DNA of 64,000 nt from Bacillota bacterium (lineage in GTDB: Bacteria; Bacillota; SHA-98; UBA4971), in contig JASEJE010000018.1 of NCBI GenBank assembly GCA_030024085.1, positions 1 through 64,000 on the forward strand. Reading direction: 5' to 3'. How positions within the stretch are numbered: position 1 is the stretch's first letter; every line of letters starts with the position of its first letter. This document shows positions 1 through 64,000 of this stretch, in pieces. Position numbers and translations under genes: made by a program. The notes below the pieces were generated by a model, which saw only the letters and a program-made list of their open reading frames with translations, was not told the DNA's origin and made no database searches.

Positions 1-406
1 GTTCATTCGCGGCGTCGTCCACGTTGTGGCCGAGGAGCACCGCCGATAGCTCCTCACCCAGGTCGTCGGCGAGCTTGCGGCCTTCGCCGAGAAGCTCGTA
101 GACCACGCTCGAGGGCTTTCCCCTGCGCTGCTCTGCGAATACCCAAACACCACGCCATCCGTCGGCCCCGGCTTCGGGTCGCGCCGTGGCACCTTCGCCC
201 TCTTCGGTAGCTTTGGGCCGGGCCTCCGCCTTCACCTCTTCTATTGCAATGGCTTCGGCCGGGCAGTCGCTCGCGCACGCCCCGCAGTGCGTGCAGTTAT
301 CCAGGAGAACGGCAACGCCGTCCCTTACTGCAATGGCTCCGTACGGGCATGTGCTGACGCACGCCTCGCATCCTGTGCATCTATCAGAAAGAATTCGAAC
401 GGGCAC
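1..406 (-). CDS. etfA: Electron transfer flavoprotein alpha subunit with N-terminal 2[4Fe-4S] domain (partial)
   Basis: The gene runs leftward off the window, so only the N-terminal ~135 residues are visible. They contain two ferredoxin clusters, CTGCEACVSTCP and CTHCGACASDCP, then a linker and the start of an ETF alpha domain (WVFAEQRRGKPSSVVYELL). EtfA with a fused ferredoxin domain is known from flavin-based electron bifurcating/confurcating complexes such as the caffeyl-CoA reductase CarE. EtfA binds FAD together with EtfB. I chose the GTG at 406 because GAGGAG lies 8 nt upstream; a GTG at 412 is also possible. It is the last gene of an acyl-CoA dehydrogenase-etfB-etfA run. The bifurcating role is inferred. 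Confidence 0.88.
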   Translation of the reverse strand, partial: MPVRILSDRCTGCEACVSTCPYGAIAVRDGVAVLLDNCTHCGACASDCPAEAIAIEEVKAEARPKATEEGEGATARPEAGADGWRGVWVFAEQRRGKPSSVVYELLGEGRKLADDLGEELSAVLLGHNVDDAANE

Positions 407-720
407 TTCCACCGCTCCTCTCCAAACGCGAGTTCAAAAGGCGGCGCTGCCTTCCCGGGGGCTTTCGCGGCATTCCGCTCTACTGACGACATTCCACGCG
501 GGCTGGCAACATCCCACGCGCGGCCGCCCGGCGGCACTGGCTCCACTGGCAAGTGGCCGGGTCGTGACGCCACGCTGTGCAGGCCCTCTCGACCCGCGAC
601 CAACCCGCGACCCACCGGCGAGCCAGCGCAGACCAATGGCTCCATACTCAGAATGCCCGACGGCAACGGGCGGCCCTGCCGCCGCCAATCTGGGCGACAG
701 CTACAGACTACAGACCACGA
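407..720. other. Gap between etfB and etfA
   Basis: About 310 bp between two genes of the same leftward operon. I see no convincing gene, RNA or terminator. Short open frames here look like GC-driven shadows. Confidence 0.4.
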
Positions 721-1560
721 CTATACAAGGTGGGTTTCCTTCAGTTTCGCCACGAGGGTCCTCACCTTCTCCTGGACTGTCGCGCCCTCTATGATCTCGC
801 CGCGGCGTCTCTGCTCAGGGGTGAACACCCGGATGACGCGCGTGGGCGAGCCTGCAAGGCCGACGCGGCTTGCATCAACGCCGAGGTCTCGTGCGGTCCA
901 CAAGGTGATCGCAGCTTTCTTCGCCCTGAGCATGCCCTTTATCGACGGCATCCTGGGCTCGTTTATCTCCTTGACCACCGTGATGAGGGCGGGGAGGGGC
1001 GACTCGATGACCTCGTAGCCCTCCTCGGTCATTCGCTGGACCCGGATGAAACCCGGGGCGCCCGCAGAGCCGCCGCCGTCAGAGTCGGGAGAGCCGAGAG
1101 AGAGTTCCTCGATCTTGCGGACGTACGTCACATGGGGAAGGTCCAGGTTCTCCGCGACCTCCGGACCGACCTGGGCGGTGTCGCCGTCGGCGGCCTGCTT
1201 GCCGCATATGACGAGGTCGAACCCACCTAGCTTCTCGATGGCCTTCGCCAGCGTGTAGGACGTGGCCAGGGTGTCCGCCCCGGCGAACGCCCGGTCTGAG
1301 AGGAGCACGGCCTCGTCCGCGCCGAGGGCGAGCGCCTGGCGCAGCGCTTCTTCGGCCTGCGGGGGTCCCATGGTGATGACGGTGACCTTGCCGCCGTGCT
1401 GTTCACGGATGCGGAGCGCCTCTTCAATGGCGTACATGTCGAAGGGGTTTATGATGGAGGCAACCCCTTCGCGCATGAGGGTGTTCGTTTCCCGGTTTAT
1501 CTTCACGTCGGTGGTTTCGGGGACCTGCTTGATGAGAACGGCGACGTTCATGCCTTGCAT
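721..1560 (-). CDS. etfB: Electron transfer flavoprotein beta subunit
   Basis: A 279-residue protein starting MQGMNVAVLIKQVPETTDV, the typical EtfB N-terminus. It also has ALGADEAVLLSD and ICGKQAADGDTAQVGPEVAE, the AMP/FAD-binding signature region of the ETF beta family. It pairs with EtfA to shuttle electrons between an acyl-CoA dehydrogenase and ferredoxin, NAD or the quinone pool. The ATG at 1560 has GGAGG five nt upstream; an in-frame open stretch continues to 1638 without a better start. A short Gly/Ser-rich insertion (SPDSDGGGSAGAPG) follows residue ~170. Lies between an acyl-CoA dehydrogenase and the ferredoxin-fused etfA. Confidence 0.93.
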   Translation of the reverse strand: MQGMNVAVLIKQVPETTDVKINRETNTLMREGVASIINPFDMYAIEEALRIREQHGGKVTVITMGPPQAEEALRQALALGADEAVLLSDRAFAGADTLATSYTLAKAIEKLGGFDLVICGKQAADGDTAQVGPEVAENLDLPHVTYVRKIEELSLGSPDSDGGGSAGAPGFIRVQRMTEEGYEVIESPLPALITVVKEINEPRMPSIKGMLRAKKAAITLWTARDLGVDASRVGLAGSPTRVIRVFTPEQRRRGEIIEGATVQEKVRTLVAKLKETHLV

Positions 1561-1604
1561 CACGTCCTCCTTGTTGGCCGATTGGATGTCTCTGGTCGCG
1601 CCCG

Positions 1605-1700
1605 GCGGGCGAGCCTGGACGCCCGGCCACGCGGTCACGCGGCTATACGGTCATACGGTCACGTAGCTACGTGTCCACGCAGCCACGTCTTCAAGCGGCC
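1605..1700. repeat. Degenerate short tandem repeat (cacgc/gtcac units)
   Basis: Gap between the acyl-CoA dehydrogenase and etfB. It consists of overlapping imperfect ~10-bp units such as GGCCACGCGGTCACGCGG and ACGGTCATACGGTCACG. No gene is seen. Similar degenerate minisatellites occur in other gaps of this window. Confidence 0.5.
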
Positions 1701-1754
1701 ACGCGGAAACCAGGAGACGACCGGAAGACCGCGGTGAGGAAGGAACTACCGCAG

Positions 1755-2924
1755 TCAGGGCGTGGACGACGCCCTCCTGATAGCCTGCTTGATGACGGCG
1801 CTACCGATGATCGAGCGCTGGATCTGGTTGGTGCCCTCGTAGATCTGCGTTATCTTTGCGTCGCGCATCATCTTCTCTACGGGGTAGTCGCGCATGTAGC
1901 CGTAGCCGCCGAACACCTGGACGGCATCGGTGGTCACGCGCATGGCGACATCTGACGCGAAGACCTTCGCCATCGACGCCTCCTTCGAGAAGTCGCGCTC
2001 GCCTGCGTCTATCATGCGCGCCGTGGCGTAGACCAGGGCGCGGGCAGCCTCCACCTGCGTGGCCATGTCAGCGATCATGTGCTCGATGGCCTGAAACTCA
2101 GCGATCCTCTTGCCGAACTGGACGCGCTCCGTGGCGTAGCGCGCCGCCCTGTCGAGCGCGCCCTGGGCTATGCCGACGGCCTGGGCCGCCACACCTGGAC
2201 GGGTGCGGTCGAAGGTGCGCATGGCCACTATGAAGCCCTTGCCCTCGCGGTCGAGGAGGTTCGCGGCGGGGACGCGGCAGTCCTGGAATATGAGTTCGCG
2301 CGTGGCCGATGCCCTGATGCCCATCTTCTTTTCCTTCTTGCCGAATTCAAAGCCAGGCGTGCCCTTCTCGACGACGAACGCGGTCATCCCTCGCGCGCCC
2401 CTCGACGGGTCGACCGTGGCGATGACCGTGTATATCTCGGCCTCGCCGCCGCTCGTGATCCACTGCTTGGTGCCGTTCAGTATGTAATAGTCGCCGTCGC
2501 GCGTTGCGGTGGTGCGAATGTTTGACGCGTCGGACCCGGCGTCCGGCTCTGTCAGCGCAAACGCCGCCAGCCTTGCCCCTGAGGCGATATCGGGCATATA
2601 CTTCCGCTTCTGCTCGTCGGTGCCGAAGAGGAGGATCGGGAACCCCCCGAGGGCGCTTGCGGCGTACGAGACGGCTACGGCACCGCACGCCCGCGAAAGC
2701 TCCTCGACTACGAGGCACTGCTCAAACACGCCCCCTCCCAGGCCGCCATACTCCTCGGGGACCCAGACACCGAAAAGGCCCGCCTCAGCCAGGATTTTGA
2801 TGAGGTCCCAGGGGAACTCCTCGGCCTCATCGAACTCGGCCGCGCGCGGCGCCACCTTTTCCTCCGCAATCTTCCTCGCAAGGTCGCGGATCATTTGCTG
2901 CTCTTCCGTGAGGAAGTAATTCAT
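1755..2924 (-). CDS. Acyl-CoA dehydrogenase
   Basis: A 389-residue flavoprotein of the short/medium-chain acyl-CoA dehydrogenase family, which oxidises acyl-CoA to enoyl-CoA and passes electrons to ETF. Visible motifs are FALTEPDAGSDAS (acyl-CoA/FAD-binding signature), KQWITSG, ERVQFGKRIAEFQ, QVFGGYGYMRDYPVEKMMRD, and IYEGTNQIQR carrying the likely catalytic Glu. Start ATG 2924 (MNYFLTEEQQMIRD) has a strong GGGAGGGGG 8 nt upstream; the open frame extends further without homology. It heads the leftward operon with etfB and ferredoxin-fused etfA, which suggests a Bcd/Etf- or CarCDE-like complex (inferred). Substrate length cannot be read from the sequence. Confidence 0.93.
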   Translation of the reverse strand: MNYFLTEEQQMIRDLARKIAEEKVAPRAAEFDEAEEFPWDLIKILAEAGLFGVWVPEEYGGLGGGVFEQCLVVEELSRACGAVAVSYAASALGGFPILLFGTDEQKRKYMPDIASGARLAAFALTEPDAGSDASNIRTTATRDGDYYILNGTKQWITSGGEAEIYTVIATVDPSRGARGMTAFVVEKGTPGFEFGKKEKKMGIRASATRELIFQDCRVPAANLLDREGKGFIVAMRTFDRTRPGVAAQAVGIAQGALDRAARYATERVQFGKRIAEFQAIEHMIADMATQVEAARALVYATARMIDAGERDFSKEASMAKVFASDVAMRVTTDAVQVFGGYGYMRDYPVEKMMRDAKITQIYEGTNQIQRSIIGSAVIKQAIRRASSTP

Positions 2925-2940
2925 CGCCGCTGCCCCCTCC

Positions 2941-3003
2941 CTGATGCGACGCGCTGCGACGCGATGCAACGCGATGTAATGCGATACGATGCGATACGAT
3001 ACC
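2941..3003. repeat. Imperfect 10-bp tandem repeat (GCGATACGAT)
   Basis: Directly upstream of the acyl-CoA dehydrogenase start. Units drift from GCGACGCGCT through GCGATGTAAT to two exact GCGATACGAT copies. It lies in the expected promoter/leader of the leftward operon. Confidence 0.65.
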
Positions 3004-3203
3004 GCGGAAGAAGATGATTAGCACCTGCTCCTAATATGAGCTGCTAACCGCAGTGTAGCACGCGAAGCCAGAGCTGTCAAGGCGAGTCCATGCCGTTTGG
3101 GGAGAATGCAGAGGCGTTCCTGAACAGCCGCTTGTCCCAAACGTGGCAGGTCAGCCAACATTTACTTGAATGGATCGCACGCATGTTTGCCGAATAGGGA
3201 AGC

Positions 3204-3836
3204 ATGAGCACGAACACGGTCTCGCTAATCCTGCTGCTTATGTTGGTTTTTGCCGCGATCGGCGCGACTGGCCAGCCGGTCACAGCCCCGGGCGACGAGC
3301 CGGGCCTCCCGCCAGGTAGTTCGCCGCCGGGCGAACAGACACCCGGTCCGCCTGGCGCGCCAGCGCCCACGCCGGAGCCAGCACCGACGCCGGAGCCAGC
3401 ACCCGCGCCGCCGACGACTCCGCCTGCCCCGTCTCCAGAGTTGCCTCCCCCGGGGCACGGATACCAGGCCAACCCCGAGGAACGCCTCCTTCTCGCCAGG
3501 CTGATCCGCGCGGAGGCCGAAGCCGAGCCGTTCGAGGGCCAGGTGGCGGTGGGCGCGGTGGTCCTCAACCGCGTCGAGAGCCCGGACTACCCGGACACCG
3601 TGACAGACGTCATCTTCCAGGTCGATCACGGCTACGTGCAGTTCACGCCGGTGGCAAACGGCACCATCAACTTGCCGCCGACGGAAGAGGCGCTCGAGGC
3701 GGCCGATAGGGCGCTCGCCGGGGAGGACCCATCGCTTGGGGCTATCGGCTTCTACAACCCGTGGAAGAGCTACGACCCGTGGGTCCGCACAAGGCAGGTG
3801 ACAGCGGTCATCGGCAATCACGTCTTCTTCAAATGA
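3204..3836 (+). CDS. SleB/CwlJ-type cell wall hydrolase with signal peptide
   Basis: A 210-residue exported protein. Residues 1-25 form a signal peptide (SLILLLMLVFAAIGATG). Residues ~28-80 are a Pro/Glu/Thr-rich linker with a PTPEPAPTPEPAP repeat. The C-terminal ~125 residues match the Hydrolase_2 (SleB catalytic) domain: LARLIRAEAEAEPFEGQVAV, GAVVLNRVESPDYPDTV, and a C-terminal GFYNPWKS. The family cleaves spore cortex peptidoglycan (muramic-lactam specific lytic transglycosylase) or cell wall. It lacks the PG-binding domain of B. subtilis SleB, and the linker may replace it. A spore role is inferred from family. It is a single gene facing away from the acyl-CoA dehydrogenase operon. Confidence 0.85.
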   Translation: MSTNTVSLILLLMLVFAAIGATGQPVTAPGDEPGLPPGSSPPGEQTPGPPGAPAPTPEPAPTPEPAPAPPTTPPAPSPELPPPGHGYQANPEERLLLARLIRAEAEAEPFEGQVAVGAVVLNRVESPDYPDTVTDVIFQVDHGYVQFTPVANGTINLPPTEEALEAADRALAGEDPSLGAIGFYNPWKSYDPWVRTRQVTAVIGNHVFFK

Positions 3837-4033
3837 CTGCCAGGGGCCGCTGATTTTCTCACGTTTCATGGCAACATGGCACGGTGGGATCTCGCAAAAC
3901 GGTCGCCACGCATGGCCAGACTGGCAGCTGCTGGAGGAAACCAACAGCTTCGCCCTGGCCCACTGAACCACGGCTGTAGCCGGCGATCTCGCGGCGACGG
4001 CAAAGCTGCCGGAAGGGCACTGCTCCGAACGTG

Positions 4034-4063
4034 TTGCGTGGGTTCTGCCATCCATGTTATTAT
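4034..4063 (+). promoter_or_regulatory. Possible sigma-A promoter for the MNT gene
   Basis: TTGCGT (4034-4039), an 18-nt spacer and TATTAT (4058-4063), in the gap before the nucleotidyltransferase at 4083. This leaves a very short leader. Inference from consensus only. Confidence 0.4.
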
Positions 4064-4082
4064 GAACCCGGACGGTCGGTAA

Positions 4083-4439
4083 TTGCTGCCAGAAGCCGCA
4101 GAAAGGATCGTGACAGCCTATGTCAACGCGCTCCAGGGGCAGGGCTTGCGGGTGAGCAAAGTCATCCTGTACGCCTCCCAGGCCAGAGGCACTGCCGGGG
4201 CGGGGAGCGACATAGACCTCCTTGTGGTGTCACCGGACTTTGCCGGAATGCCCCCGTGGAGGCAGCGGGAAGCGCTGGGGAACGCTACCGCTGCGGTCAG
4301 ACAGCCCATCGAGGCGCTGGCGTGCACTCCCGAGGAAATCGAGGCCCAGAAAGGGAACAGGGCGAGCTTTCTGGGATATGTCTTGAGTCAGCCGGAAATC
4401 GTGGAGTACATCGTGGAGCACCCTGCCGCCCTCGACTGA
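4083..4439 (+). CDS. MNT-type nucleotidyltransferase domain protein (orphan)
   Basis: A 118-residue single-domain protein of the minimal nucleotidyltransferase (MNT, pol-beta) superfamily. The signature YASQARGTAGAGSDIDLLVV corresponds to G-S-x-x-R-G...S-D-I-D-L; the usual Gly before Ser is Ala here. Both metal-binding Asp (DID) are present. Such proteins often act as antitoxins by AMPylating a HEPN toxin, but no HEPN gene adjoins it. An in-frame TAA at 4080 forces the start to be TTG 4083 or a later codon (GTG 4109). No clear Shine-Dalgarno precedes the TTG. Confidence 0.7.
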   Translation: MLPEAAERIVTAYVNALQGQGLRVSKVILYASQARGTAGAGSDIDLLVVSPDFAGMPPWRQREALGNATAAVRQPIEALACTPEEIEAQKGNRASFLGYVLSQPEIVEYIVEHPAALD

Positions 4440-4485
4440 GCCGTGCCATTGGCGTGATCGAGAACTCCCATAGGGTGGGGCTTCG

Positions 4486-6663
4486 CTATTCAGTGAGCGC
4501 CTTATATAGCGCGGGGCGGCGGGCGCGGATGGCGTCGGTTCCCGGGACGATCTCCTTGCAGCGCGCGTCGGCTACGACCAGAGTCGCGGCGATCGCCTGC
4601 TCCCGGCGGGCGAAAGCCTGTGCCAGGACGGCCCCACGCGGATCCACGATGAGGCTGGCTCCGCCCCCGCGAGCGCCCTCGCCAGCACCCTCGCACTTCC
4701 TGTCGCCTCCGTCTCCGTCTCCGTCTCCGTTTCTGTTTCCGCCTCTACCTCTGCCTCCGCCTCCACTTCGGCCTCTGTCCTCGTCCCGGTCCCCGTCCCC
4801 GTCTCCGTCTCCGTCTCCGTCTGCGGCGCGGGCACTTACGAGGTTGCTTGCCACGACGAAGACGCGGTTCTCCGCGGCCCGGGTGCGCGCGAACCATTCC
4901 AGGCGGTCCAACTGGGTCGACTCAAAGCGGCACGGCCAGAGGATCACGTCCGCGCCTTCGAGCGTCAGGATCCTCGCGACCTCCGGAAGCGATCCCTCGC
5001 ATCCCAGCATGATTCCGAAGTTGCCACGAGTCGTTCGGACGACCTGGTAGAAACCGTTTCCGTCCGCGTAGGCCGCGCGCTCGTCGCTGTCGAGGTGGAC
5101 TTTGCGGTACGCTGCCTTGATGGTGCCGTGGTCAACGTAGTAGGCGGTTCGATACCGACGCCCGCCGCTGCGCCGGTCCCCCTCGTCTACTCCGTCAGCC
5201 TCGTCCTGGACGACAACGACCGCAATACCGACCTGCTCACTAACTCTCAGGACACAATCCAGCATTCTTCCAGGCAGTCGGCCTCGCGCGGCCTCACTCC
5301 AAGCTGCCTGTGGCTCGGCCTGTCCTTGCACGGTTGGCTGGGCTACCGTCTCTGGCTGCGCCTGCGCTTGACTCCGCACCTGCGCGTCCGGTTCCGGCTC
5401 GGGCAACACGACGATGTCAACACCCTGCACGGCAAGGTTGGTAAGGTGCCATTCCAGCGCCGCCGAAAGCTGCCGGGTATCGGCACCCGGATCGACGTCG
5501 AGCTGCAGCGCCGCCACAACCGGGCACATCTTCTCAGGGACGAGGGCTTGTTCAAGGCACGAGGACACAGGGAGGTCATCGAATCCCCGGACAAGAGCGC
5601 TGTAAGTGGCTGGTCGTCGGTCCTCAAGCGGGTCGAAAGCCCAGCCGGTCGGCGTCACGGTCCCCGTGTTGGCGCGCGCCTCATGCGCTTCGTGCGCGTC
5701 AGCCGCGGCAAGCGTGTCGGACGCGTCCCCTGGCGCGCCGGCTTTGCCAGGGATTCGAGTGCGGTCCAGCGGCAGACAGATGTCGGCGAGCACCACCTCG
5801 GGCCTGTCGGAGCTCGCCTGTGCCACCACGTTGCCTGAGGGGGAGATGACCAGGCTGCGGCCGCAGTAGAGTATGCTGTCTTCGTCCATGCCCACCTTGT
5901 TCGCTGCCGCCACCCAGGCGCGGTTCTCGATGGCTCGCGCTCTCAGCATGTAGTCGACCTGGGCGCTCGTGAGGCGGGTTGCGTCCCTGCCGGTTGAGAC
6001 GAGGTTCGTGGGATCGATGAGCAGGCGCGCTCCCTTTAGCGCGAGCGACCTGGGGATCTCGGGCATGCGGGCGTCGGCGCATATGAACATGCCCACCGTG
6101 CCCCAGGGCGTAGGAAACACGTCCAGGTCGTCGCCGGGCGAGAACCACCGGGAGTCGAAATGCCACATGAACTGCTTTCGGGTCTTCCCGATGAGCCTGC
6201 CGTCTGGGCCCACAAGAAACGCGGCGTTGTACAATCGTCCGTCAGGCGCTTCCTCGACAAGCCCTACCGCCACGTAGCAGCGGAACCGTTTCGCCCGGTC
6301 CGCGAAAAGCGCCAGGACCTCTTCACAGGGCCGAACCGGTGCCCGGCCCAGATGCAGGGGGCGGGGGCGGCGCACGGGGCGCGACCGCTCGGGACCCGTC
6401 CGTGGGACGCCCAGGCTGTGCAGGCCCAGGCCGTGCAGGTAGTAAGCGGGGTACGTGCACTCCGGAAGGATGATGAGGTCGGGCGCAGCCTTCGCGGCCT
6501 CGTCCGTCATCTGAAGCGCGTGCTCGAGACCGTCCTCCGCCTCGTCGGAGCACATCTCCTTTCGGCTGGAGCACGCGGTCCGCAGCGCTATTGGCGGCAC
6601 TCGATCAGCTACCTGAGAGGTCGAGGTGACGGCGATGCCCAACTGATGCGGAGCTCGGGTCAT
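4486..6663 (-). CDS. Tandem carbon-nitrogen hydrolase (two nitrilase domains in one chain)
   Basis: A 725-residue protein with two nitrilase-superfamily domains. Domain 1 (~residues 40-300) has the Glu-Lys-Cys triad in LILPECTYPAYY, GKTRKQFMWHFDSRWF and GMFICADARMPE. Domain 2 (~385-725) repeats it in VVLPEPEPD, AAYRKVHLDSDE and IMLGCEGSLPE, so both sites look competent. The family hydrolyses nitriles, amides or carbamoyl compounds; the substrate is unknown. Between and inside the domains are low-complexity inserts, notably a Gly-Asp tract of about ten residues and a Gly/Arg tract near residues 630-675, encoded by period-6 repeats at ~4709-4825. The start overlaps the hicB stop by 4 nt (ATGA). 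Confidence 0.85.
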   Translation of the reverse strand: MTRAPHQLGIAVTSTSQVADRVPPIALRTACSSRKEMCSDEAEDGLEHALQMTDEAAKAAPDLIILPECTYPAYYLHGLGLHSLGVPRTGPERSRPVRRPRPLHLGRAPVRPCEEVLALFADRAKRFRCYVAVGLVEEAPDGRLYNAAFLVGPDGRLIGKTRKQFMWHFDSRWFSPGDDLDVFPTPWGTVGMFICADARMPEIPRSLALKGARLLIDPTNLVSTGRDATRLTSAQVDYMLRARAIENRAWVAAANKVGMDEDSILYCGRSLVISPSGNVVAQASSDRPEVVLADICLPLDRTRIPGKAGAPGDASDTLAAADAHEAHEARANTGTVTPTGWAFDPLEDRRPATYSALVRGFDDLPVSSCLEQALVPEKMCPVVAALQLDVDPGADTRQLSAALEWHLTNLAVQGVDIVVLPEPEPDAQVRSQAQAQPETVAQPTVQGQAEPQAAWSEAARGRLPGRMLDCVLRVSEQVGIAVVVVQDEADGVDEGDRRSGGRRYRTAYYVDHGTIKAAYRKVHLDSDERAAYADGNGFYQVVRTTRGNFGIMLGCEGSLPEVARILTLEGADVILWPCRFESTQLDRLEWFARTRAAENRVFVVASNLVSARAADGDGDGDGDGDRDEDRGRSGGGGRGRGGNRNGDGDGDGGDRKCEGAGEGARGGGASLIVDPRGAVLAQAFARREQAIAATLVVADARCKEIVPGTDAIRARRPALYKALTE

Positions 6664-7031
6664 TGCTTGTCAGAATGTGGCATTCTGGAGAGCCGATAGA
6701 TGATGTACTGGTTAAGACTTACTCCGTCTCTGCGGGCCCTCTCCACGAGATCCCGGTGCAGTGACTTGGGTGCGCGCACGAGTATCCTGCCGCTGTAGCG
6801 CTGCCCCTCTTCCGGCAGGGGAACCCGGTCCCCATCCTGTAATGCAAGTTCTATCCAGCCGCGCATCGCGTCTTGGAGCTTCGCGAGAGCCTCCTCGCGC
6901 GAGTCTCCCTCGGTCATGCAGCCCGGCAACTCCTCCACGCTGGCAAGGTAAGCGCCGCTCTCCTCTTTGACTATTGAGATCTTGTACGGAAGTGACATAT
7001 AGTACTCGACATCAGCGAGGTTCCTGCTCAT
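6660..7031 (-). CDS. hicB: HicB-family antitoxin
   Basis: A 123-residue protein. The N-terminal ~60 residues form the partially degraded RNase-H-like HicB domain (ISIVKEESGAYLASVEELPG, then GCMTEGDSREEALAKLQDA). The C-terminus (RILVRAPKSLHRDLVERARR) is a ribbon-helix-helix DNA-binding domain, so it can neutralise HicA and repress its own operon. The gene lies directly downstream of hicA; with hicA's frame restored the two overlap by 20 nt, the usual HicAB arrangement. The stop overlaps the nitrilase start. A start at residue 12 is also conceivable. Confidence 0.85.
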   Translation of the reverse strand: MSRNLADVEYYMSLPYKISIVKEESGAYLASVEELPGCMTEGDSREEALAKLQDAMRGWIELALQDGDRVPLPEEGQRYSGRILVRAPKSLHRDLVERARRDGVSLNQYIIYRLSRMPHSDKQ

Positions 7032-7279
7032 CCTCCAGCGCCTCCTCTATGAACCTCAAGGCTCGCCTAACATAGGTTGCCCCCAGGGAGAGGCCTCTGC
7101 TTCGGAATCGTAATAGTCAATGCGCCTTTCTTATAGAAGTAATGGCTTGACCCTCCGCTCGGTTGACGCACCTCAAAGCCTGCGGATTTCAGCATCGCAT
7201 CGAGATCCTCGTAACGGACCCCTTTCCGGTTGCGCCTTGCTTTCTCGTATCCCTTGCGCAGCCGCGACATTCTGGTCAA
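7012..7279 (-). pseudogene. hicA: HicA-family mRNA interferase toxin, frameshifted
   Basis: The first frame gives a 70-residue product (7067-7279). It has the HicA fold core YEDLDAMLKSAGFEVRQ, the likely catalytic His46 in GGSSHYFYKK, and TITIPKQRPL, then ends abruptly. Shifting frame by one at a run of five G (plus-strand C at 7080-7084) restores a normal HicA C-terminus, ATYVRRALRFIEEALEDEQ, ending at 7012 inside hicB. Removing one G repairs the gene. So this is either a disabled toxin or a sequencing/assembly error. HicA cleaves mRNA; its partner HicB appears intact. Confidence 0.8.
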
Positions 7280-7349
7280 CCTCCGCTGGATCCTATGATA
7301 GCACGTGTGCTAGCATCGCGGCAAGCCCATCAGCGGTGGCAAGATCCCC

Positions 7350-7394
7350 TTGACAGGGCGAATGCGGACCGAATATACTATACCCGGCAGGGTA
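7350..7394 (+). promoter_or_regulatory. csoR promoter and overlapping CsoR-type operator
   Basis: TTGACA (7350-7355), an 18-nt spacer and TATACT (7374-7379) form a near-consensus sigma-A promoter. Immediately downstream (7381-7394) is the perfect inverted repeat TACCC-GGCA-GGGTA, resembling known CsoR operators. An operator at the start point implies that CsoR represses its own gene until copper, or another effector, binds. Confidence 0.7.
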
Positions 7395-7420
7395 GTCCGG
7401 GCGGATGGGAGGCGCCTTAG

Positions 7421-7846
7421 ATGGCGGAAGGCATGCCTGAGAAATCGATGTTCGAGCAGCCAAGCCGGGCGGATATGGATCCATGTGACGAAAGCCCGGA
7501 CGAAGCGGGCGGAGCTATAGCTGCCGGCAGTGGCGAAGGTGAGCGTAGAGGCGCGTCGCTGGACCTCGACGCCCTGGTCCTCAGCGAGAACGCTCGGAGC
7601 GACATCGTCTCGCGCTTGAAGCGCATCGAAGGCCAGGCGAGGGGCATCCGCAAGATGATCGAGGATGGGCGAAGCTGCGAGGAGGTAGTCATCCAGGTGG
7701 CGGCGCTCAAGGCGGCAGTGGCGCAGGTCGGTATAGCCATAGCCGGGGCGCACCTCGTGGATTGCGTGGCGCGGGACATGGGCGCAAGCCCCGGCAACCG
7801 CGCGGCGCTGGCCAGGTTCGTCAAGATCTTTAGCAAGCTGTCATGA
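7421..7846 (+). CDS. csoR: CsoR/FrmR-family metal-sensing repressor
   Basis: A 141-residue protein whose C-terminal ~85 residues are the four-helix DUF156 domain. Cys86 (GRSCEEVV), His111 and Cys115 (AGAHLVDC) reproduce the C-x24-H-x3-C spacing of copper-sensing CsoR; a CstR persulfide sensor would lack the His. The N-terminal ~50 residues are a poorly conserved Asp/Glu/Gly-rich extension. Start ATG 7421 has GGGAGG 8 nt upstream. No copper ATPase or chaperone is adjacent, so the regulon is likely elsewhere. Confidence 0.88.
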   Translation: MAEGMPEKSMFEQPSRADMDPCDESPDEAGGAIAAGSGEGERRGASLDLDALVLSENARSDIVSRLKRIEGQARGIRKMIEDGRSCEEVVIQVAALKAAVAQVGIAIAGAHLVDCVARDMGASPGNRAALARFVKIFSKLS

Positions 7847-8281
7847 CAGCCCCGCCGACTTTGGAGGCAGGCTGAACGGGTGCCGCGCAGGGTGCCGGCG
7901 AGGGCGTGCCGTGCGGCACGGAACTGCCCGGCATGGTGCGTCCCCCATGACATGCCTTCAGGACCCTGAAGGCCGATTCCGTGGAAGTCCGGGCACTGCT
8001 GCTACGCATCGAGGCTCGTGGGGGCCGTGAGTCGGTGCCCATGGCTTGCTGACCATGGCCCATCGTTCATGGTCCGTGGTCCGTGGACCATGGCTCATGG
8101 TTCAAGGCCTGTGGCCTGTGCTCCGTGGCCCATGTTCCATGATCCGCGGTCAATGGCCGAGCGCCGAGGGTGTCGCGCCCTTGGCCATGGAACTCGAGGC
8201 ATAGGTTTGGGTCCGCGCTGTGACCCTATACATAGATCGCATAGATCGCCAAAGGCAAAGTGCAGAAAGGAAGGGTTCGAG
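7847..8281. repeat. Gap with degenerate CATGG/CCGTGG minisatellite (8038-8165)
   Basis: There is no gene between csoR and thioredoxin. From about 8038 to 8165 the sequence is built of imperfect 8-10-bp units such as GTCCGTGG, CCATGGCTCATGG and CCTGTGG. The function is unknown. The last ~100 bp should hold the thioredoxin promoter, but I cannot pick one with confidence. Confidence 0.55.
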
Positions 8282-8608
8282 ATGGCAGAAGGGGTCGTTC
8301 AGGTAAGCGACGCCACTTTCAGTGAAGAGGTGCTGAAGTCTGAGGAGCCTGTGCTCGTGGACTTCTGGGCGGAGTGGTGTGGTCCGTGCAGGATGATGGC
8401 ACCAGTGGTCGAGGATATCGCTGCCGACTATGCAGGTAGGATGAAGGTTGCCAAGCTGAACGTGGACGAGAACCGCATATCCGCGACCACCTACGGCATA
8501 ATGAGCATCCCCACCCTGGGGCTGTTCAAGGGCGGCCAGCTAGTCCAGAAGTTCGTAGGATTCATGCCCAAGCATGAGCTTGCCCGACGCATAGACGCAG
8601 TTCTGTGA
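8282..8608 (+). CDS. trxA: Thioredoxin
   Basis: A 108-residue classical thioredoxin with the redox site WCGPC (Cys33, Cys36) in VDFWAEWCGPCRMMAPVVED, the conserved cis-Pro in GIMSIPTLGLFKGG, and a C-terminal helix. It reduces protein disulfides in the cytoplasm using thioredoxin reductase. ATG 8282 is preceded by GAAAGGAAGG. The open frame continues upstream into repeat sequence, which is not homologous. It is a single gene. Confidence 0.95.
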   Translation: MAEGVVQVSDATFSEEVLKSEEPVLVDFWAEWCGPCRMMAPVVEDIAADYAGRMKVAKLNVDENRISATTYGIMSIPTLGLFKGGQLVQKFVGFMPKHELARRIDAVL

Positions 8609-9231
8609 CCCGTGTGGCTCGTGCCGGCCCGTGTAGGCCGAGTAGCCTGTGTAGCCTGTGTGGTCTGTCGTCCCTGTTGCCCACAAGACCTGCACGGTAC
8701 GGGCGCGAGCCGATGGCGAGAGAGGGTTGGCCCCGGCCGCAGCTGCAGCCCCAGTGCGGCTAAGTGAGGGTGCGTTAGCTCTCGCCCGTCTTCCAGTAGT
8801 TGCCGGGTTGCCGGTGCTGCACTCTCTCTTTGAGTCACCGGCAGCCCCTCCCAGAAGGCGGGAGCATTTCTGCACCCTCACTTAGGTGCCGGCCCTGTCT
8901 TTCCCTCATATCCCATGCCCCATGCCCATGCCCGATGCTCGATCCCTCACCTGTGGCGATTCAGACCGATTTCAGAATCTGTTCATGGCCTGTTCAGATC
9001 GCCGCTATAGAATCGGCTTGCAAGCAAAACAGCGGGGGGACGACAGCACCCGAGGCGTTCCGCCGACTTGCAGAAGCTGCCGGAAGGTATCCCGGGATTT
9101 CGGCGAGAATAAACGCATAAGGGGTTGGCAGTACCGGGCTTGCAGCCGGCGCGTATGCGAGAGGTGTCCGTCCGTTGATAAAGCCTGACGATCTCCTCCC
9201 GCGATTGCCGGGAAGAAGGGGGAGTTGTGCC
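8609..9231. other. Long intergenic stretch containing repeats
   Basis: About 620 bp between thioredoxin and the LiaF-like gene. 8609-8670 is a degenerate GTGTAGCCT-type minisatellite and 8760-8885 is a palindromic element listed separately. The rest, including a CCATGCCC-rich patch near 8910-8935, shows no supported gene. Confidence 0.5.
8760..8885. repeat. Short palindromic interspersed element with 14-bp terminal inverted repeats
   Basis: The left end CTAAGTGAGGGTGC (8760-8773) is exactly inverted at the right end (8872-8885). Inside are a second inverted pair GCCGGTG/CACCGGC and an approximate CTCGCCC/GGCGGGAG pair. The whole 126 bp can fold into one hairpin. Ends and core match the larger elements at 33089, 34950 and 46050, and part of 47711-47765 is the inverted complement of its right half. 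Confidence 0.8.
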
Positions 9232-9732
9232 GTGAAGTGGCCTCGGGTTGCTCTCGGCGCTGGGATTGCGCTTGTCGGGTTGTGGTTGCTGCTCTATAAC
9301 ATCGGCGTCGTGTCCTCGTTGCCCTGGTTCTGGTGGCCGCTTGTGCCGCTCGGGCTTGGGGTGATCCTGCATTGGGTCGCATTCACCGAGAAAGGGTCGG
9401 AGGCCTTCTTCATCCCGGGCGGGCTTCTCACGATCGTCGGCGTGCTCTTCCTTGCATGCCAGGTCGTTGGATGGGACATCCTCGAATACCTTTGGCCCGT
9501 ATTCCCGCTCTCGGTCGGCGTGGGGTTCCTGGAGGCGTACCTTTTCGGCGGGCGACACGTGGAGTTGCTCATACCTGCCGTGCCCACGCTGGGCGTGGGC
9601 ATCATCGGGCTTTCAGCGACGCTCGCCCGGGGACTAGGAAAGTGGCTCCTGCCCATCGCGATCATGGCGGTCGGGCTCCTGATACTGCTAGCGCCCGGGG
9701 CTGGGCGACGGGTCGGGCCTCGCTCAGAATGA
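9232..9732 (+). CDS. LiaI/LiaF-like multi-pass membrane protein (DUF5668-like)
   Basis: A 166-residue very hydrophobic protein with about five to six membrane segments: LGAGIALVGLWLLLYNIGVV, a WFWWPLVPLGLGVIL segment, GLLTIVGVLFLACQVVGW, a YLWPVFPLSVGVGF segment, and LLPIAIMAVGLLILLA. Repeated F/YWPlxPlxxG motifs are typical of the LiaI-LiaF-like transmembrane region seen in cell-envelope stress proteins. I chose GTG 9232 with GGGGGAG 7 nt upstream over a longer frame starting at 9175. No LiaRS-like two-component system adjoins it, so its role is not assigned. Confidence 0.75.
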   Translation: MKWPRVALGAGIALVGLWLLLYNIGVVSSLPWFWWPLVPLGLGVILHWVAFTEKGSEAFFIPGGLLTIVGVLFLACQVVGWDILEYLWPVFPLSVGVGFLEAYLFGGRHVELLIPAVPTLGVGIIGLSATLARGLGKWLLPIAIMAVGLLILLAPGAGRRVGPRSE

Positions 9733-10042
9733 GCCGGAGCCGGTGCAGGTCACTTTAGCTTCGCCGCTATGAGCCCGGGCGCGCCCGAGCGCCCAAGACT
9801 TCGCGAACAGCGGCACCAGTGGTGGCAGTGCCCGGTACGCGGGGGACGGGGGCGCTGCCTGCCCGGCACGTGTACGAGCGTGGTTGTGCACCAGACAGAA
9901 CAGAACATCAGGAACCCTTCCAGGGCGTCCTTCCCCAAGGCCGCAGCAATAAGCCGGGGACCCACCTGCGGATGGGCCCAGCGCGTAGTCCACGATCACC
10001 TTGTCCTCCCCACGACCCCATTGGCTTTAGTCCTGGGGCGGC
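9733..10042. other. Gap before the accessory island
   Basis: 310 bp between the convergent LiaF-like gene and hsdR. No gene, direct repeat or clear terminator is recognised. This is the left edge of the restriction-modification island. Confidence 0.4.
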
Positions 10043-12526
10043 TCAGCCAGCTGCCTGGACGAACTCCCAACCCAGCAGCTCGGCCTGCTCCAGCACTGTC
10101 TGGGTGGCCTTCTCCTGCTTGTCAGGCGGATAGCCGTGCCTGCGGAGGATGCGCTTCACGAGCACACGGAGGTGGGCGCGCACGTTCTCTCGCACTGTCC
10201 AGTCAATCGTGACGTTGGCGCGCACGGCCGCCACGAGCTCGCGGGCGATGGCGCGCAGCGTCTCGTCGCCCAGGATCTTAACCGCGCTGTCGTTGGTCTC
10301 GAGCGCGTCGTAGAAGGCCAGTTCCTCTTCGCTGAGACCGAGTTGCTCGCCGCGCCGATCCGCCTCGCGCATCTCCCTGGCCAGCGCGATCAGTTCCTCA
10401 AGGACCTGCGCCGCCTCGACGGCGCGGTTCTGGTAGCGGCGGATCGCCTGCTCCAGCAGCTCGGCGAACGAACGGGCCTGGACAATGTTCTTCTGCCGAC
10501 GGGTGCGGATCTCGCCGCTCAGCAGCTTGCGCAGCAGCTCCACCGCCAGATTCTTCTGCGGCATCCCGCGCACCTCGGCCAGGAACTCCTCGGAGAGGAT
10601 CGAGATATCCGGCTTCTTGAGGCCCGCCGCCGCGAAGATGTCAACCACTCCCTCGGAGGCGACGGCGCGCGAGACGATCTGCCGGATGGCGTGGTCCAGT
10701 TCCTCCTCTGTCTTCGCCTCGCCCGGCGCGCGCTTGGCCAGGCCCGCCCGCACTGCTTGGAAGAAGGCCACGTCGTCGCGGATGGCGAGCGCCTCCTCGT
10801 GCGGCACGGCCAGCGCGAAGGCCTGGGACAGCTCGTGTACGGCGCGCATGAGGCGGTCCTTGCCGTCCTCCTGCGCGAGGATGTGCTCCTGGGCCGAGGG
10901 CAGGAGCGAGAGCCGCTCCTCGGGCGCGCCGGTCACCCACCGCGACCAGTCGAAGCCGTGGAAGAGGTTGCAGCAGACCTCGTACTTCTCCAGCATCACC
11001 GCCACCGCCTCCTGCTGGTCGATGGCTGTTCTCCCCCTGCCGCCGCTCTCAGTGTAAGTGGCGAGCGCCGCCTTGAGCTCGTGCGCAAGCCCGAGGTAGT
11101 CCACTACAAGCCCGCCCGGCTTGTCGCGGAACACGCGGTTCACCCGGGCGATGGCCTGCATGAGCCCGTGGCCGCGCATGGGCTTGTCCAGATAGACCGT
11201 ATGCAGGCTCGGGCAGTCAAAGCCGGTGAGCCACATGTCGCGCACGATGACCATGCGGAAGGGATCGTTCGGGTCGCGGAAGCGATTGGCCAGTAGCTCG
11301 CGCCGCGCTTTGCTGCGGGCGTGTTGCGCTACGCGGGGGCCTTCTGAGGCGTTGCCCGTCATCACCACTTTGAGCAGCCCCTTGTCGTCGTCCTCGTGAA
11401 ACCAGTCCGGCCGGAGCCTCACGATCTCGTCGTGCAGGTCCATGCAGATGCGCCGGCTCATGCAAACTACCATCGCCTTGCCGTCCAAGGCCTCGAGCCG
11501 TCGCTCGAAATGCTCCACGATGTCCTGCGCGATGAGCTTTAAGCGCTTCTCGGCCCCCACGATGGCTTCCAGCTGCGCCCATTTAGTCTTGAGCTTCTCC
11601 TTGCGCTCGACCTCCTCGCCCTCCGTCACCTCTTCGAAGTCCGGGTCGATGCGCGGCCGTTCGGATTCTTTGAGCGCCAGTTTCGCCAGCCGGCTCTCGT
11701 AGTAGATCGGGACCGTAGCGTGATCCTCCACGGCGCGCTGGATGTCGTAAATCGAGATGTAGTCGCCGAAGACCGCACGCGTATTGGCGTCGGCCGTCTC
11801 GATGGGCGTGCCAGTGAAGCCGATGAACGAGGCATGGGGCAGCGCGTCGCGCAGGTGGCGCGCGAAGCCGTCAATGAAATCATACTGGCTTCGATGGGCC
11901 TCGTCGGCGATGACGACGATGTTCCTGCGCTCGGAGAGCGTCGGGTGCTGGTCGCCCTTCTCCTCGGGCAGGAACTTCTGGATCGTGGTGAAGACCACCC
12001 CACCCGTGTCTACCGCGAGCTTCTGGCGCAGGTCGGCCCGACTTTCGGCCTGCACCGGAGGCTGGCGCAGGAGGTCCTGGCATCGGGAGAAGGTGCCGAA
12101 GAGCTGGTCGTCGAGGTCGTTGCGGTCGGTGAGGACCACGACCGTCGGGTTGCCCATCGCCGGCTCGCGGATGATCCGGCCGGCGTAGAAGGCCATGGTC
12201 AGACTCTTGCCCGAACCCTGGGTATGCCAGACCACACCGATCCGGCGATCGCCCGGCTTGCCACCGTGCCGCTTTCCGGCCTCGTACCGCCCCCGCTCCT
12301 CGGCGACCCGGTCCGCCGCCCCGAGTTGCGCGGCGCGCAGCGTCTCGGCCACCGCCGCCCGCACCGCGCGGAACTGGTGGTAGCATGCCGTTTTCTTGAC
12401 GAGCCGGCCACCGCCCTGGTCCTCGAAGACGATGAAGTCGCGGAGGAGACCGAGGAAGCACAGCTCTGTTCGCCCCGAAGATGAGGGTGATAGGATGCAG
12501 TGGGATCTGGTGCCAGAGCCGAACAC
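10043..12526 (-). CDS. hsdR: Type I restriction enzyme R subunit lacking its N-terminal nuclease domain
   Basis: An 827-residue frame that aligns with HsdR only from [10 protein letters not shown] (about residue 27) onward. Helicase motifs are present: [14 protein letters not shown] (Walker A), [12 protein letters not shown] (DEAH box), [11 protein letters not shown], and [16 protein letters not shown] (motif VI). HsdR proteins are normally ~1000 residues, with an N-terminal PD-(D/E)xK nuclease domain of about 200-250 residues. That domain is missing, and the first ~25 residues are unrelated junction sequence after an in-frame TGA. No hsdM or hsdS lies nearby. It should not cut DNA as a type I enzyme; the GTG at 12526 is nominal. 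Confidence 0.85.
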
Positions 12527-12560
12527 TTTAAGATGTCAGAGTTGGTCAGGTTGAGAGCGG

Positions 12561-13229
12561 TTAGCATCTCAGGGTCCCTACCGAAGTACGAAGTAGCGGC
12601 GCTATGACGGTGGCCGCTTTCGCAACCAGTTCCACGAACCCGGCCGCTGTAACCGCCTTCTCGATACCTGCCCATAAGGTTCTCACCACGGATCCCGAAG
12701 GAAAAGGCTTCTGCAATTGGCTCTGCAAACTGTCAATATCCGCTACGACATCTAGCTTTTCCTGGTCTTCGATCGCTGGCGACACCAACACCGCCTTCTT
12801 CATATCCTCAAGAACGCGGAACAGCTCGGTGAAGGTTGTGTTGACAACGTTTCCGTCGCCCACAACCGTCACCCCCTGAATGTTCGTGATGTTCAGGTGT
12901 GGCGCTGTCGGCGAACGCTGGTAAGTAGACGCCGCTTCAAGTCGGTCAATGCCCGCATCGGAGATCTTGTAGGAGCGCTTCTCCGCCTGCTGCGTCGTGC
13001 CCGCTTGCGTGGTGAACGTGCGGTTTTCGATCACCTCCCGAACCCATCCCTTCTGGATCAGATAGTCAAGATTGCTCGCCACCTCCTGCTGCTTGAACCC
13101 TTGCGGCTTCAAAGCCCGAGCTAAATCGCGAATTCCGATCCCAGCACTCCTCGGGCTTCTCGCCCGCTTGTGCACTTGGTACAGGTGTCGCAGGATTGCG
13201 TCCCGAACTACATCGCTAGGGTTACTCAT
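12561..13229 (-). CDS. Winged-helix protein with NITNIQG/GDGNVVN motif, function unknown
   Basis: A 222-residue protein. Residues ~5-70 look like a winged helix (ARALKPQGFKQQEVASNLDY, LIQKGWVREVIENRTF). Residues ~110-130 carry NITNIQGVTVVGDGNVVNTT, a motif shared by various defence-associated hypothetical proteins. The tail is a helical region (WAGIEKAVTAAGFVELVAKA). It has a good GGAGGTGCGT before its ATG. It sits between the truncated hsdR and a decayed Ymh-family gene in the restriction island. A defence link is by context only; I do not recognise a precise family. Confidence 0.6.
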   Translation of the reverse strand: MSNPSDVVRDAILRHLYQVHKRARSPRSAGIGIRDLARALKPQGFKQQEVASNLDYLIQKGWVREVIENRTFTTQAGTTQQAEKRSYKISDAGIDRLEAASTYQRSPTAPHLNITNIQGVTVVGDGNVVNTTFTELFRVLEDMKKAVLVSPAIEDQEKLDVVADIDSLQSQLQKPFPSGSVVRTLWAGIEKAVTAAGFVELVAKAATVIAPLLRTSVGTLRC

Positions 13230-13465
13230 ATACGCACCTCCTTAGAAGTCGATACGCGCAGGCCATAGAAAAGGCGATCGGAATCTTTTCTCGATATTCG
13301 CGGGCGCTTGGAAGACGGTGGAGGCCAATCTCGGAAAAAGTCCTTTCTCATTCGTATCCCCCGTGGCACCATTTGCCGCACCGGGAGGCGTGACGCGGTG
13401 CAGAAGGGTCTGCCGCGCTGTGCCGAAGACTTGGAGTTGGCGAGGCGGAAAGCGGTAAGCAATCG

Positions 13466-13707
13466 TTATGCACCTGCCGCAGGGTACGGTACTCGAACTG
13501 TCTCGTCGACCTTGCAGTGAAGCAGTGAGATCAAGGCAAGATAGTCGGCCGCGTCGTCGTCATCCTTCCAGATAATCTTCGGTTCATAGGCGCGGGGATT
13601 CCGAATCGCGGCGAAGCACGCCTTAAGGAGCATCGCAAAGCCCACGTGTTCAGAATCCGGGCGATCTGTTCCAGATGGTTTTCGTTGAAGTAGGGAAAGG
13701 CGGTCAT
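13466..13707 (-). pseudogene. Remnant of a TIGR02391 (Ymh) family gene
   Basis: Two pieces of the family appear in different frames. MTAFPYFNENHLEQIARIL starts in one frame at 13707. AAIRNPRAYEPKIIWKDD and DAADYLALISLLHCKVDE follow in another frame up to 13466. The middle (normally ~100 residues) is missing. This is a deleted and frameshifted relic between the winged-helix gene and res. Ymh-family proteins commonly lie in defence islands. Confidence 0.6.
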
Positions 13708-13759
13708 AACCCTCGTTCCCACTCCGAGGCCCCCTGCTTAATCTCTTGGACAAGTTCCT

Positions 13760-16588
13760 TCATTGTGAATAACCGTGAATGGCCCGCATCAGCACGTCCT
13801 TAACTTCTCCCGGTTTGCGGGCCAGCGCCCATCGCCAACGGCCGAAGCCACCGTGCGCGTTCACTGCCTGTACCCATTCGTCCAAGTAGCGACGCTTGAC
13901 CTGATCCTGTTCAGTATCCTGGCCCTTCGTTTCCAAAACGAGCATGTCGCCGTTGACGAGGCGAACCAGAAAGTCGGGCCGGTATTTCCGCACCACGCCT
14001 CGATAGACGTACAACACCTCAAAGCCCAAATGATCGTTCTTCACCCATGCGGCGACGTGGTCGCTATTGTCCAGAACGAAGGCGTCCGACGCTTCCCATG
14101 TGCTGTCGTACACGCAGACGTTGATGTGCGATTTGCGCGTCCGTTCGCACGGCTTGCCCGTGTACCACGTGCGCATATCGCCCGTGGAACGGATGGGGTG
14201 ATCGCGATCGAAGACCGGCGTGAGCCGTTCCGTGTTCTCCTGTCGCACCGCCTCCCAGATGTGCCCCACGACCCGCGACATATTGAGGGTGATGATCAAC
14301 CGGCGGCGCAGATCGTCCTGATGGAACAGGGGCGGGTGAATCAGGATGCGGTCAGAGCAGATGAACTGTTCCACCAACCGTACCAACTGCGCCAGCAAGA
14401 CCTCCCGGCTGCCCCGCCAGTCGTGTTTCATCTGGTCGAACACATCCCGCGCCGCCTCAAAGATGATGCGCTGCGTGCGGAACTCGCGCGCCAACTGCTC
14501 CAGCTCGATGCGGTTGACCTGGGTCACATCCGGCTTGCCTTCCAGGATAGGCGCTAGTTCCGCTACCTGAGCCGTCTGCGCTGCGTCCAGCTCCAGCGGG
14601 CGCAATCTGTCCCAATCCACCGATAGCGTCGCGTTAAGAACGTGTTCGATCCGCACCACATTGGGCCAGCGGATTTCAAACTGCGCCTTGGCCGGGTCTG
14701 GCTCGACAGCGGTCTTGGGGGTGGGCGGCGGAGGTGGGCCATCCTCTCCGCTTTCGTGTGGCAAAAAGGTAAACGGCACGCCGAAAACGTTGACGTACTC
14801 CGGCTCAAACAGCCCCGTTTCCGGATTGACCTCATACGACGTGCGGCGCAGGCCACGTCCTACTACCTGCTCGCAAAGCAATTGGCTGGTGAAGGCACGC
14901 AGGCCCATAATGTGCGTCACCGTCTTGGCATCCCACCCCTCGCTGAGCATCCCCACCGATATAACGTTCTGGATTTTTCCGCCGGGTTGGCCGACACGGC
15001 CCACTGTGTCCACTATGCGGCGCAACCGTTCGGCCTGCTCGGCCTTGGTCGGCTTGCGCTCGGTAGGGGCCTCGCCTGCCTCTTCACCTTCTTCCGGTGC
15101 TTCTAACGGCAACGCCGGTTCCTCCTGTGCCTCGGCCTCGTCCAACACCTTCGAGTCGATGTGCAGTATGCGCTCCGGGTCACACAGCTCATCAATGTGG
15201 ATGCGTTTGGTATCAAATGCGTGCTTGACCCGCGCCGCTGTCTCGGTGCGGTTGCACACGGTGATCATCACCGGCGGAGTGGGCAGCCCGGCTTCGGCCC
15301 GTGCTTTCGCAGTCTCGCGCCAATCATAGCCCAGCAGGTAATAAGCGTTCAGCACCAGGTCGGGCAGCGGCTCTTCCGGTTTGGCCCGGCGGTTCAGGTC
15401 GTCTTTTGCCTCCGGGTCGTTGTAAATGTGATAGAGGCGCGATTTGTAAGTCTTGGCGTCGGGCACGGCGTCGTCGCGCACCACCACGCGCGGCGTTTTG
15501 ACCAGCCCGGACTCGATGGCGTCGTTCAGGCCAAAGTCGCTGACGATCCAGCCGAACAACGCCTCCTCACTGCTCTTCTTGCCCGAGGGAGTAAAGGGCG
15601 TGGCGGAGAAGTCATAACACTTGAGGATGCCCCGCGAGCGGTGCAGCCGGTCCAGCCCGCCAATCCAGACCGTCGCTTCCTCGGCGCTGTCCTTCAGGTC
15701 GCGCTGTCGCAGGTATTTGCCCTCCGCCTCCCAGTTGACGCGCCAAGCGTGGTGCGCCTCGTCGTTGATCACCAGCAGGTTGCTGGCGTTCGCCATCTCG
15801 CCCAGCACCTCGCGGGTGTAGGCCTCGTCGCTCTTAACGCCGCGCTTGTCCACGCTGCGGCGTTTCTTGATCTGCTCCTCGCTCTCCCAGGCCAGGGCAT
15901 GCCAGTTGTGCACCAGCACCTGGCCCTGGCGCAGTTTGTCGAGCAGCGCCGGTGGCACGATGCGAAACGCCTCGTAATAGTTCCCCGCCGCCGAAGGTTG
16001 CAGCACCACCAGTCGGTTCCTCACCGTCAGGCCGGGGGCGATCACCAGCACGTTCTTGGAAAAGCGGGCATCCTGCGGGTAGGTGACTTTGTTCAGGATA
16101 TGCCACGCGATCACCATCGCCATCACGATGGTCTTGCCCGTGCCGGTAGCCATCTTGCAGCACTGGCGCTCGAAGGCGCCGCCGTCGCCGGGGATTTCAA
16201 TGCCCACCCTTTCAGCAGCGGGCGCCTCAAGCAGCCAGATGAGCGTTTCCACCGCCTCCAGCTGGCAGAAGAAAAAGCGCCGCGTGTCGAACTCTTCCGG
16301 GTCGCGCCAGTATTCCAGCAGCCGCTTGGTAATGCTGGTGACCCCCGGATAGCCCGCCGCGCGCCAGGCTTTGACGCGCGGGCGAATCTGATTGACCAGT
16401 GGGATCGCAACGAAGATGCCCAGATCGTCGAAGGCCTTGGAGTTCTCCGACGCTATCACGTAACCCGCCGGGCGGCGGCCTTCCACCAGGTCGAACGTCC
16501 TCGTCTGACGGTCGTAACGCCAATGGCGGGTCGGCTCCTCGTAGGGCGAGTTGATGATCAGGCGGTCGATGGTCGTTCTTCCCATCAA
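13760..16588 (-). CDS. res: Type III restriction enzyme, Res subunit
   Basis: A 942-residue DEAD/H helicase-nuclease. Walker A MATGTGKTIVMA lies near residues 146-157. Other motifs are LLVINDEAHHAW (motif II), CYDFSATPF (motif III), SVGMLSEGWD and EQVVGRGLRR (motif VI). The C-terminus has the PD-(D/E)xK endonuclease signature YRPDFLVRL...MLVLETKG. Type III Res translocates along or slides on DNA with Mod and cleaves ~25 bp from one of two inversely oriented sites. Its start overlaps the mod stop by 4 nt (ATGA). An Ala/Glu/Pro-rich insert (~residues 488-518) and a poly-Pro stretch near 625 are present. It appears intact. Confidence 0.93.
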   Translation of the reverse strand: MMGRTTIDRLIINSPYEEPTRHWRYDRQTRTFDLVEGRRPAGYVIASENSKAFDDLGIFVAIPLVNQIRPRVKAWRAAGYPGVTSITKRLLEYWRDPEEFDTRRFFFCQLEAVETLIWLLEAPAAERVGIEIPGDGGAFERQCCKMATGTGKTIVMAMVIAWHILNKVTYPQDARFSKNVLVIAPGLTVRNRLVVLQPSAAGNYYEAFRIVPPALLDKLRQGQVLVHNWHALAWESEEQIKKRRSVDKRGVKSDEAYTREVLGEMANASNLLVINDEAHHAWRVNWEAEGKYLRQRDLKDSAEEATVWIGGLDRLHRSRGILKCYDFSATPFTPSGKKSSEEALFGWIVSDFGLNDAIESGLVKTPRVVVRDDAVPDAKTYKSRLYHIYNDPEAKDDLNRRAKPEEPLPDLVLNAYYLLGYDWRETAKARAEAGLPTPPVMITVCNRTETAARVKHAFDTKRIHIDELCDPERILHIDSKVLDEAEAQEEPALPLEAPEEGEEAGEAPTERKPTKAEQAERLRRIVDTVGRVGQPGGKIQNVISVGMLSEGWDAKTVTHIMGLRAFTSQLLCEQVVGRGLRRTSYEVNPETGLFEPEYVNVFGVPFTFLPHESGEDGPPPPPTPKTAVEPDPAKAQFEIRWPNVVRIEHVLNATLSVDWDRLRPLELDAAQTAQVAELAPILEGKPDVTQVNRIELEQLAREFRTQRIIFEAARDVFDQMKHDWRGSREVLLAQLVRLVEQFICSDRILIHPPLFHQDDLRRRLIITLNMSRVVGHIWEAVRQENTERLTPVFDRDHPIRSTGDMRTWYTGKPCERTRKSHINVCVYDSTWEASDAFVLDNSDHVAAWVKNDHLGFEVLYVYRGVVRKYRPDFLVRLVNGDMLVLETKGQDTEQDQVKRRYLDEWVQAVNAHGGFGRWRWALARKPGEVKDVLMRAIHGYSQ

Positions 16589-19512
16589 TCCACCTCCAGC
16601 ACCTTCAGGCTTTCGATGCCGCGGTCGTCCACGATCTTCACGGCGACGCGCCGGTGTTCGCCCGGCTCAAAGGGCAGCGAAACCGTGCCCCGGTAGGCTT
16701 CGATCAATTCCTCGTCAATCTCGGCCTTGAGGTTGCGGGCGAGCTTCGCCCAGCCCTCGTTCTCCCCAGCCATCGGGAAGAAAACCTGGCGTGGGTAAAG
16801 GCTGCGCCCGTCGTAGTCCGTGTCCAAGAGCCATACGGCGATCTTGTCCGCGCCACCCGACTCGATTTGGCCGGTCTTCGTGTTGTAGTAGTCAAAGCCG
16901 TGCACCGAGACGCGGTATTTGCCCTTGTCCGGGGCGTCCTCGATACGCTCAACTTGCACATCCGGCTGGCCGATGAGCCAGAATGACTCGTTACTGGCGC
17001 GTTTCTTTTTCAGATCATCCGTCAGCAGATCGGCGTTCATTTGTACCTTGAGCAACTGCATCCCGGCCAGTTCCGATTTGAATTCATCAATATCCTTGGC
17101 TGCTTCTGGATCGAACTGAAAGGCGGCGAAAACCAGAAGCTTCGGTCGCGGCACCAGGGTTCGCGCTTCCTCCCAGGCGCGTTCGACCTGCCGCTGTTCC
17201 AGTGATCCATGCTCCGGGCCAAAGGAAACCACTACGCGCAGGCTCTCGTAGGCCGGCTTACCAGCATAGGATGTGCCTTCCTCGCGCACCGAGTCGGCGC
17301 CCTCGGCGCTGGGGCGGGTTTCACCGTCGGCGTGCAACCAGCGGCAGCCGGGCAAGGGCTCCAGCCGTGAGAAGCGAATGTATTGCCCGTTCTTCCCACG
17401 AATGCCGGTGCGCAGGAGTTCGTCGCGCCATTCGGCTTGGCGCAGCGTCTCGCCGAAGCGGGCGATGGAGGTGTCGGCGGGCTGCGGCGAGCCTTCCAAG
17501 AGTTCCTCCACCGACTTGACCGCCGGGGCAGGCACGGCCTCGACGGTAAAGGGACCGGTCACGCGCACCTTCTTGCGGTCCACAAAGGGCTGGTCATAGA
17601 GCGTCTCTTGATCGGCATGGCGGGCGATGGCGGCGTCCATCGCTTGCTGCATGGCCCGGCGGGCGGCATGGAAGGCATTGAACGGTATACGGGCACGGTC
17701 GGGCCAGTCGTGCGGGAACTCGAAGGGTACTTCCCAATCGAGAAGTGCGTTGGCTGGGACCTCCTCCCCCGAAGGCAGTTTCACCATGGCGCTGTCCGGC
17801 GCGCGGAAATCTACTCTCCGACCGCTTCTCCCGCCGGTTCGCACTCCGAACGGTATATCGTGCCCGCGCAGGACAGCGTTGAGGTCAGAAAGCGCCCGCT
17901 CGATGGCCGGGTGCATGCGCGCGCAAATGCCGTCGATGTCCGGATTGTTGGCGATGGACTTGAGAGTGACGTGTGGCACGGTCTTGTACTTGAAACCGCT
18001 GCCGACGCCTTCCTCCGGGTGCGCCAGCTCGTAGTAGTCGAAGATGGCGGTCATCAGCCGTTGGCGCGCCAGGGTGATGGCCACGCGGGAGGTGTCGCAG
18101 GTGATCCAGCGGCGGCCCCACTGCTCGGCCACGTAAGCGGTGGTGCCGCTGCCGCAGGTCGGGTCGAACACCAGGTCGCCCGGGTCGGTGGTCATGAGGA
18201 GGCAGCGCTCGACGATTTCAGTCGAGCTCTGAACCACATAAACCTTTGGGTCTGAACGACTCTGCACGGCACCACTGATGTCATGCCAAAGGTTGCCAAT
18301 CGCGGCGAGCGGGAAGTCATCTTTGAAGCGACGGTATGCGAGTCCACCGCCTGTTGTAGCCTGCAAGCGTTCTGCGTTCGCCAATCGTTCTAGGCCCTCT
18401 CGATTGGTTTTGAATGTGCCTTTCGCTGGGGTGTACTTGCGGCCACCGAATTGGAATTCACGCACATCACCTTCACCGGCGGGTCGCGAACTCGTCAGAT
18501 TGTCAATTCGGAAAAGCTTCACGCCAGTGCGAATCTGCGACTCCTTCAGTGCTGACGAAGGAACAACTGAACCGTCACTCAACAACGCTTGGTCGTACCG
18601 ATCATCCGCAACGTCACTGCGAGAAACAAACAGTTGGCGGTATTTTGTGCGGTTGCGATCGCGCGCATACCACAGGATGAAATCAGTCGTAGCTCCAAGT
18701 AATGTTGCGGTTCCCTGACTGGTTGTCTTTCTTACAGAAATGAGAGAAACAAAGTTTGCAGGTTTGAATACCTCATCCATCAACTCCCGCACGTGGTGCA
18801 GGTTCTCGTCGCTGATCTGTACGAAGATGCTACCCGATTCGGTGAGGAGTTCCCGCGCCAAGAGCAGCCGGTCGCGCAGGTAGGTGAGGTAGGAGTGGAT
18901 GCCCAGCTCCCAGGTGTCGCGGAAAGCGTGGATCTGCTCCGGCTCGGTGGTGAGGTCCTCGTCCTTGCCGTCTTTCACATCGCGCTTGTTGACGAACGGC
19001 TGGAAGTTGGAGCCGTACTTGATGCCGTAGGGCGGGTCGATGTAGATCATCTGCACCTTGCCCGCCAGGCCCTCCTTTTCCAGCAGGGAGTTCATCACCA
19101 GCAGGCTGTCGCCGGCGATCAAGCGGTTGGTCCAGCCGTGCTTGTGCTGGTAGAACTCAATTGCCTGCCGAAGGGGTTCTTTGCGTTCGGCCTCAAAGAG
19201 CGACAGCTGCTCACTGGCGTTGCCATTGCGTTTGCGTACCGCCTCGATGATGGTGCGTGGGTCAATGCGCTCGTGTACGTGCAGTGAGACGGTGGGTACT
19301 TCAAACGAGGTGTGCTCGGCCTTGCCCGCCCACACCAGTTGTGGGTCGAGGTGCGGGTCATAGGCGTACTTCTTCTTCTGCCCCGCGTCCGGGTCGGTCT
19401 CGGGTGTCACCAGTCCCACGGGCGGGTTGTTGATGCGCTCCTTATCCCGGTGCTCGTAGGATTCAACCGGGCGTTTCGTAGTGGGCCTCTTTTCTCGGTG
19501 TTTGCGCGCCAT
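16585..19512 (-). CDS. mod: Type III restriction-modification methyltransferase, Mod subunit
   Basis: A 975-residue adenine-N6 DNA methyltransferase of the beta class. The catalytic motif DPPY (residues 159-162, MIYIDPPYGIKYGSNF) precedes the S-adenosylmethionine motif DPTCGSGTTAYVAEQWGRRW. The region between holds a variable target-recognition segment (~250-440). It recognises and methylates the asymmetric site and forms the Mod2Res complex. It is longer than typical Mod (~650) because of extended N-terminal and C-terminal regions. It overlaps res. Start ATG 19512 (MARKHREKRP). Confidence 0.93.
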   Translation of the reverse strand: MARKHREKRPTTKRPVESYEHRDKERINNPPVGLVTPETDPDAGQKKKYAYDPHLDPQLVWAGKAEHTSFEVPTVSLHVHERIDPRTIIEAVRKRNGNASEQLSLFEAERKEPLRQAIEFYQHKHGWTNRLIAGDSLLVMNSLLEKEGLAGKVQMIYIDPPYGIKYGSNFQPFVNKRDVKDGKDEDLTTEPEQIHAFRDTWELGIHSYLTYLRDRLLLARELLTESGSIFVQISDENLHHVRELMDEVFKPANFVSLISVRKTTSQGTATLLGATTDFILWYARDRNRTKYRQLFVSRSDVADDRYDQALLSDGSVVPSSALKESQIRTGVKLFRIDNLTSSRPAGEGDVREFQFGGRKYTPAKGTFKTNREGLERLANAERLQATTGGGLAYRRFKDDFPLAAIGNLWHDISGAVQSRSDPKVYVVQSSTEIVERCLLMTTDPGDLVFDPTCGSGTTAYVAEQWGRRWITCDTSRVAITLARQRLMTAIFDYYELAHPEEGVGSGFKYKTVPHVTLKSIANNPDIDGICARMHPAIERALSDLNAVLRGHDIPFGVRTGGRSGRRVDFRAPDSAMVKLPSGEEVPANALLDWEVPFEFPHDWPDRARIPFNAFHAARRAMQQAMDAAIARHADQETLYDQPFVDRKKVRVTGPFTVEAVPAPAVKSVEELLEGSPQPADTSIARFGETLRQAEWRDELLRTGIRGKNGQYIRFSRLEPLPGCRWLHADGETRPSAEGADSVREEGTSYAGKPAYESLRVVVSFGPEHGSLEQRQVERAWEEARTLVPRPKLLVFAAFQFDPEAAKDIDEFKSELAGMQLLKVQMNADLLTDDLKKKRASNESFWLIGQPDVQVERIEDAPDKGKYRVSVHGFDYYNTKTGQIESGGADKIAVWLLDTDYDGRSLYPRQVFFPMAGENEGWAKLARNLKAEIDEELIEAYRGTVSLPFEPGEHRRVAVKIVDDRGIESLKVLEVD

Positions 19513-19536
19513 CCCGTCTCACCTGCTGATCGTTCC

Positions 19537-19743
19537 TTATGTGATCATAAGCGTGCTAGGATAAATCTTGCTTTTGGACGCCATCGAGCCATTGGCCAGA
19601 ACGATACGTTGCACCCAAGCGAAGTTGGCGTTGCCTACCTGGGCACTCCGTACCTCTAGCGCTTTTCGTCGCGCAGGCGCCAGTCCTGCCAACCATCCTT
19701 GTTGAACGTGCTTGAGAGTCGGCTTCGGAAACTTACCCGCCAT
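19537..19743 (-). CDS. Small hypothetical protein
   Basis: A 68-residue basic protein (MAGKFPKPTLKHVQQGWLAG...). Its start overlaps the end of the DUF1016 gene and it ends 24 bp before mod, so it fits into the operon by position. I recognise no domain. It may be real or chance coding. Confidence 0.4.
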   Translation of the reverse strand: MAGKFPKPTLKHVQQGWLAGLAPARRKALEVRSAQVGNANFAWVQRIVLANGSMASKSKIYPSTLMIT

Positions 19744-20797
19744 ACCCCGCCTCGTCTACCGGTTTTCTTTCTCGTTCCTCCACCGCCTTCAGCTCCGCCT
19801 CCAATTGCTCCACCGTAGGCAGGCTGCCCTTGAGGTGTTCAGGCAGGGCTTTGGCAAGCTGATATTCCGCAACGCCCATCGGTTTGTGCACATCGCGCAG
19901 GGCGTACTCCACAATGACGTGGCTTTTGCCTTTGCACAGTAAAATGCCAATGGTAGGGTTGTCCTGCGGATGGCGCAGCAGGTCGTCCGCCGCGGAGAGG
20001 TAGAAGTTCAGCTTGCCTGCGTATTCGGGCTTGAATTCGGTCGTCTTCAGCTCGACCACCACAAAGCAGCGGAGCTTCACGTGGTAGAACAAGAGGTCGA
20101 GATAGAAGTCTTCGCCGCCGACCTCCAGATGATAGTTGCTGCCGACGAAAGCGAAGCCTACACCCAATTCGAGCATGAAGTCTTTCAGGTGCTCCAGCAA
20201 TCCTTTGTGCAGGTCGCGCTCGACGGCGGCGTCGTGTGTGGTTAGGAAGTCGAAGTTGTAGGGGTCTTTAAGAATCTGCTGCGCCAATTCGGATTGGGGC
20301 GCTGGCAGGGTGCGGCTGAAGTTGGTGATCGCCCTGCCCGTACGCTCGTGCAGGCGGGTTTCGATCTGCGCCTCGAGTACGGCGCGGCTCCAGCCATGCT
20401 CGATACAGGCGCGGGCGTACCACTCGCGCAGCGCCGGGTCTTTCACCTTTTCCAGAATAACGCAGTTGTGGAACCACGGGATTAGTGCAGCAACCTGCTG
20501 CACGAATTGCTCGTCCGAGTATGCCTCGGCAAATGCCCGCATGTATTTCAGATTGCGCGGGGAAAACCCCCTCATGTCGGGGAAGTCCTGGCGCAGGTCC
20601 TCGGCGAGTCGGTCGATGACTCTTGCGCCCCAGCCTTCCTTTGCCTGACGGTGCAGGATCGTTTGCCCGATCTGCCAATAGAGCAGAACGAGTTCTCGGT
20701 TGACCATCAGCGCCGCGCGAACCCTCGCGGTGCGTATGCGCTGCTTCAGGTCTTCGAGCAGTTCCTGATAGGCCTTGGAAAGGACTTCACCCGCCAT
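19733..20797 (-). CDS. DUF1016/YhcG-family PD-(D/E)xK nuclease domain protein
   Basis: A 354-residue protein with the two-part YhcG architecture. The N-terminal DUF1016_N helical domain contains RELVLLYWQIGQTI and GFSPRNLKYMRAFAEAY. The C-terminal nuclease domain contains FYLDLLFYHVKLRCFVVVEL followed by K, giving the D...E-x-K active site, and NPTIGILLCKGK. Proteins of this family commonly lie beside restriction-modification genes, and their role is poorly defined. Start ATG 20797 has GGAGGAG upstream; the frame extends further without homology. Possibly co-transcribed with mod-res. Confidence 0.88.
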   Translation of the reverse strand: MAGEVLSKAYQELLEDLKQRIRTARVRAALMVNRELVLLYWQIGQTILHRQAKEGWGARVIDRLAEDLRQDFPDMRGFSPRNLKYMRAFAEAYSDEQFVQQVAALIPWFHNCVILEKVKDPALREWYARACIEHGWSRAVLEAQIETRLHERTGRAITNFSRTLPAPQSELAQQILKDPYNFDFLTTHDAAVERDLHKGLLEHLKDFMLELGVGFAFVGSNYHLEVGGEDFYLDLLFYHVKLRCFVVVELKTTEFKPEYAGKLNFYLSAADDLLRHPQDNPTIGILLCKGKSHVIVEYALRDVHKPMGVAEYQLAKALPEHLKGSLPTVEQLEAELKAVEERERKPVDEAGYGG

Positions 20798-21158
20798 ACT
20801 CCAACTCCTCCAGACTTCGTGTGATAGCCTCGCCCGGCCGCGCGGCTTCGGCCTGCTGTGGCTGCACCCCGTCGCCCCGAGGTAGCACGAACAGAAATGC
20901 ACGCTGCCCACGAACAAATGCACGCGTGCTTTCTTGTTTTACAGACGTGCATTCCGTGCGTTCGTTACGTGCCTTTCCGGTGACCGACGCCACGGCCGCT
21001 GCTGGCTTCCCGCTCCAGACGTCGTTCTGGTGCGAGCCGGTCTGGGAGTCGATAAGCCTGAGGGCGGCTGATCTGGCACAGCTCCGCTTGAAGGACATCT
21101 TTCGCCGATTACCCGCCTTACCTAACTCTCGGCGTGTCTTGGCGGATTGCCTCATCAT
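20787..21158 (-). CDS. Hypothetical basic protein upstream of the DUF1016 gene
   Basis: A 123-residue frame whose last residues (RSLEELEYGG) overlap the DUF1016 start by 11 nt, which fits a translationally coupled gene. No domain is recognised and the composition is unusually Arg/Ala-rich. It may be the decayed end of a longer gene. Confidence 0.3.
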   Translation of the reverse strand: MMRQSAKTRRELGKAGNRRKMSFKRSCARSAALRLIDSQTGSHQNDVWSGKPAAAVASVTGKARNERTECTSVKQESTRAFVRGQRAFLFVLPRGDGVQPQQAEAARPGEAITRSLEELEYGG

Positions 21159-21220
21159 CGCCCATCTCGGCTCTTGGCCGGTTTTGGATGCTTTTTGAAG
21201 TCATCCAAAAGAACTATGGA

Positions 21221-21922
21221 TTAGTCCATATTCTTGGAGGTACGCACATAAGACGCTCCCTTGCGCCGTCCTTGCATGGTCAAGTCGCCTCGGGCAACCA
21301 GCCGAGAGAGCAGGTCGCGGGCCTGGTGGGACGCAATCCTGCACAGCCCCGCCGCCTCCCTGCGAGTGATGCGGCCGTGCTTTGCCACGTATTGCAGCAT
21401 CATCTGCTCCTGCTGCAGAGGTTCGAAGCCGCGCTGGCGCACGTAGGCGGCCTTTGCGCCGAGCCGCCGGTAGGTGGAGGCGGAAAAGTGCCAGATGCGC
21501 CCTTTTCTCTTGCCCCGGGCTTCCACTAACCCAGCTTCCACGAGGCGGTTCAACACGCCGCGGGCATCGGCTTCCGGTTTCTGAATCAGCCGGGCGGCCT
21601 CGTCCGTCGTAAAGGCGCGCTCCGCCTCGAGCCGGGCGTGCTTCTCCTTCTGCTGTAGCGTTATTCGGTAAGCCACTTCTGATTCCTGCTGGGGCTGGAG
21701 GACGCGGAGCACCCGCAGTGGTGGCGGGTGGCGGTTGCACCGCCGCTGGCGGGGCGCCAGGTGTGGAGCCAAGGTAGGTGTTGGATCAAGCCGGGCAACA
21801 GCCCAGGTTCGCCCGCAATCCTCCCATGCTCCCGGTTGCGTCCGCAACTTTGGAGCGTTGGCGACGTCGGCGACCTGCGCGACTACTTCGCCACCGCCCG
21901 CAAGTCGGACCGCCGCACCCAC
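21221..21922 (-). pseudogene. C-terminal fragment of a COG2865-type (AlbA_2) ATP-binding regulator
   Basis: The last ~150 residues carry two winged-helix repeats: FTTDEAARLIQKPEADARGV with LNRLVEAGLVEARGKRKG, and ITRREAAGLCRIASHQARDL with LSRLVARGDLTMQG. YVRQRGFEPLQQEQMMLQYV lies between them. This matches the C-termini of COG2865 putative transcriptional regulators. The N-terminal AlbA_2/ATPase portion (~350 residues) is absent; the first ~75 residues are unrelated. Likely a truncated relic at the edge of the restriction cluster. Confidence 0.5.
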
Positions 21923-22024
21923 TCCACCGTGTCAAACGCAGCGTCTGCGGTGATTATTCGGGTTATGCCGTGGCTTTTCCATGACGGCGAGGTGAACGAG
22001 GTTTCGCGGGCTGAGGCCACCAGT

Positions 22025-23248
22025 TTACAGCCTCACCGTAATGAGATTCCCCGACTCGTAGCGGCGGAGGCCCCACGCGAAGACGGCGCGCGCAGTGACC
22101 GCCAGGACCAGGGTCGCGGCGACAAGCGCCGCGAAGAAGCCTGGGTGGAAACGGCGCAAGACGTGCACCGGAACCGAACTGATGAACCCGGCGGGGATCA
22201 GCGTGAAGAGGATCACCCTCGTAATGCCCTGAAAGACCGTGGTCGGGTAAGACGCAAAGTGAATCAGCGTCGCCGAGAGCTGGTCGGAGAGTCCCTGGGA
22301 GCTTCCAATGAAGAACGCGAGCGAGTTCACGAGTACGAAGAAGCTCACGAAGAAGACGGCGACGATCAGCACCGACAGCACGTAAAGGGCGAGGCGGCCA
22401 GGGGTCGCCCCGCCGAAAGCGAGGAAGACCAGGGTGCCGAAGGCGATGTCGCCCCACGCTGACGTGCTCATGCGGCTTACGAGGGCGTGCAGGAGCACGT
22501 CCCTGGGGAGCACCAGGTAGTAATCAAGGTCGCCCCGGAGGATGAGGCCTGAAAGGCTCAGCGCGTTTCCGAACAGCCCCGTGGCCACACCGAAGGACGT
22601 GGCCAGCACCGCCCACAGCACCACGACATCCTCGCGCTGCCATGACCCGAGCACCGGGAACTTCGTGAAGTACAGCCACCAGAACGAAAGCCAGATGCCG
22701 TCGTTCAGGAACATCCCGAAGACCTGCGAGATGAAGCTCGCCCTGTACTCCATGGCAGCCTGGAGGTTGAGTCGAGCATAGGCGGCTATGAGCTGCACGT
22801 TCGCGGAGAGGCTCGCCTTCCGGCGGACCGTGCACGGGAGCACATGCGCGGCGTGACCCATGGGACGGCCGGCAACTCCCGTTCGTCCCTCGAACCCAGG
22901 CCGAGGCCCGGACCCGGGCTTCAGCGCAGGCCGAGAATCAAGCCGACCCCCCGTCCCAGTCCCAGTCCCAGTCCCAGTCCCAGCCTCAGCCTCAGCCTCA
23001 GCCTCAGCCTCAGCCTCAGCCTCAGCCTCAGCTTCAGCTTTAGCCGCAGCCTCAGCCTTAGCCTCAGGCTCAGGCTCAGGCTCAAGCTCAATTTCAACCC
23101 CAACCTCAACCTCAAGCTTGAGTTCGGACTCAAGAGCAGGTTCAGCCCGAATACCGGATGCGTCCTTGGCGGCGTGTTCCACGCGAACGGGGCGATCGCG
23201 GTTGCGATCGCGGTTGTCCCCTTTGTCTGCTTTATCCGCCGTTGACAT
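22025..23248 (-). CDS. ABC-2 type permease, DUF990/COG3694 family
   Basis: A 407-residue protein. About 150 N-terminal residues are a cytoplasmic low-complexity region, including long Ala-Glu and Gly-Thr dipeptide tracts encoded by 6-bp repeats (~22938-23130). Then follow six membrane segments: WLSFWWLYFTKFPVLG, VVLWAVLATSFGVATGLFG, LYVLSVLIVAVFFVSFFVLV, VILFTLIPAGFIS and FFAALVAATLVLAVTA are clear. DUF990 permeases pair with a COG4587 permease and a COG4586 ATPase in an exporter of unknown substrate. Start ATG 23248 has GGAAGGAGG 7 nt upstream and overlaps the preceding permease by 17 nt. Confidence 0.85.
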   Translation of the reverse strand: MSTADKADKGDNRDRNRDRPVRVEHAAKDASGIRAEPALESELKLEVEVGVEIELEPEPEPEAKAEAAAKAEAEAEAEAEAEAEAEAEAGTGTGTGTGTGGRLDSRPALKPGSGPRPGFEGRTGVAGRPMGHAAHVLPCTVRRKASLSANVQLIAAYARLNLQAAMEYRASFISQVFGMFLNDGIWLSFWWLYFTKFPVLGSWQREDVVVLWAVLATSFGVATGLFGNALSLSGLILRGDLDYYLVLPRDVLLHALVSRMSTSAWGDIAFGTLVFLAFGGATPGRLALYVLSVLIVAVFFVSFFVLVNSLAFFIGSSQGLSDQLSATLIHFASYPTTVFQGITRVILFTLIPAGFISSVPVHVLRRFHPGFFAALVAATLVLAVTARAVFAWGLRRYESGNLITVRL

Positions 23249-24194
23249 CGAGGCGCCTCCTTCCAAGGCGGAATACGCAGGACAGCACGCAACCCATCAC
23301 GGCGACCCAGGTGACCTGGCGCATCAGGATGGTAAACGGCTGCGAGCTTGCGAAGTCAGCAAACATCCTGGCGGGCGCGTAGACCACCTGGTTCATCGGC
23401 AGCGATGCGGCCACCCTGCGCAGCGCGGCCGGAAAGAGGTCGAGAGGCAGGAGGGTCCCGCCCAGGATCAGCGCAAGGCAGTTGTAAATGAGCCCGAACG
23501 GGGCGGTGTCCTCGACCCAGAAGGCCAGAAGGCCGATGGCTGCTGCCGTGATGTAGTCCACGGTGAGGCCCAGGAGCATTGATGCGAACACGAACGGCGC
23601 CGCGTGCAGCGGCACGCGGATCGGTCCCACCATGAGGAGGGCGACCGCGCCGCCAACGAGGAGGTTGGCTCCGACTTTGACTACGGACTCCCCGAGGAAG
23701 GTCGCATAGTGGAAGATGAGATAGTTCACGGGCTTGTTCAGGGAGTATGCGATCTGTCCCGACCGGACCTCCTCGTCCATCTTGCGCCAGTAGCGGACCC
23801 TTCCGGTGATGATGCTCTCCGTTATGACGAGATACCAGATCATCTGCGCCACGGAAAACCCCGCGATGGTCGGACGGCCGGTCACCGAGTAGGTCGTGCG
23901 CCAGAGATGGACGAACACAAAGATGACGACCGCCATGAAGATCGTGCGGACAAGCGTGTCCAGGAAGTACGCCGTGGCGTTCTCGACCGAGAGCTCGAAC
24001 ACCGCGAGGTACTTGTTGGCAGATCGGAGGGGGCCCAGCACAATCGAGCCGCGCCCGCACCCGCGCCCACGCCCATGCCCGCACCCGCGCCCACACCCGT
24101 GCCCGCGCTCGTGCCCGCGGCCATGGCCGCGCCCATGGCCACGCGCTGTCCAATGCAAGCCCTGCGCTTCTAAGGATCCAGACCGTGTGATCAT
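23232..24194 (-). CDS. ABC-2 type permease, COG4587 family
   Basis: A 320-residue membrane protein with about six segments (TIFMAVVIFVFVHLW, IAGFSVAQMIWYLVITESII, GANLLVGGAVALLMVG, DYITAAAIGLLAFWVEDTA, GLIYNCLALILGG, WVAVMGCVLSCVF). It is the partner of the adjacent COG3694 permease. Before the first segment is an unusual ~35-residue Gly-His/Gly-Arg repeat (GHGRGHGRGHERGHGCG...) encoded by period-6 DNA at ~24045-24135. Its start overlaps the ATPase stop (ATGA at 24191-24194), so the three genes form a coupled operon. Confidence 0.85.
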   Translation of the reverse strand: MITRSGSLEAQGLHWTARGHGRGHGRGHERGHGCGRGCGHGRGRGCGRGSIVLGPLRSANKYLAVFELSVENATAYFLDTLVRTIFMAVVIFVFVHLWRTTYSVTGRPTIAGFSVAQMIWYLVITESIITGRVRYWRKMDEEVRSGQIAYSLNKPVNYLIFHYATFLGESVVKVGANLLVGGAVALLMVGPIRVPLHAAPFVFASMLLGLTVDYITAAAIGLLAFWVEDTAPFGLIYNCLALILGGTLLPLDLFPAALRRVAASLPMNQVVYAPARMFADFASSQPFTILMRQVTWVAVMGCVLSCVFRLGRRRLDVNGG

Positions 24195-25411
24195 GCAGCC
24201 CCATCCCCGTCCCCTGGCGGAGGGGCGCCATCCGGCGCACTGTACTCGCTTGTCGGAACGCGCCGCGCAGCCTTGCCCTCCGTTTCCCTGTCACCCTCGC
24301 TCTCGCCCTTACCTTCGCCCTGGCGGTCGCCTCCGGTTGCGGCCGCAGTTGCAGTTGTAGTCCCGGTTACGGCTGCGGCAGGGGCAGGGGCAGGGGCAGG
24401 GGCAGGGACGGGAGTTGGGGCGACCTCCCGGTATATCGCCGCGATGATGTCCTCGAGCGGCGGGTCCGATATGTTGATGTCCACAACGTTGAATCGCTGA
24501 AGGATGAAGCTGACCACGCTCTCGATCCGCTGCTCCCTCGTGTCCATCTCTAGCTTCAGGCCGTACCCCTTCGCTTTCAGGACGCGCACTCCCGGCAGCG
24601 GGAGGTCCTCGTCGCCGACGGGAGAGGCGAGCTTCAAGTCAACCACCTTGCTCTTGAGGTAGCTCCGCTTCAGCGAGGACGTGCTCTCATCGAGGATGAG
24701 CTCGCCGTGATTGATGACGATGACGCGCCGGCAGAGACCCTCGATGTCTCCGACATCGTGGGATGTGAGGAAAACCGTCGTCCCTTCCTCCTCGTTCACC
24801 TGCCTTATCAGAGCCCGGATGCTCTGGCGTGCCACGACGTCGAGCCCGATGGTGGGCTCATCCAGAAAAATGAGCTGCGGCCTGTGCAGGAGGGAAGCAG
24901 CGATCTCGCACCGCATCCTCTGGCCGAGCGAGAGCTTGCGGACGGGGGTGCGCTGAAACTCTCCTATCTCGAATGTCTCGATGAGGTGGTCCCGCCGAGC
25001 CAGGTATTCCTTGCGGTCGAGTTCGTATATCCTCGCCAGCAGGTCGAAGGTGTCCAGCGGGGGCAGGTGATACCAGAGCTGAGACTTCTGGCCGAAGACG
25101 GAGCCGATGTGAAAGGCCAGGCGCTCCCGCTCTCGCCATGGCGTGAACCCGAGGACGCTCGCCTCCCCGGATGTCGGGAAAAGTATCCCCGTAAGCATCT
25201 TGATGGTGGTGGACTTGCCCGCCCCGTTGGGGCCGATGAAGGCCACCGTTTCACCCTGGTTCACCTCGAAGGAGATCCCCCGCACGGCGCGGACGTGCGA
25301 TACCTGTGGCTTGAAGACGGAGCGGACGCTCGCCCGCAGCCCGGCCTCCCTTTGCCTGACGGTAAAGGTTTTCGTCAGTTCCCTTACGGTGATCGCTTGT
25401 TCCACCGTCAC
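24191..25411 (-). CDS. ABC transporter ATP-binding protein, COG4586 family
   Basis: A 406-residue ATPase. It has Walker A GPNGAGKSTT, Q-loop region GQKSQLWYHLPP, signature LSLGQRMR, Walker B LIFLDEPTIGLD and switch His in LTSHD. A C-terminal domain follows to ~residue 335, then a ~70-residue tail of Pro-Ala, Thr/Ala and charged repeats (PTPVPAPAPAPAPA...) that the family normally lacks. It energises the two DUF990-type permeases downstream. Start is GTG 25411 or GTG 25405; both have acceptable Shine-Dalgarno matches. The substrate is unknown. Confidence 0.88.
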   Translation of the reverse strand: MTVEQAITVRELTKTFTVRQREAGLRASVRSVFKPQVSHVRAVRGISFEVNQGETVAFIGPNGAGKSTTIKMLTGILFPTSGEASVLGFTPWRERERLAFHIGSVFGQKSQLWYHLPPLDTFDLLARIYELDRKEYLARRDHLIETFEIGEFQRTPVRKLSLGQRMRCEIAASLLHRPQLIFLDEPTIGLDVVARQSIRALIRQVNEEEGTTVFLTSHDVGDIEGLCRRVIVINHGELILDESTSSLKRSYLKSKVVDLKLASPVGDEDLPLPGVRVLKAKGYGLKLEMDTREQRIESVVSFILQRFNVVDINISDPPLEDIIAAIYREVAPTPVPAPAPAPAPAAAVTGTTTATAAATGGDRQGEGKGESEGDRETEGKAARRVPTSEYSAPDGAPPPGDGDGAA

Positions 25412-25703
25412 CTCTCCCTCGCCACGCGCGGCGCCGCGCGTGTTCGCACCGCCTGCTGGTTGGCTGGCTGACTGGCCGAGCGGCCCACCGGGTGGCTGGG
25501 TGGTCGGGCGGAGCGTCTGCCGCCCGGCCGGCGCCGCTCCGCGCGCAGGTTCGAGCAGATTCTATCACAAGCTACGCGACGGCTTCAAGCTGTTGCGGCA
25601 TGCGGCTGTTACGGCAGGTCGCCAGGTAGCGTTGACCGTCCCGCGCTCATTTGGTAGAATCAGGTTACAAGGACGCGCACGACGGCGTGGGGAGGACAAG
25701 GCG

Positions 25704-26111
25704 GTGGGTGCTATGAGAGGCTCCGATTCGCCGAGAGAAACGCGCTCCACTGTAGACGTTGGGCCCTACGTAGCAGGCATAAGGCGAAGAGCACGGCTGT
25801 GGGCCAAAGAATGCGAGAAAGCACAGCGGGCAGCCAGGGCGGATGCCACAAGGATCGCCGGGCGGCTGACGGAAGCCGGTGCTACCCGGGTGGTGCTTTT
25901 CGGGTCGCTCGCGCGCGGCGCCGGTTTCACGCCCCTGAGCGACATCGACCTGGCCGTGGAGGGTATCGCCTGGTCCGATTACTGGCGTGTCTTCTCTGAG
26001 GTTTCCAAGCTGACCTCGTTTGGCGTCGACCTCGTTGTGCTTGAAGACGCCTCGCCTGAGCTTCGCCGCCGAATCTTTCTGGAGGGAGAGGACCTGTTGC
26101 ATGGTTGTTGA
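25704..26111 (+). CDS. MNT-type nucleotidyltransferase (antitoxin of a MNT/HEPN pair)
   Basis: A 135-residue protein with the full motif VVLFGSLARGAGFTPLSDID, giving the G-S-x(10)-D-x-D metal site, and a second region VDLVVLEDAS. MNT antitoxins neutralise HEPN RNase toxins by adding AMP to a Tyr. GTG 25704 has GGGGAGG 8 nt upstream; ATG 25713 is an alternative. Its end overlaps the start of a HEPN-like frame by 11 nt, the standard arrangement, but the HEPN partner is broken. Confidence 0.8.
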   Translation: MGAMRGSDSPRETRSTVDVGPYVAGIRRRARLWAKECEKAQRAARADATRIAGRLTEAGATRVVLFGSLARGAGFTPLSDIDLAVEGIAWSDYWRVFSEVSKLTSFGVDLVVLEDASPELRRRIFLEGEDLLHGC

Positions 26112-26307
26112 TGCGAGACAACTCCGAGTCCTGAAGGCCGAGATCCAAAGCGACCTCCGAGCGATCAGGAGGCTCGCCGAGACGGTTGCGGAAGCTCGTC
26201 CCACGGATCTGGAAAGAGAACCTCCCAAAGTCGTGCGAAGCGGGCGAGCTCGTATCGCGCCTACTGGCACTGCCTGCGCAATCGTCAGCAAAGGGGCGCG
26301 AAGCTGA
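26101..26307 (+). pseudogene. Decayed HEPN-domain toxin partner
   Basis: It begins MVVDARQLRVLKAEIQSDLR and continues AIRRLAETVAEARPTDLERE and PPKVV, the usual HEPN/DUF86-like N-terminus beside MNT genes. The family's A-Y-Y-L-H-C-L-type helix then appears only in another frame as AYWHCLRNRQ, and nothing recognisable follows. The toxin is frameshifted and truncated, leaving the antitoxin without a functional target here. Confidence 0.65.
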
Positions 26308-26423
26308 GGCAGGACCGGTGTGCGCGCGTTCACGTTACCCGTTCGCCCGAGGTAATTGCTGGGAGGAAATCGCACGTCCGTGTCGAACCTCGCACGTTGC
26401 CAGGCTGAAAGGAGGACTCGTGT

Positions 26424-27041
26424 GTGGGAATGGAGCCGTTCAATCCGCTTGAGAAGCGCAGTCTGGCCGAGAGCGTGGTGCAAGCCTTGCTGAAGCGCCC
26501 CTGTCATCCGTTGCCGCCCTCAGATCCCTTTGTCGGCGCGGGGATCTACGCGCTGTACTACTCGGGGCCTTTCCCTCCGTACGAGCCGATAGCTCAGAAA
26601 AACAGCGGCGGAAGATGTGAGCAGCCTATCTACGTAGGCAAGGCTGTGCCGCAAGGTGCAAGGAAGGGTCGTTTCGGGCTTGACGCATGCCTAGGGGACG
26701 TGCTTTTCAGACGGCTGAAAGAACACGCACAATCTATCGAGCAGGCAGAGAACCTGGAACTTGCGGATTTCTCGTGCCGCTATCTCATTGTCGATGAGAT
26801 ATGGATCCCGCTTGCGGAGCAGTTTCTCACCGAGGTTTTCTCTCCCATATGGAACGTCGTAATTGATGGCTTCGGGAACCACGACCCTGGTGCGGGCAGG
26901 TACGACCAGAAGAAGTCTGCGTGGGACGTGCTGCATCCTGGCAGACCCTGGGCCGCGAAGCTGCAGCCGTCAGATTCAACTCATGAAGAGCTTGTGGAAA
27001 GGATCGCGTGCGCTCTTCGGGTAGACACCAGCTCACCTTAG
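26424..27041 (+). CDS. Eco29kI-family type II restriction endonuclease (GIY-YIG)
   Basis: A 205-residue protein. After FNPLEKRSLAESVVQALL come the GIY-YIG nuclease motifs GIYALYYSGPFPPYEPIA (Gly40-Tyr42) and PIYVGKAVPQGARKG (Tyr70-Gly72), then SIEQAENLELADFSCRYLIV and ESWIPLAEQ-like EIWIPLAEQFLTEVFSPIWN. Eco29kI cuts CCGCGG; this homolog probably has the same or a related site (inferred). GTG 26424 has GGAGG 8 nt upstream. It converges with a DNA methyltransferase across a 176-bp gap, a plausible type II pair. Confidence 0.88.
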   Translation: MGMEPFNPLEKRSLAESVVQALLKRPCHPLPPSDPFVGAGIYALYYSGPFPPYEPIAQKNSGGRCEQPIYVGKAVPQGARKGRFGLDACLGDVLFRRLKEHAQSIEQAENLELADFSCRYLIVDEIWIPLAEQFLTEVFSPIWNVVIDGFGNHDPGAGRYDQKKSAWDVLHPGRPWAAKLQPSDSTHEELVERIACALRVDTSSP

Positions 27042-27217
27042 TGGTAGCGATCCTTTGTGCAGCGGTGGGCCGAGCTCTGTCTCTCATCCGATTGTAACCA
27101 CCAACTACCACGCCAGACGTCGCCACGAGAAGTGGCCTCATTGCCCGCTGTTGTTTATTGCCACCCGCGAAAGAGAAGGTTTGCCATGAGGACGCACTCG
27201 CGGACACAACTTCCCCT

Positions 27218-28645
27218 CTAGGGCTTCTGCAGGACCACGGCAGCGTCATATAGAGGGATCTTCTTTGTCGCGTTTTCCCGTAGGCCGGTGTTGACTATGC
27301 TGCTTCCCACACGCTGTCCCCGGATGACGTATATCCCGACGGTCTTAAGGCCGTTCTTTTCCCCGAGTAGGCTGAAGAACCGATCGACTTGGACTTCGAC
27401 TCCTTGTATTACGCTGTTGCCCACGACAATTACGGCTTTGCCAGAGGGTCGCAGGACCCTTGCAAGTATGGAGCAAAACTGCTCCGTGTCGTTCAAGTAG
27501 CATGCGACGTAGTTTGCCCATCCAGGTCCGCCATAGGCGCCCTTCTCTGGTTTAATGGAACGAATCCGGTCCACGAGCAGAGAAGCTTCAGGGAGATCGA
27601 AGTCGAGGTGGACGGGTTCTCCATCCCTGACCGACTGCCAGTACCGGCCGTAATTGGCGTCCTCAAGAGCTTTGAGATCGCTGGCGTTGGAGATAAAGTC
27701 CAGCCAGAAAAGCTGTGGGCGGGTGTTCCTGACATAGTGATAGTTGTTCATATATGGCGGAGAGGTTATGACCAGATCGACTGAGTCATCCGCGAGAACC
27801 TCCTGTGACCCGCTGAAGAAGCTCTGCCTGTACACCGCCGCTGCGGGGTTTAGTTGGCAGGAAGCAAGCTCCTTTCTCAGGGCGGCCTGGTCTGCAGTCA
27901 TTTCTCGCAGCTTTTTCACCAGGATGTGGGACACCGGGGCGTTTACTATGGGGCTTCTGCCGGCACTGGCTCGCGAACTCAGAGACGGCTCATACGAATA
28001 GTTAGAGACAGACACCATTACGGCGCCCAGCGCAACCTGGAAGAACGACCTCAGCTCTTCCGGAAGCGACGCTATGTAATCCAGCGAAAATAGCACCTTT
28101 CTTTCGACAAGTGGCGCAAAGAACGGAACCTTGGATCGGAACCCCTTCGGCGGTCTGGTCCTTGGTGCTGGCAACCTGGAGAGGTCAACCGTGCCTTTCC
28201 CGCTGCTACCTTGAGCATGATCGAGTTCTCGTTCTATTGGTCTCATGGACTTCGCGTAACCTGCGATTGCATCGGCCAACGCCGGTTCGCTTATCTGGGT
28301 GCACTGCAGCTTGGTTTCTGCGACCAGGGCCGCAAAGTGGTTGATCTCGAACCCGACGGTATCGAAGCCGCGGCGATACGCCTCCACAAGGGTCGTGCCG
28401 ACACCTGCAAAAGGATCGAGGACTGTAGCACCAGGGCGCCGGTCCGGAAGGTACAAATCGATGCAGCTTGCGGTGAAGGTTCCGGAAAAACCTGCGATCC
28501 AGTTTACCCAACGGTGGATGGGGAGGAACTTGTTCTTTGCAGCAGTTGGATCCCGGAAAACACGGCCTGGGTCCGCGACGCCGTGCTGGCCCAGTGCGTC
28601 ATCAAAGGACAGTTGCTGAGGAAGCGAGGTTATGGTAGCGGACAT
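27218..28645 (-). CDS. DNA methyltransferase with SPPY motif (probable N4-cytosine)
   Basis: A 475-residue S-adenosylmethionine-dependent methyltransferase. The SAM motif ATVLDPFAGVGTTLVEAYRR is at ~residues 73-92 and the catalytic motif ITSPPYMNNYHYVRNTRP at ~293-310. The ~200 residues between may hold target recognition, so the order is SAM motif before catalytic motif (alpha-like). S-P-P-Y is typical of N4-cytosine methyltransferases. It probably protects the site cut by the convergent Eco29kI-like enzyme. As I recall, Eco29kI itself is paired with a C5-cytosine methyltransferase, so this pairing would be a swap. Confidence 0.85.
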   Translation of the reverse strand: MSATITSLPQQLSFDDALGQHGVADPGRVFRDPTAAKNKFLPIHRWVNWIAGFSGTFTASCIDLYLPDRRPGATVLDPFAGVGTTLVEAYRRGFDTVGFEINHFAALVAETKLQCTQISEPALADAIAGYAKSMRPIERELDHAQGSSGKGTVDLSRLPAPRTRPPKGFRSKVPFFAPLVERKVLFSLDYIASLPEELRSFFQVALGAVMVSVSNYSYEPSLSSRASAGRSPIVNAPVSHILVKKLREMTADQAALRKELASCQLNPAAAVYRQSFFSGSQEVLADDSVDLVITSPPYMNNYHYVRNTRPQLFWLDFISNASDLKALEDANYGRYWQSVRDGEPVHLDFDLPEASLLVDRIRSIKPEKGAYGGPGWANYVACYLNDTEQFCSILARVLRPSGKAVIVVGNSVIQGVEVQVDRFFSLLGEKNGLKTVGIYVIRGQRVGSSIVNTGLRENATKKIPLYDAAVVLQKP

Positions 28646-29224
28646 CGTTACGCCACGACCGAAGACGAACAGCCTGAGAATAGAGACGTCTTGTCGCAGC
28701 TGCCCTCCCCTCGGTGAGGATACGCGCGGAGGTTTTCCGTAGACAATGGTAGGCGCCGGCGCATTTAGTAAGCTTCGCCACTATTATATGCTACATATGT
28801 TCGCCCATCAAGCGACAATTATCGCTCTGCTCGGCTTTCGGCGTCAAGCCAGGTACATTATGACAAGCCAGGTACGGTCCTGGCAATCCTCCAAAAGTAT
28901 GATTCTATCCTCTGCAGGGCGGGACCTGGCGCACCTGTAGCCTTGCGGGAAGGAAAACGCCTGTTGCTGGCGAATACGCCATTGAACGAAGGCGTAACCC
29001 GGCGAAATGCTCGGTGGATCCGGGAGATCCAGACGTAGCAGGGTAGTATTACTTGCCTTTGACAGCGATCTCCGCAAGTCCCGCACGGGCTGAGTCTGTC
29101 ACGCTGCACAACGTGCGGGTCAAAAGCGCTCAGGAACTCGCGGCCTTACAGCCACGGTGGATGGCAACTCCTGGATGTCAACGCGAAGTACTGAGGAATA
29201 CAACGCGCAACGGGGATGAAAAGC
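28646..29224. other. Long intergenic region between the methyltransferase and ftcD
   Basis: Nearly 580 bp, less GC-rich than its surroundings between 28750 and 28870, with divergent genes on either side. It probably holds both promoters, but I could not assign boxes with confidence. No RNA gene is seen. Confidence 0.4.
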
Positions 29225-30124
29225 ATGGCAAGAAAGATCGTCGAATGCGTTCCGAACTTCAGCGAAGGGCGCAGGCCCGAGGTCGTGCAGGAGATCGTCG
29301 CAGCCGTCGAGGGCGTCGCGGGCGTGCGGCTTCTCGATTACTCATCTGACCCGAGCCACAACAGGTCGGTGCTGACCTTCATCGGTGAGCCCGCCCCCGT
29401 CAAAGAGGCGGCGTTCCGGGCCATCGCGAAGGCAGCGGACCTCATCGACATGGAGGAGCACCACGGGGAGCACCCGCGTATCGGCGCCACAGACGTGGTC
29501 CCGTTCGTGCCGGTGCAGGGCGTTACGATGGCTGACTGCGTTGCCCTTGCGCGCGAGCTGGGCGCGAGGGTTGCCCACGAGCTCCGCATTCCCGTCTATC
29601 TCTATGAGGAGGCCGCGACCCGCCCCGACCGCCGTAACCTCGCCGATATCAGGAGGGGCGAGTACGAGGGTCTGAAGAAAGAGATCCATCTGCCTGAGAG
29701 GCGCCCAGACTTCGGGGAGCCGGTGATGCACCCGATGGCGGGCGCGACGGTGATTGGAGCGCGCGAGTTCCTCATCGCGTACAACATCAACCTGGGCACG
29801 TCCGATGTTTCCATAGCCAAGAAGATAGCTCGCGTCATCCGCGCCTCGAGCGGCGGGCTCATGTATGTCAAAGCGCTCGGGATCAACCTCGAGGACCGCA
29901 ACCTGGCCCAGGTCTCCATGAACCTCACCAACTTCAAGAAGACGCCCATGCACGTTGTGTTCAACCTCGTGAAGTCCGAGGCCGAGCGATACGGCGTCCC
30001 GATAGTCGGCAGCGAGATCGTGGGCCTCGTGCCGCTTGACGCCCTCCTCGCCGCCGCCGAGCACTACCTCCGCATAGAGAACTTCTCCCACAAGCAGGTC
30101 CTGGAGACCCGCGTGATGGAGTGA
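29225..30124 (+). CDS. ftcD: Glutamate formimidoyltransferase
   Basis: A 299-residue protein, the formiminotransferase half of animal FTCD. Motifs are IVECVPNFSEGRRPEVVQEI, HPRIGATDVVPFVPVQG with the catalytic His, PVYLYEEAA, and GLMYVKALGINLEDRNLAQV. It transfers the formimino group from N-formimino-glutamate, made in histidine breakdown, to tetrahydrofolate. ATG 29225 is favoured by GGGGATG upstream; ATG 29216 is nine bases earlier. It is first in a hut-like group with hutI and the cyclodeaminase. Confidence 0.93.
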   Translation: MARKIVECVPNFSEGRRPEVVQEIVAAVEGVAGVRLLDYSSDPSHNRSVLTFIGEPAPVKEAAFRAIAKAADLIDMEEHHGEHPRIGATDVVPFVPVQGVTMADCVALARELGARVAHELRIPVYLYEEAATRPDRRNLADIRRGEYEGLKKEIHLPERRPDFGEPVMHPMAGATVIGAREFLIAYNINLGTSDVSIAKKIARVIRASSGGLMYVKALGINLEDRNLAQVSMNLTNFKKTPMHVVFNLVKSEAERYGVPIVGSEIVGLVPLDALLAAAEHYLRIENFSHKQVLETRVME

Positions 30125-30258
30125 GGGCCCGCGCTTTGAGCCGGGGAGACGGCGATTTCATTGGGCTTTACCGGGGAAGGAGGGAAGCGCCGCTGTCGAG
30201 CCTGGGCCTCACCTCGTGAGATGGCCGGGCCGGCGAATGCCGCAGCGGCGCCGCGGGC

Positions 30259-31616
30259 ATGAAGATCCGCGCAGACCTCGTCGTTGAGAATGCAAGCGAG
30301 CTTGTGACCGTCGCGGCGGCCGGGTGCGAACGCGATGATAGCGCGACGCGCGTCGCCCCCGGATCGAGGGGCACGGGCAGGGCGGCGGTGAGTCCGCCAG
30401 GCCTCCCCCGCACCGGGCGGGCCATGCGCGAACTCGGCATCATCGAGAACGGCAGCGTGGCTGCGTTCGGCGACCGGATCGTTGCCGTGGGCCCGTCCGC
30501 CGAGGTGAGGGCGAAGGTGAGCCTTACCCCCGATGCCCGGGTGATCGGCGCCACGGGAAAGGTGGTCCTGCCGGGGTTCGTTGACCCCCACACCCACCTG
30601 GTCTTCGCCGGGTCCCGGGAACACGAGTTCATCCAGCGTGCCGAGGGACGCTCGTACATGGACATACTGGCCTCGGGCGGGGGCATACTGTCCACCGTGA
30701 GGGCCACACGTGCCGCTCCGCCATCGGAGCTTGTCGAGCTTGCTTTGAAGCGCCTGGATGTCATGCTCTGCCACGGCACGACCACCGCTGAGGTGAAGAG
30801 CGGCTACGGCCTGTCCGCGGACGAGGAGCTGAAGTGCCTCCGAGTCATAAGAGAACTCTCCGAGCATCACCCCATGGACATCGCCGCCACATTCCTCGGG
30901 GCGCACGCCGTGCCGCCCGAGTACCGCGGCGATCCTGACGGGTATGTGCTCTGCATCACCGAGGAGATGCTCCCGCGCGTGGCTTCGGAGGGGCTTGCGG
31001 AGTTCTGCGACGTGTTCTGCGAGCACGGGGTGTTCTCCGTCGACCAGTCGCGTCGCATCCTCGAGGCTGGCAAAGCCATGGGACTTGCCCCCAGGCTCCA
31101 CGCGGACGAGATCGCGCCCATGGGCGGCGCCGAGCTTGCCGCAGAGGTCGGCGCGGCGAGCGCGGATCACCTCCTCTGCGCGTCGCCTGACGGCATGCGC
31201 CGAATGGCGGAGGCAGGGGTCGTGGCCACGCTGCTCCCCGCCACATCGTTCACCCTCATGCTCGGGCGGTACGCCGATGCGCGGGCTTTCATCGACGCTG
31301 GCTGCCCCGTGGCCCTGGCCACGGACTTCAACCCTGGCACGTCGCCCGCGCTTTCGATGCAGTTCGTGATGAACCTGGCTGCTTTCGGCATGAGGCTTCG
31401 TCCTGCCGAGGTCATTTGCGCGTGCACCATCAACGCCGCGCACGCCCTCAGGCGCGCTGACGAGGTCGGCAGCCTTGAGGTGGGCAAGCTTGCCGACATC
31501 ATCATCGCCGACATCGACACTCACCTCAAGCTGCCCTATCAGCTCGGGACCAACTTCGTGGACAAGGTCATCAAGCGCGGACAGGTCGTTGTCACCGGAG
31601 GGAGGCGCGTCGTCCA

Positions 31617-31620
<4 letters not shown>
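30259..31620 (+). CDS. hutI: Imidazolonepropionase
   Basis: A 453-residue metal-dependent amidohydrolase that opens 4-imidazolone-5-propanoate to N-formimino-L-glutamate. Metal and substrate motifs are FVDPHTHLVFAGSREHEF (His111, His113), CHGTTTAEVKSGYGL, RLHADEIAPMGG and ALATDFNPGTSP. It is slightly longer than usual (~410) because of a ~30-residue Arg/Gly/Pro-rich insertion near residues 23-52. Its stop overlaps the start of the cyclodeaminase gene (GTGA), indicating translational coupling; its product feeds FtcD upstream. Confidence 0.93.
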
Positions 31621-32423
<803 letters not shown>

Positions 32424-32436
32424 AGGAGGGAGCGGC

Positions 32437-32958
32437 ATGCCCGGAAAGGCGCTTGTGGTGATCGACATGCTGAAGGACTTCATCGACGCCGATGGAAAGC
32501 TCTCTATCGGCCCTGCGGCATCGAAGGTCGTGGAGGCCATCGCGCGGAAGATCGACGAGGCCCGCGCCGCGGGATGGCCGGTCATCTACGTTTGTGACAG
32601 GCACACCGAGGATGACCCCGAGTTCGGCATGTTCCCGCCTCACTGCGTGGCTGGCACCCCTGGTGCCGACGTGGTGGACGAGCTTCGGCCCCGCCCCGGG
32701 GACAAGGTCATCCCCAAGCGCAGGTTCAGCGGGTTCTTCCAGACCGACCTCGACCTCACCCTGCGCGAGCTCGGCGTGGACGAGATAGTGCTGGTGGGCG
32801 TGTGCACGAACATCTGCGATCTCTACACCGCGGCCGACGCCAGGATGCTGAACTACAGGGTCACGGTTCCAAGGGACTGCGTGGCGTCGTTCGACGAGGC
32901 CGCGCACGAGTTCGCACTCAAAGAGATGGAGCGCACCCTCGGCGTCAGGGTGATCTGA
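32437..32958 (+). CDS. Isochorismatase-family cysteine hydrolase
   Basis: A 173-residue protein with the Asp-Lys-Cys triad of the family in ALVVIDMLKDF, VIPKRRFSGFFQTDLD and VLVGVCTNICDLYTAADARM, with a cis-peptide region before the Cys. The family includes nicotinamidases and other amide hydrolases; the substrate is not determinable here. GGAGGG lies 7 nt before ATG 32437. It follows the cyclodeaminase by 13 bp, so it is probably co-transcribed with the histidine-degradation genes. Confidence 0.85.
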   Translation: MPGKALVVIDMLKDFIDADGKLSIGPAASKVVEAIARKIDEARAAGWPVIYVCDRHTEDDPEFGMFPPHCVAGTPGADVVDELRPRPGDKVIPKRRFSGFFQTDLDLTLRELGVDEIVLVGVCTNICDLYTAADARMLNYRVTVPRDCVASFDEAAHEFALKEMERTLGVRVI

Positions 32959-33088
32959 CGGCACCTTATGGCATGGCACCGTTCCAGGGGCACGACTCAG
33001 GAATCCCTGGCTGGGACCGCGATGGTGACCATCGGGTTCGAGGGCGGCCATCTGGTCAGGACACAAGAGCCCCGAGCATCGCAGACCT

Positions 33089-33299
33089 CTAAGTAGATCG
33101 CCACGAATCCGCGCTACTTTTCAGCGCGCAAGTCTTGTCCAGGGTTGCCGGTGTTGCACTCCGGGGACGGCGCGTGCGGTGAGCCTCGTTCGAATCTGGC
33201 GCTCAAGGCTAGCCAAGTTCCAGGCGCCCCGCCCTGGTAAGCACCGCGAGCCCCAGCACCGTCAGGAGAAGTGGCGCAAACTTATGGCGCCATACTTAG
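33089..33299. repeat. Long interspersed structured element, copy 1
   Basis: 211 bp bounded by CTAAGTA...TACTTAG. Next inward is the inverted pair CGCCAC/GTGGCG; inside are a CGCGCT/AGCGCG hairpin, the GTTGCCGGTG core, and a GAATcTGGC/GCCAAgTTC stem (imperfect here). It is closely similar to 46050-46258, with a block of about 40 bp identical. It lies between the isochorismatase gene and folP. Its internal open frame (AKFQAPRPGKHREPQHRQ) is not in frame with folP. Confidence 0.9.
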
Positions 33300-33332
33300 A
33301 AACCTGCCGCAGGGGAAACCGGGGGGATACCT

Positions 33333-34575
<1,243 letters not shown>

Positions 34576-34586
<11 letters not shown>

Positions 34587-34947
34587 CAGGATCATCCTCA
34601 GGAACATGGTGTTCTACGGGTATCACGGGGTTTTCCCAGCTGAGAAAGAACTTGGCCAGAGGTTCGAGGTGGACGTCGAGATGGCGTGCGACCTTTCCGC
34701 CCCGGCGCAGGCTGATGACCTCGAGTCCGGGGGCATCAACTACGTGGACGTCTATACGCAGGTCAAGGACATCGTGGAGGAGCGCGAGTTCAATCTCATC
34801 GAGGCTCTGGCCGAAACCATCGCGCAGGAGATCCTGTCAGCTCACAACGTGGACGAGGTAACGGTGAGGGTGAGGAAGCCCGACGCGGCCATCGGCGGGG
34901 TGCTGGACCACGTGGAGGTGGAGGTCGTGAGGAGGCATGGGCGGTGA
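34576..34947 (+). CDS. folB: Dihydroneopterin aldolase
   Basis: A 123-residue FolB. Motifs are VFYGYHGVFPAEKELGQRFE, the INYVDVYTQVK segment, NLIEALAETIAQEIL and VRVRKPDAAIGGVLDHVEVE. It releases glycolaldehyde from dihydroneopterin to give 6-hydroxymethyl-dihydropterin, the FolK substrate. GTG start overlaps folP. Its last codons contain AGGAGG (34930-34935), placed ideally for a GTG at 34944 that overlaps its TGA, so folK translation is coupled to folB. Confidence 0.93.
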
Positions 34948-36611
34948 CGCTAAGTAGATCGCCACAAACCCGCGCTACCTTTCAGCGCGCAGGTCCTCCG
35001 AATTTGGCGCACAGGCTAGCCAAATTCCAGGCGCCCCGTCGTGCAAGCACCGGCAACCCGGAATCTTCTCCCAAACCGGCATGGATTTCTGAACTCACAC
35101 TTAGCCAAATTCCAGGCGCCCCGTCGTGCAAGCACCGGCAACCCCAACACCGTCAGGAAGAGCGTCGAAGACTTGTAGCGCCATACTCAGCCCTCGCATA
35201 CCTCGGGCTGGGCTCCAACGTTGGCGACCGCAGGCGCAACATGGCCGACGCCGTCAGGATGCTTTCGGAGTCCGGGGACGCAAGGGTTGAGAGGGTGTCA
35301 TCCCTTTACGAGACGGAACCCGTGGGATATGCGGAACAGGGGCCTTTCCTCAACGCCGTCGCCCAGATCGTGTGCGACCTCGCTCCCCCCGGACTTCTGT
35401 CGTTGTGCCAGGATATCGAAGTCAGGCTGGGGCGCAAGCGAACCGTGAGGTGGGGTCCGCGGACCATCGACATCGACATCCTGCTATACTTTGGAGGACG
35501 TCCAGCCAGAGGAGGAAGCCCCGCGGAGCCGGGCGCCATCGGCTTACAGGTTCGTAGCGACCGCGAGGAGACGCCCGCAGGCCTGACCATCGAACCTTCC
35601 CCCGGACGCCTCGAGATCCCTCATCCCCGAATGTGGCAGAGGGGATTCGTCATCATCCCCCTGGCAGAGATCGCCCCCCATGTCGTTGCCCCGGACGGAC
35701 GCAGTGTGAAAGACCTCGCCCGCGACCCTGTCATGCAAAGAGGTGTTTTTCTCCACGCGACCGGCTCATGGTGGAAGCGCGCTGACGAAGGAGGCACCGA
35801 CAGGGGAAGCGGCGGCGCTCGCCACATCCGCGCCCAGGGGCCGGTGTTCCTGGGCCGCGAAGTGCAGCGGCTTGCCGAGGTGGACTCGACGAACGCCGTG
35901 GCGAGACGCATGGCGGAGGCGGGAGCGCCCGAGGGCACGTGCGTCGTGGCCGAGACCCAGACCGCAGGGCGGGGGCGGATGGGACGCACGTGGCACTCGC
36001 CTCCCGGCGGCCTGTGGCTCTCAGTGGTGCTTCGTCCCACGGTGGCGCCCAGAGACGTCGGCAAGCTTGCGCTCGTGACGGGCGTGGCTGTGACAGAGGC
36101 CATCCGCAAGGCGACGAGTCTTCCGGCGAAGATGAAGTGGCCCAACGACGTGGTGGTGCGTGGGAGAAAAGTCAGCGGCATCCTCGTGGAGGGCAGGTGG
36201 CGCGGCGAGGCCGTGGACTACATCGTTGAAGGTATAGGTATCAACGTCGCGGTGGACATTGCCGGCCTGCCCCAGGACATCCAGGCCACCGCGGGCACAC
36301 TCGTCCCTCCCTGCGGCCAGGGCGCCCTGGCGCTCCGGGAGAGGCTTCTCGCGCTGGTCCTGGAGGAGCTGGGCGTGCTCTACCGCCGGTTCTTGTCAGG
36401 CGGGTTTTTGGGCATACTTGAGAAGGCCAGGCTCTACTCCGACACGCTGGGAAGAGAGGTCGAGGCCGCCTGTCCGGGCGGGCCCGTGCTCGGAACGGCC
36501 GTGGACATCGATGCGGATGGCGCCCTCGTGATAAGGACGTCGTCCGGGGATGTTCGGATGGTGTCTGGCGATGTGAGCGTGCGCCGCGCCGGCGGCGGCT
36601 ACTCAGGCTGA
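34944..36611 (+). CDS. folK-birA: FolK-BirA fusion (HPPK fused to biotin-protein ligase) with element-encoded N-terminus
   Basis: A 555-residue single frame. Residues ~84-275 are 6-hydroxymethyl-dihydropterin pyrophosphokinase: AYLGLGSNVGDRRRNMADAV, YETEPVGYAEQGPFLNAV, TVRWGPRTIDIDILLYFGG and LEIPHPRMWQRGFVI. Residues ~300-555 are a class I biotin ligase: GRGRMGRTWHSPPGGLWLSV, AKMKWPNDVVV, SGILVEGRWRG and VEGIGINVAVD, with no N-terminal HTH. Residues 3-83 are read from a repeat element (34950-35190). The only in-frame usual starts before the FolK core are GTG 34944 (AGGAGG 8 nt upstream) and TTG 35004 inside the element. Confidence 0.85.
   Translation: MTLSRSPQTRATFQRAGPPNLAHRLAKFQAPRRASTGNPESSPKPAWISELTLSQIPGAPSCKHRQPQHRQEERRRLVAPYSALAYLGLGSNVGDRRRNMADAVRMLSESGDARVERVSSLYETEPVGYAEQGPFLNAVAQIVCDLAPPGLLSLCQDIEVRLGRKRTVRWGPRTIDIDILLYFGGRPARGGSPAEPGAIGLQVRSDREETPAGLTIEPSPGRLEIPHPRMWQRGFVIIPLAEIAPHVVAPDGRSVKDLARDPVMQRGVFLHATGSWWKRADEGGTDRGSGGARHIRAQGPVFLGREVQRLAEVDSTNAVARRMAEAGAPEGTCVVAETQTAGRGRMGRTWHSPPGGLWLSVVLRPTVAPRDVGKLALVTGVAVTEAIRKATSLPAKMKWPNDVVVRGRKVSGILVEGRWRGEAVDYIVEGIGINVAVDIAGLPQDIQATAGTLVPPCGQGALALRERLLALVLEELGVLYRRFLSGGFLGILEKARLYSDTLGREVEAACPGGPVLGTAVDIDADGALVIRTSSGDVRMVSGDVSVRRAGGGYSG
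34950..35190. repeat. Long interspersed structured element, copy 2 (rearranged, inside folK)
   Basis: It starts CTAAGTAGATCGCCAC like the other copies and ends at GCGCCATACTCAG (one base off ACTTAG). It lacks the ~55-bp GTTGCCGGTG-containing block of copies 1 and 3. Instead it contains the 3' block (CCAAATTCCAGGCGCCCC...CACCGGCAAC) twice, at ~35022 and ~35105. An internal CACACTTAG at ~35097-35105 looks like an element end. The GAATTTGGC/GCCAAATTC stem is perfect. It begins two codons after the folK GTG. Confidence 0.88.
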
Positions 36612-36766
36612 GCGAGCCGCTGGTAGTGCTCGTCACTCCTGGTTGGTCGAGTGGTGCGCGAGGTTGCCGAAACCCAAACCCTCGGGGCAGGGCTGTTCCC
36701 GAGCACCGCGTGCCCCCGAGAAAGCGGCAGAAACCTTTCGTCTCATGCGGGGTGTTCATTCGAAGT

Positions 36767-37210
36767 ATGTCCGCGAAAGTCACCGCCCTCCTCATTGCCC
36801 TCATCGCCGGGGTCTCCATGGCGGTCCAGGGGTCCATCAACACCAGGCTCGGCAAGGTGGTAGGCCAGTGGGAGGCCATTTTCGTCGTGCACGTCGTGGG
36901 ACTCGTGGGAGTGTCCTTCCTGTTGTTCGCGTTGAAGATGGGCCAGGGTGACCTCGGCCGGATCACGAAAGGCCCGTGGTACGCCCCGCTCGGCGGCCTC
37001 ATCGGCGTGCTCATCGTCTGGGGCGTCGTGGCGAGCATTCCGAAGCTGGGGGTGGCGGTGGCGACCACCTCGATAATCGTGGGCCAGGTGCTCACGGCCC
37101 TCCTCATAGACCACTTCGGCCTCTTTGGCCTGCGTGCGGTGGCGTTTACATGGCCGAAGGGGCTCGGGCTGTTGTTGCTCGCAGCCGGTGCTAAACTGCT
37201 CCTGGGTTGA
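36767..37210 (+). CDS. DMT-superfamily (YdcZ/DUF606-like) membrane protein
   Basis: A 147-residue protein with five membrane segments (TALLIALIAGVSMAVQGSIN, IFVVHVVGLVGVSFLLFAL, PLGGLIGVLIVWGVVASIP, VAVATTSIIVGQVLTALLID, GLGLLLLAAGAKLLLG). The length and the N-terminal QGSINTRLGK match the DUF606 half-transporters of the drug/metabolite superfamily. The substrate is unknown. ATG 36767 fits the family N-terminus although its Shine-Dalgarno is weak; the frame is open back to 36626 without homology. Confidence 0.8.
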   Translation: MSAKVTALLIALIAGVSMAVQGSINTRLGKVVGQWEAIFVVHVVGLVGVSFLLFALKMGQGDLGRITKGPWYAPLGGLIGVLIVWGVVASIPKLGVAVATTSIIVGQVLTALLIDHFGLFGLRAVAFTWPKGLGLLLLAAGAKLLLG

Positions 37211-37771
37211 CGCGCCGATGACGGCGGCCCGCGCGTCCGGCCGGGACATGTCAAATGAAGTTTCAATCTCGTGGAATGGCAGGAAATACTAATCACCTGT
37301 CGAATACTTCCGACGTGGGGCAACATGTTGCATCGTTGCAGGGGTTGAGCCTGGCTGCTGCCACTTTAGTGTTCGTGGGAACGCAGTATCGTCATATCTG
37401 CCATTTCAACAAGCACCAGAGTTGCCGCCGGGCCGGACGATCGCTCCAGGATGGAGGCGGGCCAGCCTGGGGGGCCAAACGACCCGGCTCGAACGCCGGG
37501 GGAAGGTGAAGGCTTCCGGACGGCGGCGTGTGCATGATGCGGTTGCAGCGAAATCCACGACCATCGGTGGTCCTGGTCCTGCGCAGGAGCAGGGGCCCTG
37601 GATGCTGATGGTCGTCGTGTGTCTGTCCAGGCGCCGTTCGGGGCCATGGGCACCGCGCCCGGACGTCTGCAACTGTATGTCGCTCGGTTGAGGTTCGGGT
37701 AGCAAGACCTGAGCCCCCGCCAGCCGAAGCGCGGCACAAGGGGGTTCGAGAAGGCAGCGAGGTAATGCATA
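37211..37771. other. Intergenic region with an AT-richer promoter-like patch
   Basis: 561 bp with no convincing gene. 37250-37420 is distinctly less GC-rich and contains GGCAGGAAATACTAATCACC followed by TGTCGAATACTTCC, resembling a binding or promoter module, but I cannot name it. The rest shows only shadow frames. Confidence 0.45.
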
Positions 37772-40150
37772 GTGACTCATGATCGACGTCACCGCAGGGG
37801 ACGCTCGTGCTTGCCGCATGCCGCGCTTCGGGGACCGGCGCACTCATCGTTCGGCTCATACTGGGTCCCCCTCTCGAAGGATCTTCGCACCCTCGACGGT
37901 CTCGGCGGCAAGGCGGCCTTCTACCGCGATCTGCTTCGCCTTGTCCTTCTGGCCTGCCGGGCCGACCGTGCGCTGGCCCTGGAGATCGATCCTGCGCTCC
38001 GGACATCGCACCGGACTTTAGTGCACGTTTACCCGCAACCGACTTCCCCGCAACAAGAGCGACTCTGGGCGTACGTCGCAGGTTATGTGCGATCCGCTCT
38101 TCGCGAGGGTGTAGACGTGCGGCTTCCGCAGGACCTCAGGGACGCGCTCGACCTTGCGTCGATGCTTGTGGTACCTGCATTCGGCGACAAGGGAGTCTTC
38201 GCTGTCATCGCCGTGTTTTCCGGAGCGTCCTCTCCCCCGCTGGGCGCTGATGTCGAGCAGCTTCTCCGCACGCTGGCAAGCCTGTTCCCGGATGTGGCCG
38301 ACCACGTGGCCCGCCGCGCATCTTCGCCGACCGGGGCACCCCGCCTTCTCAGACTCCTGAAGGCACGTGGGGCCCTCCGTTCCGCGGGGAGATTGTGCTG
38401 CGTCCTCGACGCCGCGACGTATCTCATTGAGAGGGCAGGCTTTGCCGATGCCGTGACGTTCAGGGCGCTGAACGTGGAGACCGGTGAACTCGAGGTGATT
38501 GCCTCGTCAGGTCGGACGTGTTGCGACAGGATGGAGAACCCGGTGCCGGCATCCCGATGCAGGGCCGTCGGAGCTGCCGCGGAAGGGGTTGTCGTGCAGG
38601 CTGGAGAGGGAGGGGAAGCGACCTGCCCTCTGTTGCGAGGACCCGAGAGAACCCGGAGTGGTCAGGCCGTGTGCGTGCCGGTCCGGGTGGGCCGCGAAGT
38701 GGCGGCCGCGCTGGAGGTCTGGCTGCCCCAGGGAGAACGGCTGGACGCAACGGCGATGCGTCTTGTGGAGGCCGTTGCCGAGATGGCAGGCAAAGCATTC
38801 GCCGAGGCCAGCATTCACCCCTCGCGGGGCGAGAGCGATTTCAGGTCCGCCATCATCGACACGTTCGCCATCGTGAGCAAGACGTCGAGCGATCCCGCAT
38901 ATGTCGCAGCGACCCTCCTCAGGGCGCTCCATGCGGCCGTCGCCTTCGATGTCGGGGCGGTGGTAGACTGTCACGACAAACACAACGACGTTGCCATAGT
39001 TCAGTTGTGCTCGTTTCATTGGACACGCCCCGACAGCCAGCCCGGTCGCGGCGCGGAAATGGAGGCGGACGCCGAGGCTGGTGCTCGGGCCGGGGCTGAG
39101 GCTGAGCCCGAGGCCGTGGTTGAGGGCCTTTCGACCCCTGGGGCGCCCGGGACCTCGCTGCGGTGCACGGTCGGTGATGAGGACGCGAGAGCCTGGGTGA
39201 ACCAGGTGATGCAGATGGCAAGGCCGTTTTCAGATGGGCTGTCCACGAAGCGGCTTTACCTGCCTGACGCTCGCTGGCACGTCGGCCTCATCGTCCCGCT
39301 TGCGGTCGCCGGATCCGTCGTGGCCTTCCTCGTGCTGGGCAGGGTGGAGAGCGCGGGGTTCTCCCGCGGCAAGCTTGAGTTCCTGGAGAGCGTGCGCGAA
39401 GGGCTCGCGGACCTCTGGGACGGCCTTGTTCGCCGGACTCGCCCTTCGTGGCGGGCAGCAGAACAAGCCATGGCGGAGCGGATTGCGACCCTCGAGCAGC
39501 TCGCTGCAGGCGCGGCCCACGAGATCAAGAACCCGCTTTCCGTGATTAAGGGTTACCTCCAGGTGATCCAGGCGGACCCGGGCACGTCTGATGTGACAAA
39601 AAAGCGAATCGGGCGCCTCTTTCGCCAGCTCGACCAGATCAACGATGTGGTGGAGGATTTCTCGCAGCTCGTGAGGCCGATGACTCCCGAGCTTGCGCCA
39701 CTTTCGCTCACCGGAATGCTCGAGGAGGTCGTCGAAATCGTCGAGGCCCAGGCGTCCAATATCGGCGTGAAGATCGTGAGGTCCTACGCTGAGGACACGC
39801 CGGAGGTGATGGCTGACGGCGGGAAGCTGCAGCAGGTTTTCCTGAACCTCTGCAGGAACAGCCTCGAGGCCATGGCGCCTGTGGGCGGCGGCGAGCTGCG
39901 CGTCTCCACCAGAACCTCGGCGGACGGTCGCGCCGTTGAGATCGAGTTCCGCGACACCGGGCCCGGAATGACGAGCGAAGTCATGTCGCGCATCTTCAGC
40001 CCGTTCTACACGACGAAGAAGCACGGGACAGGCCTCGGGCTGACTATATCCATGCACATCGCAAAGCAGCACGGCGGCACGATCCGGGCGCAGAGCACCC
40101 CGGGCGCCGGTGCGACGTTCACCGTCGTCCTGCCGATTACCCAGAGGTAG
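37772..40150 (+). CDS. GAF-domain sensor histidine kinase
   Basis: A 792-residue soluble kinase without evident membrane segments. The N-terminal ~560 residues hold GAF-like sensing regions, with a low-complexity Ala/Glu tract near residues 428-450 (EMEADAEAGARAGAEAEPEA). HisKA H-box: GAAHEIKNPLSVIKGYLQVI (His583). Catalytic domain: FLNLCRNSLEAM (N box), FRDTGPGMTSE (G1) and GTGLGLTISMHIAKQHGGTI (G2). GTG 37772 has GAGGT 8 nt upstream. No response regulator is adjacent, so it is an orphan kinase; the signal is unknown. It resembles sporulation/NtrB-type kinases. Confidence 0.88.
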   Translation: MTHDRRHRRGRSCLPHAALRGPAHSSFGSYWVPLSKDLRTLDGLGGKAAFYRDLLRLVLLACRADRALALEIDPALRTSHRTLVHVYPQPTSPQQERLWAYVAGYVRSALREGVDVRLPQDLRDALDLASMLVVPAFGDKGVFAVIAVFSGASSPPLGADVEQLLRTLASLFPDVADHVARRASSPTGAPRLLRLLKARGALRSAGRLCCVLDAATYLIERAGFADAVTFRALNVETGELEVIASSGRTCCDRMENPVPASRCRAVGAAAEGVVVQAGEGGEATCPLLRGPERTRSGQAVCVPVRVGREVAAALEVWLPQGERLDATAMRLVEAVAEMAGKAFAEASIHPSRGESDFRSAIIDTFAIVSKTSSDPAYVAATLLRALHAAVAFDVGAVVDCHDKHNDVAIVQLCSFHWTRPDSQPGRGAEMEADAEAGARAGAEAEPEAVVEGLSTPGAPGTSLRCTVGDEDARAWVNQVMQMARPFSDGLSTKRLYLPDARWHVGLIVPLAVAGSVVAFLVLGRVESAGFSRGKLEFLESVREGLADLWDGLVRRTRPSWRAAEQAMAERIATLEQLAAGAAHEIKNPLSVIKGYLQVIQADPGTSDVTKKRIGRLFRQLDQINDVVEDFSQLVRPMTPELAPLSLTGMLEEVVEIVEAQASNIGVKIVRSYAEDTPEVMADGGKLQQVFLNLCRNSLEAMAPVGGGELRVSTRTSADGRAVEIEFRDTGPGMTSEVMSRIFSPFYTTKKHGTGLGLTISMHIAKQHGGTIRAQSTPGAGATFTVVLPITQR

Positions 40151-40366
40151 CGACGCACGCTCAGAACGAAGGATGGCGCCGTGAGTCTACGCCGCTTCTC
40201 CCGACGGTGTCGAGGTCGCCGATGCTTGCCAGGGCGGGGCGTCGAGGCGTTTATTGGTCTTGAGAAACCCAGCTATCTGTGCGAAGATTATGTTCGTGCG
40301 GACGCAGCAGTGGCATTGCCGACGCAGGCAGGCCATGGGCCGAGCGCCGGCCGAAGCTGCAACAAC

Positions 40367-40404
40367 GCAAGGGAGCAAGGGAGCAAGGGAGCAAGGGAGC
40401 AAGG
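40367..40404 (+). repeat. 8-bp tandem repeat GCAAGGGA (4.75 copies) over the ychF ribosome binding site
   Basis: Perfect 8-bp units at 40367, 40375, 40383 and 40391 plus a partial unit, ending 4 nt before the ATG at 40409. Each unit contains AAGGGA, so the array itself supplies the Shine-Dalgarno sequence. Confidence 0.85.
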
Positions 40405-40408
40405 CAAC

Positions 40409-41512
40409 ATGCAGGTGGCAATAGTCGGACTTCCATCGTCGGGAAAGACAACCCTCTTCAACCTCCTCACCGGTGCGGGACCCGGCCCGGGGAACGGCGT
40501 CGCCGACGCGGGGGCAGGCAGGAAGGCAGGGGTGTCCGTGAGGATGGCGCGGGTGCCTGACGGGCGGGTTTCATACCTTGCGGACGTATTCAAACCCAGG
40601 AAGACCACGTACGCCCAGGTGGAGGTGGCCGATGTCCCGGGCATCACGCCGCAGGGAGACGCGTCGGAGATGACCCGGTTCCTCACGTACCTCCGCACCG
40701 TGGACGCTTTTGTGTACGTGGTTCGTACTTTCGAGGACGCGCCCGGGGCGCTCCCTGTCGAATACGAGATCGACCCCATCAACGAGGTTGAGGCTCTCAA
40801 CCTCGACCTCATCTTCGCCGACCTCAAGGTGGTGGAGGGGAGGCTGGAGCGCCTCGAGAGTTCCAGGCGGAGGAGCACTGACGAAGACGAGGAGCTCGAG
40901 CTCCTGAGGGCGATCCGCCCGTCGCTTGCTGACGGAGTCAGGCTGGACAGGCTTGATCTCTCGACCGAGCAACAGGCGAAGCTCAAAGGCTACGCGCTGC
41001 TCACCCTAAAACCCGTTGTCGTGGTGCCAAACCTCAGCGAGGACGATTTCGCAACCCGTGCCTATCCGGGCAGGCGTGACCTCGAGGAGTTCAGCCGGGA
41101 GAGCGGGGTGCCCATCGTGGAGCTGTCTGCGAAGATCGAGCTCGAGATTTGCGGCCTGCCCGAGCGCGAGCGCAAGGAGTTCCTCGATGGGTACGGAATA
41201 CAGGAACCGGCGGTCGCCCAGCTTTCCAGGGAGCTGTACGAGGTCCTGGGGCTCGTGTCCTTCTTTACCGTCGGCGAGGACGAGGTCAGGGCCTGGCCGA
41301 TCAAGAGGGGAACGACCGCGAGAAAGGCCGCCGGCGAGATACACTCCGATGTCGAGAGAGGGTTCATCAGGGCTGAGGTGATCTCGTTCGACGATTTCAA
41401 GGCGAGCGACGGCTCTGTCGCCGCTGCCCGGGCGAAGGGCCTGTACCGTCTCGAGGGTAGAGACTATGTCGTGAAGGACGGGGATATCATCAATTTCCGC
41501 TTCAACGCATGA
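40409..41512 (+). CDS. ychF: YchF/Obg-related GTPase (ATPase) with TGS domain
   Basis: A 367-residue P-loop protein. MQVAIVGLPSSGKTTLFNLL is the G1 motif, with SSGKTT instead of the usual NVGKST, a variant known in divergent YchF. ADVPGITPQGDASEMTRFL is G3. The C-terminus is the DUF933/TGS domain (GEIHSDVERGFIRAEVISFD, YVVKDGDIINFRFNA). YchF binds ribosomes and prefers ATP. ATG 40409 follows the 8-bp repeat array; the frame is open upstream but not conserved. A Gly/Ala-rich insert (GPGPGNGVADAGAG) follows the P-loop. Confidence 0.88.
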   Translation: MQVAIVGLPSSGKTTLFNLLTGAGPGPGNGVADAGAGRKAGVSVRMARVPDGRVSYLADVFKPRKTTYAQVEVADVPGITPQGDASEMTRFLTYLRTVDAFVYVVRTFEDAPGALPVEYEIDPINEVEALNLDLIFADLKVVEGRLERLESSRRRSTDEDEELELLRAIRPSLADGVRLDRLDLSTEQQAKLKGYALLTLKPVVVVPNLSEDDFATRAYPGRRDLEEFSRESGVPIVELSAKIELEICGLPERERKEFLDGYGIQEPAVAQLSRELYEVLGLVSFFTVGEDEVRAWPIKRGTTARKAAGEIHSDVERGFIRAEVISFDDFKASDGSVAAARAKGLYRLEGRDYVVKDGDIINFRFNA

Positions 41513-41596
41513 TCATGCCGAAACCTCAACTACTTGCGTGCCGGGAGGAATCGCGGCGGGTGAAGACGTGGCGTGCGACTCCGTTGCGACTCCGTA

Positions 41597-41785
41597 GTGA
41601 ACGACGACCCGGCGGGCGGCCCGGTGGTGCCCGCTGACGTCGGGCCTCCGCGGGAAGAGGTGGGACGGGCGCTTCGGGGCGCCGAGGAGGTTCGCCGGCG
41701 CTACACAGTGATGCAGCTTGCAGACGAGCTTGGCTGGCTCGACGAGATCGCCGGCGAGGTGGAGGGCTGCAACGACATCGCGTGA
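41597..41785 (+). CDS. Small hypothetical protein upstream of the flagellar operon
   Basis: A 62-residue frame from GTG 41597 (VNDDPAGGPVVPADVGPPRE...YTVMQLADELGWLDEIAGEV). It is acidic, with a predicted C-terminal helix. No family or clear Shine-Dalgarno is recognised. It is followed by a structured region and an intrinsic terminator. Confidence 0.3.
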   Translation: MNDDPAGGPVVPADVGPPREEVGRALRGAEEVRRRYTVMQLADELGWLDEIAGEVEGCNDIA

Positions 41786-41825
41786 GCGAGAAAGCGGGTG
41801 GAGATGATGGTAGGCTCGAATGAGG

Positions 41826-41945
41826 AGATCTCTCTGTGGGTAAATTTTGCTCACGCAGGCGGTCACTTTTGCGAGGGGAACGACATCCGCCTGTGCGGGA
41901 GACAACGGTTGTCAGTCGGCGGCAGCCTCTGTGGCTGCCGCTTTT
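41826..41945 (+). ncRNA. Candidate structured RNA / attenuator leader
   Basis: Three successive hairpins can be drawn: CAGGCGG/CCGCCTG (~41863 and ~41887), GACAA/TTGTC (~41901-41913), and a 9-bp terminator hairpin at 41919-41941 followed by TTTT. The spacing resembles a riboswitch or attenuator ahead of flgF, but I matched it to no known class. It could also be the 3' end of the upstream transcript. Confidence 0.4.
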
Positions 41946-41950
41946 CTGTT
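41919..41950 (+). terminator. Rho-independent terminator
   Basis: GCGGCAGCC (41919-41927), loop TCTGT, GGCTGCCGC (41933-41941), a perfect 9-bp GC-rich stem, then TTTTCTGTT. It is the clearest intrinsic terminator in the window. Confidence 0.75.
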
Positions 41951-42191
41951 GTCCTCGGGGGCCCGGTCCCCCGGGGGGACACTGGCACGGGAGTTGCTTA
42001 ACCTTCGAAGCGAATGTTCTCCGCTCAAGGCAGAAGGGCCCTTTGCCGCTCCAATCCGACGTGGGGTCGTGCGGAGCGGGACCTGCGGAGGCAAGGGATT
42101 CCGGCCTGTGGCCTGCGCGCGGCTGGCGGCCGGGCGACCTGGTGGCGATGTACGAAGCTCGATAAGACAACAAGACGAGGGAGGTGAAAGG

Positions 42192-42986
42192 TTGGTTCGA
42201 GGGCTTTACGCGGCGGCATCGGGTATGGCCGCAGGGATGTTGCGCCAGGACGTCATTGCACAGAACCTGGCCAACGTGGACACGCCGGGCTACAAGAAGG
42301 ACATCGCGCTCATCGGCTCTTTCGGCGACGAGATGGCGGTCCGCGTAGAACGCATGGAAGACGCAGGAGGCCGCGGTGCGTGGCGCCTGGCGAGAACCGT
42401 GCCGCTGGGCACGCTCGGGTCCGGGACGTATGTCATGGGCACAGGGTTCGACCGCAGCGGGGGGCCGATCATCGAGACCGGCGCACCACTCGACCTGGCG
42501 ATCCAGGGGGATGGGTACTTCGTCGTCCAAACGCCGGAGGGTGTCGAGGCCTACACACGCAACGGCTCGTTTACGCTCAACTCCAGGGGCGAGCTTGTCA
42601 CGAGTGACGGCATGCGGGTCCTGGGGGAGACCGGGCCGGTCGTCGTCCCCTCCGGCAGCGAAGTGGAGGTGCGCGGCGACGGCCAGATAGCTGTGGACGG
42701 CCGAGCCGTGGCGAGGCTCAGGGTCGTGACCTTCGACGGCCTGTCCGCCCTGAGGAAGACAGGCGGCGGCCTCTTTGAGGCGCCTCCAGGGGCGGCGCGC
42801 CCGGTCAGGGCGGCGGACGGGCCCCTCGTGAGGCAGGGATTCCTCGAGATGTCCAACGTGACCGCTGTGACAGAGATGGTCCAGATGATCGCCGGGATGC
42901 GCGCGTATGAGACGTGCCAGAGGGTCATATGGTTCCTCGACCAGACGCTTGACAAGTCCATAAACGATGTTGGGAGAGTTGCGTAG
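42192..42986 (+). CDS. flgF: Flagellar hook-basal body rod protein, FlgF-like
   Basis: A 264-residue rod protein. The N-terminus VRGLYAAASGMAAGMLRQDV with IAQNLANVDTPGYKKD is the flagellar rod signature. The middle has LAIQGDGYFVVQTPEGVEAY with TRNGSFTLNSRG, and the C-terminus has [20 protein letters not shown] with MRAYETCQRVI, the paired helix. It forms the proximal rod. Start is TTG 42192 with GGAGGTGA 4-5 nt upstream; the longer open frame upstream crosses the terminator and is not homologous. FlgF is assigned by order before flgG; FlgF and FlgG are close paralogs. Confidence 0.85.
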   Translation: MVRGLYAAASGMAAGMLRQDVIAQNLANVDTPGYKKDIALIGSFGDEMAVRVERMEDAGGRGAWRLARTVPLGTLGSGTYVMGTGFDRSGGPIIETGAPLDLAIQGDGYFVVQTPEGVEAYTRNGSFTLNSRGELVTSDGMRVLGETGPVVVPSGSEVEVRGDGQIAVDGRAVARLRVVTFDGLSALRKTGGGLFEAPPGAARPVRAADGPLVRQGFLEMSNVTAVTEMVQMIAGMRAYETCQRVIWFLDQTLDKSINDVGRVA

Positions 42987-43268
42987 ACCCGTTGAACCCG
43001 TCGACGCCAGAGTGGCTGGACCGCGCAAGCGGAGGCTGAGGGCCGCCGAACGACTGAGGCGGCCCGGGCAGGGCGCGAGGATGACTCGATCCCATGCGTT
43101 GCCTGGCTTCATGACGCCAGGCTTCGGGATCCGACTTTTCAGGGTTTTTCGGGACGGCTCCCCTGCTGGTCGTGGGGCGCGCGCCACGCGGCCAGGGTTT
43201 GGGTCGTCCTTCTTGTTTGCATAGGACGCCACAAGGCGGCCGAGGATGGCACAAGGCGGTGAGGAGAA

Positions 43269-44057
43269 ATGATGCGAGCGTTATGGAGCGCGGCCACGGG
43301 CATGCTGGCGAAGCAGCTTGGAATGGACGTCATCGCCAACAACCTGGCCAACGTCAATACATACGGGTTCAAGAGGAGCAGGGTGGACTTTCAGGACCTC
43401 ATGTATCAGAACCTTCGCACCTCAGGGTCAACCGTGGCGGAGGGCGCGAGGGTGCCCGCCGGCATAGAGGTCGGCCTGGGCACGAGGCCCGCCGCTATCC
43501 AGAGGATCTTCTCCCAGGGCGATTTCATCCAGACCGAAGGCACCCTGGACCTCGTGATAGAGGGCGACGGGTTCTTTCAGGTGCTGATGCCGGACGGCAC
43601 CGTGGCCTATACGAGGGACGGCGCCTTCAAGAGGGACAGCGAGGGCAGGATCGTCACGTCGGACGGCTTCCCCATCGAGCCCGAGATCACCATTCCGCCT
43701 GAGGCGGTGGACCTCTCCATCGGCACAGACGGGACGGTCTCGGTGATCCTGGCGGGCCAGAGTGAGCCTCAGGATCTCGGCAAGATCGAGCTTGCGAAGT
43801 TCGTGAACCCGGCCGGACTCTCGGCCATCGGACGCAACCTGTTCACGGCGACCGCCTCGTCCGGCCAGCCGGTGGTGGGCACCCCGGGCCTCGAGGGCTT
43901 CGGCACGATATCCCAGGGGTTCCTGGAGATGTCCAATGTGAAGGTGGTCGAAGAGATGGTCAATATGATCATCGCCCAGCGCGCCTACGAGGTGAACTCC
44001 AAGGCCATCCAGACGTCCGATGACATGCTGTCGATAGCCAACAACCTCAAGCGGTAA
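43269..44057 (+). CDS. flgG: Flagellar distal rod protein FlgG
   Basis: A 262-residue protein with canonical FlgG features: [20 protein letters not shown] and [20 protein letters not shown], then [28 protein letters not shown], and the C-terminal [20 protein letters not shown] with [18 protein letters not shown]. It forms the distal rod that crosses the periplasm and meets the P- and L-rings. GAGGAGAA precedes ATG 43269. The 282-bp gap to flgF shows no gene. Confidence 0.93.
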
Positions 44058-44078
44058 GCAGGCGAGGGTGATGCTTGC

Positions 44079-45236
44079 GTGGCTGGCGCAAATGCTCGAT
44101 ACGGACGCGGTCTGAACAAAGCGCTCATCCTCGCGGCGGCGCTCGTGGCGATGGTGACGCTGGTGGCGCCGATGTTCCTTGAGAGTTGCCTTGTAGAGGT
44201 CGATGCGGCCGACGCGGCCGACGCGGCCACCGCCACCGCCACGGCTACCGCTGCCGGCGCGGCCGATGGTGCGGACAAGGCCTGCGAGACCGGTGGGGCC
44301 GGCGGGCCGGCGGCACAGACGACGGAGCGAGTGAGGATCGAGATCCCCAGCCCGGCCGAGGTAAGGCGCGCCGTCATCAGGCTCGGGGACATTGCGAGCA
44401 TCGGCGGCGAGGCCGGTGACTGCGCTGATGACGTGGCCGCCCGCCTGCGTAACATTGAGATCGGGCAGGCACCGCTCCCGGGGCAGGAGCGCACGCTGAG
44501 CCTCGCGATCGTGCGGGTCAGGCTGAGGCAGGCCGGGTTCGACCCCGACGACATGGTCATCATTAGCCCAACCACGATCGTTGTGAGGACCCGCGCCGCA
44601 ACGGTCGCCGCGAATGCCATCGCCGCCGCCGTGCGCGACTTCATCGAGGCGAAAATGCCCTGGGGCAAGCGCGAGGCGGAGGTGGCCGTCCTTCTTGGGC
44701 CGAACGAGGACGTCCTCGTCCCGGAGGGGGAGGTGTCGCTCGAAGTGGAGGCCCTGCCTACCACGAGGTTCATCGGCAACACCAGCGTCAAGGTGACGGT
44801 GCTGGTTGGTGGGACACCCTACAGGGCGTTCCCGGTGAGGCTGAGGGTGGACGTGGCAAAGGCCGTCGTCGTGGCGGCGAGGACGATCCAAAGGCACGAG
44901 ACGATCGCCTCGTCGGATGTGCGAATCGAGACGAGAGACCTTGCGCGCATGCCGCAGGACGTGGTTTTCGACCTTGCGGCCGTCGTGGGCATGCGGGCGA
45001 GCCACACGATTCCGGCGGGGCGCCCGGTGGCGGGTTCAAGTGTGGAACCGCTACCCGTAGTGCGCAGGGGCGAACTCGTGACCATCGAGGCTGTCCTGGC
45101 CGGGGTGGTGGTCGCGAGCCCCGGCGAGGCGCTGGAGGACGGCTGCGAGGGAGCGCGCATTCGCGTGAGAAACGTGGCGTCCGGAACGATCATCCGCGCC
45201 GTGGTGATTTCGTCGAAGGTGGTCCGCGCCATCTGA
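44079..45236 (+). CDS. flgA: Flagellar P-ring assembly chaperone FlgA
   Basis: A 385-residue periplasmic protein. Residues ~12-30 form the signal/membrane segment (KALILAAALVAMVTLVAP). Residues ~43-62 are an Ala-Asp/Ala-Thr dipeptide repeat (AADAADAATATATATAA). The C-terminal ~140 residues include the SAF domain typical of FlgA (ARTIQRHETIASSDVRIETR, GMRASHTIPAGRPVAGSSVE) and a final ASGTIIRAVV segment. FlgA helps FlgI assemble into the P-ring, so its presence with flgH/flgI implies an outer membrane. Start GTG 44079 has GAGGGTG ~8 nt upstream. It is longer than the usual ~220-residue enterobacterial FlgA. Confidence 0.85.
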   Translation: MAGANARYGRGLNKALILAAALVAMVTLVAPMFLESCLVEVDAADAADAATATATATAAGAADGADKACETGGAGGPAAQTTERVRIEIPSPAEVRRAVIRLGDIASIGGEAGDCADDVAARLRNIEIGQAPLPGQERTLSLAIVRVRLRQAGFDPDDMVIISPTTIVVRTRAATVAANAIAAAVRDFIEAKMPWGKREAEVAVLLGPNEDVLVPEGEVSLEVEALPTTRFIGNTSVKVTVLVGGTPYRAFPVRLRVDVAKAVVVAARTIQRHETIASSDVRIETRDLARMPQDVVFDLAAVVGMRASHTIPAGRPVAGSSVEPLPVVRRGELVTIEAVLAGVVVASPGEALEDGCEGARIRVRNVASGTIIRAVVISSKVVRAI

Positions 45237-45243
45237 TTTCGAG

Positions 45244-46047
45244 GTGCCGGTATTCATGCCGGCAATCAAGGATGCTTTGCGGGGTGATGCTGCTGTGCCC
45301 GCGAAACCTGGATACAAAGTGAAAGGTGAGCATCGTTCGCGCGAGAACACGCCTGTAACTCGCACCCGGGAGGACCGTCCCGGTACCCGCGCGTTCTGTA
45401 CGCTACGCCGTATCACGCGGGTGCGACTGCAGTGCGTTGCCGCCCTGCTTTTTGCGGTCTGGTGTGTTGCGGGCGTTGCGGGGGTCCCGGGCGAGGGGAG
45501 CGCAAGCGCTGCCGATCCTCCGCTTTCGCTGTGGGGCGACCATGCCCGCTCGCTGTTCGCCGATCACAGGGCGAGGCAGGTGGGCGACCTTATAACCGTG
45601 CTCATCACGGAGCGGTCATATGCCAGTAACAAGGCGCAGACGTCTGCGGGCAAAGGCGCCGGGATCACCGTCGCCGAGGGTGTCGGAGTGTTCTCGTTTC
45701 TCCCTGAGACCGGTTTTTCCGCGAACGCCAAGTTCAGCGGCCAGAACACCACGTCGCGGTCGGGGAGTCTGGTCGCCAGGATGACCGCGAAGATCATAGA
45801 GGTGCTGCCCGACGGCAACCTCCGCATCGAGGGCACCCAGGCGCTCGTCATAAACCGTGAGAAGCAGAACATCATCATCACCGGGATCGTGAGGCCTGAG
45901 GATATCGGGAGCGACAATACGATCCTCTCGACGTACATCGCGGATGCCGAGATCAAGTACGACGGCGCCCTCAACGTCGAGCAGAGGAAGGGCCTGCTGT
46001 CGTATCTTGGGCGGTTCTTCGCAGGGATACTCGATTTCTTGTTCTAG
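45244..46047 (+). CDS. flgH: Flagellar L-ring protein FlgH
   Basis: A 267-residue frame. Core motifs are SLWGDHARSLFADHRARQVG with DLITVLITE, FSANAKFSGQNTTSRSGSL, MTAKIIEVLPDGNLRIEGTQ with ALVINREKQ, GIVRPEDIGSDNTILSTYIA, and a C-terminal LGRFFAGILDFLF. The L-ring sits in the outer membrane. A hydrophobic signal segment (VRLQCVAALLFAVWCVAGVA) occurs at ~60-79, so the true start may be GTG 45421. I see no standard lipobox, so unlike E. coli FlgH it may not be a lipoprotein. Confidence 0.88.
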   Translation: MPVFMPAIKDALRGDAAVPAKPGYKVKGEHRSRENTPVTRTREDRPGTRAFCTLRRITRVRLQCVAALLFAVWCVAGVAGVPGEGSASAADPPLSLWGDHARSLFADHRARQVGDLITVLITERSYASNKAQTSAGKGAGITVAEGVGVFSFLPETGFSANAKFSGQNTTSRSGSLVARMTAKIIEVLPDGNLRIEGTQALVINREKQNIIITGIVRPEDIGSDNTILSTYIADAEIKYDGALNVEQRKGLLSYLGRFFAGILDFLF

Positions 46048-46049
46048 TG

Positions 46050-46258
46050 CTAAGTAGATCGCCACAAATTCGCGCTACTTTTCAGCGCGCAAGTCCTGTT
46101 CAGGTTGCCGGTGTTGCACTCCGGGGACGGCGCGTGCGGTGAGATGCGTTCGAATTTGGCGCACGGGCCAGCCAAATTCCAGGCGCCCCGCCCTAGCAAG
46201 CACCGGCAACCCCGACACCGTCAGGAGAAGTGGCGCAAACTTATGGCGCCGTACTTAG
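46050..46258. repeat. Long interspersed structured element, copy 3
   Basis: 209 bp, CTAAGTA...TACTTAG, starting 3 bp after the flgH stop. It contains the CGCGCT/AGCGCG hairpin, the GTTGCCGGTG core, a perfect GAATTTGGC/GCCAAATTC stem and CACCGGCAAC. An open frame in it (AKFQAPRPSKHRQPRHRQEK) continues in frame into flgI, although flgI probably starts after the element. Confidence 0.9.
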
Positions 46259-46293
46259 ACAGACCTGTCAGAGAGCAGGGGGTGGAACCTGCC

Positions 46294-47712
46294 ATGGAAC
46301 GAGATCAGTGCCCTGGCGGCCCTCATCGCCGCCGCGACCAGCGCGGCGCCAATGGCTCAAGCGCCAGGCGGATGGCCGCCACGCGCGTGCGAGCCATACG
46401 GAGCGCGCAAACCACACAGGCCGGACAGCAGGCCGCGCCCGCTGTCCCCGGTGTGCACCACCGACAGCACCTGGAAAGGCTGCAGCAGTCGCCCCGCTCA
46501 CACCTGGCGCTGGCCGTCCTCATCGCGGTCGTGACGCTTGCGGGCGTGTCTGCGGGGTTTGCGCCGGCAGTCTGCGCTGAGTCTAGGATCAAGGACATCG
46601 CCCACGTGGAGGGCGTGAGAGACAACGACCTCATCGGCTACGGCCTCGTCGTCGGGCTGAAGGGCACAGGGGACTCCAGTGGGGCGATGTTCACCGTCCA
46701 GTCGGTCGCCAACATGTTGATGCGGTTCGGCATCAAGATCACGCCGGACCAGATGCGTGTCAAGAACGTCGCCGCGGTCATGGTCACCGCGAGGCTCCCG
46801 GCGTTCGCCCGCGTCGGGGACCGCCTCGACGTGGTGGTGTCGTCGGTGGGCGATGCGCGGAGCCTCGAGGGTGGCACGCTTCTACTCACGCCGCTCCTCG
46901 GGCCCGACGAGAAGATGTACGCCGCAGCGCAGGGGGTTGTCTCGCTCGGTGGCGGGGCAGCGGGGACCAGGCAAAAGGTGCATCCAACCGTGGCCAGGAT
47001 ACCAGAGGGTGCCACGGTCGAGCGGGAGCTTGCCACGGCCATCGCAGGCGCGACGGCCGGCACGATCACCCTTGCCCTCGCCGAGCCGGACTTCGTTACG
47101 GCCGATCGCATGGCGAGGGCCATATGCGCGCACCTGGGCGAGGGAGTGGCAAAGGCCACCGACGCTGGTGCCGTCGATGTGCGGGTGCCGCCCGAATACG
47201 CCGACAACCTGGTCGCCCTCGTGGCGCTCATCGGCGAGATCCCTGTGACGGCTGATGTGCCGGCCCGGGTCGTCTTCAACGAGCGTACGGGCACCGTCGT
47301 CATCGGCGGGACGGTCAGGATACTTCCGGCGGTGGTGTCCCACGGGAGCCTGCGGGTGCAGATCTCTGCAAGGGCGGAGAGTCCGGCTCTCACTGCTCCC
47401 GGAGGAGGCGGCGCGCAGGCCACGGCCGAGACCGAGGCCGGAGCTGCGAACTCGCAGCCTGGCCCGCAGCCGACTCCGGGCCTGGACTCAAATCTGACCT
47501 CCGCTGAGGGCGGGTCCGTGCGGCCGGGCCGGGGCCAGGTTGCCGCGGCTGCCGGGACGGGGGGCACGGTGTTCGACATCTCCTCGATGGACACGGTGGA
47601 CGCCCTCGTGGCGGCGCTGAACGCCGTCGGAGCGACGCCCCGGGACATCATCGCCATCCTGCAGGCGCTCAAGGCGTGCGGAGCCCTTCTCGCGGAGATC
47701 GAGGTCCTCTAA
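46294..47712 (+). CDS. flgI: Flagellar P-ring protein FlgI
   Basis: The mature region begins at SRIKDIAHVEGVRDNDLIGY, followed by GLVVGLKGTGDSS and RFGIKITPDQMRVKNVAAVM; later come GGTLLLTPLLGPDEKMYAAA, AVDVRVPPEYADNLVAL-like VPPEYADNLVALVALIGEIP, VVIGGTVRI and a C-terminal domain. FlgI forms the P-ring in the peptidoglycan layer. A signal peptide (HLALAVLIAVVTLAGVSAG) precedes it after ~65 Arg/Gln-rich residues. ATG 46294 is a compromise: the frame is open back through the repeat element to TTG 46105, and GTG 46282 is also possible. A ~50-residue low-complexity insert lies near the C-terminus. Confidence 0.85.
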   Translation: MERDQCPGGPHRRRDQRGANGSSARRMAATRVRAIRSAQTTQAGQQAAPAVPGVHHRQHLERLQQSPRSHLALAVLIAVVTLAGVSAGFAPAVCAESRIKDIAHVEGVRDNDLIGYGLVVGLKGTGDSSGAMFTVQSVANMLMRFGIKITPDQMRVKNVAAVMVTARLPAFARVGDRLDVVVSSVGDARSLEGGTLLLTPLLGPDEKMYAAAQGVVSLGGGAAGTRQKVHPTVARIPEGATVERELATAIAGATAGTITLALAEPDFVTADRMARAICAHLGEGVAKATDAGAVDVRVPPEYADNLVALVALIGEIPVTADVPARVVFNERTGTVVIGGTVRILPAVVSHGSLRVQISARAESPALTAPGGGGAQATAETEAGAANSQPGPQPTPGLDSNLTSAEGGSVRPGRGQVAAAAGTGGTVFDISSMDTVDALVAALNAVGATPRDIIAILQALKACGALLAEIEVL

Positions 47713-47765
47713 CGAGCGTACAGAAATGATCCCGACTTTGGGATGGGTTGCTGGTGACTCAAAGA
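47711..47765. repeat. Partial copy of the short palindromic element
   Basis: The stretch ACAGAAATGATCCCGACTTT...TGCTGGTGACTCAAAGAGAG closely matches the inverted complement of the right half of the 8760-8885 element. It lies between flgI and flgJ. No opposite end is recognised. Confidence 0.65.
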
Positions 47766-47805
47766 GAGACAACGGACGTGCATCTCTCCAAGGAGGAACG
47801 GACCA

Positions 47806-48264
47806 GTGGACGATGTGAGAGTGGGCAATGCGGGGACTTGCCCGCAAGCCATGGCTCTGCACCACACCGAGACGGCTCTCGTGGCTCCCTCTGCCTCTGC
47901 TACTGCGACCAGGGCTGCGCATGGGAGCGCAGGAGCAGCAGGGGCGGCCGCCGGCCGCGCTGCGCGCACCGACGCCGAGCTGAGGAAGGCCTGTGAGGAA
48001 CTGGAGTCGGTATTCCTGCAGGAGCTCCTCAAGGAGATGCGCAGGACCGTCCCGAAGGACGACCTCTTCGGCGGCGGACGCGGTGAAGACGTCTTCCAGA
48101 GCATGTTCGACCAGGAGATCGCGAAGAAGATGGCGGAGCGCGGCGGCATCGGCCTTGCGGAGGTCCTCTACAGGCAGTTGTCGCAGCAGGCTGCGCCGCC
48201 GTCACGACTGGGGGGCCACAGCTTGGGCAATTCCGAGGGTGAGAAAAGGCCTGCGGAAGGCTAA
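47806..48264 (+). CDS. flgJ: FlgJ-type rod-binding protein
   Basis: A 152-residue protein with the rod-binding domain of FlgJ (ACEELESVFLQELLKEMRRT, VFQSMFDQEIAKKMAERGGI, GLAEVLYRQL). It lacks the C-terminal muramidase domain of enterobacterial FlgJ, as in many Bacillota. It likely caps or scaffolds the growing rod. The first ~55 residues are an Ala/Gly-rich, poorly conserved region. Start GTG 47806 has AAGGAGG upstream. Last gene before the sigma-28 promoter of flgM. Confidence 0.85.
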   Translation: MDDVRVGNAGTCPQAMALHHTETALVAPSASATATRAAHGSAGAAGAAAGRAARTDAELRKACEELESVFLQELLKEMRRTVPKDDLFGGGRGEDVFQSMFDQEIAKKMAERGGIGLAEVLYRQLSQQAAPPSRLGGHSLGNSEGEKRPAEG

Positions 48265-48289
48265 ACAGCCCGCCCTGACTTGCCGATAA
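48262..48289 (+). promoter_or_regulatory. Sigma-28 (FliA/SigD) promoter of the flgM operon
   Basis: TAAA (48262-48265), a 16-nt spacer and GCCGATAA (48282-48289), matching the consensus TAAA-N15-GCCGATAA apart from one extra spacer base. The flgM start is ~35 nt downstream of the expected transcription start. Confidence 0.8.
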
Positions 48290-48330
48290 GATCACCGAGA
48301 ACGAGTCGGTATCGGAGAGAGGTGCGTGCC

Positions 48331-48627
48331 GTGAAGGTCGAAAACGAGGGGCTACGCAGGATCCTCAGCAGGTACGCAGAACAGGCCGAGGCGAGTAAGT
48401 CCAGGGAGGCTCGGGAGGCCCAGATGAAACCGGAGAAGGCGGAGGCGGACTCAGACGAGGTGGTCGTCTCCGACCGCGCGCGTGAACTTCAGCGCGCGCA
48501 CCAGAGACTCGATGAGATTGCCGCCGCGCGAAAGGCGAGAGCCGAGGCCATTCGCAGGGACCTCGAGGCCGGCACCTACAGGGTGAGCGGCGACATGGTC
48601 GCCCGCAAGCTCGCGAAGCCGTCCTGA
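48331..48627 (+). CDS. flgM: Anti-sigma-28 factor FlgM
   Basis: A 98-residue charged, helical protein. VVVSDRARELQRAHQRLDEI and the C-terminal REAIRRDLEAGTY-like IRRDLEAGTYRVSGDMVARK match the FlgM sigma-28-binding region. FlgM holds sigma-28 inactive until the hook-basal body is complete. GTG 48331 has GAGAGGTG 6 nt upstream. Preceded by a sigma-28 promoter, which gives feedback control. Confidence 0.85.
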   Translation: MKVENEGLRRILSRYAEQAEASKSREAREAQMKPEKAEADSDEVVVSDRARELQRAHQRLDEIAAARKARAEAIRRDLEAGTYRVSGDMVARKLAKPS

Positions 48628-48692
48628 AGGCCGGGCCGGCCCCGCTGGTGTAGCGCCGGCGCCGCGCGGCGATGCGGGGTGAGTGAGTTCGA

Positions 48693-49253
48693 ATGCAGGA
48701 CATCGCTCGAAGGTGCAACGAGATCCTCGAACTCCTCGAGCGAGAGGTCGCCCTTCACAGGGATCTACTCGACCTCTCCCGCCGGGAGCAAGGGCTTCTC
48801 GTTTCTTTTGATACCGACGCCCTCATGACGACGTTGCGCGACGTGGAGGCCGTGGTGGCGAAGACGCGCACGGTGATGGAGGCGAGGCTCGCCCTCCTCG
48901 GCGAGGTCGCGTGCGGCCTTGGCCCGGGCCTGGACCGTGGCCGGGGCCCTGACTCGGGCCGGGGTCTGGTTTCGGGGCGAGGCGGCGCCACGTGCGAGGA
49001 GGTTATGTCCTCGGCCGGGGAAGAGTATGTCGAAAGATACAGGACCATCCTCCAGCAGCTTGCTCCAGTCCTCGAAGAGCATGCCGTGATCAACAGCGGA
49101 AACATCGTGCTCATAAACAACATCCTGGATTACATCGACTTCGCTGCCCGGATGTACGCCGGCCTGGAAAGCCGGAACACATATTCCGCCGACACCATGG
49201 CCCCGAGGAGAAAGGCGGGAAGGCCCAATGCGCTCCACTTTTCTCGGTCTTGA
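48693..49253 (+). CDS. flgN: Flagellar export chaperone FlgN
   Basis: A 186-residue mostly helical protein (NEILELLEREVALHRDLLDL with SRREQGLLVSFDTDALM; RYRTILQQLAPVLEEHAVIN with SGNIVLINNILDYIDFAARM). It matches FlgN, the chaperone for hook-filament junction proteins FlgK and FlgL encoded next. A Gly/Arg/Pro-rich insert (GLGPGLDRGRGPDSGRGLVS) encoded by ~6-bp units at ~48920-48980 interrupts the helices. The 3' end overlaps flgK by 26 nt. Confidence 0.83.
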   Translation: MQDIARRCNEILELLEREVALHRDLLDLSRREQGLLVSFDTDALMTTLRDVEAVVAKTRTVMEARLALLGEVACGLGPGLDRGRGPDSGRGLVSGRGGATCEEVMSSAGEEYVERYRTILQQLAPVLEEHAVINSGNIVLINNILDYIDFAARMYAGLESRNTYSADTMAPRRKAGRPNALHFSRS

Positions 49254-50685
49254 GACCGCACGGCGCGCCCTGGTGGCGCACCAAAGAGCGCTCGAGGTGA
49301 TAGGGCACAACATCGCCAACGCCGGCACGCCCGGCTACGTGCGCCGGGAGCCCATCCTCGCGGCGACGCCGGGCTATGTGGTGGAGACGGGCGCGGGGTT
49401 CAAGCGCCCCGGCACCGTGGGCACGGGCGTCGAGATGGTCAGGATAAAGCGCGTCTTCGACGGATTTCTCGAAAACCGTATCCGCCAGGCCGGAGTGACC
49501 CTGGGCCTGTGGGAGGGCAGGGATGACGCCCTTTCGCAGGTGGAGGCGGTGTTCGGCGAGCCGTCCGATACGGGCCTCGCTGACGCCCTGAACAAGTTCT
49601 TCGCCGCATGGGAGGAGCTTTCCAAGCGACCCGAGAGCATTGCCGCGCGCACCGCGCTCGTGGAGGAGGCCAAGACCCTCGCGTCTTACTTCAACCAGGT
49701 GGTGCGGGGCCTGCGTGAGCTTGCAGGCGACCTTGACGAGGGGGTAGCCACCAGGGTGGACGAGGTAAACTCCCTCGCACGCGAGATCGCCGCCCAGAAC
49801 AAGGAGATCGTGAGGATCACCGCCATCGGCAACGACCCCGCAGACCTCAAGGACAAGCGGGACGTCGCCATAGCACGGCTCTCGAGGCTCGTAAACATGA
49901 GCGCTTTCGAGACGAGGGACGGGTCAGTGGTCATCCGGGTCGGCTCCGGCGAGCTCGTCCGCGGGGACAGGGTGAACGAGCTGCGGTTTGAGTCAGGGAC
50001 CCTGCCTGGGGAATTGCTCGATCCCGGGGTGGAGGAGCAGGAATCCCGCGTGGTTTGGGCGAATGATGGAAACCTGGCAGACATCGGCGGTGGCGAGGTC
50101 GGCGGGCTCCTCCAGGTGAGAAACGCCGACATTGCGGCCTATTACAGAGATATCGAGCAGCTCGTGACCACGCTGGCCGACGAGGTGAACCAGCTTCACG
50201 AGAGCGGGTACGGCATAGACACATCTTCGACTCATGGCATCAAGTTCTTCGAGTATGACGCTGGTCGGCGAGTGCTCGAAGTGAATCTCGCCCTCGATCC
50301 CGATGCTGGCGGCGATGTCGCAAAAGTGGCCGCCTCCGCTACCGAAGGGGTGGTCGGGGACGGTTCGGTGGCACTCACCATCGCAGGCCTTGAGGACGCC
50401 CTCACCATGGGCGGAGACAAGGTCAGCTTCAGTGGGTTCTACCAGCAAGTGATCGCCGACATCGGGACGAACGCCCGGCAGGCGGCGCACATGGTGCAGG
50501 TGCACGAGGCTACGCTGCATCAGTACACGAACAACAAGGACAGCATCTCGGGGGTGGCCATCGACGAGGAGATGGTGAACCTCATGCGTTACCAGCGGGC
50601 GTACGAGGCCGCGGCAAGGCTCACCACTGCCGTAGACGAGATGCTCGACACCCTTATCAACGGGACAGGCCTTGTGGGCAGGTAG
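49228..50685 (+). CDS. flgK: Flagellar hook-associated protein 1, FlgK
   Basis: A 485-residue junction protein. The N-terminus has TARRALVAHQRALEVIGHNI-type residues (LETARRALVAHQRALEVIGH, then NIANAGTPGYVRREP), with DALNKFFAAWEELSKRPES further on. The C-terminus has SGVAIDEEMVNLMRYQRAYE with AAARLTTAVDEMLDTLINGT. It joins hook and filament. ATG 49228 lies within the end of flgN after AGGCGGGAAGG. It is co-transcribed with flgM-flgN-flgL. Confidence 0.93.
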   Translation: MRSTFLGLETARRALVAHQRALEVIGHNIANAGTPGYVRREPILAATPGYVVETGAGFKRPGTVGTGVEMVRIKRVFDGFLENRIRQAGVTLGLWEGRDDALSQVEAVFGEPSDTGLADALNKFFAAWEELSKRPESIAARTALVEEAKTLASYFNQVVRGLRELAGDLDEGVATRVDEVNSLAREIAAQNKEIVRITAIGNDPADLKDKRDVAIARLSRLVNMSAFETRDGSVVIRVGSGELVRGDRVNELRFESGTLPGELLDPGVEEQESRVVWANDGNLADIGGGEVGGLLQVRNADIAAYYRDIEQLVTTLADEVNQLHESGYGIDTSSTHGIKFFEYDAGRRVLEVNLALDPDAGGDVAKVAASATEGVVGDGSVALTIAGLEDALTMGGDKVSFSGFYQQVIADIGTNARQAAHMVQVHEATLHQYTNNKDSISGVAIDEEMVNLMRYQRAYEAAARLTTAVDEMLDTLINGTGLVGR

Positions 50686-50707
50686 CGCGGCGAAGGGGTG
50701 ACGTACC

Positions 50708-51643
50708 TTGCGGATCAGCACAAGCTATCTCCTCAACAACCTTTCCAGGGACATCTCCCAGCAGCTTGCCCGCATGCAGAAGCTGTCGGAGGAGATCTCC
50801 ACGGGAAAGCGCGTGCGAAAGCCCTCCGATGACCCGATCGCCGCGTCGCGTGGGCTCGCCATCCGCGCGCTTCGGGCGGGGGTCACGCAGCACAAGACCA
50901 ACATCGACGATGCCAAGGACTGGCTCGGCGCAACCGAGCGGGCCCTCATGAAGGCGCAGGAGGTCTTCGAGAACGCCGCCGACGCCGCCCTTCGCGCGGG
51001 CAATAGCAGTCTTTCAGACGACGAGCGGCAGGCGCTTGCGCAGGACGTGAACGGGCTCATCTTTGAGCTCGTGGACCTTGCGAACACGCAGTACGATGGC
51101 AGATACATTTTCGCCGGCCTCAAGACCCTGACAAGGCCTTTCCTGCTCACTGAGAACGCGGGGACCCCCAGCTATACTGTCACTTACGAAGGCGCTGACG
51201 GCAGCAAACAAATCGAGGTCGAGCCGGGCACCACGGTGCAGGTCAACACCAACGGCAACGAGGCGTTCATGCAGGGGATTGCCGGGGCGGGCGGCAGGAA
51301 CGTCTTCGAGATCCTGGTGGACCTCCGCGACCACCTTCTTGCCGGCGACTCGTCCGCGACGTTTCGCGACGACATCGCGTCCGACATCGCAGCCACCCAG
51401 GCCGCCCAGGACAGAATCATGAACCTGGTCACGGGCATCGGCGCGAAGGTGCGGCGGCTCGACAGGGCGGCCACGAAACTTTCCCAGGACGCAGTCGAGC
51501 TTGAAGCGCTCCTCTCCAAAACGGAGGATGCTGACGTGTTCAAGGCCATCACGGATCTGCAGTTGCAGGAGACGGTGTACAGGGCCGCGCTCGGGGCGGC
51601 TGCCGGGATAATGCAGACATCTCTTCTGGACTACATGCGTTAA
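50708..51643 (+). CDS. flgL: Flagellar hook-associated protein 3, FlgL
   Basis: A 311-residue flagellin-like junction protein. The N-terminus is RISTSYLLNNLSRDISQQLA with MQKLSEEISTGKRVRKPSDD and PIAASRGLAIRALRAG. The centre includes LANTQYDGRYIFAGLKTLT, the FlgL signature, and the C-terminus is the typical helix (LQETVYRAALGAAAGIMQTS). Start is TTG 50708 after GGGGTGACG. Confidence 0.93.
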   Translation: MRISTSYLLNNLSRDISQQLARMQKLSEEISTGKRVRKPSDDPIAASRGLAIRALRAGVTQHKTNIDDAKDWLGATERALMKAQEVFENAADAALRAGNSSLSDDERQALAQDVNGLIFELVDLANTQYDGRYIFAGLKTLTRPFLLTENAGTPSYTVTYEGADGSKQIEVEPGTTVQVNTNGNEAFMQGIAGAGGRNVFEILVDLRDHLLAGDSSATFRDDIASDIAATQAAQDRIMNLVTGIGAKVRRLDRAATKLSQDAVELEALLSKTEDADVFKAITDLQLQETVYRAALGAAAGIMQTSLLDYMR

Positions 51644-51657
51644 GGGTCGGTGAAGAA

Positions 51658-53994
51658 GTGGCAGAAGGATACAGTTTGAGCCCCGAGGATATCAGGCTCT
51701 TTCTCGACGAAACCCTCGACCAGCTGGAAGTGCTCGAGGAGGAGATCGTCAGGCTCGAAGGCGAGGGCCACGACCCGCGCCTGCTCCAGGACATGTTCCG
51801 CATCGCTCACACCGTCAAAGGTTCGTCGGCCACAGTCGGGCATTCCAGGATGTCCACGCTTGCCCACGCCATGGAAGACGTGTTCGCGGCCATGAGAGAC
51901 GGCAGGCTCGAGCCTCACCGCGAACTGGTCAACGTGCTCCTCGATGCGGTCGATGGTCTGCGGGAGCTTGCTGCAGCGCTGGAGTTCGCATCGTCCGGAT
52001 GTCCCGGCGCCGAGGAGGGGGCCGGCGAGGTGGACATCGGGCCTCTCGTGGCCAGGCTGATGGAGGCTACATCGGCCGAGGCCGGGGCATATGAGGTGCA
52101 CGTGAGGTTTGCGGACGATACGGTGATGCCGCCCGTGCGAGCGCTCCAGGTGATCCAGGTCCTCGAGGGGTTTGGCACCGTCGTGGATTCGCGGCCGTCC
52201 ATCGAAGATATCAGGGCCGAAAAGGTTGGCCTCGACATGTGCGCTACCGTGGCGGCCGCCTCAAGCATTGATGAGGCCATGGTGGAGGCGAAGGTCTACG
52301 AGGTCAGCGATGTTGACCGGGTGGAGGTCCGAAGGTCCCAGGGCTCGGCCCAGGGAAAGGCCGCAGTCGGCGTCGGCCGTGTGCCTGAGCCCGCCGGTCC
52401 GGCGACCGTCCCCACAGGTCCCGCTGGTTCCACAGGTTCCGCTGGTTCCGCCGATCCCGCTGGTCTTGCTGGTGCCGCCGGCTCCGGCGATCCCACCGGT
52501 CCTGACGGTCCTGGTGACCTTCCTGGTTCCGGCGGTCCTGGCACCCCCATTGGCGCGGGCGGTCCGGGTGGGGTCGGCAGGCGCGAACCGGTCGGCGGCG
52601 GTGGCGGCAATGGCGAAGCCGCAACAGAGGATGTCCCAAAGCTCCTCGGGCGGTCCAAGACCGAGACCATCCGGGTCGACGTGGACGCCTTCGACAGGCT
52701 CGTTCGCATTGTGTCTGAGCTTGCAATAGACGAGGCCCGCCTTACCGAGGTCCAGAGGCGGCTTTCAGCGCTGGAGGCGCACTCCGGGCGCATCGAGGAC
52801 CTCGAGCAGATCACGGCTCACATGAACCGGCTCACAACCGAACTCCAGGAAGAGGTCATGAAGGCCAGGATGACGCCGCTTGCCAGCCTCTTCAAGCGGT
52901 TCCCCAGGATGGTGCGGGACACCGCCGCAAGCTCGGGCAAGCTGGTGGAGTTCGTGGTGGAGGGCGAGGATACCGAACTCGACCGCGCTCTTATCGAGGA
53001 AGTGGCGGACCCCATCATCCACCTCCTTCGCAACGCCGTCGGGCACGGCATCGAGTCGCCCGATGAGCGCGTGCGGCGCGGTAAGCCCGAGAAAGGGCGG
53101 GTGCGGCTGGCGGCCCGGCACGTGGAGGATCGCGTGGTCATAACGGTGGAAGACGACGGCGGGGGCATCGACCCCGCCCGCGTCCGCGAGTCGGCCGTCC
53201 GCAAGGGGATGATCGCTCCGGATGATGTCGGGTCCCTTTCGGATGATGAGGCCATCGAACTCATCTTTCAGCCCGGGTTCTCCACTGCGAACCAGGTGAA
53301 CGACGTCTCAGGGCGCGGCGTCGGCCTGGACATCGTCCGCACCAACGTTGAGAGGCTCGGCGGGACCATCCGGGTGAAGACGTCCGTCGGCAAGGGGACG
53401 AGCTTTGCCCTGTCCGTGCCGCTCACCCTGGCGGTGTTCAGGGCGCTCCTCGTTGAGTCGTGCGGCCAGGAGTTCGCGGTGCCGCTGTCGTCGGTGGTCG
53501 AGGTCACGCGCGTGCCATTCTCGGAGGTCAAACCAGTCGGCCAGGGCCACGCGATAGTTTTGAGGGGCAAGGTGCTGCCCGTCTTCGACCTGTGCGACTT
53601 CGCAGCGAGGAGCAACGGGGCGGCGGAGGCGACGGACGCAACACAGGCGACAGAGGCGACAGGGGCGGCGCAGGCCGGAGAGGACTCGCCCAGGGATCAC
53701 CTTGAGCGGTCTACCGGTCGGGCGCTCGTGGTGGTCGCGCGCTATGAGGATATGCGGGTCGGCATCATCGTCGGTTCCCTCCTGGGCGAGCAGGAAATAG
53801 TCATAAAGAGCCTCGGGAGGCTCGCAAGGTGCGCCAGGGGCGTGCTGGGGGGGGCGATCCTGGGTGACGGACGGGTCGCCCTGATCCTCGACGTCGCAAG
53901 AGTGCTCGAAAAGGCCATGGGTCGCAGCCACATTTCCGGGTCAGGTTCTGAGGGAGGGAACGGCGATCGCTCCGATTACCAGTTTCAATGCTAA
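51658..53994 (+). CDS. cheA: Chemotaxis histidine kinase CheA
   Basis: A 778-residue kinase. P1 Hpt: MFRIAHTVKGSSATVGHSRM with phospho-acceptor His51. P2-like region ~145-225. Then a ~80-residue Gly/Pro/Ser/Ala linker (~240-320) with many G-x-x triplets. P3 dimerisation: TIRVDVDAFDRLVRIVSELA. P4 ATPase: HLLRNAVGHGIESPDERVRR (N box), VEDDGGGIDPARV (G1), GFSTANQVNDVSGRGVGLDI (G2 region). P5 CheW-like: KVLPVFDLCDF and MRVGIIVGSLLGEQEIVIKS. It transfers phosphate to CheY and CheB. GTG 51658 has GGTGAAG upstream. A second low-complexity Ala/Thr insert lies in P5. Confidence 0.93.
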   Translation: MAEGYSLSPEDIRLFLDETLDQLEVLEEEIVRLEGEGHDPRLLQDMFRIAHTVKGSSATVGHSRMSTLAHAMEDVFAAMRDGRLEPHRELVNVLLDAVDGLRELAAALEFASSGCPGAEEGAGEVDIGPLVARLMEATSAEAGAYEVHVRFADDTVMPPVRALQVIQVLEGFGTVVDSRPSIEDIRAEKVGLDMCATVAAASSIDEAMVEAKVYEVSDVDRVEVRRSQGSAQGKAAVGVGRVPEPAGPATVPTGPAGSTGSAGSADPAGLAGAAGSGDPTGPDGPGDLPGSGGPGTPIGAGGPGGVGRREPVGGGGGNGEAATEDVPKLLGRSKTETIRVDVDAFDRLVRIVSELAIDEARLTEVQRRLSALEAHSGRIEDLEQITAHMNRLTTELQEEVMKARMTPLASLFKRFPRMVRDTAASSGKLVEFVVEGEDTELDRALIEEVADPIIHLLRNAVGHGIESPDERVRRGKPEKGRVRLAARHVEDRVVITVEDDGGGIDPARVRESAVRKGMIAPDDVGSLSDDEAIELIFQPGFSTANQVNDVSGRGVGLDIVRTNVERLGGTIRVKTSVGKGTSFALSVPLTLAVFRALLVESCGQEFAVPLSSVVEVTRVPFSEVKPVGQGHAIVLRGKVLPVFDLCDFAARSNGAAEATDATQATEATGAAQAGEDSPRDHLERSTGRALVVVARYEDMRVGIIVGSLLGEQEIVIKSLGRLARCARGVLGGAILGDGRVALILDVARVLEKAMGRSHISGSGSEGGNGDRSDYQFQC

Positions 53995-54676
53995 CGAACT
54001 CGAAACGCTCAGAAGCATCCTGGCGAAAGGCATGGAGAGCGCGGCATCGGTGCTTTCAGACATGATTGGCCGCAAGATCGAGATGAGCGTGCCAGACGTG
54101 TGTTTCGTGGCGCGCGATGAGATCTCGAAGGTGGCGAAGCACAGCGTGGAGGAGCCCACGATAGGTGTGAAGATAGGGCTCACGGGCGATGTCACGGGTG
54201 ACGTCATACTCATCTTCCCCCGTCCCAGCGCTCACCGGCTGGTGGACATACTTATGGGCAACGAGCCCGGCACGACCTCCGGCCTGACCGAGATGGGCGG
54301 GTCGGCCCTGTGCGAGGTCGGGAACCTCGCGGGGTCTTTCTTCCTGAACTCGCTGGCAGAGGCCACGGGCCTTCGCGCCATGCCTGCTCCCCCGGTGCTC
54401 GACGGCGAGACGCTGGTCTCCAGGATGCTGGAGGCCTCGGTGGCTCCCAGGGGCGGGGGCGCGGCGAACGGCGCGACGGGGGGTACGACCGAACGCCGCG
54501 GTGGCCCGAGCGAAGGCAAAGGGGAGGGCATGAATGCCCTCGTGGCCCAGACGGTGCTCACACAGAGCCTTCAGAGCATCGAGGCCCTGTTCTTCATAGT
54601 GCCCACTCACGACTCTCTGGCAACCATCCTCAAGGCGCTCGGCCCGGGCAGCTCAAAAGGGAGCGGGGTGATGTAG
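53966..54676 (+). CDS. cheC: CheC-family CheY-P phosphatase, possible ATC start
   Basis: CheC/CheX-like protein of ~236 residues. The second phosphatase helix is conserved (GGSALCEVGNLAGSFFLNSL with E-x-x-N). The first (LETLRSILAKGMESAASVLS) lacks the E-x-x-N pair, so only one site seems active. The first usual start is ATG 54032, but the conserved family N-terminus (ITSFNANELETLRSILAKGM) lies upstream of it in frame. An ATC at 53966 with GGGAGGG 7 nt upstream is well placed, overlapping the cheA end by 29 nt. A Gly/Thr/Arg-rich insert lies at residues ~160-185. Confidence 0.8.
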   Translation: MAPITSFNANELETLRSILAKGMESAASVLSDMIGRKIEMSVPDVCFVARDEISKVAKHSVEEPTIGVKIGLTGDVTGDVILIFPRPSAHRLVDILMGNEPGTTSGLTEMGGSALCEVGNLAGSFFLNSLAEATGLRAMPAPPVLDGETLVSRMLEASVAPRGGGAANGATGGTTERRGGPSEGKGEGMNALVAQTVLTQSLQSIEALFFIVPTHDSLATILKALGPGSSKGSGVM

Positions 54677-55033
54677 GTGCCCAGGGTGCTTATCGTGGAC
54701 GATGCGGCGTTCATGAGAATGCGCTCGAGAAAGCTCCTGGAAGACCATGGCTACCAGGTCGAAGAGGCGCAGGACGGGGAGGAGGCCGTAAAGAAGTACG
54801 TGGAGACCTCCCCGGACGCCGTGCTCATGGACATCACCATGCCTGTGATGGACGGGATCGCCGCGCTCAAGGAGATCAAGAAGCGCGACCCACACGCGAA
54901 GGTCATCATGTGCACGGCGGTGGGCCAGCAATCGCTGGTCATGGAGGCCATCATGGCCGGGGCGCGCGATTACCTTCTCAAGCCTTTCGACCCCGACAAG
55001 GTGCTCGCGTCCCTCAAGAAGCTGGTCGGGTGA
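54677..55033 (+). CDS. cheY: Chemotaxis response regulator CheY
   Basis: A 118-residue stand-alone receiver. RVLIVDDAAFMR supplies the acidic pocket, Asp52 in AVLMDITMPVMDG is the phosphorylation site, and conserved Thr/Lys lie in IMCTAVGQ and DYLLKPFDPD. CheY-P binds the flagellar switch; CheC removes its phosphate. GTG 54677 directly follows the cheC TAG, with GGGGTGATG upstream. Confidence 0.93.
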   Translation: MPRVLIVDDAAFMRMRSRKLLEDHGYQVEEAQDGEEAVKKYVETSPDAVLMDITMPVMDGIAALKEIKKRDPHAKVIMCTAVGQQSLVMEAIMAGARDYLLKPFDPDKVLASLKKLVG

Positions 55034-55069
55034 CCGCCTGCAAACAGGCCAAGAGGGAGACTGGATTCC

Positions 55070-56302
55070 GTGGACCTGCCAATCAGGGTGCTTGTCGTTG
55101 ACGACTCGGCCTTTACACGTAAGGTAGTTTCCGATATGCTGGGGTCAGACCCAGACATCGTCGTGGTTGATGTCGCCCGGGACGGCAGGGCGGCCGTGGA
55201 GAAGGCGCGGGCCCTCCGGCCTGACGTGATCACAATGGACGTCGAGATGCCGGTGATGGACGGCCTCGCAGCGCTGCGCGCCATCATGGCCGACCATCCC
55301 GTCGCCGTGGTGATGCTGAGCGCCCTCACGCAGCAGGGTGCGGCCACGACCATCCAGGCGCTGGAACTGGGCGCCATTGATTTTGTGCCCAAGCCGTCGC
55401 ACTCGATGACAGTGGGGCTGGGCGACATCCGCGACCAGCTCGTCGCCAAAGTGAAGCTGGCCGCCGGGGCGAAGGTGAGGGTGCCGAGGGCGCTTCGACC
55501 CGGCCGGGTAGGGGCGATCGGCGGCCTGCCGCCCGGGCCCGGGCCGGGGGGCGGCGGGCGCGACCCCCGGAGGGCGGACGGCGAAACCGCACGCCCGGGA
55601 CAGGGGGGTGTGGCGCACGTCGGACCGGACCGTCACGTCGGCGACGCGGCGCGGCGCGAGGCGTTCCCATCTGCGCCCTGGGTCCCGACCCCGGTCCCGA
55701 CCTCGGCTCCGGCCCCGGTCCAGCGCAGGGAGTCAGACATCGCTATAGTGATCGGCTCTTCCACCGGGGGCCCTTCAGCGCTTAACCAGGTCCTCACCGC
55801 GCTGCCGGCGGACATCGGCGCCGGCATACTCGTGGTCCAGCACATGCCCGCTGGCTTCACAAGGTCGCTTGCGGCACGGCTAGACGAATCCTCGGCCATC
55901 GCCGTGAAAGAGGCCGAGGCCGGGGACAGGGTAGTTGACGGTGTGGCGCTGGTGGCGCCGGGCGGGCATCATATGTCAATCACCGGCGAGGGCGAGGTGG
56001 CTCTCTCCACCGACCCGCCGCGCAACGGCGTGAGACCCTCTGTCGATACCACGATGGAATCAGCCGCCCGCGTCTACGGCGACAGGCTGGTCGGCGTGGT
56101 GCTCACGGGGATGGGCAGGGATGGCGCATCCGGTGTGGCCGCCATCAAAGCGGCGGGCGGAAGGAGCATCGCGGAGCACGAGTCGACGTGCGTGATATAC
56201 GGCATGCCGAAGGCCGTGATCGAGCAGGGGCTGGCCGACGTGGTGGTTCCTCTCCACGAGGTGGCCGGCGCCATTATAGAGTTGGTTCGCGAAATCGGGT
56301 AG
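55070..56302 (+). CDS. cheB: Protein-glutamate methylesterase/deamidase CheB
   Basis: A 410-residue protein. N-terminal receiver: RVLVVDDSAFTRK and DVITMDVEMPVMDG (Asp57). A ~70-residue Gly/Arg/Pro-rich linker (~150-215, with PTPVPTSAPAPV) connects it to the methylesterase: GSSTGGPSALNQVL (catalytic Ser), ILVVQHMPAGFT (His) and LTGMGRDGASG (Asp). It removes methyl groups from MCPs. GTG 55070 start. cheR follows after an interspersed element. Confidence 0.93.
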   Translation: MDLPIRVLVVDDSAFTRKVVSDMLGSDPDIVVVDVARDGRAAVEKARALRPDVITMDVEMPVMDGLAALRAIMADHPVAVVMLSALTQQGAATTIQALELGAIDFVPKPSHSMTVGLGDIRDQLVAKVKLAAGAKVRVPRALRPGRVGAIGGLPPGPGPGGGGRDPRRADGETARPGQGGVAHVGPDRHVGDAARREAFPSAPWVPTPVPTSAPAPVQRRESDIAIVIGSSTGGPSALNQVLTALPADIGAGILVVQHMPAGFTRSLAARLDESSAIAVKEAEAGDRVVDGVALVAPGGHHMSITGEGEVALSTDPPRNGVRPSVDTTMESAARVYGDRLVGVVLTGMGRDGASGVAAIKAAGGRSIAEHESTCVIYGMPKAVIEQGLADVVVPLHEVAGAIIELVREIG

Positions 56303-56312
56303 AGCCGGGCGT

Positions 56313-56440
56313 CGCCACTCGTCCAGGAGGGTCGCCGGTGCTCATGAAACGGGACCCGACGGGACTCTTGATGCTTGACGTGGGAGGACGACACCGGCAA
56401 CCCCTGGAAAAGTGGCGGTGATTTCTGAGGCCGCACTTAG
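56313..56440. repeat. Probable degenerate short palindromic element
   Basis: CGCCACT/AGTGGCG, CCAGG/CCTGG and GCCGGTG/CACCGGC are nested inverted pairs, and the right end reads CGCACTTAG as in the other elements. The left CTAAGT end is not recognisable. It lies between cheB and cheR. Confidence 0.55.
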
Positions 56441-56463
56441 GCGTCACGGGAGCTGCAACAAAC

Positions 56464-57255
56464 GTGCAAGACATGGACTACGGCCTTTTCCGAAGAAGGG
56501 TCATGCAGGCGGCAGGAATCGACCTGGGCTGCTACAAGGAAAACCAGATGAAGCGCAGGCTCGCTGCAGCGCTCACGAGGTCAGGGCATACAAGCCTTTT
56601 CGACTACTGGCGGGCCATGGAGCAAGACCCCGCACTATTGCGGGATTTCGTGGACTTCGTGACCATAAACGTCTCAAGCTTCTTTCGAAACCGCGAGAAG
56701 TTCGATGAGCTGGCGAAGTCAATCTTGCCACGTCTTCTGAGGAGTCGGCGGACGCTCAAGGTGTGGTCGGCGGGATGCTCTACGGGCCAGGAGCCCTATA
56801 CCGTCGCCATGATCTTGGGCGAGCTTACACCCGGAACCAGGCACCGGATCATCGGCACCGACATAAACGCGTCCGCGCTCCGGCTTGCCCGCGAGGCGGT
56901 GTACACGCGCGATGATGTCAAGGAGGTAAGGCCGGAGCTTGTGCAGAAATACTTCATGGTAGAAGGGGAAAAGCTCAGGCTGAGGGAGCCGGTGCGCCAG
57001 ATGGTCGAGTTCCGGCCCCACAACCTGCTGGCCGACAATTACGAGCAGGACTGCGACCTCATCCTCTGCCGCAACGTCATGATCTACTTCACCGAGGAAG
57101 CCAAGGCCCGGGTCTTCAAGGGGTTCCACGCGAGCCTGAGGCCCGGCGGGGTCCTGTTCATCGGTGGCACGGAGACCATAATGGCCGCGTCGGATCTCGG
57201 GTTCGAGCTTGTCTCGCCGTTCTTCTACAGAAAGCGGGACCCGGTCGTCGCGTAA
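56464..57255 (+). CDS. cheR: Chemotaxis methyltransferase CheR
   Basis: A 263-residue protein. The N-terminal helical domain includes GLFRRRVMQAAGIDLGCYKE with NQMKRRL. The SAM-binding domain includes FFRNREKFDEL, VWSAGCSTGQEPYTVAMIL, RIIGTDINASALRLAREAVY and CDLILCRNVMIYFTEEAKAR. It methylates glutamates of MCPs, opposing CheB. Start GTG 56464, just after the interspersed element. Confidence 0.93.
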   Translation: MQDMDYGLFRRRVMQAAGIDLGCYKENQMKRRLAAALTRSGHTSLFDYWRAMEQDPALLRDFVDFVTINVSSFFRNREKFDELAKSILPRLLRSRRTLKVWSAGCSTGQEPYTVAMILGELTPGTRHRIIGTDINASALRLAREAVYTRDDVKEVRPELVQKYFMVEGEKLRLREPVRQMVEFRPHNLLADNYEQDCDLILCRNVMIYFTEEAKARVFKGFHASLRPGGVLFIGGTETIMAASDLGFELVSPFFYRKRDPVVA

Positions 57256-57332
57256 GCGGGGCGGCGGTGTGCCGGCTCGAGCGGCACGACGATGCGGGTA
57301 GCAATACGATAAGTCCTACCGAGGTGGTTTTT

Positions 57333-58247
57333 TTGGTTGCAAGAGGGATGGGTGTCGTCTCGGAAAACGTGCGAGACCGTGCCCTGGGGCTCATTCAGGA
57401 CCTCTCTGCGCAGCTCAGGCAGGCGGGCGCTCCCGCAGTCGAGCCTCCCTACGATGACCTCGTCGAGGTCGTTGAGGGGGTGAGGTCCGACGTGTCGAAA
57501 GTCTCGCCGCACGTCCTCGTTTCATGGACGGTCTTCGATGAGCCGGACGAATACGAGTACGTGCATCCGTTCGATGTGGCTGTTTTCTCGGTGGCCATTG
57601 CGCTTGCCATGGGCGAAAGGGCCCGCATCGTGGACATCGGCCTCGGGGCGTTACTGCACGATGTCGGCATGGCACTCGTTCCCGGCGCTGCCGACACGGC
57701 ATACAGAGAGGGCGAAGGACTTGCGCCTGAGGACGCGAAGGAAATGCACGCCCATCCTGAGCTGGGCGTGAGAGTCCTGAGGCAGCACCCGAGGATCTCC
57801 GCATTCACCAAGGCCATCGTGGCCCAGCACCACGAGAGGATGGACGGCAGCGGCTATCCCAGGGGCCTGCGTGGGTCTGACATCCACGTGTACTCGCGGA
57901 TAGTAGCGTGCGCCGACGTGTACAGCTCTATGCTCGTCCGATCGCACCTCGACAGGCACATGATGCCGGGCGAGGTGGTCGAGTACATGATGAGCGCGGC
58001 CGGCTTCGAGTTCGACAAGGACGTTGTTCGGGTGATGCTGGGCTGCGTGTCGCCGTTCCCGGAGGGCGCGCTCGTGCGCCTCAGCACGGGGGAGCTTGCT
58101 GTGGTGACGAGGCTTTCCCGCGGCATGGTCACACGCCCGGTCGTCCGCCTCACCAGGGAGGAGAACGGAACGCTGGTGGAGACGGATGCCGAGATCGACC
58201 TCGCCCGGCCGGAACACCAGACTACGCTCATAACTGCGATTGAGTGA
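57333..58247 (+). CDS. HD-GYP domain protein (probable c-di-GMP phosphodiesterase)
   Basis: A 304-residue protein. The HD-GYP domain is evident: HPFDVAVFSVAIALAMG, GLGALLHDVGMALVPGAADT (HD pair), HAHPELGVRVLRQHP, VAQHHERMDGSGYPRGLRGS (HHE...GYP) and IVACADVYSSML. Such domains hydrolyse c-di-GMP to GMP, which would favour swimming; the location fits. The C-terminal ~60 residues form a small beta domain. Start TTG 57333 has GAGGTG 6 nt upstream. Confidence 0.88.
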   Translation: MVARGMGVVSENVRDRALGLIQDLSAQLRQAGAPAVEPPYDDLVEVVEGVRSDVSKVSPHVLVSWTVFDEPDEYEYVHPFDVAVFSVAIALAMGERARIVDIGLGALLHDVGMALVPGAADTAYREGEGLAPEDAKEMHAHPELGVRVLRQHPRISAFTKAIVAQHHERMDGSGYPRGLRGSDIHVYSRIVACADVYSSMLVRSHLDRHMMPGEVVEYMMSAAGFEFDKDVVRVMLGCVSPFPEGALVRLSTGELAVVTRLSRGMVTRPVVRLTREENGTLVETDAEIDLARPEHQTTLITAIE

Positions 58248-58263
58248 GCAGCGTGGTGACTGC

Positions 58264-58770
58264 ATGGTGAAGCGGGGGCAAGGCGGCGCGGCGGAACAGC
58301 GTGCTGGCCCGGCACGGCGAGGCGCGGAGGAGGTGGGCCGGGTGAGGATTGTGTTTGAAGAGGGGATCCTCGGGTTCGAGGATGTGCGGGAGTACGAGCT
58401 TGTGGAGTCGGGGGATCCCGGCCCGTTCAGGTGGCTTCGGGCGACCTCGGGAAACCTCGCCTTCATCGTGGTGGATCCTCTGCTCTTCTGGCCCGACTAT
58501 GCGCCGGACCTGAATGCGATGAGCCCCGGCCTTGGGATGGAAGGCCGGGGCGATGTGCTCCTCTACGTTATCGTGACGGTGCCTGATGACCCCCTGCTAG
58601 CCACCGCGAACCTCTTCGCCCCACTCGTAGTGAACGCGCGCACGGGTCAGGGCAGGCAGGTGCCGCTGCGCGGGTCCGGTTTCCCGCTGGCCGCGCAGGT
58701 GTTCCCCGAAGACGTCCGCGAGGGAAAGGTCGGGTTGGCCGGTGCTTGTCCTGACACGCAGAAGCGGTGA
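58264..58770 (+). CDS. fliW: Flagellar assembly factor FliW
   Basis: A 168-residue protein with FliW features: RIVFEEGILGFEDVREYELV, FRWLRATSGNLAFIVVDPLL with FWPDYAP, VLLYVIVTVPDD and TANLFAPLVVNARTGQGRQV. FliW binds CsrA and frees flagellin mRNA when flagellin is low. The first ~30 residues are a poorly conserved Gly/Arg-rich extension. ATG 58264 is used; a TTG at 58240 overlapping the previous stop is possible. Its 3' end overlaps csrA by 29 nt. Confidence 0.88.
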   Translation: MVKRGQGGAAEQRAGPARRGAEEVGRVRIVFEEGILGFEDVREYELVESGDPGPFRWLRATSGNLAFIVVDPLLFWPDYAPDLNAMSPGLGMEGRGDVLLYVIVTVPDDPLLATANLFAPLVVNARTGQGRQVPLRGSGFPLAAQVFPEDVREGKVGLAGACPDTQKR

Positions 58771-59011
58771 GAGCGTAATCATCGCCGATGATATCAAGAT
58801 CACCGTCGTCTCAGTGGACACGAAGGCCGGTAAGGCCTACGTGAAACTGGGGATCACCGCGCCTGCCGACCTCAAGATATTCCGCGAGGAGATCTACGAG
58901 GAAATCAGGCGCGAGAACGAAGCGGCCTCAGGCGCCACCCTCACTGATTTCGCTGAGCTTGCCCGGGCGTGGAAGCAAATGAAAGGGCCTGCTCGAGGTC
59001 GATCAGAGTGA
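58742..59011 (+). CDS. csrA: Carbon storage regulator CsrA
   Basis: An 89-residue RNA-binding protein: MLVLTRRSGESVIIADDIKI with TVVSVD, KLGITAPADLKIFREEIYEE with IRREN. CsrA represses flagellin translation at GGA sites; FliW antagonises it by binding. The C-terminal tail is ~15 residues longer than usual and its coding region overlaps the 3' end of convergent cheW by 71 nt. Start GTG 58742 lies inside fliW. Confidence 0.93.
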   Translation: MLVLTRRSGESVIIADDIKITVVSVDTKAGKAYVKLGITAPADLKIFREEIYEEIRRENEAASGATLTDFAELARAWKQMKGPARGRSE

Positions 59012-59465
59012 TGAGCCTGTCTTCCGCCCTGGCGATCCCCACGATGTAAGCAAGGCTTGCCCCTTCCTTTGCGAGGGCCTCGGGCCTCTCGATGTCCTGC
59101 TGCGCGATATGGGCGACCTTCACCACGGAGTCGACGATCATCCCGATGGTGTCCTGGCCCGCCTGAACCACCACGATGCGCGTGGCGGGCGTGACCGGTT
59201 GCACGGGAATGCCGAGGCGCCTGGCGAGGTTCAACACCGGGATGACCTGACCGCGCAGGTTCACCACGCCTTCCACGTAGTCAGGGGCGCTTGGGACGGG
59301 CGTGATGGGCTGCATGCGCACGATCTCCCGCACATCGCTGATGCTGACAGCGTAGAGTTCGCGTCCGAGCTGGAACACGACCACGTGTTTCGTGCCGCCC
59401 GCTGCGGTCTCCGGGCCTTCCTGGGCGCTTGCGACCTGGCTTGCTGCATCAACTGAAACAGACAT
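58941..59465 (-). CDS. cheW: Chemotaxis coupling protein CheW
   Basis: A 174-residue single CheW domain: HVVVFQLGRELYAVSISDVR with EIVRMQPITPVPSAPDYVEG, VVNLRGQVIPVLNLARRLGI, IVVVQAGQDTIGMIVDSVVK and YIVGIARAEDRLITLIDLEQ. It couples MCPs to CheA. AAGGAG precedes ATG 59465. It is the only che gene on the minus strand besides the MCP and converges with csrA. Confidence 0.93.
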   Translation of the reverse strand: MSVSVDAASQVASAQEGPETAAGGTKHVVVFQLGRELYAVSISDVREIVRMQPITPVPSAPDYVEGVVNLRGQVIPVLNLARRLGIPVQPVTPATRIVVVQAGQDTIGMIVDSVVKVAHIAQQDIERPEALAKEGASLAYIVGIARAEDRLITLIDLEQALSFASTPGQAQRNQ

Positions 59466-59670
59466 TGCACATACGCTCCTTGTCCCGTTGGTTTCCAGCG
59501 TTCTGCCTTCCTCTCGCGGCTCTCGCCGCATCCACGTATCTGCCTTCTCGCTTTCGTCGGGTCCGCGCCAGGTGTGACATGCTGGCGCTCCGTCCGGGGT
59601 TGCCGGTGTCGAACCTCTCTACCCACCTACGGCCTGGCATACAACCGGGCGGAGGCTCAAGGGACCCCGA

Positions 59671-61545
59671 TCAGCTAAACCTTGCCACCAGCTTCTCCAG
59701 GTCCGCCGCCATCCTGGCGAGGTCCTGCGCCGATGCGGCGATCTGCTCTATGGCCGAACTCATCTGGCCCGTGGACGCCGACACCTGCTCTGCAGCGCTC
59801 GCCGTTTGCTCCGACACGGCGGCCATCGCCTGCACGGCCTTCTGAACTTCGTCAGCAGACGCGGTCATCTCCTGGGTGGCCGCTGTGTTCTCCTCGGTGA
59901 TGCTGGCCACGTTGTCCATGGCCTTGACCACCTGCGCGCTGGACGACTCGAGTTCCTTGACGGTCGTCGCGATCTTTTCCACCTCAGCGTTCATCGCGTT
60001 CATGGTGGCGCCTATGTCGCTGAGGGCTTGCCCCGCCTGGCCTGCGAGTTGGGTGCCCTGGGACACGCGGCTGGCCTGGAGGTCTTGAGCTTTGCTCGCC
60101 AGCTCGATGCTTCGCTGCATGGTGCTGATGAGCCCGGCGATTTCCTTGGTCGCCTTGCCGGAGCGCTCGGCGAGCTTGCGCACCTCGTCGGCGACGACGG
60201 CGAAGCCCTTTCCGTGCTCGCCAGCGCGGGCCGCCTCGATGGCGGCGTTCAGGGCGAGGAGGTTGGTCTGCTCTGCTATGTCGTCGATAACCTCTATGAT
60301 CTTCCCAATCTCGGTGGAGTGAGCGCCCAGGTCCCTGATGCCTGCGGCGACGGCCTCGGCCTGCTTACGGATGTCGTCCATGCCTGCAACGACGTCATCG
60401 ACGGCTCGCGACCCGCTGCCTGCGGCTGAGCGGCTGCGCTCTGAGGCGGCGATGAGCGAGTCAACGGCCTTTGAGACCCCTTCCATGAGGCGGGCCATGG
60501 ACGCGACCACGCCGTTGGCCTCGTTCACCGAGAGAGCCTGCTCCTGCGCGCCTTTGGCTATCTGCTCGATGGCAGTCGAAAGCTGGCCCATGGCAGTGGA
60601 CGTGGTCTGGGCGCTCGTGCTCTGCTCCGCGGCGCCCTTCGCTACCTGCTCGATAGTGCGCGCCACCTGCTCGGTGGCGGTGGCAGCCTCATCGGCGCTC
60701 GCGGCAACCTCCTGCCCCGTGGACGCCACACGTTTGGCGTGGCCAATGAGCTGTTCCACCACGTTCCGGAGGCTTGTGACCATCTCCGAGAATGCCTGCG
60801 CCATCACGCCCATCTCGTCGCGCCTCCTGGTACCGGGCACCTCGATGTTGAGGCGTCCGGCTGCGACCTCCTGGGAGGCGCGCGCGAGGGCCCTGGTCGG
60901 GCGCGTAATGCCGGCCGCGAGCGTGAGGGCAAAGATAAGGCCCAGCACGACGGCGGCCGCGAATATGGCTATCGCCCGCTCCTGCACGGTCCTGGCTGCG
61001 ATCTTGGCCGCCTCACCGGCCGACGCTGCGGCGTCCTGGTATGCCTTGAGACCGCCCTCGAGCTCTGACTGGATCTCCTTGACGATGCCATCACCCTCGG
61101 CCATCATGTAGCCCAGCGCCTCGCCTCGCTGGCCGTTGTCGATGTAGTTGAAGATCGTATCGCGGCACTCTGTCCACGAGCTGCGCATGTCCGCGACGGT
61201 CTTGCCCTGCCCGGTGGACTCCCCTCCCGTCTTGATGGTGGCTCCCGAGAGCGCATCGAGCTGCTCCTGGATGTCCGTATCCGCGGCTTTCAGGGCGTTT
61301 TGCAGTCTCGAGTCGCCAAGGAGAAGGAAGCCACGCAAGGCGATGGCGAACCTTTCAAATGCCCCGTTCAGCCTCTCGATCTGGGTGAGGCGCAACATCT
61401 GTTCGTCAACCAATTTGCCCAGATCAGTGCTGACCGTGGAGACCCCTTGCAGCCCGAAGTAGCCTATCACCGCCATAAAGAGGAGAAGCAGAAGGAAGCT
61501 CCCAAGAATCTTGAACCCCACGCCGAACCGGATCCGAGACCGCAT
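59671..61545 (-). CDS. Methyl-accepting chemotaxis protein
   Basis: A 624-residue receptor. TM1 is [21 protein letters not shown] periplasmic ~150-residue four-helix bundle follows ([20 protein letters not shown]...), then TM2 ([20 protein letters not shown]), HAMP ([20 protein letters not shown]) and the signalling domain. The tip is [20 protein letters not shown] with [20 protein letters not shown]. The ligand is unknown. ATG 61545 has GGGGTGAG 6 nt upstream; upstream open frame is non-homologous. A sigma-28 promoter precedes it. Confidence 0.93.
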
Positions 61546-61622
61546 AAAAGGCTCACCCCTCCCGGTATCCTCAACCTTCCCGTATCCCCAACCTTCCGGT
61601 ATCATTGAAACCCTTAGTACAA

Positions 61623-61649
61623 GTATCGGCACAATTCGCCACGGTTTTA
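61623..61649 (-). promoter_or_regulatory. Sigma-28 promoter of the MCP gene
   Basis: On the minus strand TAAA (61649-61646), 15 nt, GCCGATAC (61630-61623). It is about 78 nt upstream of the MCP ATG. Confidence 0.82.
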
Positions 61650-61741
61650 GGTTTTTCCTGCCCCTGGAGGAAATGCCGCCTGAACCCAATACAGACGACT
61701 CGTGCCACAACTTGTCCGGGTTGCTTTTGCACCGTCAGGGC

Positions 61742-61768
61742 TAAAGAGACGAGGAGAGTTGCCGATAT
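61742..61768 (+). promoter_or_regulatory. Sigma-28 promoter of the glycosyltransferase gene
   Basis: TAAA (61742-61745), 15 nt, GCCGATAT (61761-61768), about 50 nt before the ATG at 61818. A perfect consensus match that is divergent from the MCP promoter. Confidence 0.85.
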
Positions 61769-61817
61769 CATTGAGTAGACACGATACGACAGCGTATCTA
61801 AGGAGCGCGGTCCACTG

Positions 61818-63425
61818 ATGGCCAGGAAACGGGCAGCGAAGAGTCAGATGAAGAAGCGAGCCCAGGCAAGGCGCGCGAAGACTGAGAAGCAGCATCAGAT
61901 CAGCCTCTGCATGATCGTCAAGAACGAGGAGGGGTTTCTCCCCGGCTGCCTGGATAGCGTCAAGGGCGTCGTTGACGAGATCATCATCGTCGACACCGGC
62001 TCCACCGACCGCACCGTCGAGATCGCGCGCCAGTGCGGCGCGAAGGTCTACCACTACGAGTGGAACGACGACTTCGCCGCCGCCCGCAACGAGAGCCTTG
62101 AGCACGCTACGTGCGGGTGGATCCTCGTGCTCGATGCGGACGAGCGGCTTGATCCCGCTGCAGGGGAGGCGTTGAAGGCCGTCGCACGAGGGTCGAGCCC
62201 GAATGCGGTCTATGCCGCCAGGATAATCAACCGCAGCGGCTCTGGCAACGAGACAGAGCACTACTTCCCCAGGTTCTTCCCGAACAACGCCGGGATCCGG
62301 TACGAAGGGTTGATTCACGAGAGGCCTGCGTCGCAGACCGTGGAGTCCTTTTCGGCCTCCCGACTCCCCCACAGGCTGAAAGGATTCACCGTCGTTCATC
62401 ATGGCTATCAGCAGGACGTGGTGCAGGGTCGGGACAAGATGCGCCGCAACATTGCCCTTCTCGAGAGGATCCTGGAAGCACAGGACAATCTGTACCACCG
62501 ATACAAGCTCGGATCGATGCTTCTTTCCGCAGGCAGGATCTCTGAGGCGGTCTCCCAGATCGAGCGAGTGCTGGCCGCTCTGGAATCCATGGACGAAGAG
62601 GCTCGCCGGCAGGTCAGTGTGGGGCGAGTCGACGTCCTCCTGCTGCTCGCAGACGCCCACGAAAGGCAGGGCAGTAGAGCCCATGCGACGCAGCTTGTGG
62701 ACCGGGCGCTCGAGATCCTGCCCTGTTCGAAGGAGGCCCTTCACCAGAAAGCGGTCCAGCTCTTCAGGGATGGGCGGCTCGAAGAGGCGAGGGACGTATT
62801 CCTTGCAGTCGCGTCGAGCCACCCGCTGGACCGCGCGGACACCGCCGGCGAGCAACTGGTATTCGACATGTCTCTGGATACCTGGAGGCCGCTTACCATG
62901 GCGGCCAGGTGCAGCATCCGCCTTGGGGATACTTCGGCGGCGGTCGAAGCGCTTGCCGCGGCGGCCGGCTTTGCGCCCAGGAGCGACGAGTACCTCGAGA
63001 CCGTCCGGGAGGCTCTGGACCGGACCTGTCACAGTGGTCCTGGAGTATGCGGGGAGGATAGCCCCGAACTGAAGCGGCTCAGGGCGGTCCTGGACGAAGA
63101 GGCGGCCCGGAAGGTCGCGGAAGGCGACCGGCTGTTTGCGGGGGGAGATATCGCCCGTGCTCTGGAGCTATACGCAGGCTCCGCCAGGCTTAGCGGGGCC
63201 GGGAGCGGCGTCCTGCTCGCGAGGATCGCCAGCAACCAGTTGCGGCTGGGCAAGATCGAGGAGGCCTTCGCAACATATCTCCAGGCGCTGCGTTCGTTGC
63301 CTGGCGACGTTGGGAGCCTGAACCTCCTGATAGAGCTGACTGAGGCGTTCAAGACCCTGACCGTCGACGGCAGCGCAAGGGTCGGCGGTAGTGCAGAGAT
63401 AGACGCCATTCCCGTCGCCGACTGA
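61818..63425 (+). CDS. Family 2 glycosyltransferase with TPR domain (candidate flagellin glycosyltransferase)
   Basis: A 535-residue protein. After a basic N-terminus (ARKRAAKSQMKKRAQARRAK) comes a GT2 domain: ISLCMIVKNEEGFLPGCLDS, EIIIVDTGSTDRTVEIARQC, WNDDFAAARNESLEHA and WILVLDADERLDP (DxD). The C-terminal ~300 residues are TPR-like helical repeats (RRNIALLERILEAQDNLYHR, ALEILPCSKEALHQKAVQLF). A sigma-28 promoter and the adjacent flagellin gene suggest it glycosylates flagellin (inferred). Confidence 0.85.
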   Translation: MARKRAAKSQMKKRAQARRAKTEKQHQISLCMIVKNEEGFLPGCLDSVKGVVDEIIIVDTGSTDRTVEIARQCGAKVYHYEWNDDFAAARNESLEHATCGWILVLDADERLDPAAGEALKAVARGSSPNAVYAARIINRSGSGNETEHYFPRFFPNNAGIRYEGLIHERPASQTVESFSASRLPHRLKGFTVVHHGYQQDVVQGRDKMRRNIALLERILEAQDNLYHRYKLGSMLLSAGRISEAVSQIERVLAALESMDEEARRQVSVGRVDVLLLLADAHERQGSRAHATQLVDRALEILPCSKEALHQKAVQLFRDGRLEEARDVFLAVASSHPLDRADTAGEQLVFDMSLDTWRPLTMAARCSIRLGDTSAAVEALAAAAGFAPRSDEYLETVREALDRTCHSGPGVCGEDSPELKRLRAVLDEEAARKVAEGDRLFAGGDIARALELYAGSARLSGAGSGVLLARIASNQLRLGKIEEAFATYLQALRSLPGDVGSLNLLIELTEAFKTLTVDGSARVGGSAEIDAIPVAD

Positions 63426-63457
63426 CTGCTCCGGTCGCTGGGTCCAGTGACGTGTCT

Positions 63458-63484
63458 GCTAAAGGATTACAGGGCACTGCCGAT
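63458..63484 (+). promoter_or_regulatory. Sigma-28 promoter of flagellin
   Basis: TAAA (63458-63461), exactly 15 nt, GCCGATAT (63477-63484), a perfect SigD/FliA consensus. It gives a ~205-nt leader before the flagellin ATG, similar to the B. subtilis hag arrangement. Confidence 0.88.
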
Positions 63485-63636
63485 ATATGGTGATCGAGAG
63501 GCAGTAGCTGGAGACCGCACAACGGAAGGGGGGTGCGCAGGTGGTAGCATAGGTGGCTCGAACCGGGAGCGGGCGTCCCGGCACACCGAACAGCCCGGGC
63601 GGGTGCGGCCGCGCCCCGCGTAAAAGCGCGCGACAA

Positions 63637-63690
63637 GAGGACGGATCCTCGAACCCGCGGCAGGGTCGCGGGACGGCAAAACAAGGAGGT
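63637..63690 (+). promoter_or_regulatory. Two CsrA-type binding sites in the flagellin leader
   Basis: Site 1: GAGG-ACGGAT-CCTC (63637-63650), a 4-bp stem presenting the ANGGAN hexaloop preferred by CsrA. Site 2: ACAAGGAGGT (63681-63690), which is both the Shine-Dalgarno and a near-perfect CsrA motif. Binding to both would block ribosome access. Sequence match only; not proven. Confidence 0.65.
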
Positions 63691-63698
63691 AAAGAAAC

Positions 63699-64000
63699 AT
63701 GGCACAGGGTGATCTCACTCGAATAGCGTCGAACATAACTGGACTGAACGCGTTGAACGCGCTGAAAGCTGTGAACAATCAGCTCGGAATCCACCAGCTC
63801 AGGCTGTCAACCGGCAAGCGGATCAACGAGGCGGCCGACGACCCCGCCGGGCTCACCATCGCGACCAAGCTCAACTACAAGAGCAGAGGTCTCGGGGTTG
63901 CGCTCGACAACATCGGCGACGCGAAGAACCTCCTCGGCGTGGCCGAGGGCGGCCTCGGCAAGATCAGCGACATCTTGCTCCTGATCAGGGACAAGGCCGA
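63699..64000 (+). CDS. fliC: Flagellin (5' part)
   Basis: The first ~100 residues are visible. They form the conserved D0/D1 helix region: RIASNITGLNALNALKAVNN, HQLRLSTGKRINEAADDPAG, LTIATKLNYKSRGLGVALDN. The product is exported and polymerises into the filament. AAGGAGGT lies 8 nt before ATG 63699. The gene continues beyond the window. Controlled by a sigma-28 promoter and probably by CsrA/FliW. Confidence 0.95.
   Translation, partial: MAQGDLTRIASNITGLNALNALKAVNNQLGIHQLRLSTGKRINEAADDPAGLTIATKLNYKSRGLGVALDNIGDAKNLLGVAEGGLGKISDILLLIRDKA

Follow-up and report, generated by a model that had tools for sequence, protein, structure and literature searches.

Organization of the folK-birA locus

In the window analyzed here, a stretch of 64,000 nucleotides from a Bacillota bacterium (contig JASEJE010000018.1), the folB gene is followed by an ORF (34944–36611) in which HPPK and biotin-protein ligase domains are joined; the features are listed in Table 1. 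Unbroken matches across both domains suggest that the HPPK-birA fusion is also present in several relatives of the family. The TGA of folB (34945–34947) overlaps a GTG (34944–34946) that is preceded at a distance of 8 nt by an AGGAGG motif, and the original prediction had given exact coordinates for these signals. The FolK core, AYLGLGSN, begins at 35196 in the same frame as this GTG. Solved HPPKs align, from their residues 2–6, to the ORF from residue 84 onward, which leaves 82 or 83 additional residues at the N-terminus. From GTG 34944 up to ATG 35241, the frame contains a single other ATG, GTG or TTG codon, TTG 35004, which lies inside the inserted element and has no good Shine-Dalgarno sequence. 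No such codon occurs in frame between the end of the element and the HPPK core, which confirms a statement of the original prediction.

Table 1. Features of the folK-birA region and neighbouring MITE copies in the window
Feature	Position	Strand	Remark
Standard MITE copy, 211 bp, upstream of folP	33089..33299	+	
folB (dihydroneopterin aldolase)	34576..34947	+	ORF list, Pfam PF02152
AGGAGG, Shine-Dalgarno-like, inside folB	34930..34935	+	8 nt before GTG 34944
folK-birA fusion ORF, 555 codons, from GTG 34944	34944..36611	+	
C and putative left copy of the TA target duplication (target CTAG)	34950..34952	+	
Inserted MITE, composite copy	34953..35187	+	probably read in frame as about residues 4–82
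43-nt repeat, first of two identical, in the composite copy	35017..35059	+	
43-nt repeat, second, identical	35102..35144	+	joins type-B end (...CACACTTAG) to type-A 3' arm
Putative right copy of the target duplication (CA, decayed TA) and G	35188..35190	+	
HPPK (FolK) catalytic domain, directly after the element	35196..35678	+	Pfam, TIGR01498
Biotin-protein ligase (BirA-like) domain of the folK-birA ORF	35859..36581	+	
Partial copy, MITE 3' half	40169..40264	-	
Standard MITE copy, 209 bp, complete hairpin	46050..46258	+	

Profile searches found one copy each of folK and birA in the genome. As these were the sole copies found, it is unlikely that folK-birA is a dead gene, and read-through of the element and expression of the ORF are likely. 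The original prediction had raised the question of disorder in the element-encoded peptide, and the AlphaFold model of FolK-BirA gives pLDDT values below 50 for residues 1–65 and of about 90 for the core; the N-terminal extension is thus predicted to be disordered. HPPK of this genus also has an additional low-complexity loop of about 40 residues (35490–35610, between DILLYF and LEIPHPRM), which varies among the relatives and is likewise predicted to be disordered.

A palindromic MITE family and its insertion footprint

We searched the genome for the 14-nt end motif of the element (CTAAGTAGATCGCC) and obtained 195 matches with at most two mismatches, compared with 10 for the reversed control; these numbers bear out the claim that positions 34950–35190 are an interspersed repeat. 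A 261-bp query likewise gave at least 53 matches (40 of 364 candidates scored). The consensus and the limits of the unit were derived from about 80 copies with their flanks. The resulting family, referred to as family A, has a consensus of 211 bp with ends AGTAGATCGCC...GGCGCCATACT, contains 22-bp terminal inverted repeats, is palindromic throughout and comprises about 185 copies, of which about 100 were examined. It has the generic features of MITEs, namely a length within 50–600 bp, no transposase coding, terminal inverted repeats and multiple dispersed copies. Compared with its shuffles, the 46050 copy folds better by 5 standard deviations, and an Rfam search of window positions 30000–50000 returned no family matches near the element. 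The five further genomes of the genus all contain matches to family A, though one has few, and the sister genus has partial, more diverged copies. A sister MITE family, B, has its middle in common with family A and ends of its own (...GGATTTCTGAACTCACACTTAG), about 40 of which were seen in the fetched loci (L003–L030 and others). When compared with gene models, 74 of 80 copies were intergenic and none lay within a gene model, a count that underestimates in-gene copies because the gene caller scores the folK copy and a copy in a SpoIID-family gene as intergenic. The window also contains short-period repeats at 4697–4837, 22981–23065 and 39053–39125.

Occupied sites have the form C-TA-[AGTAG...CATACT]-TA-G and empty sites consist of four bases. 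Among 79 copies, the outer bases were C (97%) and TA (84%) on the left and TA (76%) and G (94%) on the right. An empty counterpart was seen for a copy in a double-ABC ATPase gene, where the site reads CTGAGTAG...ATACTTGG here and CCAG in the orthologue of the related genome G003, and for the copy at locus L103, which lies in a tandem repeat whose corresponding repeat at L006 has CCAG. Both tandem repeats are built of GTGACGTACGTCA-like units, one of which bears the MITE. Among empty sites, CCAG was thus seen twice, one transition away from CTAG, and CTAG itself in no case. The net gain of a standard insertion is 207 nt, or 69 codons. The simplest reading of these sites is an insertion into the TA of CTAG with duplication of the TA. 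We had also looked for classical target-site duplications of 1–11 bp outside the CTAAG ends and found no clear excess; a TA inside the conserved ends fits better.

IS630 and its relatives target TA and prefer CTAG, as stated in the passage of PMC2170065 that cites Tenzen and Ohtsubo (1991). The footprint accordingly points to a MITE of IS630/Tc1-mariner-type insertion, and it is the footprint on which the probable transposase type is based, since a search of the genome for a DDE_3 transposase as autonomous partner gave no match and the transposase remnants in three relatives (G001, G002 and G004) have ends that do not clearly match those of the MITE. Possible reasons are loss of the partner transposon, its location in sequence missing from the assembly, or its membership of another family. 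At gene 3' ends facing a copy, the stop codon falls exactly at the CTAA of the element in 30 of 80 cases and at an alternative TAG in 1, as is expected if stop codons of the form C-TAG made up many of the targets; an insertion at C-TAG gives C-TAA, so that the protein is unchanged. CTAG is depleted ten-fold in the window (21 occurrences, 213 expected).

At the folK locus, relatives of the same genus have empty sites. Their folK starts directly after folB with an ATG that overlaps folB and is preceded by GTG or CTG, and AYLGLGSN follows within a few residues. Because the relatives' core directly follows this ATG, sequence comparison indicates that the folK site is an originally empty one. When CTAG is restored, GTG ACG CTA GCC CTC GCA TAC aligns codon for codon with GTG ATG GCG GCC TTT GCC TAC of the relatives; CTAG is present at the site in none of them, and a CTAG ancestor is thus a probable rather than an observed state. 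The codon after GTG is ACG here and ATG in the relatives. On this alignment, the original start codon has also changed, beside the insertion, and the natural start that remains is GTG 34944, 8 nt after AGGAGG. The proposal that this GTG is the natural coupled start is therefore the most likely one.

The folK element spans 34950 (CTAAGTAGATCGCC) to 35190 (GCGCCATACTCAG), i.e. 241 bp beginning two codons into folK, and results in a net gain of 237 nt (79 codons). It is no standard unit but a composite that combines the 211-bp family A with the sister family B: the type-A 5' arm is followed by a segment that terminates with the type-B end CACACTTAG, and then by the type-A 3' arm. Since this type-B end falls exactly at the internal CTAG of type A (GGCTAGCCAAATTC), the folK copy looks like a MITE nested within another MITE; the same join of a type-B end to type A is present at L002. 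Much of the left half has been lost and with it the long hairpin, so that the folding z-score is -1.2 in the folK copy and -5.1 in intact copies. The ATG near the 3' end of standard copies (KLMAPYL) is GTA in the folK copy.

Probable read-through of the element in folK and other genes

Two further in-frame insertions were found. In the SpoIID-family gene (C22:57993, L110/L222), the copy separates the start region from the hydrophobic stretch of the signal peptide, and restoration of CTAG gives VIL-VTALAL, compared with VML-SCALVL in relatives; this protein may instead start at an ATG within the element. In the double-ABC ATPase (C28:8159, L206, G000:C28:7172-9337), the copy lies in the linker joining the two ATP-binding domains, and the gene has 721 codons compared with 652 in the G003 orthologue, the sole alignment gap being exactly 69 codons. 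This orthologue lacks the MITE and is 92% identical. The folK, SpoIID-like and ABC copies share one orientation and phase, the only stop-free one of the consensus, an agreement that is partly due to ascertainment, since the search that yielded these cases was one for open frames. Long open frames also run through L013, L091, L098, L100, L109, L171, L180, L182, L186, L200–L203, L207 and L208; these were not counted as in-frame insertions because their flanks are non-coding or coding on the opposite strand, or because the gene starts later by itself. In five gene models the start codon comes from the element itself, at 16 nt from its end (ATGGCGCCATACTTAG or GTGGCGATCTACTTAG); such starts were likewise set aside, since L186 and L190 have an ordinary later start.

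We consider it probable that a MITE in the third codon of folK is read through from GTG 34944 and that the resulting extension is tolerated, not used. A MITE inserting into the TA within CTAG would have entered the third codon, duplicated the TA and added whole codons (79 here and 69 for the standard unit), with the element oriented in its only stop-free frame. The ribosome would start at GTG 34944, coupled to folB, and read through the element, and the product would be FolK-BirA with an arginine-rich, unstructured N-terminal extension of 80 residues that is tolerated rather than used. Initiation at GTG 34944 with about 80 element-derived residues is most likely, and given this start the sequence supports the earlier claim that some 80 residues of FolK derive from a mobile repeat.

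An unlikely alternative is that translation starts later, at a non-standard codon by the core such as CTG 35208, which lies within it, or at the in-frame TTG 35004, in which case the protein would contain the element in part or hardly at all. Codon usage, which is non-coding-like within the element and gene-like in the FolK core, would agree with such a late start, since untranslated DNA would show this pattern; the same pattern is expected of foreign sequence that is read through. However, a start at CTG 35208 would truncate the first beta strand and remove the beginning of GLGSN, near residues 2–6 in solved HPPKs, and TTG 35004 without a good Shine-Dalgarno sequence would compete with GTG 34944 and its AGGAGG at 8 nt. 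The intact frame of 79 codons also argues against a late start.

It is improbable that the family is a coding selfish element of the kind found in Rickettsia, selected for an open frame and encoding a peptide that matters. Such an element would account for a consensus frame that is open over 70 codons, a 207-nt net gain of whole codons and three in-frame insertions in the same frame and orientation. However, when the ends were kept and the interior was shuffled, this frame was open in 31% of the shuffles, and among the copies it is open in 23 of 79, with a net length that is a multiple of three in 19 of these. The data thus do not support selection for the open frame, nor any suggestion that a repeat which "stayed open", in the words of the original prediction, has a special property in this respect. 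As the frame is often open by chance, most copies lie between genes with none in a gene model, and the in-frame cases were ascertained by their open frames, we regard the in-gene copies as tolerated passengers and not as coding elements. We give a small chance to the broader idea that new protein segments arise generally from the MITE family of this genus and that a function has been acquired by some of the copies inside genes, the FolK extension among them. If so, the 207-nt gain, the stop-free frame and the CTAG target would make insertions in or near genes nearly harmless.

It is also improbable that the locus is a degraded gene or a misassembly that joined a repeat into folK. The genome is a draft of 65 contigs, several of which begin inside the repeat (positions 42–98), and draft assemblies break at repeats. 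However, both flanks match the syntenic folB-folK of relatives and differ by only four bases, the rest of the ORF is intact and includes the sole folK and birA of the genome, and a misjoin would not be expected to keep frame, target footprint and synteny together. We regard as extremely unlikely a normal protein made after removal of the element from the mRNA or skipping by the ribosome: exact loss of 34950–35190 would bring the core into the frame of ATG 34937 (MGGDALAYLGLGSN), but this agreement has a one-in-three chance, the ATG lies one base from AGGAGG, the Rfam search of positions 30000–50000 gave no intron or other RNA family match near the element, and no bypass signal is known to us for repeats of this kind.

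Comparison with known systems

The family resembles bacterial MITEs of the IS630/Tc1-mariner type in being short, transposase-free, palindromic and high in copy number, with long terminal inverted repeats and a putative TA duplication in CTAG, as read from the footprint; it differs in that no partner transposase was found in the present genome. Correia elements of Neisseria are also MITEs with a TA duplication, which appears to be shared with the present family, but their host is unrelated and they are known for promoter and RNA-processing effects, not for in-frame fusion. QMITE1 and QMITE2 of Coxiella burnetii, ERIC and the MITEb/MITEe of Anabaena are likewise MITEs that lie across gene ends, code for peptides or lengthen ORFs (PMC5896051, PMC10969869); for the QMITEs, overlaps with gene ends and extensions are described (PMC5896051). 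The present MITE differs from this group in ends, duplications and host. Our literature search, which included a minority of subscription papers, found no description of an IS630-type footprint combined with in-frame fusion.

A parallel in outcome was already drawn in the original prediction, which compared the element with the in-frame palindromic elements of Rickettsia (RPEs), naming that group alone. RPEs are palindromic repeats of 100–200 bp that lie in frame within unrelated housekeeping genes, and in R. conorii nearly half of them are in genes (review, PMC10969869). According to the same 2024 review, in-frame MITE fusions are not unusual and are known outside Rickettsia, RPEs being the extreme case (PMC10969869), so that in-frame elements are not peculiar to that genus. 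The comparison stands as an analogy, strengthened by the two further in-frame insertions, since the present MITE is also found in frame inside protein genes (folK, SpoIID-like and double-ABC ATPase). It does not extend to membership: neither the 83-aa extension nor the 70-aa consensus peptide had a hit in NCBIfam (E-values up to 10), RPE models included, and Pfam gave none either. The present family differs further in being mostly intergenic and in having a defined insertion footprint. By analogy, it acts like the Rickettsia palindromic elements without being one of them. RPEs have so far counted as the most extreme example of mobile DNA persisting within coding genes, and the present family suggests a similar outcome in an unrelated lineage, by a mechanism that can be read as a CTAG target, a TA duplication, a gain of whole codons and a single open frame. 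Relatives with the empty site would thereby make it possible to test how mobile DNA is turned into protein, including in FolK, a core enzyme of the folate pathway, and in the double-ABC ATPase.
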